Positions 1 to 35,330 of a stretch of DNA of 35,330 nucleotides are shown piece by piece; position 1 is the first letter of the stretch, and each line of letters opens with the position of its first letter. This DNA is from Gemmatimonadota bacterium. GTDB taxonomy: Bacteria > Gemmatimonadota > Gemmatimonadetes > Gemmatimonadales > GWC2-71-9. Location of the stretch: assembly GCA_003223415.1 (NCBI GenBank), contig QHUY01000065.1:47439-82768 (forward strand), in the 5' to 3' direction. The notes below the pieces were generated by a model. The model did no database searches. It saw only the letters and a list, made by a program, of their open reading frames with translations, and was not told where the DNA came from. Position numbers and translations under genes: made by a program.

Positions 1-642
1 GTGCCCGCGCTGCTCGTGATCGGGGACGTCTGTCTGTGCGAGTATACCGACCACGGCCACTGCGGCGTGATCCAGGAGGGCGAGGTCGACAACGATGCCT
101 CGGTCTACCTGCTCGGCAAGGTCGCGGTCGCCCAGGCGCGCGCCGGCGTGGACATCGTCGCGCCCAGCGACATGATGGACGGCCGGGTGGCGGGGATCCG
201 CAGGGCGCTCGACGCGGCCGGATTCTCCCATATGCCGATCATGTCCTACGCGGCGAAGATGGCGTCAGCGTTCTACGGACCGTTCCGCGAGGCGGCGGGC
301 TCGGCGCCGCAGTTCGGCGACCGCCGGAGCTACCAGATGCCGGGCACGAACGCCGACGAAGCGATGAAGGAGATCCGGCTCGACGTCGCCGAGGGAGCGG
401 ACATCATCCTGGTGAAGCCGGCGCTGCCCTGTCTCGATCTCATCCGCCGCGCCAAGGACGAGGTCGGCTCGCCGCTCGCGGCCTACCAGGTGAGCGGGGA
501 GTACGCGATGATCAAGGCCGCGGGGGAGCGCGGCATGGTCGACGAGGAGCGGGCGATGTGGGAGACGCTGTATGCCATCCGGCGCGCGGGGGCGGATATC
601 ATTCTTTCCTATTTCGCACCTACTGCCGCAGAACAGCTGTAA
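1..642 (+). CDS. hemB: Delta-aminolevulinic acid dehydratase (porphobilinogen synthase), 5'-truncated
   Basis: HemB condenses two 5-aminolevulinate molecules to porphobilinogen, an early cytosolic step of tetrapyrrole synthesis. The visible 213 residues are the C-terminal two thirds of the usual ~325-residue enzyme; the true start lies upstream of the window and the GTG at base 1 is only where the sequence begins. The zinc-site cysteines are present ([14 protein letters not shown], Cys11, Cys13, Cys21 of this fragment), so this is the zinc-type enzyme. Both active-site lysines are visible: Lys86 in SYAAKMAS and the Schiff-base Lys139 in [11 protein letters not shown]. The gene ends in TAA at 640-642, and that stop lies inside a palindromic repeat shared with the convergent aquaporin gene. 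Identification is certain at family level. Confidence 0.96.
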
Positions 643-742
643 CGGCGTAGGGAGAGCGGCGTAGGGCAAAAGGCGTAGGGAGAAGCGCGTGACGCCTCTT
701 CCCTACGCCATTTCACCCCTACGCTTTTTCCTAACGCCGTTA
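640..742. repeat. Palindrome of GGCGTAGGG units between convergent genes; possible bidirectional terminator
   Basis: Three direct copies of GGCGTAGGG start at 644, 658 and 672, exactly 14 bases apart. Three inverted, partly degenerate copies follow at 701, 717 and 730. The ends pair as TAACGGCGT (640-648) with ACGCCGTTA (734-742). The outer arms contain the TAA stop of hemB and, on the other strand, the TAA stop of the aquaporin gene. As RNA it would fold into a long imperfect hairpin on either strand, and a run of T follows on the right arm, so it may terminate both genes. The 14-base spacing links it to the seven-base repeats elsewhere in the window. Confidence 0.8.
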
Positions 743-1435
743 GATCTTGGCCGGATCCTTCGGCAGCAGAATGGTCTTCCAGACCAGCCCTGCGAGACCA
801 CCTCCAATGAGGGGCCCGATCCAGTACACCGCCTGCCCGTTCCACTGCCACGCGATCACCGCCGGGCCGAACGCGCGGCCGGGGTTCATCGCGGCGCCGG
901 TGAAGGGGCCGCCGACCACGACGCCCACGAAGATCGCCAGCCCGATGCCGAAGCCGCCGATCTTGGGCGCTTCCGGGGAGACCGCCGTGCCGAACACCGC
1001 GCTCACCAGGAAGAAGGTGAGCATCGCCTCGATCAGGATGCCTTGTAGGAACGTGATGGTGGACGACAGCATCGGCGTGCCGGCGGAGGTCGCGTGCACG
1101 GCGCCCCAGGGGAGCACCGCCTTCAGCAGGGCGGCGCCCAGGATCGCGCCGACCAGCTGTGCGCCCCAATACCGGCCGAGGGTGCCTGCGTCCACCTTGC
1201 CTGCGACGAACAGCCCGAAGGTCACCGCCGGGTTGATGTGGCCGCCGGAGATGTTCATCGTCGCCGAGACGATGACCGCCATCCCGACGCCGTGGGCGAG
1301 CGCGACCATCAGCGCGTTCGACGCTCCGGTCTGCGCGGCCGCCATGCCTGCGGCGACGCTACCCGCGCCCACGAAGACGAACAGCGCCATTCCGATCAAC
1401 TCGGCCGCGAGGGGCCGCAGGGTCTTGGGATTCAC
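740..1435 (-). CDS. MIP-family aquaporin (AqpZ/GlpF-like channel)
   Basis: Inner-membrane channel for water or small neutral solutes, 231 residues, the compact size of AqpZ-type proteins. Six hydrophobic segments are visible. The first half-helix motif is SGGHINPAVTFG; the second is GAAMNPGRAFGP, with glycine where the NPA motif normally has alanine, while the following arginine of the selectivity filter is kept. Start is GTG at 1435. It lies 48 bases downstream of the ketosynthase gene on the same strand and could be co-transcribed with that operon, though the gap is larger than within it. The AqpZ versus GlpF choice is not settled by eye. Its stop codon lies in the shared palindrome with hemB. 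Confidence 0.93.
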   Translation of the reverse strand: MNPKTLRPLAAELIGMALFVFVGAGSVAAGMAAAQTGASNALMVALAHGVGMAVIVSATMNISGGHINPAVTFGLFVAGKVDAGTLGRYWGAQLVGAILGAALLKAVLPWGAVHATSAGTPMLSSTITFLQGILIEAMLTFFLVSAVFGTAVSPEAPKIGGFGIGLAIFVGVVVGGPFTGAAMNPGRAFGPAVIAWQWNGQAVYWIGPLIGGGLAGLVWKTILLPKDPAKI

Positions 1436-1483
1436 GAAGGCATCCTTGATGGGAGTGAAGGCGGCGCCAATCTACGCGCGCGC

Positions 1484-2725
1484 CTACGCGCGCCGCAACA
1501 CCAGCGTGGCATTGATCCCCCCGAAGCCGAAGGAATTGGTCACGACGACCTCCGGGCGCGCCGGGCGCCCCTCCCGGGGCAGGCAGTCGAGGTCGCAGGC
1601 GGGGTCGGGCTGCTGCAGGTTGATGGTGGGGGGCAGCCAGCCGCGCGCCAGCGCCAGCGCGCAGATCGCCGCTTCGATCGCGCCGCTCGCGCCCAAGGCG
1701 TGACCGTAGTAGCCCTTGGTGCCGCTCACCGCGAGACGGTAGGCGTGCTCGCCGAAGACCTGCTTGAGCGCCGCCGTCTCGGTGCTGTCGTTGAGCGGCG
1801 TGGAGGAGCCGTGGGCGTTCACGTAGCCCACCTCGTGAGGCGCGACGCCGGCATCCTCCAGGGCGAGCCGCATGGCGCGGGCCGCCTGACGCCCGTCGGG
1901 CCGCGGCGCGGTCATGTGGTAGGCGTCGTTGTTGTAGGCGTGGCCCACGATCTCGGCGTACACCTTCGCCCCGCGGGCCACCGCCCGCTCCCGCTCCTCC
2001 AGCACGAGCACCGCCGCTCCCTCGCCCATCACGAACCCGTCCCGCCCGGCGTCGAACGGGCGCGAGGCGGTCCCCGGATCGTCGTTGCGGGTGCTCATCG
2101 CCCGGATGTTGCTGAAGGCCGCGAAGGTGAGCGGCGCGAGCGGCGCCTCCGCGCCCCCGGCCAGCATCACGTCGGCGCGGCCGTCGCGCACCACGTGGAA
2201 CGCCTCACCGACCGCGATCGTCCCCGAGGCGCAACTCATCGCGTTGGTGGCGTTCGGCCCTGTGAAGCCGAACTCGATGGCGATGTTGCAACTCGCCGCC
2301 CCGGGGAAGACCGCGAGCGCAAGCGACGCGTCGAGCCCGCGCGGCCCCTCGGCGAGGAACTTCGGGACCTGCTGCTCCGCGAACGCCACGCCGCCCAACG
2401 CCGAGCCCATCATCGCCCCGATGCGGTCGGGATCCTCCCGCCCGGCCGCGAGCTCGGCGTCCGTGAGCGCCAGCCGCGCACTGGTGACGGCGAGCTGGGA
2501 GAAGCGGTCGAGCCGCTTGGCCCGCTTGGCGTCGAGATGGTCTTGCGGCCGGAAGTCGGGGATCTCCGCCGCGATGTGGCTCCGGAACGGCGACGGGTCG
2601 AACCGCGTCAGCGTCTGCACCGCCGAGCGGCGTGCCTGCAGTCCCCGCCATAACCCGTCGGCCGCCGTGCCGATCGGCGTGACTGCGCCTACGCCGGTGA
2701 TGACGACCCGTCGCCGTCCGGTCAT
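1484..2725 (-). CDS. fabF: Beta-ketoacyl-ACP synthase II (FabF-type ketosynthase)
   Basis: Catalyses decarboxylative Claisen condensation of an acyl thioester with malonyl-ACP. It has 413 residues, the same length as E. coli FabF, with the active-site set offset by two: Cys165 in MSCASGTI, His305 in NAHGSSTPLND, Lys337 in SGTKGYYGH and His342. The glycine-rich C-terminal loop NSFGFGGINATLVL is intact, so it should be active. ATG at 2725 overlaps the SRPBCC stop by one base (TGATG), as at another junction of the unit; an in-frame GTG at 2728 is the alternative. It is the last gene of the packed operon with cyclase-like, methyltransferase and flavin genes, which suggests a specialised rather than housekeeping ketosynthase. 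No acyl carrier protein or chain-length factor is nearby, so the carrier would come from elsewhere. The symbol reflects sequence type, not a proven role in fatty-acid synthesis. Confidence 0.95.
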   Translation of the reverse strand: MTGRRRVVITGVGAVTPIGTAADGLWRGLQARRSAVQTLTRFDPSPFRSHIAAEIPDFRPQDHLDAKRAKRLDRFSQLAVTSARLALTDAELAAGREDPDRIGAMMGSALGGVAFAEQQVPKFLAEGPRGLDASLALAVFPGAASCNIAIEFGFTGPNATNAMSCASGTIAVGEAFHVVRDGRADVMLAGGAEAPLAPLTFAAFSNIRAMSTRNDDPGTASRPFDAGRDGFVMGEGAAVLVLEERERAVARGAKVYAEIVGHAYNNDAYHMTAPRPDGRQAARAMRLALEDAGVAPHEVGYVNAHGSSTPLNDSTETAALKQVFGEHAYRLAVSGTKGYYGHALGASGAIEAAICALALARGWLPPTINLQQPDPACDLDCLPREGRPARPEVVVTNSFGFGGINATLVLRRA

Positions 2726-3234
2726 CACTGTGCCCCCTCCGCGAACCGTTTAATGCCCGCGAGCGTCCGGACGGCGATGCCGTGGACGAAGACCGGGCCG
2801 ATCACGAGCGCGGCGGCCGCGCGCCCGATCAGCGGCCAGCCCGGGCCGTCCCAGGAGTGTACGATCTCCACTTCCACTGTGCCCACCGTGCCTCCGTGCC
2901 TCTGTGCCTCTATGCCTTCTGTGCCTCTGAGCCTCCAGATCACGTCCATGCCTCGCGTGATACCCTGCACGTGCCGGTAGCGGATCTCCCTGTGTGGGGG
3001 ATCGACCGTCATCTCCGACACCCACCATGCAGGCCAGCGCAGCGGCCCTCCCCCTTCCGACCCCCCGAACGACCGCCAGGCAGCCATCTCCACCGTCCCG
3101 CCGTCCGCGCGGCGCTCGAGAAACCGCACCGAGCGGTAGTGAGGCAGGATCGCAGGCCAGCGCTCGACGTCACTAGCGGCGGTGAACACCCGATCGATCG
3201 GGGCTCGAATGGAGATGCGATCGACGGTCAGCAT
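2725..3234 (-). CDS. SRPBCC / polyketide cyclase-like START-fold protein
   Basis: 169 residues. The N-terminus (VDRISIRAPIDRVFTAASDV, then ERWP) is the typical start of the Polyketide_cyc/SRPBCC fold, whose members bind hydrophobic ligands or act as aromatase/cyclases. Later blocks WWVSEMTVDPPHREIRYRHV and IGPVFVHGIAVRTLAGIKRF fit this fold. Residues ~100-119 are encoded by degenerate eight-base repeats (2879-2936) and look like an insertion. It overlaps the methyltransferase by seven bases and the ketosynthase by one, so translational coupling is likely. Next to a ketosynthase, a methyltransferase and a flavin reductase, a cyclase role on a polyketide-like chain is a reasonable inference. 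A lipid carrier or coenzyme-Q-binding role is also possible, because SRPBCC proteins are functionally broad. Confidence 0.85.
   Translation of the reverse strand: MLTVDRISIRAPIDRVFTAASDVERWPAILPHYRSVRFLERRADGGTVEMAAWRSFGGSEGGGPLRWPAWWVSEMTVDPPHREIRYRHVQGITRGMDVIWRLRGTEGIEAQRHGGTVGTVEVEIVHSWDGPGWPLIGRAAAALVIGPVFVHGIAVRTLAGIKRFAEGAQ
2879..2936. repeat. Octamer tandem repeats inside the SRPBCC gene
   Basis: On the + strand about six consecutive units of the type GTGCCTCT run from 2888 to 2936, preceded by a nine-base unit GTGCCCACC. One unit has nine bases, so the array is degenerate. It is translated in frame on the minus strand as residues ~100-119 of the SRPBCC protein, in a stretch rich in Gly, Thr, Glu and His that reads unlike the flanking fold. 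Confidence 0.85.
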
Positions 3235-3941
3235 TCGGTTCGCGAGGCTGATGGCTCCCTCGGCTCCCAGGCCGCCACTATCCTGGCGACCGGAGCGTAG
3301 TAGGCTCGCGCCAGCACGCCGGCTTCTTGGAGCATCGAGTTAAACTCCGCGCGCGTATACCCGCGCCGCAGCGATACCACGGCGTCGCGCCGCGTCTGGG
3401 CGCGCAGGGCCAGGGGGAACGACACCGCCCACATGCCCGCCATGGCGAACCGCGAGCGCCGCAGGTCCGCCAGCACCACGGCGTGTCGCGCGATCCGATC
3501 GAGCGCCGCGATCCAGCGCACGCACGTCTCGCGTGCGAGGTGATGCAGCACCTGGCTGGCCAGCACGACGTCCACCGAGCGCGGGGCCAGGGGCAGAGCG
3601 TCGCCGTCGGCGAGGATCGTCGTGACGCCGGCCGCGCGAGCGAGCCCGGCGGCGGCGGGAATGCGCTCGATGCCCAGCAGGTCGAGCTCGATCCCATAGC
3701 GCCGAGCAATTCGCCGAACTGCGAGCGGGATGTCCCCGGCACCGGTGCCGACATCGAGCAGGGTCCAACGCATCCCGCATCCCGCATCCCGCCTCCCGAC
3801 TCTGTCAAAGATCCTTTCGCAGGCGTTCACGACCGCTCTCGTTCCCCCAAACATCGCGTTGAGGCGTTGGATGTCCCGCAGCTCGGCCCGTACCAGTGCC
3901 GGGTCGGCGCGCGGGTCGTCGAGTAGCTCGGTCCCGAGCAT
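3228..3941 (-). CDS. Class I SAM-dependent methyltransferase
   Basis: 237 residues. Motif I LLDVGTGAGD (residues 61-70) binds S-adenosylmethionine. An acidic second strand LLGIER and the post-motif ASQVLHHL are typical of the Methyltransf_11/25, UbiE-like group. Start is ATG at 3941, sharing one base with the stop of the flavin reductase (TGATG); a longer upstream frame only overlaps that gene and was not used. Residues ~48-58, immediately before motif I, are encoded by GCATCCC heptamers (3770-3797). The C-terminal part (FNSMLQEAG, then VLARAYYAPVARIVAAW) is typical of small-molecule methyltransferases. The substrate cannot be read from sequence; context suggests a polyketide, quinone or lipid intermediate made or modified by the neighbouring enzymes. 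Confidence 0.92.
   Translation of the reverse strand: MLGTELLDDPRADPALVRAELRDIQRLNAMFGGTRAVVNACERIFDRVGRRDAGCGMRWTLLDVGTGAGDIPLAVRRIARRYGIELDLLGIERIPAAAGLARAAGVTTILADGDALPLAPRSVDVVLASQVLHHLARETCVRWIAALDRIARHAVVLADLRRSRFAMAGMWAVSFPLALRAQTRRDAVVSLRRGYTRAEFNSMLQEAGVLARAYYAPVARIVAAWEPREPSASRTEC
3770..3797. repeat. Heptamer tandem repeats inside the methyltransferase gene
   Basis: Three perfect GCATCCC units start at 3770, 3777 and 3784, followed by GCCTCCC at 3791. They encode a Cys/Gly/Arg/Asp-rich insert just before the SAM-binding motif. Confidence 0.88.
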
Positions 3942-4429
3942 CAGCCGCCCGCCAGGTTGGCGTAGCCGCCGCGGTAATAGAGGAGAGGGCGCCGGTCCGA
4001 AACCGCTCCGCCGATGACGAGCCCCAGAAACACCGTGTGGTCCCCGGCCGGCAGCGACGCCTGCTTGGTGCACTCGATGTGGGCCAGCACGCCCTCGAGC
4101 ACGGGCAATCGCTGCTTGTTCTCATGATAGCCGAGGCCGTCGAAGCGGTCCTCCTCGTCCTCGGCGAAGCGGCGGGAGATCGCCTCCTGGTCCGCAGCGA
4201 GGACGTTGACGACGAACTCCGTCGCAGCGTGGAGGGCGTCGTGCATGTCGTGACCGTGATCGACGCACACGAGCAGCAGCGGTGGATCGAGGGACACTGA
4301 AGCGACCGAGCTCGCCGTCATACCGAGGGGGCTCCCGTCCGGCGCGCGCGTGGTCACGACGGTGACGCCGGTCGCGAACCGGCCGAGCAGCTGGCGGAAT
4401 CGGGCGGGATCGACGCCGGGTGCGCTCAC
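3941..4429 (-). CDS. Flavin reductase-domain protein (HpaC/ActVB-like)
   Basis: 162 residues of the Flavin_Reduct (FMN-binding split barrel) family. It opens with FRQLLGRFATGVTVVTT, followed by GMTASSVASVSLDPPLLLVC, the FMN-binding core, and ends with AGDHTVFLGLV. Such proteins use NAD(P)H to supply reduced flavin to a partner monooxygenase; ActVB of actinorhodin synthesis and HpaC are known examples. The start is GTG at 4429, overlapping the stop of the upstream FAD gene in a GTGA; a longer upstream reading only extends back into that gene. Its position next to an FAD oxidoreductase and before a methyltransferase and cyclase-like gene suggests a two-component oxygenation step, but no classical FMNH2-dependent monooxygenase is visible in the window. 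Confidence 0.92.
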   Translation of the reverse strand: MSAPGVDPARFRQLLGRFATGVTVVTTRAPDGSPLGMTASSVASVSLDPPLLLVCVDHGHDMHDALHAATEFVVNVLAADQEAISRRFAEDEEDRFDGLGYHENKQRLPVLEGVLAHIECTKQASLPAGDHTVFLGLVIGGAVSDRRPLLYYRGGYANLAGG

Positions 4430-5654
4430 CAGAGGAGCCGGGCGAGGGTTCGGGGGGCGAGCACCGCGCGCACCGGCACGAAGTTGCCGGTCGCCCCCAC
4501 CACAAGATCCCCGAGATCCGGACGCTGCGCCAGCCGCCCAATGACCCGGTTGGCGAGCGCCGGCCAGCCGACGCCCAGCCCGATGAGACGCTCGAGAACC
4601 CACTTGCCGGCGAACGCGCGGCGTCGCGCCTGCGCGTAGGGCTGCAGGTCCGCGCCTGGGAGTGGGCCACTGACCCCGCGCGCGAGCGCGGGGATGAGGC
4701 AGTCGGCTGCGAGCTCAGCGCCTCGTAAGGCGCTGTAGATCCCCTGGCCGGTGAACGGATCGAAGAAGTCCGCGGCGTCACCCACGAGGCAGGCGCCCCC
4801 CCCCCCCCCCCCCCCCCCCCGGCGAACGGTCCGGTTGCGAGCACCTCGCGCACCAACCGCGCCTCCGTAAACCGGTCCCGCAGCCCGGGGAATCGCTCCA
4901 GCTCCGCTAAGAATCGTGTACGGTGCGCGCGGCCGCGGCCCCACCTCCGCACGGCGGCGAGCGGCAGCACCAGCGCGACGGTCGTCTCCCCGTGCCCGAT
5001 TGGGCCGAGGCCCACATAGCCCAGGCGGCTCACGTGCAGCTCCCCCTGCTCTTCGACGCCCGTGACCCCGGCCACGTGTGCCGCGAAGGCCAGGCGGCGG
5101 GGCAGGCCCGAGCGTCGCAACCCGAGTCGTCGCGCCACGACGGAATGCAGTCCGTCCGCCCCTACGACAACACGGCAGTGAAGCGTCGTCCGTTCTCCGT
5201 TGTCCGTTCTGACGATCACGCCGCCGACCGCTCCCCTCTCGTACAACAGGTCTTCCACCGCCGCCCCCTCCCATACCTGTGCGCCGGCGTGCTCGGCGGC
5301 CTGCCGCAGGATCGTATCTAGCACGGTACGGGGGAGTGCGAGTCCGTAGGGCCGGGGGCTAGGCCAGCGGTGACGGGCGGCGAACCGCCCGACCATCGCG
5401 GTGCCGTCGGGCGCGACCACTTTCATGCCGTAGAGCTTGGCTGGCGCGGCCCGTTCCACCTCTGGGAGCACGTCGGGCCCGAGACGCTCCAGGATCCGGG
5501 TGGTTTCGGGGCTCAGGTACTCCGAGCAGGGTTTGTCGCGTGGGAACCGGGCGCGGTCGAGCAGCAGCACGTCGGCGCCGGCACGGGCGAGCAGCAGCGC
5601 AGTCGCCGACCCGGCGGGCCCGGCGCCGACCACGATGGCGTCGAACCGGCTCAC
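4426..5654 (-). CDS. Geranylgeranyl reductase-family FAD-dependent oxidoreductase, frame broken at a 25-base homopolymer
   Basis: The N-terminal part (about 278 residues from GTG 5654) has the FAD-binding FDAIVVGAGPAGSATALLLA, the KPCSEYLSPE block and the VVVGADGLHSVVARRLG block of the geranylgeranyl reductase/monooxygenase family. The second FAD motif ACLVGDAADFFDPFTGQGIY and the remaining C-terminus are in another frame and end at TGA 4426-4428. The frames meet at a run of 25 C on the + strand (4796-4820), which encodes only glycines. A tract of 23 or 26 bases would restore one protein of about 410 residues. The homopolymer replaces a short variable stretch before the second FAD motif. Related enzymes reduce prenyl chains of lipids or quinones, or hydroxylate or halogenate aromatic compounds. 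It starts seven bases after the DUF92 stop and overlaps the flavin reductase (GTGA). It may be intact with a sequence error, phase-variable, or a pseudogene. Confidence 0.85.
4796..4820. repeat. 25-base poly-C (poly-G on the coding strand) tract
   Basis: An uninterrupted run of 25 C lies inside the FAD oxidoreductase gene, far longer than any other homopolymer in the window (the next longest is 10). The frame before and after differs by one base. It could be a slippage-prone phase-variation tract or an assembly or sequencing artefact. Confidence 0.95.
5189..5209. repeat. Three heptamers inside the FAD oxidoreductase gene
   Basis: TCCGTTC, TCCGTTG and TCCGTTC follow without gap. The 21 bases add exactly seven codons (around residues 149-155, reading RTDNGER), so the frame is kept. 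Confidence 0.75.
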
Positions 5655-5661
5655 GCGGTGG

Positions 5662-6345
5662 TCAGCGAAGCAGCATCCAGCCGAGCGGGACCGCCGCCCC
5701 GGCCAGAGTCGCGGCCAGATTCACACCGTCGTTGTCCAGCCATCGCCGGCCTCTGACGAGCACGACTGGTTCGTGACACACGGTGCCGGTGTGCTCGGTC
5801 CGCGCGGCGCAGGAAGGACACTCGAACAACCCCTGGATGGTGGCGCCGAGGGCCGAGTCCGCGAACATCCCGGCCAGTCCCGCCACCGCCGTGAGGGCGG
5901 CTGACCCCAGGGCGACGCCCCGGGGTTGCACGAGGGCGGCCAACCACGCCATTACCACCGCTCCGGCGGCACCGCCCAGCGTGCCCAGCAGCGTGATACC
6001 CCCGGAGGTCCCCGCCGGCACGGAAGACCACGTCGTGACCAGCCGCGGCGGCCAAGGGGAAAAGGAACCGATCTCCGTCGCCCAGGTGTCGGCCGTCGCG
6101 GCAGCCAGAGCGGCAACCGCAACCGACCACTCCCCGAACAGGGCGGCACCCGCGGCCACGCCGCCGTTAGCGAGCACCTGACGCGCCGTGCGCTGACCGC
6201 CCGCCCCACCGGCAAGCTGTGTGAGCAGGCTCCCGGAGACAAAAAAGGCGAGGAGCACCAGCAGCCCTCGCCATCCCAGCCCCCAGCCGACCGCCGCGCC
6301 GACGCAGAGGGCAGCCACCAAGCCGCCCCGGGTCAGCCACTTCAC
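5662..6345 (-). CDS. DUF92 family integral membrane protein (TMEM19/VTE6-like)
   Basis: 227 residues with five or six hydrophobic segments. Family hallmarks are ARQVLANGG, ATADTWATEIG, VPAGTSGGI and DNDGVNL. DUF92 includes plant and cyanobacterial phytyl-phosphate kinase VTE6, which phosphorylates an isoprenoid monophosphate, and the little-understood TMEM19. A CPSC-type motif (ECPSCAARTEHTGTVCHEP) before the last segments is a cysteine-rich loop that could bind metal. Start is GTG at 6345, overlapping the anti-sigma stop (GTGA). It is followed after seven bases by the geranylgeranyl-reductase-like gene, so a joint role in prenyl-chain handling is possible; this is inference. Confidence 0.9.
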   Translation of the reverse strand: MKWLTRGGLVAALCVGAAVGWGLGWRGLLVLLAFFVSGSLLTQLAGGAGGQRTARQVLANGGVAAGAALFGEWSVAVAALAAATADTWATEIGSFSPWPPRLVTTWSSVPAGTSGGITLLGTLGGAAGAVVMAWLAALVQPRGVALGSAALTAVAGLAGMFADSALGATIQGLFECPSCAARTEHTGTVCHEPVVLVRGRRWLDNDGVNLAATLAGAAVPLGWMLLR

Positions 6346-6566
6346 TCGCCGAACAGCTCGTGCAGCAGCCGGCGTTTAAGCTCCGGTGGTGCACCCTCGG
6401 CGCGGCACCGGGTCCGCAGAAACCGCAGGAACATCCCTTCGAAGTCGAAGTGCTCCCCACAGGGCTCGCAATCGGCCAGGTGGTCCCGGATCTGCCGTTC
6501 CGTCTCCGGGGTCAGCTCCTTGTCCAGGAACTCGTACAGATGCTCTTCGCATTCGCGGCAGTTCAT
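6342..6566 (-). CDS. Zinc-binding anti-sigma factor, RsrA-like (ZAS family)
   Basis: 74 residues. Cys3, His29, Cys33 and Cys36 form the ZAS ligand set, with HLADCEPC as the H-x3-C-x2-C motif. Cys3 to His29 is 26 residues, the same spacing as Cys11 to His37 in Streptomyces RsrA. Extra cysteines at 6 and 54 could take part in disulfide switching. RsrA-type proteins hold a SigR sigma factor inactive when reduced and release it on thiol oxidation. The ATG at 6566 overlaps the stop of the sigma gene (ATGA), the usual arrangement for a cognate pair. Redox sensing is inferred from the cysteine pattern and the partner. Confidence 0.92.
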   Translation of the reverse strand: MNCRECEEHLYEFLDKELTPETERQIRDHLADCEPCGEHFDFEGMFLRFLRTRCRAEGAPPELKRRLLHELFGE

Positions 6567-7141
6567 GCGGGACTTCCTTTGATGTAGCCCATGCTCACGG
6601 CGTACTGGTACAGCTTCCCCTGGAGCGCCTGCCGGGCGCGGAACAGCCGCGACTTCACCGTGCCTACCGGCACACCCAGGATCTTGCCGATCTCCTGGTA
6701 GCTCAGCCCCTCGACGTCGCTCAGGACCAGCGTCTCCCGGAACGCTTCCGGGAGCTCATCGATGGCCTTGAGCACCTCGTCGTCGACGATCCGGTCGAAG
6801 AAGGCCCCCTGGGGGTCGTCGTCCTGTACCTCTCCAAACACCGCGAACGGCTCGATGGTGTCCACGTCCACGGTTTCGGGGTGCCGGGTGCGGCGCCGGT
6901 ATTCATTAATAAAGGAATTGCGCAGGATGGTGAGCAGCCATCCCTTCGCGTTGGTTCCTTTCTCGTACTGGTCCCAGGAGCGGTACGCCTTGAGCATGGT
7001 CTCCTGGACCAGGTCGTCGGCGTCGGCGGCGTTGCCGGTCAAGCGCAGGGCGACGCGGTAGAGGGTGTCGAGGTGGACCAGCGCCTCCTGCTCGAAGCTG
7101 GCCCGCTTCTGATCGACCGGGGTGGGGGTCGGAGTGGCCAT
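6563..7141 (-). CDS. ECF RNA polymerase sigma factor, SigR/RpoE-like
   Basis: 192 residues from ATG 7141, which has an AGGGA ribosome site just upstream; a further in-frame start at 7180 would add 13 residues and lacks a better site. Region 2 is clear (RVALRLTGNAADADDLVQET, then KAYRSWDQYEKGTNAKGWLL, then RNSFINEYRRR). The EKGTNAKGWLLTIL stretch closely resembles SigR of actinobacteria. Region 4 (VEGLSYQEIGKILGVPVGTV, then KSRLFRARQ) is complete. The partner anti-sigma gene follows with a four-base overlap. It heads the operon and probably controls it, by analogy with auto-regulated SigR-RsrA loci. No clear GGAAT-N18-GTT promoter was found upstream, although several GGAAC/GGAAT words occur there. 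Confidence 0.95.
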   Translation of the reverse strand: MATPTPTPVDQKRASFEQEALVHLDTLYRVALRLTGNAADADDLVQETMLKAYRSWDQYEKGTNAKGWLLTILRNSFINEYRRRTRHPETVDVDTIEPFAVFGEVQDDDPQGAFFDRIVDDEVLKAIDELPEAFRETLVLSDVEGLSYQEIGKILGVPVGTVKSRLFRARQALQGKLYQYAVSMGYIKGSPA

Positions 7142-7195
7142 ACGTCCCTGAAGGCTGACGCGGGCTGCCGGGTTCCGCAATGGGGTGCCAGGGTG

Positions 7196-7275
7196 CTAGC
7201 CCCGTTCCACCGCCGCCCACACGGGGATGTCGAGGATCCCCCGCTCCCATTCCCAGGGCGTTGGAACGGGGCTAG
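7196..7275. repeat. Inverted-repeat element with outward TGGAACGG arms (copy A)
   Basis: Fourteen bases at 7196-7209 (CTAGCCCCGTTCCA) are perfectly inverted at 7262-7275. The 52-base centre holds a smaller hairpin (GGGGAT 7223-7228 with ATCCCC 7236-7241). The element lies between the divergent sigma operon and the 7288 gene. It shares CCGTTCCA, CGCCCACAC and GCGTTGGAACGG words in the same order with the element at 29545-29605, also between divergent genes. Confidence 0.8.
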
Positions 7276-7287
7276 GTTTCGCGCGCC

Positions 7288-7893
7288 GTGGTCCATAGCA
7301 TCCTCCCCCTCGCCGTGCTCGAAGCGGTCCGCAACCTGGACACCCCGGTCGAGGACGGCCTCGCCGAATTCGCGGACGAGCTCCTCGTCAAGCGGCTCGG
7401 CCTCTCCAGCACCGTCGCCATGCAGCTCACCCAGTACGAGGCGCTGGTGCGCCGGGACGCAGGCGTCGACGCCGCGCACGTCGAGGCGCTGCTGCGCCTG
7501 GTGGGGCGGCGACCGGACGCGGACCTCGTGTTCGCCGACGCGGGGCGGCGCGCCGCGCGCCGTGCGGTGCGGCGGCTGTCCGGGCTCTCCCGGCTCGCGG
7601 CACAGCTGGCCCCCAACTCACTCGGCTACGTAGCGGCGCGGCGGGCCGCACGCGCCGTGCTGGGCGGCGACCTGCGCCGCGAGCAACAGGTGCCGGTGGC
7701 GCGCGTGGGCGACACCCTGGCCGTGAGCGCGACGCCCGACGGCGCCGCCTGCGGCGTGTACGGCGCCGCCTTCGCGGAGCTGCTCCGGCTGCTCGTCGGC
7801 TTCGAGGGCGCGATGCTGCACACCGCCTGTCGCACGGGCGGCGCCCCGCAGTGCGAGTGGCGCGCGGCTCCCCCCGACTCCAGACACCACTGA
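7288..7893 (+). CDS. Small protein of unknown function with V4R-like C-terminus
   Basis: 201 residues from GTG 7288. No signal peptide or membrane segment is seen. The first half is helical and Arg/Ala/Leu-rich. The C-terminus (GAACGVYGAAFAELLRLLVG, then ACRTGGAPQCEWR) resembles the end of V4R domains, small ligand-binding domains with a C...G...C-W pattern; this is a weak reading. The stop TGA is directly followed by the ATG of the M24 peptidase, so the two genes are co-transcribed. Function is not recognised. Confidence 0.75.
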   Translation: MVHSILPLAVLEAVRNLDTPVEDGLAEFADELLVKRLGLSSTVAMQLTQYEALVRRDAGVDAAHVEALLRLVGRRPDADLVFADAGRRAARRAVRRLSGLSRLAAQLAPNSLGYVAARRAARAVLGGDLRREQQVPVARVGDTLAVSATPDGAACGVYGAAFAELLRLLVGFEGAMLHTACRTGGAPQCEWRAAPPDSRHH

Positions 7894-9084
7894 ATGGCTG
7901 CTCCGCTCGAGGGGTTCGACTTCGCCGCTCTGCGCCAAGCCCTCGCCGACTTGGGCGCCGACGGCTGGCTGCTCTACGACTTCCGCGGCGTGAATCCCGT
8001 CGCGCCGCACGTGCTGGGCCTCCACGGGTTAGCGACCCGCCGGCTGTTCGTCCTGCTGCCGCGCGATGGCGCCCCCGTCGCGCTGGCGCACAAGATCGAG
8101 CTCGGGCCGTTCGCGGGCTTCCCAGGCGAGGTGCGCCCGTACGCAGCGTGGCGTGAGCTGCACGCCGGCCTACGCGCGCTCGTCGCTGGCAAGACGCTGG
8201 CGCTGGAAGTCTCGACCAACGACAACGTGCCCTACTTGGACCGCGTGCCGCACGGCGTCGTGCAGCTGCTCGAGTCGCTGGGTGCGCGCATCGTCTCTTC
8301 GGCACCGCTCGTCACGCGGTTCGCGGCGCGCTGGTCGGCCGCCGAGCTCGAGGGGCACCGTCGCGCCGCGGAGACGCTCGCCGACGTGGCGCAGGATGCC
8401 ATCCGCTGGGCGGGTGCCGAGACCACGCGCGGGGCGGAGGTGCGGGAGACGGCGGTGCAGCGCCGCGTGCTCGAGGGGTTCGCGCGCGTCGGGCTCGTGA
8501 CCGACCACCCGCCGATCGTCGGCTTCCAGGAGAACACGGCGAACCCCCACTACGAGCCGCACGAGGGGGAGGGGACCGACCGGCGACTCGTCGCGGGGCA
8601 AGTGATCCTGGTGGACCTGTGGGCCGGTCCGGCCCTGGGCAGCGTGTTCGCCGATCAGACATGGATGGGCTTCAGCGGCCGCGCGCCGGACGCCGAGGTA
8701 CGGCGGGTCTGGGACGCGGTACGCGGTGCGCGGGACGCCGCAGTGGAGCTACTGCGCGCCCGATGGGCGGGGCATCGCCCCGTAACAGGCGCCGAGTTGG
8801 ACGACGCGGCGCGCGGCGTGATCCGCGACGCCGGCTACGCCGCCCACTTCCCGCACCGCACCGGCCATTCGATCGACCGGGAGCTGCACGGCTCGGGGCC
8901 GCACCTCGATAACTTCGAGACCGCCGACGACCGAATCCTCGTGGCCGGGGTCGGGTTTTCCGTGGAGCCGGGGATCTACCTCGAGGGCCGCTTCGGCATG
9001 CGCACCGAAATCAACGTGTTTCTGGGGGAAACCGGTCCCGAGGTGACACCCCACGCTCCGCAGCGCGAGCTGCTGCTCGTGTGA
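7894..9084 (+). CDS. M24 family metallopeptidase (Xaa-Pro aminopeptidase/dipeptidase-like)
   Basis: 396 residues. The N-terminal creatinase-like domain (about 1-145) precedes the pita-bread catalytic domain (about 150-390). The five metal ligands are visible: Asp241 (ILVDLWA), Asp254 (FADQTW), His325 (HRTGHSID), Glu358 (SVEPGIYL) and Glu372 (MRTEINVF). M24 peptidases of this shape remove N-terminal residues before proline or cleave Xaa-Pro dipeptides using two Mn, Co or Zn ions in the cytoplasm. No signal peptide is present. The start ATG abuts the preceding stop codon. Exact substrate preference cannot be told. Confidence 0.93.
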   Translation: MAAPLEGFDFAALRQALADLGADGWLLYDFRGVNPVAPHVLGLHGLATRRLFVLLPRDGAPVALAHKIELGPFAGFPGEVRPYAAWRELHAGLRALVAGKTLALEVSTNDNVPYLDRVPHGVVQLLESLGARIVSSAPLVTRFAARWSAAELEGHRRAAETLADVAQDAIRWAGAETTRGAEVRETAVQRRVLEGFARVGLVTDHPPIVGFQENTANPHYEPHEGEGTDRRLVAGQVILVDLWAGPALGSVFADQTWMGFSGRAPDAEVRRVWDAVRGARDAAVELLRARWAGHRPVTGAELDDAARGVIRDAGYAAHFPHRTGHSIDRELHGSGPHLDNFETADDRILVAGVGFSVEPGIYLEGRFGMRTEINVFLGETGPEVTPHAPQRELLLV

Positions 9085-9151
9085 CCGGCCCCCGGGGGAT
9101 TCGGGCCCGCGGGGGTCTTGCGGACGGCTCGGGGGGGCGACATGTTCGCGC

Positions 9152-9174
9152 CCCCGGAATGTCACTTTCCGGGG
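9152..9174. other. Intergenic hairpin
   Basis: CCCCGGAA (9152-9159) pairs perfectly with TTCCGGGG (9167-9174) around a seven-base loop, 68 bases after the M24 peptidase gene. There is no T-run after it, so it may be a processing or attenuating hairpin rather than a classic terminator. The rest of 9085-9340 shows only G/C-rich palindromic stretches and no gene. Confidence 0.5.
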
Positions 9175-9340
9175 ACACGACTTGCCTTGACGCCCTTGTG
9201 GCGGCGGGTCAGTTTACGGGCTAGATGCAGTCCCGCAGCTCGTCGCTCGTTCTCACCAGCACCGGAATGGAGGTGACGTGGCCCCCGCACGTTTTCTGTC
9301 CGGTAGTCCACACGCATTTACGACTCTGGAGGACGATTCC

Positions 9341-12300
9341 ATGACGCATCGTGTGCGAAGCGCTTTCGGCCGATTCTGCCCGTCGTTCGTGGCCGTCGGG
9401 ATCGCCGCGCTCCTCGCGCTGGCGCCCCCCCCCCTAGCGGCGCAGCAGACGACCGGCAAGGTCGAAGGTACGGTGACGGACCAGGCCGGCGTTCCCATTG
9501 CCAACGCGCAGGTCTTCATCGCCGGGACCTCGTTCGGCGCGGTCACCAACGACAAGGGCTACTACTTCATCAACAACGTGCCGGTCGGCACGTACACGTT
9601 GCGCGCGCAGTTCATCGGCTACCAGCCGACCGAGGTGACCAACGCGCGCGTGTTCGGCGGGCAGACAGTCGAGTTCCGCATCAAGATGACGGCCTCGGCC
9701 GTGCAGGTGGGCACCATCAACGTGACCGCCGCGGCGAACCCGATCGTGCCACGCGATGAAGTGAGCTCCAAAGTCATCATCACCGGCGTCCACAATCTCC
9801 CGGTTGATGACGTGCGCAACGTGATCTCGCTGACCCCCGGCGTGGTCGAGTCCGGCGCGGGCGCCGGCTTGATCATTCGCGGCGGCCGTCCCGGCGAGGC
9901 GAATGTGTACATCGACGGCGCGCCCGTGCGTAGCGTGAACGGGCGTATCGCCGACCTGAACACCGCCTCTCAGGCGATCACCGTCGGCACCAACGCGGTC
10001 GAAGAGGCGTCGGTGACGACCGGCGCGATCGGCGTCGAGTTCGGCGACGCGCAGGCGGGCATCATCTCCTACACCACCCGCTCGGGTGGCGCGAAGCTCG
10101 CCGGCTCCCTCAACGCCGCGACGGACGAGCCGTTCGGCAACGCGGTCTCGGTCGGCTTCAACCGCTTCGAAGGCTCCATCGGCGGGCCGATCCCCAACGT
10201 CAGCAACCTGCGCTTCTTCGCCTCCGGCGTCCTCCAGGGGCAGGTGTCGGCGTTCCGCGGTACGGGGTGGGAGGACGTCCCCCGCTACGTCGTGGCCGGC
10301 GTGGACACGAGCGTAGTGGTCAACACCTCGACAACGAGCCAGACGGTCGTGATCCCGCGGTTCGCCCAGTTCACCGGCACGTGCGACGCTTCCAAGAACT
10401 TCGGCTTCGATTGCCAGGGCCGCCGCTTCCCGATGGACTGGAATTCGACGGTCCAGCTGCAAGGCAAGCTCTCCTACTCGTACGGCAGCGGCTCGAACAT
10501 CTCGCTCACGGGAATCGCGTCCGGCAACCAGTTCCGCAACCAGCCGGGCACGAACATCGGCGACCCCCAGCTGTTCAGCGGCGGCCACACCTGGGACCGC
10601 CTGGCGGTGCTCAACTGGAGCCATTCGGTCTTCAAGAGCGCCGAGCGCGAGCTGGCGATCAACGCCAACTTCAGCTGGGCGCTGGATCGGGGCATTCGCG
10701 GGCCGCTCGATCCGGCCAGCGAGCTGTCCACGCGCAGCCCCAAGATGGGCATCGAGCTGTCGACCATGAATTACGCCGGCTTCGGCAGCTTCCCGTTCCC
10801 CATCACCGATCAGATCATTCGGAACATCCGCACCAACACGGGGCTGCGCACGCCGCTGCTCAACCGCACCGACCTGCGTAACAGCCAGCCCTACCGCATG
10901 AATCCCTACGGGCTGCAGTCGGGTAGCTGGGTCACGAACGGCCTGGACGCCGGCGGCACGTTCAGCAGCGAAAAGCGCCTGACCGGCCGGGTGCAGGTGG
11001 ACTGGCAGGCCAACCGCTACCACCGGTTCAACTTCGGCGGGGAGGGCCGGCACACCACGCTGGCGTACTGGAACAGCAGCTTTATCACCCAGATCTTCAT
11101 GGACGCCTACGTCGTGCATCCCGTGACGTACGCGGCTTGGGCGGCCGACCGCCTCGATCTGGGCGACGTGGTGCTGGAGCTGGGCGCGCGCTACGACTAC
11201 ATGAACGCCAAGGCGCTGTTCTCGAACGTCCCGGGGCGGATCTTCTCGAACCCGGCTTGGCAAAACGCCGCCGCCACGAGCGACGCGGCCTACGCCCAGT
11301 CGCTCGCCGCGGTGTTCACGGGCGCCCAGACGCACCACACGATCTCGCCGCGGCTGCGGGTCTCGTTCCCGATCACGGAGTCGACCGACTTCCGGCTGTC
11401 CTACTCGCATCAGGTGCAGACCCCGGACTTCAACACCTTCTTGTCCGGCTCGAACAACGACCTGTCCTTCACGAACACCAATGACCAGTTCGGCCGGGAC
11501 ATCACCTTCGGCAAGTCGATTCAGTTCGAGTTCGGCGTGCGGCACGCCTTCAACCCCGACCTCGTGCTCGACATCGCCGCCTACAACAAGGACAAGGTCT
11601 CCGACCTGGCCTACCGGATCAAGCCGTACGACGATCCCGGCAATCCGGGCCGGACGCTCAACGTGAACGTCCTGACCAACGCGGACTTCGGTTACGCCCG
11701 CGGCCTCGACTTCAAGCTCGATCGCCGCGTGGGCAACTGGTTCAACACCTCGCTCGCCTACACCTTCCAGATCGCGCGCAACACCGGCTCGGATCCGTTC
11801 TCGTACCTGAACACCTCTTCCCGCCAGATCTCGCAGGTCACGGGCGACCGGGTGCCGCCGCCGGAGCAGCCGCTGCCGGTGGACGACCAGCGCCAGCACA
11901 ACATCGTGGGCGCGGTCTCCCTCACCATCCCGAGCGATTGGGAGAAGAACACGACGTGGGGGAAGGTGCTCAGCAACGTGAGCGTGTTCGCGACCTTGCG
12001 GGCATTCAGCGGGCTGCCCTACACCCGGGTCGCCAACTCCGGGGCCGGGTCGACCGCACCGCGGGTAGGGTTCGGCCTCGAGGCCAATTCGCTGGAGCCG
12101 ATCAACAGCTCGACGATGCCCTGGAACAAGAACCTCGACATGCGCATCAACAAGGGCTTCAAGCTCGGGCGGGCCGACGTCACGGTGTTCGCTGACCTGC
12201 GCAACGTGTTCAACTTCAAGAACATCGTTCGGATCTTCAACGAGACTGACGACGTCGTCAACGCCCTGGAGCGGCAGAGCAAGTTGAGCCCGGAGTTCTC

Positions 12301-12583
12301 GAACCTGGCGATCGAAGCCGGCTTGCAGCCGGTCAGCAAGCTGGGGTCGGACGGCTCGCTCGACCTCGCCGACTGCACGCAATGGACCGGCACTTCAGCC
12401 TCGCCGGTCGACTGCGTGATGTTGCAGCGAGCCGAGGCACGGTTCGGCAACGGCGACAAGACCTATTCGTTGGCCGAGCAGACCAAGGCACTGAACGCCT
12501 ATTACGACAATTACGTCAACGGCGTGCAGAACTTCTACGGCGCACCCCGGAATATTCGCCTGGGCTTCGAGCTGACCTTCTAG
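9341..12583 (+). CDS. TonB-dependent receptor with carboxypeptidase regulatory-like domain (Oar type)
   Basis: 1080 residues from ATG 9341, chosen because TGGAGG precedes it and a signal peptide follows directly (hydrophobic core to LAAQQ, cleavage near residue 34); a start at 9278 would put 21 residues before it. Residues ~39-110 form a CarboxypepD_reg domain (GKVEGTVTDQAGVPIANAQV). A plug domain follows (VISLTPGVVESGAGAGLIIR, NVYIDGAPV), then a long outer-membrane barrel ending in a beta-strand (NIRLGFELTF). The protein imports substrates across the outer membrane or acts as an Oar-like adhesin; the ligand is unknown. A run of ten C (9425-9434) lies in the signal-peptide end. It is followed by a hairpin and then a PorV-containing gene set on the same strand. 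Confidence 0.95.
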   Translation: MTHRVRSAFGRFCPSFVAVGIAALLALAPPPLAAQQTTGKVEGTVTDQAGVPIANAQVFIAGTSFGAVTNDKGYYFINNVPVGTYTLRAQFIGYQPTEVTNARVFGGQTVEFRIKMTASAVQVGTINVTAAANPIVPRDEVSSKVIITGVHNLPVDDVRNVISLTPGVVESGAGAGLIIRGGRPGEANVYIDGAPVRSVNGRIADLNTASQAITVGTNAVEEASVTTGAIGVEFGDAQAGIISYTTRSGGAKLAGSLNAATDEPFGNAVSVGFNRFEGSIGGPIPNVSNLRFFASGVLQGQVSAFRGTGWEDVPRYVVAGVDTSVVVNTSTTSQTVVIPRFAQFTGTCDASKNFGFDCQGRRFPMDWNSTVQLQGKLSYSYGSGSNISLTGIASGNQFRNQPGTNIGDPQLFSGGHTWDRLAVLNWSHSVFKSAERELAINANFSWALDRGIRGPLDPASELSTRSPKMGIELSTMNYAGFGSFPFPITDQIIRNIRTNTGLRTPLLNRTDLRNSQPYRMNPYGLQSGSWVTNGLDAGGTFSSEKRLTGRVQVDWQANRYHRFNFGGEGRHTTLAYWNSSFITQIFMDAYVVHPVTYAAWAADRLDLGDVVLELGARYDYMNAKALFSNVPGRIFSNPAWQNAAATSDAAYAQSLAAVFTGAQTHHTISPRLRVSFPITESTDFRLSYSHQVQTPDFNTFLSGSNNDLSFTNTNDQFGRDITFGKSIQFEFGVRHAFNPDLVLDIAAYNKDKVSDLAYRIKPYDDPGNPGRTLNVNVLTNADFGYARGLDFKLDRRVGNWFNTSLAYTFQIARNTGSDPFSYLNTSSRQISQVTGDRVPPPEQPLPVDDQRQHNIVGAVSLTIPSDWEKNTTWGKVLSNVSVFATLRAFSGLPYTRVANSGAGSTAPRVGFGLEANSLEPINSSTMPWNKNLDMRINKGFKLGRADVTVFADLRNVFNFKNIVRIFNETDDVVNALERQSKLSPEFSNLAIEAGLQPVSKLGSDGSLDLADCTQWTGTSASPVDCVMLQRAEARFGNGDKTYSLAEQTKALNAYYDNYVNGVQNFYGAPRNIRLGFELTF

Positions 12584-12595
12584 ACGGATGACGCT

Positions 12596-12624
12596 GGGCG
12601 GCGCTCGCTCTTGGGGCGCCGCCC
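12596..12624 (+). terminator. Hairpin after the TonB-dependent receptor gene
   Basis: GGGCGGCG (12596-12603) pairs with CGCCGCCC (12617-12624), followed by a pyrimidine stretch CTTTCTTCC. The tail is weak, so it may only attenuate transcription into the next gene, whose ATG is at 12652. Confidence 0.6.
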
Positions 12625-12651
12625 GCTGGCCTTTCTTCCTCGAGGGATGAT

Positions 12652-15600
12652 ATGCGTTCAACTTGGTTGATTCGCGCAGCCCGCTCGGCGGTAGCCGGGG
12701 CGCTGCTGGCGGCGACGGTCGGCGCCTCCGTGGCCACGGCCGGGCCGGCGCCGAACCGCGGAGCCAGGCGCCGCGGCGCCAATCTCTTCGCGTTGGTGTT
12801 CGGCGTCATGAACGTCAACCGCTGGTTCTGCGGCATCAACAACATCGGCGAGCTGTGCGTGGACCCGACCAACTCGCCCGTGGTCGGCGGCGGCTTCTGG
12901 CCCAAGGGCACGCCCGACCAGTACATCTTCAACTCCGGCCTGCAGCTGGCCGGCACGATTCCGTCCACCGCCGCGTTCGCCTGGGCGGGGGACACGGTCG
13001 GCGCCTTCTTCATGGACCCGCGCGGCGACCAGTCCGCGGGCGACCCGGTGACTCTCGTCTACAACTCGCTCGACGCTGGGGACGCCGCCAGCTGGCCGAA
13101 CGGCGGCATCGTGCGGGACACCGCGATCTACGCCAGCGTGCTGCAGGGCCGCCAGAGCGTGTCGCAGGAGGACCTCTGGGTGCGGACCTGGGAGGGCAAT
13201 CCGTCCTTCCTGGCGGGGCGCACCCACCCGATGGGGATCCTCGTCGAAGAGCGCGGCATGGCGTGGAACTTCCCGACGGGCAACGAAGACATCATCTACT
13301 TCGTCTTCAAGTTTACGAACGTGACCGCCAAGGATCCGTTGGTCTACCAAAACCCGACCAACGACCCGGCCATCTGGTCGGAGCTGGCCGCCATCGGCGC
13401 CGACTTCCAGGCCCGCAACGAGGCGCGCTTCAACGTCAACATCCCCGACGGCGGCTACCCCTTCACCAACCTGTTCGCCGCCTTCTTCGCGGACGAGGAC
13501 GTGGGCGACGCCAGCAAGAACTACTCCACCGCCGTCATCCCGTTCGACATGATGGTGGCCTACAAGTCGGACTTCCTGGAGAAGAACTGGACGTTCCCGC
13601 CAGACATCTTCGGGCCGCCGTTCGTCGCGTCGCCCGGGTTCGTGGGCCTCAAATTCTTGAAGTCCCCGGTCGGCCTCACGATCTTCTCCAACACGCTGAA
13701 CGCGGCCACCGGCTACCCCGATCCAGTGGGCGTGAAGCAGCTGTATCGCTACCTGTCCGGCACGTCCAATCCGGCGGCGGGCGACTTCCCCTGCACGTTC
13801 CAAGGTCAGCAGCTGCAGAAGCACTTCTGTTTCCAGGCGCAGAACTTCGCCGACACGCGGTCCTTCCAGTCCTCCGGCCCGTTCACCCTTAACCCCGGTG
13901 AAACGAAGACCATCGTCGAGGCCTACATCCAGGCCGCGCCGACCGCGCTGCCGGCCGGCGCCGTCGGTGGTGACGTTAAGCCGGGAATTCCGGTCACGGG
14001 GGACTCCATCTTCAAGAACCCCGGCGCCGTGCGGCCGATCGAGCGCGCGATGGGGTGGGTCACCCAGGCCGACGACGGGAAGGGTGCGGAGAACGGGGAC
14101 GGCATCATCGAGCAGGACGAAGTGCGGTCGGTGCCGCGCTCGCTGCTCGACAAGGCGCTGGTCGCGCAAGCGGTCTTCGCCAACAAGTTCCTGCTGCCGT
14201 TCGCCCCCGATGCGCCCCCGTTCTTCCTGATCCCGGGCGACAACAAGGTGACGGTGGTGTGGCAGAAGAGTAAGACGGAGACGACCGGCGATCCGTTCTT
14301 CGCGGTCGCTTCCGATGCGACCTCGCCGCTGTACGATCCGAACTTCCGGCAGTTCGACGTCGAGGGCTACCGCATCTACCGCGGCCGAACGACGAGCGCC
14401 CTGTCGCTGGTGGCGCAGTTCGACTACGCCGGCACGAGCATTACGGACTTCACCGGCGGCTTCGCCTACACCACGGACTTGAACGGCAACGGCAAGAGCG
14501 AGTGCGCCCCCGAATTGGGCGTGTTCGACGATTGCCCGGTGCGCTTCCAGACGGCGCAGCCGTTTATCAATAGCGTGGACCACGACATCTCCGGTAACCT
14601 GATCCAGATCCCCGCCGGCGGCCGGGTCCCGCTCGCCGACGGCAGCGTCCTGATCATCAAGGCGGACACCGCGGTCACGGGCGAGAAGTCGGGCTACCCG
14701 GCCCTGAGCAACAGCGGCGTCAACTTCGCCTATGTAGACCTCGGGGTGCGGAACTCGTTCGCCTATTACTATGCAGTCACCGCGTTCGACGTGAACTCCC
14801 TGAAATCGGGGCCGAGCTCGCTCGAGTCGCCCCGGATCACCAAGCTGGTCACGCCGCGGGCGCCGTCGGCCCAGGTGGTCAGTGGCGCGTTGGCGCCGCT
14901 GCAGCTCCTCGGCCAGGACAACGCGGTACTCAATCCCAACGCGCCGCTGCCGACGCTCGACGCGGCCACCGGCGAGTTCTCCGGGCCGATGCCGCCGACC
15001 AACGGCATCGCCCTTGGGCTGGCGGCGTTCCTGCCGGAGGTGCTGGACACCGGGACCCTGCTGCTCACCATCAACAGCGTGTCACCCGGCGCGACGCTCG
15101 ACGCGCGCTCGGTGACTTACTCGATCTCGTTCGGTTCGCAGACGTTCAGCGTGCCGATCGCGCAGGATGCGTTCAGCGGTGAGGTGCCCGGGTCGGTGGG
15201 ATTCTCCGCCTTGAACGCCGTCCAGAAGAAGGCGGTGGTCTTCGGCGGCGACTCGACGTTCCCGATCTACGGGAGCGCGACCATGACCTTGCCTGGCGGC
15301 TACCGCGTGGCCTCGTGGGGCCGTGGCGACATCAATGGCGATCCCTCCAACTCGGTGCAGGCAGGCCCGCGCTGGTGGGCGGGCGCCGCCAACGAGAACA
15401 CGCCGAAGCCGAACGAGCTCGTGTGCACGCCGGCCTCCGGTGGGTGCGTCCAGAAGGACCTGAGCCGCAACGCCGGGGCACTGCCTGGTGTGACCACCAT
15501 CTTCCATCTGCAGTCCTACGCCACGGTGCCCAACGCGCCGATGCGCAACCTGGAAGGCATTGGGGCCGGCCTCGCGCGGGCGGCGGACTTCCAGGTGTTC

Positions 15601-16470
15601 TGGGGTGCCGCCGGCAAGATCGACTCGGTGCACGACGTGACCCACCACGTCACCGTGCCGTTCAGCAGTTCGATGGGGACGTCGTGGGGACTCATCACCG
15701 ACCAGTCCTTTGTGGCTCCGTTCGGTGGCACCCCCCCGGACGGCAGTAATACACTCCTCACGTGGACCGACGCGTTCTGCGTCGCTCCGGCGCGCGCGTT
15801 CCTGGCTCACTGCGGCAGCGGGCCGAGCGCCGCGATGAAGAACACCGCGACCCTTGGCGATGTGGCTGCAACGGCTTCCGGCGTTTCCGGAGATGGCCTC
15901 AGTGGAGCGGCGGCGCTGGCCAAGACCGGCACCGGGTTCATCTTTTACCTCAACGGGCACTTCTTCCTGATGCAGATGACGGCGCTGCCCGCGGCGGGCA
16001 CCGTGTGGAACGCGCGCTTCTTCGCAGGTGCCATCACCGGCACCGGCGCCGACGGCGACTATACGTTCGTGCCCGCGATCCGGCCGCCGGCAGTGCCGGG
16101 CCTGCGTATCCAGGCGAAGTTCACGGGCACGACCGTGGATCCCAGCAAGACCACGGAGGCAGCCCTGGCCAAGGTCCACACCGTGCCGGATCCCTACTAC
16201 GTGACCGACGCGCTCGAGGCGACGGCGAACACGAAGGTGCTGAAGTTCGTCAACCTCCCCGCGCAAGCCATCATCCGCATCTACTCGGTGAGCGGGGTGC
16301 TGGTGCAGGTGCTCTCGCACAACGATGCCAGCGGGGGCGGGGAGGCGCTCTGGAACCTCCGGAACCGGAACAACCAGTTCGTGGCCTCCGGCGTGTACTT
16401 CTGGCACGTCGAAACGCCGGACGGCAAAACCAAGGTCGGGCGCTTCACCGTCGTCAACTTCGCGCCGTGA
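12652..16470 (+). CDS. Large secreted protein with fibronectin-like region and T9SS/FlgD-like C-terminal domain
   Basis: 1272 residues. An N-terminal signal peptide ends near residue 30 (SVATAGPAP). The body is extracellular in character: Gly/Asn/Asp/Thr-rich, with few lysines. A fibronectin-III-like block lies near 525-590 (NKVTVVWQK, VEGYRIYRGR). The last ~90 residues (TVPDPYYVTD, VNLPAQAIIRIYSVSGVLVQ, NNQFVASGVYFWHVET, KVGRFTVVNF) have the strand order of type-A T9SS sorting domains and FlgD-like Ig domains. Immediate downstream coupling to a PorV/PorQ-like gene (11 bases) fits a T9SS cargo, but the sorting call is by pattern only. No catalytic motif was recognised. Confidence 0.88.
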   Translation: MRSTWLIRAARSAVAGALLAATVGASVATAGPAPNRGARRRGANLFALVFGVMNVNRWFCGINNIGELCVDPTNSPVVGGGFWPKGTPDQYIFNSGLQLAGTIPSTAAFAWAGDTVGAFFMDPRGDQSAGDPVTLVYNSLDAGDAASWPNGGIVRDTAIYASVLQGRQSVSQEDLWVRTWEGNPSFLAGRTHPMGILVEERGMAWNFPTGNEDIIYFVFKFTNVTAKDPLVYQNPTNDPAIWSELAAIGADFQARNEARFNVNIPDGGYPFTNLFAAFFADEDVGDASKNYSTAVIPFDMMVAYKSDFLEKNWTFPPDIFGPPFVASPGFVGLKFLKSPVGLTIFSNTLNAATGYPDPVGVKQLYRYLSGTSNPAAGDFPCTFQGQQLQKHFCFQAQNFADTRSFQSSGPFTLNPGETKTIVEAYIQAAPTALPAGAVGGDVKPGIPVTGDSIFKNPGAVRPIERAMGWVTQADDGKGAENGDGIIEQDEVRSVPRSLLDKALVAQAVFANKFLLPFAPDAPPFFLIPGDNKVTVVWQKSKTETTGDPFFAVASDATSPLYDPNFRQFDVEGYRIYRGRTTSALSLVAQFDYAGTSITDFTGGFAYTTDLNGNGKSECAPELGVFDDCPVRFQTAQPFINSVDHDISGNLIQIPAGGRVPLADGSVLIIKADTAVTGEKSGYPALSNSGVNFAYVDLGVRNSFAYYYAVTAFDVNSLKSGPSSLESPRITKLVTPRAPSAQVVSGALAPLQLLGQDNAVLNPNAPLPTLDAATGEFSGPMPPTNGIALGLAAFLPEVLDTGTLLLTINSVSPGATLDARSVTYSISFGSQTFSVPIAQDAFSGEVPGSVGFSALNAVQKKAVVFGGDSTFPIYGSATMTLPGGYRVASWGRGDINGDPSNSVQAGPRWWAGAANENTPKPNELVCTPASGGCVQKDLSRNAGALPGVTTIFHLQSYATVPNAPMRNLEGIGAGLARAADFQVFWGAAGKIDSVHDVTHHVTVPFSSSMGTSWGLITDQSFVAPFGGTPPDGSNTLLTWTDAFCVAPARAFLAHCGSGPSAAMKNTATLGDVAATASGVSGDGLSGAAALAKTGTGFIFYLNGHFFLMQMTALPAAGTVWNARFFAGAITGTGADGDYTFVPAIRPPAVPGLRIQAKFTGTTVDPSKTTEAALAKVHTVPDPYYVTDALEATANTKVLKFVNLPAQAIIRIYSVSGVLVQVLSHNDASGGGEALWNLRNRNNQFVASGVYFWHVETPDGKTKVGRFTVVNFAP

Positions 16471-16481
16471 GGAACACCACC

Positions 16482-17609
16482 ATGACGATTCGACGCTCGC
16501 GCGTGCTCGGCACGCTCATGGGCCTGACGGCGCTGGCGTTCGCGCCGGCGACCGCCCAGGTCCAGCAAGACAACACGGGCTTCGGCACCAGCTCCGGGGA
16601 GTTCCTGCTCCTCGGTGCCGGCGCCCGCGGCGCGGCCCTTGGCGGCGCGTTCGCCGCCCTGACGACCGACGTCACCGCCCTCTACTACAACCCCGCCGGC
16701 CTCAGTCAGATGGCCCGCCCCGGCATCATGGTATCCACCTACAGCTACGTGGCCTCCACGCGCTATACGTGGCTCGGATTCGCCCTGCCAATGTCGGGGG
16801 GATCGCGGGCAATCGGCGTTTCCGGCGGCAGCTTCGGCTTCAGTGACCAGCCGGTGTACTCGCTCGAGAACCCGGACGGCACGGGGGAGAGCTACTCGGT
16901 GGCCGAGACGTTCCTGTCGGCCACCTATAGCCAAAACTTCTCCGATCGCTTCTCGGCCGGCTTCTCGGCCAAGCTGATCTCGGACGCTCTCGGGGCGACG
17001 AAGGCCACCGGGTTCGCGGTCGATTTCGGGACCAACTTCCACGCGATGCTGGGGGAGCGGCCGATCCGCGCGGCCTTCGTGATCGCCAACCTGGGCACGA
17101 ACCTGCGGGCCGACGGCTCAGGCCTGGAGGCGGGGGTGCCGCGGACGCCGCCCCTGGGGACCGTCGACATCCCCCAGGAGAAGCAGCCCGCTCGGCTGCG
17201 GGCGTCGGGTTGGGGCCTGCCGGTGTTCTTCCGCGTTGGCGTCTCCCTCGACGTGGTCGCCCGGGGCCAAAACCGGCTGACGCTGCTGTCGGAGTTCAGC
17301 CAGCCGAGCAACAACAAACCGACTGCGGGCGCGGGGCTGGAGTATGCGATGACGAATCTGGGGAACAGCGGCTTCTCGCTGGCCGCCCGGGGGAGCTACA
17401 CCGCCCAGCCGGCCAACACCCTCGATCCGGGCGCGGCTGCCGGCTTCACGTCGAAGTACAATGCGTCCAGCTTCACCTCCGACGGCCTGGCGGTCGGCGG
17501 CGGGATCGGGTACGGCCGCGGCGATTGGAAGATCGGCTTCGACTATGCGTACCGCAACCTCGGTCCGCTGGGCGGGACGAACTTTCTGAGCTTCAGCCTC
17601 GGCTGGTAG
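16482..17609 (+). CDS. PorV/PorQ family outer-membrane barrel protein
   Basis: 375 residues. A signal peptide (to TAQVQQ) precedes the diagnostic start EFLLLGAGARGAALGGAFAA, then DVTALYYNPAGLSQMA, shared by PorV, PorQ and UPF0164 proteins. Alternating barrel strands continue to a terminal aromatic residue (FLSFSLGW), as in outer-membrane barrels. PorV carries T9SS cargo from the SprA translocon to the cell-surface attachment complex in Bacteroidota. Here it lies directly downstream of a putative cargo gene, with SprA 12 kb further on. PorV and PorQ cannot be separated by eye. AGGA precedes the ATG at 16482. Confidence 0.92.
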   Translation: MTIRRSRVLGTLMGLTALAFAPATAQVQQDNTGFGTSSGEFLLLGAGARGAALGGAFAALTTDVTALYYNPAGLSQMARPGIMVSTYSYVASTRYTWLGFALPMSGGSRAIGVSGGSFGFSDQPVYSLENPDGTGESYSVAETFLSATYSQNFSDRFSAGFSAKLISDALGATKATGFAVDFGTNFHAMLGERPIRAAFVIANLGTNLRADGSGLEAGVPRTPPLGTVDIPQEKQPARLRASGWGLPVFFRVGVSLDVVARGQNRLTLLSEFSQPSNNKPTAGAGLEYAMTNLGNSGFSLAARGSYTAQPANTLDPGAAAGFTSKYNASSFTSDGLAVGGGIGYGRGDWKIGFDYAYRNLGPLGGTNFLSFSLGW

Positions 17610-17625
17610 CTGGCGGGAGCGTGTA

Positions 17626-19017
17626 GTGAAGGGACTGACGTTGATGGCCCTGGCACTCATCATCGGCGGGAGTCTGAGTGCCAGGCCCCAGTCCCGCGAC
17701 GAGGCGACGCTCGGGCTGAGCGCGGTGCGTTACTATCGAGCCACGCCCGCGGCCGTGCAGACACTCGTCGACGTGTTCTGTCGGGTGCCGCTCACCCTGG
17801 TGAGCCCGTTGGGGGGGGAGGGAAGCGGGGCGGCGTTCCGGGTCGCCGTGGCGGTGCGGGATTCCAACGGCCTGACGCTCACCACCCCGTCTTGGTCCGC
17901 GGCGGTGCCGGCCGCGATGCTCCGGGTGCGTGGCGCCTCGACTGCCGGGCACCTGTCGTTCGTGGTCAAGCCGGGCCGCTACACCGTCGCGGTGACGGTG
18001 ACCGACTCGGCCACCGGGCGGGTGGCGCACCAGCAGACGGCGGTGCAAGCGTTCACCGGCGCGCCCGGGGGGTCGGACCTGCTGCTGGGCACGGACATCC
18101 GGGCGATGACCGGTCCGGCTGATTCGGCGCTGCGGGACGGGGAGCTGCGCAAGGGCGCGCTGGTCATCCAGACCTCCGGCGACCCGGTGCTGACGCCGCA
18201 GAGCGCCAAGCTGGGCTATTACTTGGAGCTCTACCCGGCGCAGGCGGAGAGCGCGACGGTCGTGGTCCGGGTGCTGAAGGCGACCGGCGAGCCGGTGATC
18301 GCAACACCGCCGCAGCGCGTCGCGGTGGCCGCCGGCGGTGGCGTGACCCAGGGGCTGGTGGACTTGGCGGGGCTGCCGGCCGGCCGCTACGTGCTCGAGG
18401 TGAAAGCCGCAGGGGCCGATTCCGCCGTGACGCGTACGGCCCCGTTCGGGATGACCGGTTTCGAGACGATGGCGACGGCCCAGACTGTGGCGTCGTCGGG
18501 CGAGGACCTGTTCTCGCGGATGTCCGAAACCCAGCTGGACACGCTGTACATGCCGTTGGTCTACCTGATGACGTCGGAGGAGCAGGGCGTCTTTTCGACG
18601 TTGTCGCTGGAGGGCAAGCGGACCTGGCTGCGGCAGTTCTGGGCCAAGCGCGATCCGACGCCGGGGACGACGCGCAACGAGGAACGCGAGGGGTTCTACC
18701 AGCGGATCGCCGAGGCCAACCGGCGCTACCGCGAAGGCGGTTCGTCGGCGGTGCCGGGATGGCGCACCGATCGCGGCCGGATCTTCATCAAGTACGGCCC
18801 GCCCGACGAGGTGCTGGAGCGGCACCAGTCGGCGAGCAGCCCGCCCTACGAGGTGTGGAAGTACACGCGGGTGCGGGCGCTGAAATACGTGTTCTTGGAT
18901 TTGACGCGGTTCGGCAATTACGCGTTGATCTATACCGACGACCGGCGGGAGCCAAGCCGGCCGAACTGGGAGGAGCTCCTGGGCACCGAGGCGGTGCAGG
19001 ATGTGCAGCGCTTCTGA
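17626..19017 (+). CDS. GWxTD domain-containing protein
   Basis: 463 residues from GTG 17626. A signal peptide (LMALALIIGGSLSARPQ) targets it to the envelope. The C-terminal GWxTD domain shows VPGWRTDRGRIFIKYGPPDE near residues 376-395, preceded by FWAKRDPTPGTTRNEERE and followed by VWKYTR. This domain is frequent in Acidobacteriota and related phyla and has no established function. The middle region has beta-rich Ig-like stretches (GRYTVAVTVTDSATG, GRYVLEVKAAG). It follows the PorV/PorQ-like gene by 16 bases and is probably translated from the same transcript, so it may help assemble or anchor surface proteins; this is inference. Confidence 0.93.
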   Translation: MKGLTLMALALIIGGSLSARPQSRDEATLGLSAVRYYRATPAAVQTLVDVFCRVPLTLVSPLGGEGSGAAFRVAVAVRDSNGLTLTTPSWSAAVPAAMLRVRGASTAGHLSFVVKPGRYTVAVTVTDSATGRVAHQQTAVQAFTGAPGGSDLLLGTDIRAMTGPADSALRDGELRKGALVIQTSGDPVLTPQSAKLGYYLELYPAQAESATVVVRVLKATGEPVIATPPQRVAVAAGGGVTQGLVDLAGLPAGRYVLEVKAAGADSAVTRTAPFGMTGFETMATAQTVASSGEDLFSRMSETQLDTLYMPLVYLMTSEEQGVFSTLSLEGKRTWLRQFWAKRDPTPGTTRNEEREGFYQRIAEANRRYREGGSSAVPGWRTDRGRIFIKYGPPDEVLERHQSASSPPYEVWKYTRVRALKYVFLDLTRFGNYALIYTDDRREPSRPNWEELLGTEAVQDVQRF

Positions 19018-19050
19018 GGAAGCGCTGGGAGACCATCAAGTGAGGATCGT

Positions 19051-21015
19051 ATGACTCGACGTTTCTTCGGACTGCAAGGCGCGCTTCTCGGGGTGCTGCT
19101 CTTCGGCTCGTGCAAGGAAGATTCGATCACGACCGTCGGCATCGGCACCGCGGCCAGAGTGTCACTGGAGTTCAATGCCCGCACCGTCGCGGTGGCGGAC
19201 TCGGTAAGGACGTTCGCGCGGGTCTTGGACAAGGTCGGCAACCCGCTCGCGATCACGGTCACCTTGACCACGGGGTGCACCGCCGGGATCGTGTCCGTCG
19301 CGCCCGCCTCGGATGCCCCGCTGGTGCGCACGGCCTTCGTCGTGAAGGCGGTGGGCTTCGGGAGCGGGTGCGTGATCGCTTCGGCCTCAGGGTTCGTCGA
19401 CACGCTGCAGGTCACGACCGTGCCGGCGGCCCTCGTGGTGACCGGGGTGACCGGCGTGACCGCGCCCGATACGGCGAACTCGGGGTCCGTCGTGACCTAC
19501 TCGTATGCGTATCATGACGCGGCGGGGAATGTCATGACCGGCCTCCCCGCGTCGACCACGCCGTCGCTCAGCTCGGCGGACGAGACGATCGCCGAGCCGG
19601 CAGCCTCCGGCACCTCGGTCAGCGCGCGCGCACCAGGCATCGTGACACTCACGTTGAGCGGGACGGGGGGGGTCAAGACGACCAAGACGCTCGCAGTGCT
19701 GGCGGTCCCCTTCACCGGCACCACCTCGGGTCCGGTCATGCCGGGGCAGTTCCTCACGATCCAGCGTGACCCGGCGGGACCGGTGTTCGACACGATCAAT
19801 ATGACGGTGAGCATCGGCACGGTTCGCAAGAGCACGTTCACGCCCGACGCCTTCCAGGTCCGGATCTCCGATCTGGCTCGCGCCGGCACGAAGAGTTTTT
19901 CGCTGACCGCTGTCGGCCCGAACGACGTCGCGTACACAGGTGGGTCGTACACGGTGAGCGCCCCTGCGGCCTTCGCCGGAACTTTTGCGCCCACGCCGAT
20001 CTCGCCTACGCAGCGGGTCAAGGTCACGCGCAATCCGGCTGACCCGGCGTTCGACAGCACGACGAACCTGTACTTCCGGGGCAGGACGGACTCGACCCTG
20101 GCAGCGGTGACGCCCATCTCGGACACGGCGACCAAGACGACTATTACGCCGGACTCGTTCAAACTGACGACCGCCGATCTCGACGCCGGCGGCACCTACC
20201 TCGTCCAGACCACCCGCCTTGGCACGAACCTCCTGGCGTGGCGCGGCAGCTACACGCTGGCGGTCGGCACGTGGGGAGGCACGCTGACCCCGAGCGCCGG
20301 CGGCCCCATGGACAAGATCATTCTCCGCAAGAGTGCCGGCGACCCGCAGTTCACCGATACCACCCGTGTGTACGTGGGCGGCGCCCGGGCAATCGTCGAG
20401 TCGCACTCGACGGATACCGCGGTCGTCATCAGCCCGTGGTTCAGCTCGACGGCCGCGAAGGACATGCGGATCAGCCGGATGGCTGGGACGCTGGCGGTCG
20501 ACGGGTCCAAAGTCTTCACGCCCACCTCGACGGCGGTGCTGGACGTGTACGATCACACGGACGACACGCCGGACAAGCCGGTACCGATCACGGCGAACGG
20601 GAGCTACTACCGGATGATGTCCGGCGCCTGTGCAGCGAATGCGGACGGCGTTGGGCAGGCGTCAAGTGGGAGCGACGACTGCGACGACTACGTCACCATC
20701 ACGAACACCAGCGCAACCCTTACTGATACCGTGACCGTGAACGCGAACTGGTTCACCGCTGGCGATATCGACTTCTACAGATGCGATGCCAGTGCACTGT
20801 CGAATCCCGCACCGAACAACGTGCCGTCGTGCGGAACGTTCGCGGGATTCGACGATCTGCTCAGCACGGCAGGGGCGGTGGGTGGATCGGGTACCCCCGA
20901 GAAAGCGACGTTCGTCATGGCGCCGGGCAAGACGTATCTGCTCTGGTTCAACATGTTCGACGCGCACGGTGTCACCGCCACCGTATACCAGATCAAGGTG
21001 GGCGGTCTGAAGTGA
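19051..21015 (+). CDS. Lipoprotein with three tandem Ig/IPT-like repeats and PPC-like C-terminus
   Basis: 654 residues. The signal ends in a lipobox-like LLFGSC, so Cys21 may be lipidated. After an Ig-like N-terminal region, three tandem repeats of ~85-100 residues begin near 221 (FTGTTSGPVMPGQ), 308 (FAGTFAPTPISPTQ) and 408 (WGGTLTPSAGGPMD). Each carries an RDPAGPVFD/RNPADPAFD/KSAGDPQFT block. From ~500 a different domain has DIDFYRCD and GKTYLLWFNMFDAHGVTATV, resembling the pre-peptidase C-terminal (PPC) jelly-roll seen on secreted proteins. It is the last gene of the receptor-PorV-GWxTD set, 33 bases after the GWxTD gene, and ends before a strong hairpin. Function not recognised. Confidence 0.85.
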   Translation: MTRRFFGLQGALLGVLLFGSCKEDSITTVGIGTAARVSLEFNARTVAVADSVRTFARVLDKVGNPLAITVTLTTGCTAGIVSVAPASDAPLVRTAFVVKAVGFGSGCVIASASGFVDTLQVTTVPAALVVTGVTGVTAPDTANSGSVVTYSYAYHDAAGNVMTGLPASTTPSLSSADETIAEPAASGTSVSARAPGIVTLTLSGTGGVKTTKTLAVLAVPFTGTTSGPVMPGQFLTIQRDPAGPVFDTINMTVSIGTVRKSTFTPDAFQVRISDLARAGTKSFSLTAVGPNDVAYTGGSYTVSAPAAFAGTFAPTPISPTQRVKVTRNPADPAFDSTTNLYFRGRTDSTLAAVTPISDTATKTTITPDSFKLTTADLDAGGTYLVQTTRLGTNLLAWRGSYTLAVGTWGGTLTPSAGGPMDKIILRKSAGDPQFTDTTRVYVGGARAIVESHSTDTAVVISPWFSSTAAKDMRISRMAGTLAVDGSKVFTPTSTAVLDVYDHTDDTPDKPVPITANGSYYRMMSGACAANADGVGQASSGSDDCDDYVTITNTSATLTDTVTVNANWFTAGDIDFYRCDASALSNPAPNNVPSCGTFAGFDDLLSTAGAVGGSGTPEKATFVMAPGKTYLLWFNMFDAHGVTATVYQIKVGGLK

Positions 21016-21043
21016 CCTGAGCAGCACCCGCAGTACGATGCGC

Positions 21044-21071
21044 AACGCCCGGAGCAGTCGCTCCGGGCGTT
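21044..21071. terminator. Bidirectional hairpin terminator candidate
   Basis: A perfect 12-bp stem (AACGCCCGGAGC, 21044-21055; inverted 21060-21071) with an AGTC loop lies between the convergent lipoprotein and ctaA genes. No T-run follows on either strand. Confidence 0.75.
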
Positions 21072-21078
21072 CGCGTCT

Positions 21079-21954
21079 TCAGGAAGAGCTGTGGGCGGGA
21101 TCGAGCGCCACCAGCACGAGTCCTGCCCACACCGCCGCCCCCCCCGCGACGTGAGCGGCCTGCAGTAGGCCGGGAAGGCCGAGCCACACCATCGCCGCGG
21201 CGATCGCGACCTGGAGAGCCACGAGGCCAAGCAGCGCCAACGGCCCACGCCCCCGCGTGCGCAGCGCCCACACGGTCACGTAGCCCGCGAGCGCGTAAGC
21301 GAGCAGGCGGTGCGCCCAGTGGACATGCTGAGGGTAGTTGCCAGTGGGGATGAGCTGGCCGTTGCACAGCGGGAAGCCGTGACATGCCGTGGCGGCACCG
21401 AGATTCGCGGTCAGAGCGCCGAGCAACACCGTGACGAATCCGAGCGCCATGGGCACGGCTGACCCCGGGAACCCCGGGCTTGCGCCCGGGGTCAGCCGAA
21501 CCCCTCGGGCGGCGACGAGCAGTGCGGCCAGCAACAACATGCTGGTGGCCAAGTGCAGGACGACGATCGGCGGCGTGAGTCCGGTCCTCACGGTGATCGC
21601 CCCCAGCACGACTTGGACCACTACCAAGCCTGTAGCGACGTACCCGGCCTTGCCGGGAGCGTACCACTCCCCACTCCCCACTCCCCACTCCTTACTCCCC
21701 ACTCCCCGTCGCAGCCACCATGTATACGCGCCGAGCCCCGCCACGAGGATCGCCACGAGCCCGGCGGCGAGGCGGTGCCCGTACTCGATCCACGTCGGCA
21801 GGTCGAGGGGCGGGAGCAGCCGGCCGTTGCACAGCGGCCAGTGCTCACCGCAGCCGAGGCCGGAGCCCGTGATGCGGACGATGGCGCCAAGGATGATGAG
21901 CAGGTAGGTGCAGACGGCGGCCGCCCAGGCGAGCCGCGCGAACCGTCGCGTCAT
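21079..21954 (-). CDS. ctaA: Heme A synthase (CtaA/COX15)
   Basis: 291 residues from ATG 21954; an upstream frame to 22344 only reads through the repeat region and the APC gene. The enzyme oxidises heme O to heme A for the aa3-type terminal oxidase. Eight membrane segments are visible in two similar halves. Heme-ligand histidines and the cysteine pairs occur in both halves: GCGEHWPLCNG with EYGHR, and ATACHGFPLCNG with HVHWAHR. Residues ~83-97 between helices 2 and 3 (GVGSKEWGVGSGEW) are encoded by six heptamer repeats and form an in-frame insertion in a loop. HemB at the window start is part of the same tetrapyrrole metabolism, but the genes are not close. Confidence 0.95.
   Translation of the reverse strand: MTRRFARLAWAAAVCTYLLIILGAIVRITGSGLGCGEHWPLCNGRLLPPLDLPTWIEYGHRLAAGLVAILVAGLGAYTWWLRRGVGSKEWGVGSGEWYAPGKAGYVATGLVVVQVVLGAITVRTGLTPPIVVLHLATSMLLLAALLVAARGVRLTPGASPGFPGSAVPMALGFVTVLLGALTANLGAATACHGFPLCNGQLIPTGNYPQHVHWAHRLLAYALAGYVTVWALRTRGRGPLALLGLVALQVAIAAAMVWLGLPGLLQAAHVAGGAAVWAGLVLVALDPAHSSS
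21666..21707. repeat. Six heptamers inside ctaA
   Basis: Six consecutive seven-base units of ACTCCCC type (fourth unit ACTCCTT) total 42 bases, exactly 14 codons, so the frame is kept. They encode a Gly/Glu/Trp/Ser-rich loop insertion. Confidence 0.92.
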
Positions 21955-21968
21955 GGGTCGCAATCTAC

Positions 21969-22070
21969 AAGCGCGAGTGGACTCGCGAAGCGCGAGTGAA
22001 CTCGCGGCTCGGCCCGGCCGCTGAAGCGGCGTCAGTTCACTGACAGGGCAGAGTCGCGGCTTCAGCCGCG
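21969..22070. repeat. Array of five short palindromes with two-base centres
   Basis: Five consecutive hairpins occur between the divergent ctaA and APC genes: CGCGAGT-GG-ACTCGCG (21972-21987), CGCGAGT-GA-ACTCGCG (21991-22006), GCCGCT-GA-AGCGGC (22017-22030), GTCAGT-TC-ACTGAC (22031-22044) and CGCGGCT-TC-AGCCGCG (22055-22070). The first two form a 19-base tandem repeat (21969-22006). Confidence 0.85.
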
Positions 22071-22114
22071 GATACAGAGCGAACGCGCGCCGATGGCATA
22101 TATTCTCCCCCCTC

Positions 22115-23461
22115 ATGGCCAAATCCGCACCTCCGCCGCCGCCACCTGCCACGGTCGACCCCTGGGGTGACCGGCTGCCGCGCCGGCTGGGCCTGTGGAG
22201 CGCGGTGGCGGTACTCGTGGGCTCGACGATCGGCAGCGGCATCTTCCGCACGCCGGCGATCATCGCCGCGCGCGTCCCCCAGCCCCTCCCCATGCTGGGG
22301 GTATGGGTGCTCGGCGGCGGGCTGGCTCTGTGCGGCGCGCTCACCTACGCGGAGCTGGCCGCGCTGTTCCCGCGCTCGGGCGGGGTCTTCGTCTACATCC
22401 GCGAAGGGTTCGGGCGGCTGCCCGCCTTCCTCTTCGGCTGGACCGAGCTGGTGCTGATTCGCGCGTCGGCGCTGGGCGCGATCGCCACGCCGTTCGCGGA
22501 GTATCTCCTCCGCTCGCTCGGGTACGACCCGCAGCTGCCGCAGTACGCCGGGATGGTGCACTACGTCGCCGCCGCGGCGATCGCGCTCACGGCCACGCTC
22601 AACTATGTCGGCGTGCGGTGGAGCGCCATCGTGCTCAACCTGACGACCGGCGCGAAGTACGGCGCGCTCGTGCTGCTCGTTCATTTCGGCGCGGCCGCCG
22701 GTGGGGGAACACTCTCCGCCGGGCTGTTCGGCCTCGCGCTCGTCTCGGTCCTGTGGGCGTATGACGGCTGGGGGGACCTCTCGTTCGTGGGCGGCGAGGT
22801 GCGGGACCCCGAGCGCAACTTGCCGCGCGCGCTCATCGCCGGGACGTGCGCGATCATCGCGATCTACTTGTCGGTCAATGCGGCCTATCTGTATCTCCTG
22901 CCGATCGCGCAGATCGCGCACTCGCCGCTCGTCGCCGCCGACGCGGCGCAGCTGCTGGTGGGGCGCTTGGGCGTGGGGATCATCGCGGTGGTCGTGATGG
23001 TCGCGACGTTCAGCACGCTGCTCGGGTCGATGCTCACGGCGCCGCGCATCTTCTTCGCCATGGCCGACGACGGCCTGTTCTTCACGAGCGTTGCCCGCGT
23101 GCACCCCCGGTTCCATACCCCGTCGGTGTCCATCGTGCTCACCGCCGCCCTCGGCGTGGCCTTCGTGCTGGCCCGCACCTTCGAGCAGCTGGCCGACCAG
23201 TTCGTGGTCGCCATCTTTCCCTTCTATGCCCTGGCCGCAGCGGCGGTGTTCGTGCTGCGCCGGCGGCGCCCCGACCTCCCTCGCCCGGTGCGCGTGCTCG
23301 GCTATCCGGTGGTGCCGCTTCTCTTCGTGCTGGCCTCTTTATTGATTCTCGGGAATGCGCTGCGCGAGCACCCGGCGGCGACGGGTCTGGCCTTCGCGGG
23401 AATCCTGGTGGGCATCCCCGTGTTCTTTCTCTGGACTAGGGTGGCGCCGCGGCTTCCTTGA
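22115..23461 (+). CDS. APC-family amino acid permease
   Basis: 448 residues with about 12 membrane segments. The first segment holds GSTIGSGIFRTPAII, the substrate and ion binding loop of the APC (LAT/YfnA-like) superfamily, and TYAELAALFPRSGGVFVYIR follows as the classic helix-3 motif. The later region includes FSTLLGSMLTAPRIFFAMAD. It should be an inner-membrane amino acid transporter; substrate unknown. A TATATT box at 22099-22104 lies only ten bases before the ATG, so the mRNA may have almost no leader. The gene ends 80 bases before the second TonB-dependent receptor; a shared transcript is possible but not evident. Confidence 0.93.
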   Translation: MAKSAPPPPPPATVDPWGDRLPRRLGLWSAVAVLVGSTIGSGIFRTPAIIAARVPQPLPMLGVWVLGGGLALCGALTYAELAALFPRSGGVFVYIREGFGRLPAFLFGWTELVLIRASALGAIATPFAEYLLRSLGYDPQLPQYAGMVHYVAAAAIALTATLNYVGVRWSAIVLNLTTGAKYGALVLLVHFGAAAGGGTLSAGLFGLALVSVLWAYDGWGDLSFVGGEVRDPERNLPRALIAGTCAIIAIYLSVNAAYLYLLPIAQIAHSPLVAADAAQLLVGRLGVGIIAVVVMVATFSTLLGSMLTAPRIFFAMADDGLFFTSVARVHPRFHTPSVSIVLTAALGVAFVLARTFEQLADQFVVAIFPFYALAAAAVFVLRRRRPDLPRPVRVLGYPVVPLLFVLASLLILGNALREHPAATGLAFAGILVGIPVFFLWTRVAPRLP

Positions 23462-23541
23462 CGGCTCCGGCAGCACGGAACACATTTCCTTCGCCCTTGG
23501 CTCGCTCCCTTCGCAATCGCACGCTCTCCGGAGATTCCTCT

Positions 23542-26500
23542 ATGAACCGCTACATCTGGTCGGTTGGTTTGCTCTTGGCGGTGGCTCCTTTCGGTAATCT
23601 GGGCACGGCAGCCGCGCAGGGTGTCACGACGGCGGCGGTCACGGGACGCATCAGCGATGAGTCGGGCGCCCCTGTGGCCCTCGCCGAGGTGCTGCTCATC
23701 AATGCGTCCACCGGCGAGCGGCACTCGGTGCGTGCCCGGGATGACGGCACCTACAGCTTCGAGCACACGTCAGTCGGCGGCCCGTACAGCCTGACGGCGC
23801 GGGCGCTGGGCTTCGAGCCCAAGACCTCCACGGCCTTCAGCGTAGCGCTGGGGCAGCGCTTCGTTCTCGACCTGGCCCTGAAGCGGGCGGCGGTCCAGGT
23901 GTCCGGTATCACCGTGAGCGCCGAATCCGATCCGCTCACGTCCCCGTCCCGCACCGGCGCGTCGACGTTCCTCTCCGACCGCGCCATCCACCGCCTGCCG
24001 ACGCTGAACCGCTCGTTCACCGACTTCATGAGCACCGCGCCCCAGATCGTGGGTCGGTCCGTGGCGGGGCAGAACGATCGGTTCAACAACATCCAAATCG
24101 ACGGCGGGTCGAACAACGACATCTTCAATCTCGGCTCGACCAACGGCACCCCCGGCGGCAGCATGAACGCGCGGCCCCTCAATATCGAGGCGGTCAAGGA
24201 GTACCAGATCCAGATCGCGCCGTTCGACGTGCGGCAGGGCGGGTTCGTCGGTGGCCTCGTCAACGCGGTGACGAAATCGGGGGAAAACGTGTTTCACGGC
24301 TCCGCCTTCGGATACTTCCAGAACCAGAGATATGTCGGCAGGGACACCGCCGGCATCAAGGCCCCGGTGGCGAAGTACGACCAGGAGCAGTATGGGTTCT
24401 CGATCGGCGGACCGATCATCCAGGACCGCCTGCACTTCTTCGCCTCCGGCGACTTCCGGCACGATGCCCGGCCGTTCGCGTCCAGCGTCCAGCTCGGCTC
24501 CAGCGGCGACACGACGGGTGTCGGGATCACGGCAGCGCGCTTCGACTCCGTCCGGAACATCTTGAAGACCACGTACGGATTCGACCCCGGCGGGTTTGAT
24601 GCGCCTACCATCCCGAATCCAGAAACGAATCTATTCGGCAAGCTGAGCTACGAGCTGGGCACGAACAGCCACGTGGAGGTGTCGGGTACCTACGTCAACG
24701 CGGATCGTGTGGTTCTGGGTCACTCCTACCGGACGAACTACACGTCCAGCTCCTCGAACCTGCGGGACGGGTACATCCTGTCCAACAGCGGCTACGACTT
24801 CACGGATCACACGCGGACGGTGCGCGGGAAGTGGACCGCGCTGATCGCCAACCGCTACTCCAACGAGATGATTCTCGGCTACAGCACGATCAGTGACGTG
24901 CGCGCCCTCCCCAATCGCGTCCCGCTGATCCTCGTGTCAGGCAACTCCACGGGCAGCTACGTGGCCGCCGGGGCGGAGCGGTTCTCCCAGGCGAACACGC
25001 TGGACCAGAGGGTGATTGAATTCACCGACAACGTCACCTTCACCCGCGGCCAACACCAGCTCACGGTCGGGACCCACAACGAGTTCTTCCATTTCCGGAA
25101 TGTGTTCTTCCCGGCCTCCATCGGCATCTGGAATTTCGCCAGCCCGGACTCGCTCCGTCTCGGTCTGCCCAACCAGTTTTTCCGGGCCCTGCCGACCACG
25201 CAGCGGCCCGATGGGCCGATCGCGGACTTCAGCGTGAAGCAGTTCGGTTTCTACGCCGAAGACCGATTCTCACCGGCGCACAACCTGACGCTCACCACCG
25301 GTCTGCGGCTCGACATCCCCTACCAGCCCTCCCCGACGTTCAACCCCACGCTCGACACGATCGCCTTCCCGGCGCTCGGCGGGAAAGGGGTCAACACCGG
25401 CTCGTTCCCGAGCGGCAACATCCTGTGGTCCCCGCGGCTCGGCTTCAATTACGACGTCACCGGGGATCGTCAGACCGTTGTGCGCGGCGGGGTGGGGATC
25501 TTCAGCGGCCGGCCACCGTACGTGTGGCTATCGAACGCCTACGGCAACACCGGCCAGGAGCAGCAGACCATCTACTGCAACACCGGTGCGACCGTGCCGG
25601 TGTTCACTATGGACCCGAACAACCAGCCGACCAGCTGCCTCTCCGGCGCCCCGTCCGCGGGGCGGCCGAGCGTCGTGTACTTCGACAGCGATTTCAAGTT
25701 TCCGCAGGCCTTGAAGGTCGCGATCGGGGCGGACCAACAGCTCGGCTGGGGCGTGCTCGGCACGATCGACTTCCTGTACACCAAGTCGATCAACCAGTTT
25801 TTCCTGCAGGACGTCAATCTCGTCGGACTCCAGGGGTCTTCTGCCGGGGAGTCCGGCCGGCCCCTATATGGCACAATCCCTGCGGTTATCGCCACCGCGA
25901 CTCCCGTGGTCACAGCGCGCGTGACGGGCACGTACGCCGACGTCATCCGCAATTCGAACCGGAGCGGTGACCGGTCCACCTCGCTCACCGTCCAGGTACA
26001 GAAGCGCTTTGGAGAGGGAATCGAGTTCTCAGCGAGCTACACCTACACGCACGTACTCGACCTACGGTCGTTCACCTCCGATATCACCAGCTCCAATTAC
26101 GTGTTCGGCGTGTTGGACGGCACCGTCACCTCGCCCAACCTGCGGACGTCATCCTTCGACCGGCCGCACAAGGTGACCCTGAGCGGCACAGTGGACGCGC
26201 CGTTGGACACGCGCTTCTCGCTGACCTACAACGGCCTCTCGGGCACCCCCTTCACGTACGTGGTGAACGGCGACATCAACGCCGACGGGTTCAGCGGCAA
26301 TGACGCCGTCTATGTGCCGCGCAGTGCCACCGACATTTCGGGCCTGTCGGCAGCGCAGTTCGCCACGCTCGACGCCTACATCAACGGCGAGCCGTGCTTG
26401 CGGGAGAACCGCGGCCGCATCCTCCCGCGTAACAGCTGCCGCAACCCCTGGCAGAACATCTTTAACGCGCGGCTGAGCAAGGTCGTCCCCACGATCGGCG

Positions 26501-26748
26501 GCCAGTCAGTGGAGATCACGGCCGACATGCTGAACGTGTTGAACTTCCTCGACAGCCGCTGGGGCCTTATCCGCGTGAGCGGCCAGAACGAGGAGACGAA
26601 CCTGCTCCGGTTGGTGGGCTACGACGCCGTGAACCAACGCGGCATCTACGCCAACAACATTCTCAATGGAGCCCCGAAGAACCAGGTGACCCTCAACGCC
26701 CTCGGTTCGCGCTGGGTGTTCCAGCTCGGCGCCCGGTACACCTTCTAG
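23542..26748 (+). CDS. TonB-dependent receptor / Oar-like protein with carboxypeptidase regulatory-like domain
   Basis: 1068 residues from ATG 23542; the signal peptide ends AAAQGV near residue 26. Residues ~30-115 form a CarboxypepD_reg domain (TGRISDESGAPVALAEVLLI). The plug has LPTLNRSFTDFMSTAPQI, IQIDGGSNNDIFNLG and the Oar-type block IAPFDVRQGGFVGGLVNAVT. The rest is a large outer-membrane barrel ending in LGARYTF, the typical aromatic C-terminus. Oar proteins of Myxococcus act in adhesion or development, others import sugars or peptides; the ligand here is unknown. It is not a close copy of the receptor at 9341. Its stop TAG (26746-26748) is directly followed by the long palindrome. Confidence 0.95.
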   Translation: MNRYIWSVGLLLAVAPFGNLGTAAAQGVTTAAVTGRISDESGAPVALAEVLLINASTGERHSVRARDDGTYSFEHTSVGGPYSLTARALGFEPKTSTAFSVALGQRFVLDLALKRAAVQVSGITVSAESDPLTSPSRTGASTFLSDRAIHRLPTLNRSFTDFMSTAPQIVGRSVAGQNDRFNNIQIDGGSNNDIFNLGSTNGTPGGSMNARPLNIEAVKEYQIQIAPFDVRQGGFVGGLVNAVTKSGENVFHGSAFGYFQNQRYVGRDTAGIKAPVAKYDQEQYGFSIGGPIIQDRLHFFASGDFRHDARPFASSVQLGSSGDTTGVGITAARFDSVRNILKTTYGFDPGGFDAPTIPNPETNLFGKLSYELGTNSHVEVSGTYVNADRVVLGHSYRTNYTSSSSNLRDGYILSNSGYDFTDHTRTVRGKWTALIANRYSNEMILGYSTISDVRALPNRVPLILVSGNSTGSYVAAGAERFSQANTLDQRVIEFTDNVTFTRGQHQLTVGTHNEFFHFRNVFFPASIGIWNFASPDSLRLGLPNQFFRALPTTQRPDGPIADFSVKQFGFYAEDRFSPAHNLTLTTGLRLDIPYQPSPTFNPTLDTIAFPALGGKGVNTGSFPSGNILWSPRLGFNYDVTGDRQTVVRGGVGIFSGRPPYVWLSNAYGNTGQEQQTIYCNTGATVPVFTMDPNNQPTSCLSGAPSAGRPSVVYFDSDFKFPQALKVAIGADQQLGWGVLGTIDFLYTKSINQFFLQDVNLVGLQGSSAGESGRPLYGTIPAVIATATPVVTARVTGTYADVIRNSNRSGDRSTSLTVQVQKRFGEGIEFSASYTYTHVLDLRSFTSDITSSNYVFGVLDGTVTSPNLRTSSFDRPHKVTLSGTVDAPLDTRFSLTYNGLSGTPFTYVVNGDINADGFSGNDAVYVPRSATDISGLSAAQFATLDAYINGEPCLRENRGRILPRNSCRNPWQNIFNARLSKVVPTIGGQSVEITADMLNVLNFLDSRWGLIRVSGQNEETNLLRLVGYDAVNQRGIYANNILNGAPKNQVTLNALGSRWVFQLGARYTF

Positions 26749-26905
26749 GAGCCATCAGCTATCAGCCGTCAGCCATCAGGACTTCACCTTCTGCTCTCGT
26801 ACCTCTCCCCCTGGCCCCCTCTCCGCAACGCGGAGAGGGGGAACGAGGGGGTGAGGTACGGTGCGGAGGTGAAGTCCAAGGCTGACGGCTGATAGCTGAT
26901 GGCTC
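26749..26905. repeat. 157-base palindrome, possible bidirectional terminator
   Basis: The outer 26 bases (26749-26774) are perfectly inverted at 26880-26905 and are built from GCTGATnGCTGAcGGCTGAT-like units. Inner parts also pair: GGACTTCACC with GGTGAAGTCC, CGTACCTC with GAGGTACG, and a central hairpin of CCCCCTCTCCGC with GCGGAGAGGGGG around three bases. The whole stretch between the receptor stop and the lptG stop is one near-complete cruciform. It may end transcription of both genes. Confidence 0.93.
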
Positions 26906-28012
26906 TCAAGTCCGCGTCCGCTTCAGCAGCCAGGCGGCCCCGGCACCGAACAACAGGTTGGGAAACCACGCGGCCAGCATGGGTGGCAGCACGCCGCCCG
27001 CACCCACCGCTTTGGCCAGCTGGAACATGAGCAGCGCCACGAACGTGGTGGCCAGGCTCACGCCCACGCCCCAGGCGGGACCGCTGCTGGGCGTGCTCAC
27101 CGCCAGGGGCGCACCGAACAGCGCCACGACGATGCAGATGAACGGGATCGCGATCTTGAGCGCCCGCTCCACCGCCAGCTTGCGCGTGTCCGAGCCGCTG
27201 CGGGCCAGCGCGTCGATGTAGCGCCCCAACTCGGCGTAGCGCATCGCGTCCGGCGGCGTGGGCTCGGCCAGCAGGCCCTGGGGCGTTTCCTGCAGCGTCG
27301 CCCGCGTGCGCAGCACGTCGAAGCTGAACGCGAGCTCCTGCTCCGGGCCCAGCAGGTAGCGCAGCGTGCCGCGCTGGAGGGACCAGTGCCCTCCTCCCCG
27401 CCTGGTGCCACGCTTCGCCCCGGCGGTTTCGTAGAGGGCCCGCTGCGCGGCGATCACCATGGTCGGATAGTCCACCCCCGTCCCTTCGCGCTCCAGAATC
27501 AGGTCGGTCATGGTGCGCGTGGCGATCTGCAGCGCGGCGATCGCGTACACCCAGCCGCCGTCGGCTCGGTAGACGAAGTTGTAGCGCGACGACGTGGACC
27601 GGATCTGTTTCTCGCCGAGCAGCTCCTCCTTCCGGCTCGAAGACACCGGGGTGACCTCGCCGAGCAGCACCCCCCCCAGGAACGCCGCGACGGCGATCAC
27701 GTACAGCGGGCGCACCAGGCGATGGAACGACACGCCCGAGGCCTTCGCCGCGGTGATCTCCGAGTGCCGGCCCAGCGAGCCCACGATGAACACGGTCGCG
27801 AACAGCACGGCCGCCGGCAGCACCAGGAACATGATCTCGGGCACGGCGAACAGGTACGCCAACGCGACGGTGCCTTTCGACATGCCCCGCCCGAGGTAGC
27901 GGTCCAGCTTGTCGGTAAAGTCGATGACGATGACCAGGACGGGAAAGCCGATCATCACCACGAGGAACACCTTGGCCCATTCGCGCAGCACGTACCGGTC
28001 GAGGGTCCTCAT
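26906..28012 (-). CDS. lptG: LptF/LptG (YjgP/YjgQ) family permease, LptG-like
   Basis: 368 residues. The start is ATG at 28012, overlapping the stop of the upstream gene as ATGA. The opening MRTLDRYVLREWAKVFLVVM, then segments YLFAVPEIMFLVLPAAVLFA and GRHSEITAAKASGVSFHRLV, are hallmarks of the LptF/LptG inner-membrane permeases that move lipopolysaccharide from the inner membrane with LptB. A periplasmic beta-jellyroll region lies in the middle and six membrane helices flank it. It forms an operon with the longer lptF-like gene. Which of the two is LptF or LptG in this phylum is uncertain; the name follows gene order. The stop codon lies next to the long palindrome. Confidence 0.9.
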   Translation of the reverse strand: MRTLDRYVLREWAKVFLVVMIGFPVLVIVIDFTDKLDRYLGRGMSKGTVALAYLFAVPEIMFLVLPAAVLFATVFIVGSLGRHSEITAAKASGVSFHRLVRPLYVIAVAAFLGGVLLGEVTPVSSSRKEELLGEKQIRSTSSRYNFVYRADGGWVYAIAALQIATRTMTDLILEREGTGVDYPTMVIAAQRALYETAGAKRGTRRGGGHWSLQRGTLRYLLGPEQELAFSFDVLRTRATLQETPQGLLAEPTPPDAMRYAELGRYIDALARSGSDTRKLAVERALKIAIPFICIVVALFGAPLAVSTPSSGPAWGVGVSLATTFVALLMFQLAKAVGAGGVLPPMLAAWFPNLLFGAGAAWLLKRTRT

Positions 28013-29502
28013 GCGGCCTGCCGCTTCCCTGGCGGCAGCCAGCCGACCAGCAGCTCCTTCACGTCGGACCAGTCGCCGCCGCGCGCCGTACTCCCTTGGC
28101 TGCGCACCACCCACAGCCCCACCAAGCCGACGACGCCGCAGATCAGATTCGGCGCCCACATCGCGAGGAACGGCGACAGGATCAGGCGGTCGCCGAGGTC
28201 CTCGCCGCCGATCAACCCGATGTAGTAGATGGCGAAGACGACCACGCTCGTGCCGATGACGAGGCCGGCCCCGCCGCGGGGAAACCGCAGCGCCACTGGA
28301 ATGCCGATCAGCGCGAAGACGATGCATGCCGCGGCGAGCGCGAGCTTCTTCTGGATCTCTACCTCGTACGTCGCGGCGCGCTGGCGCGCGCCCTTCGCCC
28401 GCGTCTCCTCCCCGAACCCGGCGCTGGGCGTGATGAGCGGCGACACGGGCTCGGGCCGGAGCGTGGGGAAGGCGGGAGGCGGGGGCGGGCGACGCGCCGG
28501 CGTCTGCGCGTCGGCTTCCTTCGGCAGCACCCAGCCGACCACCCGCTGCCACAAGCGGCAATAGGGGCCCGGTGGCGGATCGCTGCTCGCACTGTCGGGG
28601 ACGATCGGGGGGGGCACCAGACCGGCCAGGCGGTGCAGGTCCGCGGACATTGCCCAGCGCGCCTGGTGATGGGCCCGCGCTTCGTCCAGACGGGCCATGG
28701 CCACCTCACGTTCCATCCGGCACACGGTCATCTCCCGGTCGCCCCGATAGGGGTCCTCCTCGGTTTTCACGAAGCTGTTGCTGATCCCGGCGACGCGGAT
28801 GCGGTTGACGTCAAAGAACGTGCGATTGAATTGGTCGGGCTGAGCCCGCTTGACCTCCTGGATGTCTCCGTGGAGCAACGTGAGGTACAAATCGGTTCCG
28901 CCGGGGGTATAAGCCATGCGGCCGCTGTCGGCCGCGATGATCCGGCGGCGCTCGGCGTCCTCCAGGTCGTAAATCGTCACTTCCTTGAGTCGGTTCGTGG
29001 CCGGGTCGATGCGCGCCGCGCGCAAGAAGAACTGGCCCTGAATGACCTCGTTGATCACCTGCTCCTTGAGCGAAAAGGACGGCTTCTTGCGCTGGATGTC
29101 GACGAGCAGGGTGCGCAGGCGGTGATTGGCGCGCGGCAGCAGCTGGTCGTTCCACAGCAGCGCGCACACCGCGACCGCGGCCGCGCCGCCGAGCACCGGC
29201 GTGACGACGCGCGCCAAGCTGATGCCGCTCGCCTGCATGGCCGTGATCTCGTTGTCCGCGGCGAGACGACTGAACGTGTAGAGCACCGCGACCAACACGG
29301 CCATCGGCAGCGTCATCGCGATGATGAAGGGGATCGACAGGGCGAACACCTCGGCGATCACGTGCCACGGCAACCCCTTGCCGACGAGGTTGCCGAACTG
29401 TTTGGCGACCTGTTGGAGGAGCAGGAAAGCGGTGATCGCCGCCAGCGCGAAGCCGAACGGCGCGACGTGCTGGCGCAGCAGGTACCGGCTGAGGATGCGC
29501 AC
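28009..29502 (-). CDS. lptF: LptF/LptG (YjgP/YjgQ) family permease, LptF-like, with proline-rich insertion
   Basis: 497 residues from GTG 29502, longer than the usual ~360. The start VRILSRYLLRQHVAPFGFAL fits family N-termini. An in-frame ATG at 29517 overlaps the TATAAT box (29516-29521), so the GTG five codons later is preferred. Segments SIPFIIAMTLPMAVLVAVLY and TAMQASGISLARVVTPVLGG are family hallmarks. A region near residues 300-385 is rich in proline (TPARRPPPPPAFPTL), probably periplasmic and disordered. It acts with lptG in lipopolysaccharide transport. It is divergent from the SprA gene, with the inverted-repeat element and a promoter between them. Confidence 0.92.
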   Translation of the reverse strand: MRILSRYLLRQHVAPFGFALAAITAFLLLQQVAKQFGNLVGKGLPWHVIAEVFALSIPFIIAMTLPMAVLVAVLYTFSRLAADNEITAMQASGISLARVVTPVLGGAAAVAVCALLWNDQLLPRANHRLRTLLVDIQRKKPSFSLKEQVINEVIQGQFFLRAARIDPATNRLKEVTIYDLEDAERRRIIAADSGRMAYTPGGTDLYLTLLHGDIQEVKRAQPDQFNRTFFDVNRIRVAGISNSFVKTEEDPYRGDREMTVCRMEREVAMARLDEARAHHQARWAMSADLHRLAGLVPPPIVPDSASSDPPPGPYCRLWQRVVGWVLPKEADAQTPARRPPPPPAFPTLRPEPVSPLITPSAGFGEETRAKGARQRAATYEVEIQKKLALAAACIVFALIGIPVALRFPRGGAGLVIGTSVVVFAIYYIGLIGGEDLGDRLILSPFLAMWAPNLICGVVGLVGLWVVRSQGSTARGGDWSDVKELLVGWLPPGKRQAA

Positions 29503-29515
29503 GGTCGGTCGCGCC

Positions 29516-29544
29516 ATTATATTCGGCCCTCCACGTCTCTACAA
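29516..29544 (-). promoter_or_regulatory. Promoter upstream of lptF
   Basis: On the minus strand TTGTAG (29544-29539), a 17-base spacer and a perfect TATAAT (29521-29516) form a housekeeping-type promoter. Transcription would start near 29509, leaving a leader of only about seven bases before GTG 29502. Confidence 0.7.
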
Positions 29545-29605
29545 GTGCCGTTCCAACTCATGGCGTACCGGCACACCGCCCACACCAAACGCGTTGGAAC
29601 GGCAC
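29545..29605. repeat. Inverted-repeat element with outward TTGGAACGG arms (copy B)
   Basis: GTGCCGTTCCAAC (29545-29557) is perfectly inverted at 29593-29605 with a 35-base centre containing CGCCCACAC. Its words and order match the element at 7196-7275. It lies between the divergent lptF and SprA genes and directly precedes the lptF -35 box on the minus strand. Confidence 0.8.
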
Positions 29606-29610
29606 AAGGG

Positions 29611-32600
29611 ATGCGGCGCCCCCCCTTCGTTGTTCTGCTCGCCCTTTCGTTCGTCATACCCCAGGCCCGTGCGCAGAGAGCCGTTGCCGATTCCGGCCCC
29701 AGTTCCATCCCCCCGCTCGGCATCCGCGCGTCGTTCGGCCTCGCGCCGCTGGCCGCGCCCGCCAATCCCGCCCTCGCGGTAGGGGGGCGTCTGGGCCCGC
29801 ATACGAGCCCCGCGCTCGTCGCCGCCGAGTGGGAGCGGCGGCTGCGCGTATCGCTCGGCGTCGCGGTCGCCGAGTCGAGTGCCGTGGCTGCCGCGCCCCC
29901 CGCCCTCCCCCCTCCGACCGAGGCGGCTCCGGGCGCGCCGGGCAAGCCGGTCTTCCAGGCCGCAGGACACGGCGGCCTGCTTGGCGCCTACGCCGACATC
30001 GGGATGCAGCTCAACGTCCGCTTCGAGCTCAAGGCCGACCAGTTTCGCAACCTGCGCTGCAACGCGTTTGAGCGACAGCAGGCCATCTCCGGCTGTAACG
30101 CGGGCTTCCCGACCATCACGCCGAATCCCCAGTACGCCATCCGCACGGCCGGTGTCGTCGGCCAGCGGCTCCACGTCAACGTGGACTTCGACAGCCAGCG
30201 GGAGTTCGACGCCAACAACAACCTGCAGGTGTGGTACGAGGGGCTTGAGGACGAGGTCCTGCGCCGGGTGGAGGCCGGGAACGTCTCCTTCCGCACGGCG
30301 GGCTCGCGCTTCATCAGCGCGGCGATCCCCGCGAACAACTTCGGCGTCCAGGCCATCGGCCAACTCGGCTCGCTCGAGTTCCGCGGCATCTACGCCCAGC
30401 AGAAGGGTAACGTCGTCCGGGATCGCATCTACACGGTCGGCGCGACGACCAGCCAGTCGCTCGACCGCGATGCCCGCGACCTCGACTACGAGGCCGGCCG
30501 CTTCTTCTTCGCGGTGGACCCGGCCGCCATTCCCAGCTACCCGGCCGTGGATGTCCTCACCATCGACCCGACGGCGCTGCCCGACTCGCTCCGGGTGGGC
30601 GGCCTGCAGGTGTATCGCGTCCGCGCCATCACCCCCGCCAGCACCGGCAACCAGAACCTCGGCGGGGTGCGGGCCATCGCCTGCGGCGTCGGGCCGACTC
30701 GCGCCGTGGACTGCTCGGGAGAGCGCGCGGGGCCGTTCCAGTGGGAGATCCTCCAGCTCGGCAAGGACTATTACGTCGATCCCAGCGGCGCGTGGTTCGC
30801 GCTCGCCAGCCGACTGGACCAGAACGACTACCTGGCCGTCTCCTACCTGCCCGCGGGACAGCAGGGCTGCGCCGGGCCGCGCCGCTGCGTGGGCACGTTC
30901 CCGGTCACCGCCAGCCGCGACACCGCGGACGTCGACACGCTGCGGCTTGTCTACGACCCCAAGCCCGGCGTGACCGTCGCGTCGCCGTCGTTCCGCTTCG
31001 AGATCCGCGGTGCCTACCGCCTGGGCGGCTCGGACCTGTCTCGCGCGACGGTCGCGCTCTCGCTGCTGGTGAACCAGCGCGAGCGCACGGTGGCCTCCGG
31101 CCAGACGTACTTGGGCCGGTTGGGACTCGCGCTGACCAACGATCCCAACAAGTTCGACCAGTACAACCGCCTCTTTCCGCGTGACCGGGACCCGCAGCGC
31201 GGCGCGCCGGTGCAAGGCTACTACGTCATCTTCCCGCACCTGCGGCCCTTCGCCGACTCCACGCGGCTGACGAGCGCCGAGCGCAACGACTCACTGTATC
31301 GCACGCCGCGGGTGTTGCTCGCCACCCAAGGGCCGCCATCGGTGTTCACCCTGCGCGAGCACGCCGACGTGGCCGCCTCCAGCGACCGCTCGATCCTGTC
31401 GCTCAACAGCTTCCAGGTGCGCGACGGCAGCGAGAAGCTGTACGTCGGCAACACCCTGCTGACCCGCGGCACGGACTACACCATCGACTACGCAACGGGG
31501 CAGGTGCAGTTCACGAGCCCGGACTCCCTCTTCCAGGGTGGCGTGGCGCAGGTGCGCGCCCAGTTCGAGGAACGATCCGCTTTCGCGGTCGCCCCCACCT
31601 CGATCTACGGTCTCGCCGGCAAGTACGACCTCGGTGAGCGCGGCGCCGTGAGCTTCACCGGGCTGTTTCAACGGCAGCAGAGCGCCTTCACCCGGCCGCC
31701 GCTCGGCCTCGAGCCCGCGGCCAGCTTCATCGGCGGCATCAGCACCGAGCTCCACTTCCAGCCGGAGTGGATCACGCGGGCGGTGGATGCGCTCCCGCTG
31801 GTGCACAGCGAGACGCCGTCGTTCCTCAACATCAACGGCGAGATCGCCGTGTCCAAGCCGAGTCCCAACCAGGCGGGGCAGGCCTACCTCGAGGAGTTCG
31901 AGGCCGATGCCGGTCGCCTGATCTCTCTCAACGAGACCGCCTGGCACTGGGGCAGCATCCCCACGACGCCGCGCGGGGCCGAGCCCTTCGGGATCTCCGT
32001 GGGCTTCGACCCGCTCGACGCCGCGTTCCTCACCTGGCAGAGCCTCCCCGTACACGCCAACGGCAGCTCCGTACAGTTCTTCGCCACCGATATCGACCCC
32101 ACCATCCGACTCACCGGGCAGGCGGCGTCTGCCGAGCCGGTGCTGTGGCTCATGCTGAAGCCTGACACGGTGCTGGGGCTGGCCGATGCGAGCACCGGGA
32201 GCCCCAACTGGGTGCGGCCGCACCGGGTGGGCGCGCCCCGCTGGCGCTCCATCACGCAAACGCTGTCGGCCACGGGCGTGGACCTCTCGCGCGTGGAGTA
32301 CCTCGAGTTCTGGGTCTGGGAGGACGGCCGGCGCGTCGCTAAAGGGAATCGGGCCGCCGTGCTGTTCGACTTCGGGTCGGTGTTCGAAGACGCGCTGGCG
32401 TTTGTGCCCGATTCGTTCACCGTCGCGAACGGCGACACCACCTATTACGGCCAGCGGGCGGCGGGCCTGGGCCGCCTGGACACCGAGCGCGACCCCATCA
32501 CCCGCTCCTGGAGCGCCGCCATCAACGACGAAGGCATTCTCTCCGACCGCGTCAACGACGGCATCAAGAACGCCACCTCCGGGCAGGTGATCGACACCCT

Positions 32601-35330
32601 GCCGCTGTGCAGCGCGTCCCGCAACGGCCAGATCCAGAGCTACCTGTTCGGCGACATCCGCTCCCGCTGTGGCCGCCACAACGGCGCGCTCGACACCGAA
32701 GACCAAGACGGGGACTTCCTGCTCGACTCCGCGGCCGGGGTGAAGACCGCCGAGAGCTTCACCCGCTTCGTGTTCCCCATCGGCGACGACCACCTTTTCG
32801 TGCGGGACGGCGGCATGACGGCCGACCCCGCCGGCGGCCTCTCCGGATGGCGTCTCTACCGGATTCCGTTCCGCGGCGACACGATCCTGCAGGGCCAGCC
32901 GAGCCTGCGACAGGCGCAGTCCCTGCGGATCACGCTCGTCGTGCCGCCCACTGCGCCGGCGGGCGCGCCCGACCCGCAGGTCTACTTCGCCCTGGCTCGC
33001 GTGCGGCTGGTCGGCGCCACCTGGCTGAAGCGTGCCGACACCCCCATTCCCGGCATCGCGGGGGATCGAGGGGGCGGTGGGGGCGAGGTGATCGCGTCGG
33101 TCGTGAGCACGGACAACACCGACCTCGGCTACGCGCCGCCGCCGGGAGTGTCCGACCAGGCGAGCCGCGTCGACGCCAGCCTGCAGATCGGTGCCACGCA
33201 AATCAACGAGCGCTCGTTGCGGCTGCTGGCGCGCGGGCTCCAGGTGGGCCAGCACGCCGAGGCGTTCACGCGCTTCGCCGGCGAAGGCGACAAGAACTTC
33301 CTCAAGTACCGCCGGCTGCGCGCCTGGGCGCGCGGGCGGGGGCCGGGGTGGGAGGACGGGGACCTGGAGTTCTACCTGAAGGCCGGCAAGGACCAGAGCA
33401 ACTTCTATCTCTATCACGTCCCGGCGCGCACCGGCTCGTGGGAACCGGAGGTCATTGTCGCCTTCGACCGCTGGCTCGCGCTGCGGGCGCGGATCGAGCA
33501 GGCCTGGCTGCACGGGGACACCGCCCGCGTCTACCCGGGGTGCCCCGATACGGCGCTGGTCCCGTTCGATTCCGCCTACGTGATGTGTGACGGGCCCTAC
33601 ATCGTCCACGTGCGCGACCCCGGCACCGCGCCGCCCAACCTTGCCGCCGTGCAGGAGGTCGCCGTGGGCATCCTGCGCGTCGCCACCCGGGTGTTCGTGG
33701 ACCAGGCCGAGCTCTGGGTGGATGACATCCGCCTGAGCGACGTCGTGGACGACGCTGGGGCCGCGGGCGCACTCGACGTCACGCTCACCGCCGCCAACCT
33801 CGCAGACCTCGCCCTCAGCGTGTCGCGTCGGGACGCGAACTTCCGGCAGCTGGGCGAGGACCCGACGTACGTCACCGACAACGCCTTCGCCGTCGGCGGG
33901 ACGGTGCGACTGGAGCGCTTCCTTCCCGACGCTTGGGGACTCGCCGCGCCCTTCACCGTCCGCCACACTACCACTTCGAGCGCGCCGTTCTACTTGGGCG
34001 GCACGGACCTGCGGGCCGACGCACTCCAGGGCCTGCGCACCCCCAGCGCCTCGGCCTCGAGCTACGGCCTGGCCGTGCGCCACACGCGGCGGTCCGAGGG
34101 CAACCTCGGCCGCTGGTTGCTCGACCCGCTGTCACTGTCGGGGTCGTACGTCTCGGGGGACGCCCGCACCACGCTGTCGCAGGCGGCATCCAGCTCCTAT
34201 GGTGTCTCCCTCGACTACGGCTTCAACCCGCGCTCGGCCACCGTCCCTGCCGTCCCCAAGTTCGTGCTCGCGCTGCTGGACAAGCTCCCCGGGTTCCTGC
34301 GGCACAGCCAGTTCATTGAAGGGCTCCACCACAGCCGCCTGCGGGTGAACCCGGCGAGCTTCCAGTTTCACTCGAGCTTCTTCGGGTCCGCCGCGTCGCG
34401 GTCGACGTACCAGGTGCCGGTGGCCACCGATTCGGACCGCTTCATCCTTCCGGCACGCTCGCTGGTGCGCGGCTGGCGCAGCAGCGCGAGCGTGGGCCTG
34501 CAGCCCTTCGAAAGCATGCTGCTGCGCGTCGACCTATCCTCGCAGCGTGACTTGCGCGACTACGGGGACTCCACGACCCTTGGCCTCCTGACGCGTCGCG
34601 AGCGGCGCTCCCTCTTCGGCCACAACGTGGGGCTCGAGACCCAGCGCTCGCTCAGCACCTTCCTGACCCTCACGCCGCTGCTCACCGAGTGGGCTCGCCC
34701 GCGGCTCACGTTCGCCACGACATTCGCGCTCGGCCGCGATCCCAACGCCAACCGGCCGGTCCGTGATGTCGGCGATACCGCGGGCGGCTTCCACCTCCCC
34801 GCCGCCTTCTCCAATTCCCAGCGCCTCGATCTCGGCGCCCGGGTCGACCCGCGACGGCTGGGGCAGGGGCTCTTCGGCGACAGCGGCCGCGTCACGCGCT
34901 GGCTCGGCCGGGCTACACCGATCGACCTCACGTACTACCGCACGCGGCTCTCGACCTTTGATCGCGCGCCGGAGACGCCGTCGTTCGGCTACCAGCTGCC
35001 CGTGGGCGGGTTGGACCGCTTCCGCCAGGAGGGCGGGAAGCTGGCGGGCGCGGCCTCGGAGACGGAGAACATGAGCGCCGTCGGTGGCGCCGCGCTGTTC
35101 CTGGGGCTGCGCGCCAACGCCACCTACGCCAAATCGCACAGCGTCACCTGGGTGCTGCGCACGGACCAACAGGTGCCGATCCGCAGCCGCAGCCTGGAGT
35201 GGCCGTCCGGGACCATCAGCTGGAGCATCGTGCCGCCGCGCAGCTCGATCGGACGGGTGTTGACCTCGGTCACCGCCCAACTCGGCTACCGCGAGCGCGT
35301 ATCCACGAGCGAACAGTCGGCCTTCGGCGG
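29611..35330 (+). CDS. sprA: SprA (Sov) family T9SS outer-membrane translocon, 3'-truncated
   Basis: About 1906 residues are visible without a stop, and the frame runs off the window; full SprA proteins have ~2300-2500 residues. A signal peptide (VVLLALSFVIPQARAQR) is followed by a proline/alanine-rich stretch near 95-110. SprA blocks appear in order: repeated QVRDGSEKLYVGNTLLTRG-type units, AGKYDLGERGAVSFTGLFQR, an AYLEEFEAD segment near 760, LDTEDQDGDFLLD near 1027 with a following IPF block, then long barrel strands with RSLEWPSGTISWSI near the visible end. In Bacteroidota SprA is a giant outer-membrane pore that exports T9SS cargo with PorV. Here a PorV/PorQ-like gene and a putative cargo lie 12-17 kb upstream. 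The start ATG at 29611 follows AAGGG and the inverted-repeat element. Confidence 0.93.
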   Translation, partial: MRRPPFVVLLALSFVIPQARAQRAVADSGPSSIPPLGIRASFGLAPLAAPANPALAVGGRLGPHTSPALVAAEWERRLRVSLGVAVAESSAVAAAPPALPPPTEAAPGAPGKPVFQAAGHGGLLGAYADIGMQLNVRFELKADQFRNLRCNAFERQQAISGCNAGFPTITPNPQYAIRTAGVVGQRLHVNVDFDSQREFDANNNLQVWYEGLEDEVLRRVEAGNVSFRTAGSRFISAAIPANNFGVQAIGQLGSLEFRGIYAQQKGNVVRDRIYTVGATTSQSLDRDARDLDYEAGRFFFAVDPAAIPSYPAVDVLTIDPTALPDSLRVGGLQVYRVRAITPASTGNQNLGGVRAIACGVGPTRAVDCSGERAGPFQWEILQLGKDYYVDPSGAWFALASRLDQNDYLAVSYLPAGQQGCAGPRRCVGTFPVTASRDTADVDTLRLVYDPKPGVTVASPSFRFEIRGAYRLGGSDLSRATVALSLLVNQRERTVASGQTYLGRLGLALTNDPNKFDQYNRLFPRDRDPQRGAPVQGYYVIFPHLRPFADSTRLTSAERNDSLYRTPRVLLATQGPPSVFTLREHADVAASSDRSILSLNSFQVRDGSEKLYVGNTLLTRGTDYTIDYATGQVQFTSPDSLFQGGVAQVRAQFEERSAFAVAPTSIYGLAGKYDLGERGAVSFTGLFQRQQSAFTRPPLGLEPAASFIGGISTELHFQPEWITRAVDALPLVHSETPSFLNINGEIAVSKPSPNQAGQAYLEEFEADAGRLISLNETAWHWGSIPTTPRGAEPFGISVGFDPLDAAFLTWQSLPVHANGSSVQFFATDIDPTIRLTGQAASAEPVLWLMLKPDTVLGLADASTGSPNWVRPHRVGAPRWRSITQTLSATGVDLSRVEYLEFWVWEDGRRVAKGNRAAVLFDFGSVFEDALAFVPDSFTVANGDTTYYGQRAAGLGRLDTERDPITRSWSAAINDEGILSDRVNDGIKNATSGQVIDTLPLCSASRNGQIQSYLFGDIRSRCGRHNGALDTEDQDGDFLLDSAAGVKTAESFTRFVFPIGDDHLFVRDGGMTADPAGGLSGWRLYRIPFRGDTILQGQPSLRQAQSLRITLVVPPTAPAGAPDPQVYFALARVRLVGATWLKRADTPIPGIAGDRGGGGGEVIASVVSTDNTDLGYAPPPGVSDQASRVDASLQIGATQINERSLRLLARGLQVGQHAEAFTRFAGEGDKNFLKYRRLRAWARGRGPGWEDGDLEFYLKAGKDQSNFYLYHVPARTGSWEPEVIVAFDRWLALRARIEQAWLHGDTARVYPGCPDTALVPFDSAYVMCDGPYIVHVRDPGTAPPNLAAVQEVAVGILRVATRVFVDQAELWVDDIRLSDVVDDAGAAGALDVTLTAANLADLALSVSRRDANFRQLGEDPTYVTDNAFAVGGTVRLERFLPDAWGLAAPFTVRHTTTSSAPFYLGGTDLRADALQGLRTPSASASSYGLAVRHTRRSEGNLGRWLLDPLSLSGSYVSGDARTTLSQAASSSYGVSLDYGFNPRSATVPAVPKFVLALLDKLPGFLRHSQFIEGLHHSRLRVNPASFQFHSSFFGSAASRSTYQVPVATDSDRFILPARSLVRGWRSSASVGLQPFESMLLRVDLSSQRDLRDYGDSTTLGLLTRRERRSLFGHNVGLETQRSLSTFLTLTPLLTEWARPRLTFATTFALGRDPNANRPVRDVGDTAGGFHLPAAFSNSQRLDLGARVDPRRLGQGLFGDSGRVTRWLGRATPIDLTYYRTRLSTFDRAPETPSFGYQLPVGGLDRFRQEGGKLAGAASETENMSAVGGAALFLGLRANATYAKSHSVTWVLRTDQQVPIRSRSLEWPSGTISWSIVPPRSSIGRVLTSVTAQLGYRERVSTSEQSAFG

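Follow-up and report, generated by a model that had tools for sequence, protein, structure and literature searches.

The window analyzed here, a stretch of 35,330 nucleotides from a Gemmatimonadota soil bacterium, carries an operon of eight genes on the minus strand, in the order SigR-RsrA-DUF92-FAD-FR-MT-SRPBCC-KS. These encode a SigR-like ECF sigma factor (6563..7141), an RsrA-like zinc anti-sigma factor (6342..6566), a DUF92 membrane protein (5662..6345; PF01940, 169.5 bits), an FAD enzyme of the geranylgeranyl-reductase superfamily whose reading frame is broken (FAD; 4426..5654), a flavin reductase (FR; 3941..4429; PF01613, 154.8 bits), a class I SAM methyltransferase resembling PRK06202 (MT; 3228..3941), an SRPBCC protein of aromatase/cyclase-like type (2725..3234; PF03364, 45.6 bits) and a FabF-type ketosynthase (KS; 1484..2728). 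Successive genes overlap by 4, 4, 4, 1, 7 and 4 bases, and the sole intergenic gap is the 7 bases between DUF92 and FAD. An aquaporin gene (MIP; 740..1435, minus strand; PF00230), a frequent downstream neighbour, probably lies outside the pathway. The coordinates bear out the gene order, the overlaps of 1-7 bases and the 7-base gap described in the first-pass annotation, and its family assignments stand as well, but it overlooked the break in the FAD frame. The operon consists of two modules, an outer sigma frame and an inner biosynthetic cassette.

On the plus strand, 25 consecutive C (4796-4820) stand in the place of about ten codons in relatives and shift the FAD frame. Because the assembly is full of G/C runs compared with those of relatives (a 20-G pattern has 355 overlapping matches on both strands, against none in 17 of 20 relatives and 4, 11 and 59 in the other three), the break most probably arose as an artefact of assembly, and the interpretation of the gene as a pseudogene was rejected. 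Of the 48 other clusters described below, 45 yielded a stop-free FAD reading frame, 44 of these encoding 371-434 residues. Alignment A1 was built with 27 of the 44 full-length proteins; a separate alignment, A2, has 47 rows. The best family for the enzyme is TIGR02032 (geranylgeranyl reductase superfamily), with MenJ among the next-best; scores stay below the cut-off of 158.8 (138.5 for the protein of cluster L025, 156.1 for that of L051 and 117.2 for the N-terminal part of the broken gene in the window). The best solved-structure matches of the L025 protein are halogenases. Flavin-dependent halogenases are recognized by the motif WxWxIP, which is absent from the Gemmatimonadales FAD enzymes, where a GYVGL-type sequence is found instead, and a halogenase was rejected on this ground; an Azospirillum relative has GWFWFIP at the position.

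The KS scores above the cut-off of the FabF equivalog TIGR03150 (519.6 against 493.75 bits). In a tree of 22 of the 47 operon KS (46 extracted plus that of the window) and 17 ordinary FabF, the operon KS form a clade of their own with 100/100 support, apart from fatty-acid FabF, from which they differ by fixed changes near the active site; the Cys-His-His-Lys residues (C166, H306, H343 and K338) are kept in 22/22. The genome of the window (97.5% complete) contains two KS-like genes, both with the active-site cysteine, and no chain-length factor. No acyl carrier protein (ACP) is encoded in the cluster, none of the three PP-binding matches in the genome lies on contig C226, and a fab cluster with acpP sits elsewhere in the genome. 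By sequence and fold, the solved structures nearest to the SRPBCC protein are SCO5315, WhiE ORFVI, TcmN and ZhuI. Its profile matches WhiE/BexL/TcmN at E 3e-8 to 2e-5, and 1t17, which we take to be a COQ10-like protein, at E 0.005. The fold predicted by AlphaFold2 (pLDDT 89.7) matches ZhuI (3tfz; E 5e-9, TMq 0.76) as well as WhiE-VI and TcmN; since plant abscisic-acid receptors match about equally well, the fold alone is no proof of function. In addition, the key arginine of the TcmN/WhiE cyclases, R69 in TcmN, is replaced by methionine (Met75) in 98% of the family, and known cyclase chemistry is therefore not simply transferable. Plasmid-borne copies of the cyclase were not found at E 0.001. 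The MT is closest to NF004851 (124.9 bits, cut-off 243). Judged from sequence, these genes agree with the aromatic-polyketide or lipid tailoring set lacking a chain-length factor and a clustered ACP that had been suggested earlier. As in type II aromatic polyketide clusters, a FabF-like KS lies beside a WhiE/TcmN-type SRPBCC gene together with MT and FAD, but those clusters differ in having a chain-length factor and a clustered ACP, and the WhiE/TcmN type in having the arginine.

To follow the genes among relatives, 61 genomes were surveyed, 12 of which lack the SRPBCC gene. Using this gene, 49 clusters were found (the window's included), and 8 more came from other orders; a cluster is said to have room where its contig extends far enough past the locus, and absence of a gene at a locus was judged by tblastn. 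In 48, 48 and 47 of the 49, respectively, SRPBCC has KS, MT and FAD as co-directional neighbours, the misses being a contig end for KS, cluster L024 for MT and two contig ends for FAD, and the grouping is therefore more than chance. In the 12 genomes without SRPBCC, the only operon-type KS is a stop-bearing fragment in G005. The core cassette of FAD, MT, SRPBCC and KS recurs across the class Gemmatimonadetes; at class level all 8 loci fetched, from 31 genomes found, have the order MT-FAD-SRPBCC-KS. FR was not found in 3 of the 47 clusters that have room, nor in 8/8 class-level loci, and MT is missing from 8 of 80 named loci (80 of 241 confirmed), including L124, which is the L024 contig. The counts from the 61-genome relatives and from the named loci are not addable because the sets overlap (L025 = L116, L024 = L124). 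The gene combination had seemed unfamiliar in the first-pass annotation, and no description of it was found among the literature matches listed, from a search that did not cover subscription journals. Terpene and NRPS/PKS clusters have been reported on a Gemmatimonadales contig, with 31 clusters in the phylum, and the accessible sections of that report do not name this cassette (PMC8692599).

The sigma factor has TIGR02947 (SigH_actino) as its best NCBIfam family, at 169.3 bits and thus under the cut-off of 251.55, while the RsrA-like protein exceeds that of TIGR03988 (69.7 against 62.5 bits). The latter contains a CHCC zinc motif, C3-H29-C33-C36, with an N-terminal cysteine and a spacing of 26-4-3, which is invariant in 18/18 and has the spacing of the RsrA motif C11-H37-C41-C44 as given in the portion of the source consulted (PMC4960319). 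The invariant motif and the family score support the earlier identification of a thiol-redox sigma/anti-sigma pair. A candidate SigR-type promoter is found on the minus strand at the operon head (-35 GGAAC, 7172..7176; -10 CTT, 7151-7153; spacing 18), and since it sits between the ATG at 7141 and a longer TTG start at 7180, the ATG was taken as the sigma start. The consensus of the SigR autoregulatory promoter is GGAA[CT]-N18-GTT. Of 31 regions upstream of sigR, 22 contain the form GGAA[CT]-N18-[GC]TT, 12 with GTT and 10 with CTT as in the window, and neither form occurs in the other 9; many of the 31 regions are from close relatives and they are thus not independent. Other spacings, from 10 to 26, gave 0-2 matches among the 31 regions, and mononucleotide shuffles gave, for the GTT form, a mean of 0.07 of 31 and a maximum of 2. 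A genome-wide search with CGGAAC-N18-GTT, a pattern that excludes the CTT site of the window itself, showed no enrichment (10 sites against 8 in the control), and the ten sites inspected revealed no clear thiol-redox gene, so that a wider SigR regulon was rejected. The pair resembles SigR-RsrA of Streptomyces coelicolor in its overlapping sigma and anti-sigma genes, its candidate GGAA[CT]-N18-[GC]TT promoter and a zinc anti-sigma factor with identical CHCC spacing (as far as the motif is reported in the portion of PMC4960319 consulted). Unlike that system, it heads a biosynthetic operon, its sigma factor scores under the SigH_actino cut-off, and no wider regulon is seen in the genome-wide count.

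One of the closest parallels to the cassette is offered by the alkylresorcinol operons of cyanobacteria (hidABC) and Planctomycetota, which, in the parts of the reports available to us, have the order MT-oxidoreductase-type III PKS (T3PKS) (PMC8086630, PMC10896814). They share the two tailoring classes and the condensing function in last place, and the eight class-level loci have the corresponding gene order. In contrast to these operons, a FabF-type KS and an SRPBCC protein replace the T3PKS, the cassette FAD enzymes fall on another branch, and the order in the window is FAD-FR-MT-SRPBCC-KS. The T3PKS domain PF02797 has no match in the genome of the window, and a T3PKS as the missing synthase was therefore rejected. 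Five of the 61 genomes have one; of the five T3PKS loci, two are accompanied by relatives of both MT and FAD, one by an MT relative alone and two by neither. G021 and G027, both without the cassette, have T3PKS operons ordered MT-FAD-T3PKS. A T3PKS-linked MT (L196) and the operon MTs have NF004851 as common best family, and the FAD enzymes of both kinds of operon have TIGR02032. However, blast searches and a midpoint-rooted tree, in which one T3PKS-linked row (L198) contains a stop, place the T3PKS-linked FAD enzymes outside those of the cassette. A hid-type ancestry of the FAD gene was rejected accordingly, and since the T3PKS-operon enzymes are not the nearest relatives, the parallel is one of analogy only. 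The best reading of the cassette is as a putative analogue of the MT-oxidoreductase-T3PKS alkylresorcinol operons.

We tentatively favour, with a probability of about 0.4, the reading that KS and cyclase make an aromatic lipid which is then methylated and hydroxylated, and that the family of the window reads the genes from a self-amplifying thiol-stress promoter. The analysis itself establishes the gene anatomy, its conservation, the protein families, the predicted fold, the promoter pattern and the redox motif. The redox induction, read-through, reaction order and aromatic lipid product that we infer would run as follows. RsrA would sequester SigR as long as the zinc cysteines of RsrA stay reduced; once they are oxidised, freed SigR would then transcribe its own operon from the GGAAC-N18-[GC]TT promoter just 5' of sigR as a near-leaderless transcript, and the overlapping downstream genes would be read through. 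The dedicated FabF-type KS may extend an acyl primer on a general ACP, with the SRPBCC protein guiding ring closure or aromatisation. The SAM MT would methylate the ring and the FAD enzyme, acting as a monooxygenase with reduced flavin supplied by FR, would hydroxylate it, giving a phenolic or quinone lipid.

How far the sigma pair belongs to the pathway depends on the family considered. The frame SigR-RsrA-DUF92 ... aquaporin-HemB encloses the cassette in the family of the window only. Of the 24 clusters with room in this family (counting that of the window), 18 have the sigma gene next to the cassette, four of them without DUF92. Over all families, KS is followed by an aquaporin in 37 of the 48 clusters that have room. 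A sigma gene at the head is lacking in 13/13 clusters of Gemmatimonadaceae, in 3/3 clusters with room of a further family (f3) and in 8/8 from other orders, and one Gemmatimonadaceae cluster (L057, named locus L158) has RsrA alone. The Gemmatimonas MAGs L151 and L190 likewise have the cassette but no sigma gene in front of it. The interpretation in the first-pass annotation thus holds for the pathway type and the redox pair, and its synteny of enzyme block and sigma pair is real in the window's own family, where the SigR-type promoter is conserved too, but not as a general property of the pathway: enzyme genes in relatives without the sigma pair, which it had named beforehand as the result that would speak against it, occur in Gemmatimonadaceae, f3 and other orders. 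This also lends some weight to the view that SigR-RsrA is a general thiol-stress pair with no function in the pathway and that the downstream cassette is read mainly from a promoter of its own. The pair is found without any SRPBCC cluster in G005 and G019 and apart from it in G006, G016 and G036, with SigR-RsrA-DUF92-aquaporin lacking the cassette in between in G005, G019 and G006. In nine relatives of the window's family, moreover, the DUF92 match lies 424-544 bp from the FAD match, and the interval holds what looks by eye like a lipoprotein gene. We nevertheless consider such a functionless link somewhat unlikely given the adjacency kept in 18 of 24 clusters. The operon head also has the single GGAA[CT]-N18-[GC]TT site on the minus strand of the window, and overlaps of 1-7 bases, with a single gap of 7, leave little room for an internal promoter.

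An aromatic product, as in the favoured reading, has to be weighed against an unusual fatty-acid pathway, in which KS, FAD and MT would build a cyclised, methylated or desaturated acyl chain for membrane lipids, ladderane-like and with no aromatic ring. The KS family is that of FabF, and a B12-binding radical SAM gene lies between DUF92 and FAD in 5 of 13 Gemmatimonadaceae and 2 of 5 f3 clusters with room, and in 12 of 80 named loci (80 of 241 confirmed). The anammox ladderane-type clusters likewise combine a FabF paralogue and a SAM MT. Against this reading, anammox bacteria have several fatty-acid gene clusters with many FabF paralogues according to the sections consulted (Rattray et al., PMC2649909), and the present cluster differs in its few genes. 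The radical SAM gene is absent from 23/23 clusters with room in the family of the window, including the window's own, and the single gene tested (L051), for which TIGR04072 (lipid biosynthesis B12/radical SAM) is the best family, reached 328.5 bits, under the cut-off of 360. With the SRPBCC protein pointing to ring chemistry, we regard a fatty-acid pathway as quite unlikely.

Doubtful, too, is quinone or isoprenoid tailoring, in which DUF92, the geranylgeranyl-reductase-like FAD enzyme, a UbiE-like MT and a COQ10-like SRPBCC protein would modify menaquinone or a tocopherol-like lipid and KS would be accessory. DUF92 is presumably the family of the plant phytyl-phosphate kinase VTE6, and 37 of the 44 clusters with room include it (47 of the 61 genomes have it anywhere, at most one full-length copy each); the best families of FAD, with MenJ among them, and the 1t17 match of SRPBCC fit as well. 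However, DUF92 is missing from seven clusters with room in the family of the window and from 8/8 class-level loci, KS being present in each, the operon contains no prenyltransferase, FAD stays under the TIGR02032 cut-off, and SRPBCC is closer to WhiE/BexL/TcmN than to 1t17. Very improbable, and in part refuted, is a KS that is a spare housekeeping FabF among unrelated neighbours: although it scores as a FabF equivalog, it falls in a separate clade, co-occurs with SRPBCC and is accompanied by an ordinary FabF-like KS in 46 of 48 genomes, the two others, G016 and G025, being 61% and 69% complete.

A more far-reaching version of the aromatic-lipid reading, which we hold to be rather unlikely as a whole, is that a class-wide type II KS without chain-length factor or dedicated ACP and its SRPBCC partner form a convergent T3PKS substitute making a phenolic or quinone membrane lipid, and that one soil family has brought the genes into the autoregulated SigR operon, the lipid then serving as a membrane antioxidant formed in thiol stress. 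Of 298 Gemmatimonadota genomes sampled, 170, and thus over half, have the cassette cyclase, and no described product was found for it. If the reading is true, a common soil phylum would have a conserved lipid of its own, evolution would have reached resorcinol- or quinone-type lipids a second time and with no T3PKS, and the operon would show in simple form how a sigma factor of thiol stress can take over a biosynthetic pathway.

The eight genes on the minus strand (1484-7141) and the overlaps described in the first-pass annotation were borne out by ORF reading and family searches with one correction, namely that the gene for the FAD enzyme is interrupted by a run of 25 C (plus strand, 4796-4820). 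Taken separately, the two halves of this gene match one common superfamily. Since a 20-G pattern gives 355 overlapping matches in the same assembly (3.53 Mb, 280 contigs, completeness 97.5%; the window lies on contig C226), far above 20 relatives (none in 17; 4, 11, and 59 in the other three), the frame break is most likely a sequencing or assembly artefact. Short tandem repeats were observed in the SRPBCC gene (2877-2935, unit of ~8 bases) and the methyltransferase gene (3769-3798, unit of ~7 bases); the former is an in-frame insertion present only in the window's sequence among seven aligned rows compared.

The SigR consensus promoter is GGAAT-N18-GTT. Upstream of sigR, the pattern GGAA[CT]-N18-[GC]TT was found in 22 of 31 regions, many of them from close relatives, with 0-2 matches at the other spacings tested; it is absent from nine. 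The sigma gene has two candidate starts, ATG at 7141 and a longer TTG at 7180, and the former was adopted because the promoter sits between them. The -10 element (CTT) ends nine bases ahead of this ATG, and the message is thus probably near-leaderless. Genome-wide, CGGAAC-N18-GTT occurred at chance level (10 matches against 8 in a control). Inspection by eye showed an inverted repeat with arms at 7196-7209 and 7262-7275 (TGGAACGGGGCTAG and complement) between sigR and a divergent plus-strand ORF of 201 aa (7288-7893) without Pfam or NCBIfam match, adjoined by an M24 peptidase gene (7894-9084). RsrA scored above its own family cut-off, and C3, H29, C33, and C36 are invariant (18/18), with spacing identical to that of the redox-sensing Cys11-His37-Cys41-Cys44 of Streptomyces coelicolor RsrA, as given in an excerpt of PMC4960319.

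Across 61 genomes from the order, the SRPBCC gene is found in 49. In a comparison centred on this gene (49 clusters, including the window's own), the ketosynthase was found in 48 (the single miss being a contig end), the methyltransferase in 48 (absent from L024), the FAD enzyme in 47 (both misses at contig ends), the flavin reductase in 44 (absent despite room from L045, L061, and L076, plus two contig ends), and DUF92 in 37 (seven without it despite room, five contig ends). Loci with FAD and SRPBCC genes lacking the methyltransferase were L024, L122, L123, L124, L128, L130, L133, L140, and L145, L024 and L124 being one contig. In nine relatives (L029, L040, L041, L044, L060, L068, L071, L073, and L075), a small gene, lipoprotein-like by eye, lies between DUF92 and FAD. 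Of 298 genomes sampled from the phylum, 170 carry the cyclase; 31 of the carriers belong to other orders of the class, and no row matched beyond the class. The eight clusters retrieved from among these 31 genomes consist of MT-FAD-SRPBCC-KS. The FAD relatives retained from the named collection (80 of 241 confirmed) all belong to Gemmatimonadota, which places the window's genome in this phylum.

The ketosynthase reaches the FabF equivalog model (519.6 bits), and forms its own clade (22 rows, support 100/100), separate from fatty-acid FabF in the same tree (17 rows, 100/99). Near the active site it differs from FabF in S165, A110, S308, and L111 (22/22), and carries Y341 in 20/22. The window's genome has an ordinary FabF in a plsX-fabH-fabD-fabG-acpP-fabF cluster (named from ORF reading, the ACP also by a PP-binding match), and of the 48 genomes carrying the operon ketosynthase, 46 possess an ordinary FabF-like one as well. 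Among 12 SRPBCC-less genomes, no operon-type ketosynthase was found except a stop-bearing fragment in G005. The SRPBCC protein matches SCO5315 (2kf2, E 8e-9), WhiE ORFVI (3tl1, E 3e-8), and TcmN in sequence. Its predicted fold (pLDDT 89.7) matches ZhuI (TMq 0.76), WhiE, and TcmN, and abscisic-acid receptors fit about equally well. An alignment of 47 rows shows no variation at W26, H32, Y33, R34, R54, W71, H88, H126, and W128, but the counterpart of TcmN R69 is Met75. The FAD enzyme falls in the geranylgeranyl reductase/monooxygenase superfamily below the family cut-off, its alignment showing no halogenase motif, and the methyltransferase is closest to NF004851, also below cut-off.

The interpretation in the first-pass annotation is partly supported. 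The pathway class proposed there, aromatic polyketide or quinone/lipid tailoring, is plausible, and we think that the product may be an aromatic lipid. This reading draws on MT-FAD-type III PKS operons in two relatives without the cassette (G021 and G027; in G027 the best families of both accessory enzymes are those of the cassette), and on the resemblance of the class-level order MT-FAD-cyclase-KS to the MT-oxidoreductase-type III PKS order of hid and planctomycete operons; excerpts of PMC8086630 and PMC10896814 describe methylated alkylresorcinols from planctomycete synthases with a methyltransferase and oxidoreductase. The parallel is one of analogy, not descent, since the type III PKS-linked FAD enzymes branch outside those of the cassette; of the remaining three type III PKS loci, one has a methyltransferase relative only and two have neither enzyme. 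Quinone or isoprenoid tailoring is an alternative to which DUF92 and the geranylgeranyl reductase-like FAD enzyme could point. A modified acyl chain is another, suggested by a B12-binding radical SAM gene ahead of FAD in some genomes of two other families, f2 (called Gemmatimonadaceae) and f3 (L051:8058-9515; also L033, L037, and L054-L057); the L051 protein is nearest to TIGR04072 (lipid biosynthesis), at 328.5 bits not reaching the cut-off of 360.

Aromatic lipid or otherwise, the cassette is separable from the sigma frame, because each occurs without the other among relatives. In G005, G019, and G006, the gene immediately after SigR-RsrA-DUF92 is the aquaporin; in G016 it is HemB, and in G036 the flavin reductase. 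No match to the SRPBCC gene was found in G005 or G019, and the other three carry the SRPBCC cluster on a different contig. In G036, SigR-RsrA-DUF92-FR and MT-FAD-SRPBCC-KS stand at separate places (L076, L105), and the FAD enzyme of the latter clusters with those of another order (support 84/99, then 87/72), which may point to replacement by transfer. Among clusters with room, SigR lies upstream in 18 of 24 in the window's family, but in 0/13 of f2 and 0/3 of f3, and the eight clusters from other orders have neither flavin reductase nor DUF92, nor a sigma pair at the head (0/8); one of these clusters (L242) gave a weak sigma match (35%), ~7 kb off on the opposite strand. Among the named loci retained (80 of 241 confirmed), SigR was upstream in 35, a count without correction for contig ends. 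The sigma-pathway linkage put forward in the first-pass annotation is therefore real, yet observed in one family only, where the enzymes are a cassette placed between SigR-RsrA-DUF92 and aquaporin-HemB.

Follow-up and report, generated by a model that had tools for sequence, protein, structure and literature searches.

We propose that two adjacent genes in a Gemmatimonadota genome encode a T9SS-type cargo protein and its dedicated carrier, and that this pair works with a SprA translocon encoded 12 kb downstream, a reading to which we assign a probability of about two in three (0.68). The proposal is built on the family membership of SprA, of the carrier barrel and of the C-terminal sorting domain (CTD) of the cargo, on the conserved adjacency of the two genes, on the parallel divergence of barrel and CTD, on their co-occurrence with SprA, and on the lack of a recognisable GldL, GldM, GldN or PorU-type peptidase. 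The narrower statement that the locus holds a putative T9SS cargo gene beside a PorV/PorQ-like carrier gene in a SprA-bearing genome is well supported by sequence comparison.

The stretch of DNA analysed, referred to here as the window, is 35,330 nucleotides long and comes from a metagenome-assembled draft genome of a soil bacterium (3.53 Mb, 97.5% complete). It runs to the end of its contig (C226), whose last position, 82768, is window position 35330. The features needed for the argument, in window coordinates, are:

9278..12583, + strand: RagA/SusC-like TonB-dependent receptor with CarboxypepD_reg and plug domains (TIGR04056, PF13715, PF13620, PF07715)
12652..16470, + strand: putative T9SS cargo of 1272 amino acids (open reading frame with a signal peptide-like start and orthologues in relatives)
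16228..16467, + strand: type A-like CTD of the cargo, a predicted seven-strand sandwich closest to the CTDs of PorZ and PorU
16482..17609, + strand: PorV/PorQ-family outer-membrane barrel of 375 amino acids, the proposed private carrier (NF033709, PDB PorV, paired trees)
17626..19017, + strand: GWxTD-domain protein of the same gene cluster (TIGR04514 at 102 bits, PF20094, synteny)
19051..21015, + strand: lipoprotein-like protein at the end of the cluster (N-terminus ...LLFGSCKED; weak conservation)
23458..26748, + strand: second TonB-type barrel, with CarboxypepD_reg and OMP_b-brl_4, in the conserved interval before SprA (synteny)
28009..29517, - strand: LptF/LptG-type permease, divergent from sprA (TIGR04407 at 207 bits)
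about 29611..35330, + strand: SprA/Sov T9SS outer-membrane translocon, cut by the contig end (TIGR04189, PDB 6h3i_A)

The neighbours named in the original prediction, a TonB receptor, a GWxTD protein and a lipoprotein, are thus all present, together with the second TonB-type barrel and an amino acid permease gene listed after the lipoprotein-like gene. The same prediction described the T9SS parts as spread among these other genes, which is only partly so, since the order is conserved: relatives keep the TonB receptor gene directly upstream of the cargo gene within a neighbourhood that reads M24, TonB, cargo, PorV, GWxTD and, further on, LptF/G and SprA, and cargo and SprA are linked on one contig in seven of the eight genomes with sufficiently long contigs, G050 being the sole long contig without the link. 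The distance from a cargo of the window type to SprA is roughly 12–22 kb in G000 (this genome), G003, G006, G014, G034, G040 and G046, which have their gene order in common. Because order, CTD and spacing are kept in relatives at a protein identity of only 40–55%, the arrangement of cargo and barrel is not due to chance.

The cargo begins with a Sec-type signal peptide-like segment, at about residues 1–30, and has orthologues in 22 of the 60 closest relatives, a few of which are CTD-only matches. Its body is without a Pfam match, and searches with the whole protein were empty at E 0.1 in Pfam and at E 1 in the PDB. The end of the protein is more informative. FlgD-like Ig domains share the fold of T9SS CTDs. 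TIGR04183 (cut-off 23) scores 25.9 bits on the last 80 residues alone, 25.8 in a six-frame search of the genome and 20.7 on the whole protein. In an alignment of 12 CTDs (A2, in whose first row the residues before DPSK, upstream of the conserved part, are given as a single M) all 12 members match TIGR04183, and 11 match each of the PorZ model, the PorU model and CHU_C, whereas FlgD_ig is matched weakly by six and the type B model TIGR04131 weakly by two. When the A2 profile was compared with all PDB sequences, PorZ ranked first (E 2.3e-4), followed by PorU (0.024), the RemZ CTD from the translocon structure (0.35) and FlgD (0.39). A single-sequence AlphaFold2 model of the CTD has seven strands at a pLDDT of 70, and Foldseek places PorZ (5m11) first with it (E 1.3e-4) and FlgD third, the RemZ, PorU and RgpB CTDs all falling within the top 34. 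On sequence profiles and on this predicted fold, the domain is closer to type A T9SS sorting domains than to FlgD. The original prediction had proposed a type A-like CTD on the 1272-residue protein and had named two findings that would together refute it, one of them a CTD matching FlgD-like Ig profiles only; that one did not arise. In Porphyromonas gingivalis a conserved glycine in the loop between strands 3 and 4 is required for secretion, and the CTDs of PorZ and PorU are not cleaved (PMC11285876). Judged by eye, the invariant glycine of the motif IYSxSG(V/I)LV may be the counterpart of that loop glycine.

Over 61 genomes the CTD model gave 35 matches at E 6.4e-6 or better. Besides orthologues of the window cargo, the domain was found on subtilases in four genomes (G042, G046, G048 and G038), on M14 zinc carboxypeptidases in four (this genome, on contig C22, and G010, G023 and G011) and on other proteins of about 1400 residues that have no Pfam match, and so occurs on two kinds of peptidase and on two kinds of large unknown protein. 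A tail shared by unrelated secreted proteins in this way looks like a sorting signal. Two CTD proteins were found in this genome, and the match of the model to the one on C22 is not independent, because A2 contains that CTD. Many SprA-bearing genomes of the Gemmatimonadaceae type gave no convincing match with the CTD model used.

The barrel gene starts with an ATG at 16482, 11 bases past the cargo stop codon, where a PorV/PorQ-like gene had been predicted, and its product scores 125.9 bits against the PorV_fam model NF033709 (cut-off 90). It falls below the cut-offs of the PorV, PorQ and PorV2 equivalog models, although the PorV equivalog still finds it at E 6e-10, and it matches the PDB sequence of PorV (6h3i_F) at E 5e-4; a single-sequence structure model was useless (pLDDT 30). 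A PorV-family gene lies less than 500 bp downstream on the same strand in 26 of the 35 CTD matches, a count that takes no account of phylogeny, and the nine without one include the M14 cargoes examined. With about two PorV-family genes in a genome of about 3.3 Mb, the number of such adjacencies expected by chance is far below one.

The pairs fall into three classes, namely the window type (class 1), a second large-protein type (class 2) and a subtilase type (class 3), and G042 carries all three. For barrels and CTDs alike, identity is 20–27% between classes and 46–64% within them; in the barrel tree the classes are strongly supported as separate groups, and the CTD tree recovers the same memberships, though less firmly within class 2. 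The CTD and barrel distance matrices correlate at 0.95 overall and at 0.70 within class 1, where none of 5000 permutations reached as high a value, although common descent explains part of this agreement. In class 1 and class 2 loci the gene immediately before the cargo gene encodes a TonB receptor, whereas the subtilase-type pairs have no adjacent TonB gene. In this genome no barrel gene neighbours the M14 cargo on C22 and no CTD gene neighbours a class 3-like barrel on C209, and the pairing may therefore be split here.

The SprA homologue, which had been placed 12 kb away and is found there, scores 485.7 bits against TIGR04189 (cut-off 200) and matches PDB 6h3i_A at E 4e-30; its start codon was picked by the signal peptide. 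Among named genomes it is closest to SprA from Gemmatimonadota MAGs, with identities reaching about 70%, and its identity to the SprA of Bacteroidota is only about 22%. The sole SprA in a plasmid collection is in a Parabacteroides record. When only genomes with a completeness of 90% or more are counted, PorV_fam exceeds its cut-off in 29 of 32 with SprA against one of 12 without (Fisher 5e-7), and the CTD occurs in 16 of 32 against none of 12 (Fisher 0.0016), although these tests ignore phylogeny and common descent explains part of the association. In a sample of 394 genomes from across the Gemmatimonadota, SprA was found in 279.

The surroundings of sprA are themselves conserved. An LptF/LptG-type permease gene lies upstream in all 56 loci with room for one, and in relatives the genes after sprA are usually one for a glutaminyl cyclase and pilB-pilT-pilC. 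The cyclase is of the Bacteroidota type (PDB 6qro, E 9e-62; PF04389). Of 66 loci, 55 have its gene directly downstream of sprA; the nearest cyclase start codon overlaps the sprA stop codon by four bases in 31 of these. A rough scan for signal peptides, certain to contain some false positives, places glutamine at +1 in 22–26% of cases against a background of 3–4%. In Bacteroidetes the T9SS coincides with N-terminal glutamine, and it has been argued that pyroglutamate does not control the T9SS (PMC5837995).

A departure from what is known of the T9SS concerns the components that drive export and process the cargo. Motor and sortase genes are essential to the T9SS of Bacteroidota. In searches run without a positive-control genome, GldM exceeded its cut-off in none of 61 genomes, gave nothing at E 1 in 59 of them and nothing at E 0.001 in the 394; GldL likewise exceeded its cut-off in none of the 61, its sub-threshold matches being mostly parts of long open reading frames, and GldN was absent from all 61 at E 0.1. 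The C25 peptidase of the PorU type (PF01364) was not found in this genome, and only a partial, stray match was seen in one of the 61. The other of the two refuting findings named in the original prediction, a lack of motor and sortase genes, was thus borne out here and essentially so in the relatives, as far as the searches reached; its coupling of a cargo to a carrier stands, with SprA in support, whereas a complete T9SS of the Bacteroidota kind is not shown by searches for GldL, GldM, GldN and a PorU-type peptidase. On these results the system could lack parts, or SprA could have another use. A sizeable minority possibility is that a conventional T9SS is present and works by the standard mechanism, with GldL, GldM, GldK, GldN and a processing enzyme too diverged for Bacteroidota profiles. 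At the distance seen for SprA, smaller components could escape detection, and the profile negatives for GldL, GldM, GldN and the C25 peptidase, obtained without a positive control, do not prove absence. Against this, GldM remained undetected even at E 1 in nearly all genomes, and the PorV equivalog, itself a single-component model, still recognises the window barrel; as a rough yardstick, a motor conserved to the same degree would have been expected to show.

A more sceptical account would take the CTD for a plain FlgD-like Ig domain and the barrel for a FadL-type transporter, within an uptake or envelope cluster around the TonB receptor to which SprA is unrelated. The weak FlgD_ig matches, the third place of FlgD by fold and the failure to find a motor or sortase fit such an account, but we consider it improbable, as T9SS profiles and structures match better, the barrel exceeds the PorV_fam cut-off, CTD and PorV diverge together in three classes, peptidase cargoes carry the same tail, and both PorV and CTD are nearly confined to SprA-bearing genomes. 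That the locus is foremost a TonB uptake system, with the CTD protein replacing a SusD-like lid and SprA exporting it only for that purpose, seems unlikely to us but deserves more weight than the FlgD account; it draws on the TonB receptor gene upstream of class 1 and class 2 cargoes and is compatible with a cargo and private carrier, yet no SusD domain was detected, and the subtilase-type pairs lack the receptor gene. The least probable idea, and one we regard as very doubtful, is that the type IV pilus machinery (pilB, pilT, pilC) beside sprA powers SprA export or is mechanically coupled to it. PilB follows sprA in 41 of 45 loci with room, conserved over several families; this co-location may, however, be no more than the trace of an old neighbourhood to which lptF/lptG also belong, and the idea is countered by the PilB-type ATPases of all 61 relatives, with SprA or without, and by the SprA loci of G033 and G053, which have no adjacent pilB.

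Under our preferred reading of a cargo with its own carrier, the protein would be made with a Sec signal peptide and reach the periplasm, from where its CTD would be threaded through SprA to the lateral gate. There the CTD would be caught by its own PorV/PorQ-family barrel and not by one general PorV, and barrel and cargo would exit SprA together as a complex. With no PorU sortase recognisable, the CTD probably remains uncleaved, and the cargo would then stay on the surface, non-covalently bound to its barrel, by analogy with type B CTDs and PorP/SprF. Given the conserved TonB receptor gene just upstream, the cargo may serve or cap the receptor, or take part in nutrient capture. The GldLM/PorLM motor of Bacteroidota is held necessary to eject carrier-cargo complexes from SprA. 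In Bacteroidota the step of release requires energy (PMC12635249; PMC10994853). We suggest, tentatively and with well under even odds, that most Gemmatimonadota have a stripped-down T9SS consisting of SprA and private pairs of CTD and PorV-family barrel, without a GldLM-GldKN chain and without PorU, in which cargo would be displayed on its own barrel, export would draw on a new source of energy or on nothing but folding and binding, and sprA would usually be made with a glutaminyl cyclase that caps envelope proteins at their N-termini.

In Bacteroidota, PorV is required for type A cargo. For type B cargo, a PorP/SprF-like gene is commonly found immediately after the cargo gene (PMC12618676), and its product is thought to anchor the cargo (PMC9143113). 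With the type A system of Flavobacterium johnsoniae and Porphyromonas gingivalis the locus shares SprA, a PorV-family barrel, a seven-stranded CTD of the TIGR04183 type, a Sec signal peptide and peptidase cargo, but it differs in that GldL, GldM, GldN and a PorU-type peptidase are not recognisable, in having few CTD proteins per genome (two found here) and in placing what would be a private carrier beside each cargo, where Bacteroidota use one PorV for all. With type B pairs (PMC12618676; PMC9143113) it shares a shuttle gene directly downstream, several paralogous pairs per genome and an expected anchoring to the barrel without cleavage; unlike them, its CTD is type A-like and its barrel is of the PorV/PorQ family and not PorP/SprF. 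On sequence comparison, the type B pairing logic is here built from type A-like parts. The closest CTDs by profile and PDB sequence are those of PorZ and PorU, two T9SS components whose CTD is retained, and that of PorZ is also the closest by fold; the remainder of the cargo has no detectable relation to either protein. The locus also resembles SusCD/RagAB loci in its TonB receptor gene immediately upstream of the gene of a large surface protein, but no SusD/RagB domain was detected in it, and it carries a T9SS CTD and a signal peptide in place of a lipoprotein signal.

Abby et al. (2016) found the T9SS only in Bacteroidetes (PMC4793230), and Gemmatimonadetes have been listed as a possible holder (PMC11285876); a literature search on Gemmatimonadota and the T9SS returned no dedicated study and only passing mentions of the system outside Bacteroidota. 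A phylum that keeps SprA, carriers and CTDs but has no motor that can be recognised would serve as a natural experiment on the purpose of that motor and on the origin of the system, and with its private type A-like pairs one could test directly how a CTD selects its carrier.

A glutaminyl cyclase gene lies immediately 3′ of sprA, the SprA translocon gene, in 55 of 66 SprA loci (among loci L099–L176), and in the relatives it often overlaps sprA by four bases at the stop codon. Its identity is given by PF04389 and a match to PDB 6qro (E 9e-62), as in this example from a relative:

L053:8217-9122, glutaminyl cyclase gene directly after sprA (PF04389, PDB 6qro)

The window contig stops short of the position of this gene. 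In relatives (e.g., L053 and L065) synteny is conserved, with sprA and the cyclase followed by comEA, pilB, pilT and pilC; PilB is encoded downstream in 41/45 loci with room after sprA, though pilB-type genes also occur in genomes lacking SprA.

Genomes of family f2, such as G039, G043, G045, G047, G051 and G060, possess SprA and a PorV-family gene, their SprA outscoring that of the window on the Bacteroidota model, and a search with our profile of the C-terminal T9SS-like domain (CTD) found no convincing CTD in them. Besides the window cargo, the window's own genome, G000, encodes a second CTD protein, which no PorV gene adjoins:

L234:7922-10111 (G000, contig C22), M14 zinc carboxypeptidase with a T9SS-like domain at its C-terminus

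Two further barrels were identified:

L233:7585-8286, outer-membrane barrel of ~230 residues, 3′ of the PorV-family gene in the second pair class

L235:1786-2835 (G000, contig C123), additional PorV-family gene

The former matches PorG weakly (17.3 bits, E 0.003). The latter has no linked CTD and has relatives in many SprA-bearing genomes; its product may be a general carrier.

Several envelope proteins, encoded at window positions 9278, 16482, 23458 and 29611 and at related loci, have glutamine directly past the likely signal peptidase site. In a crude scan, glutamine at +1 reached 22–26% against a background of 3–4%, and this excess suggests a partial Q-rule in Gemmatimonadota.
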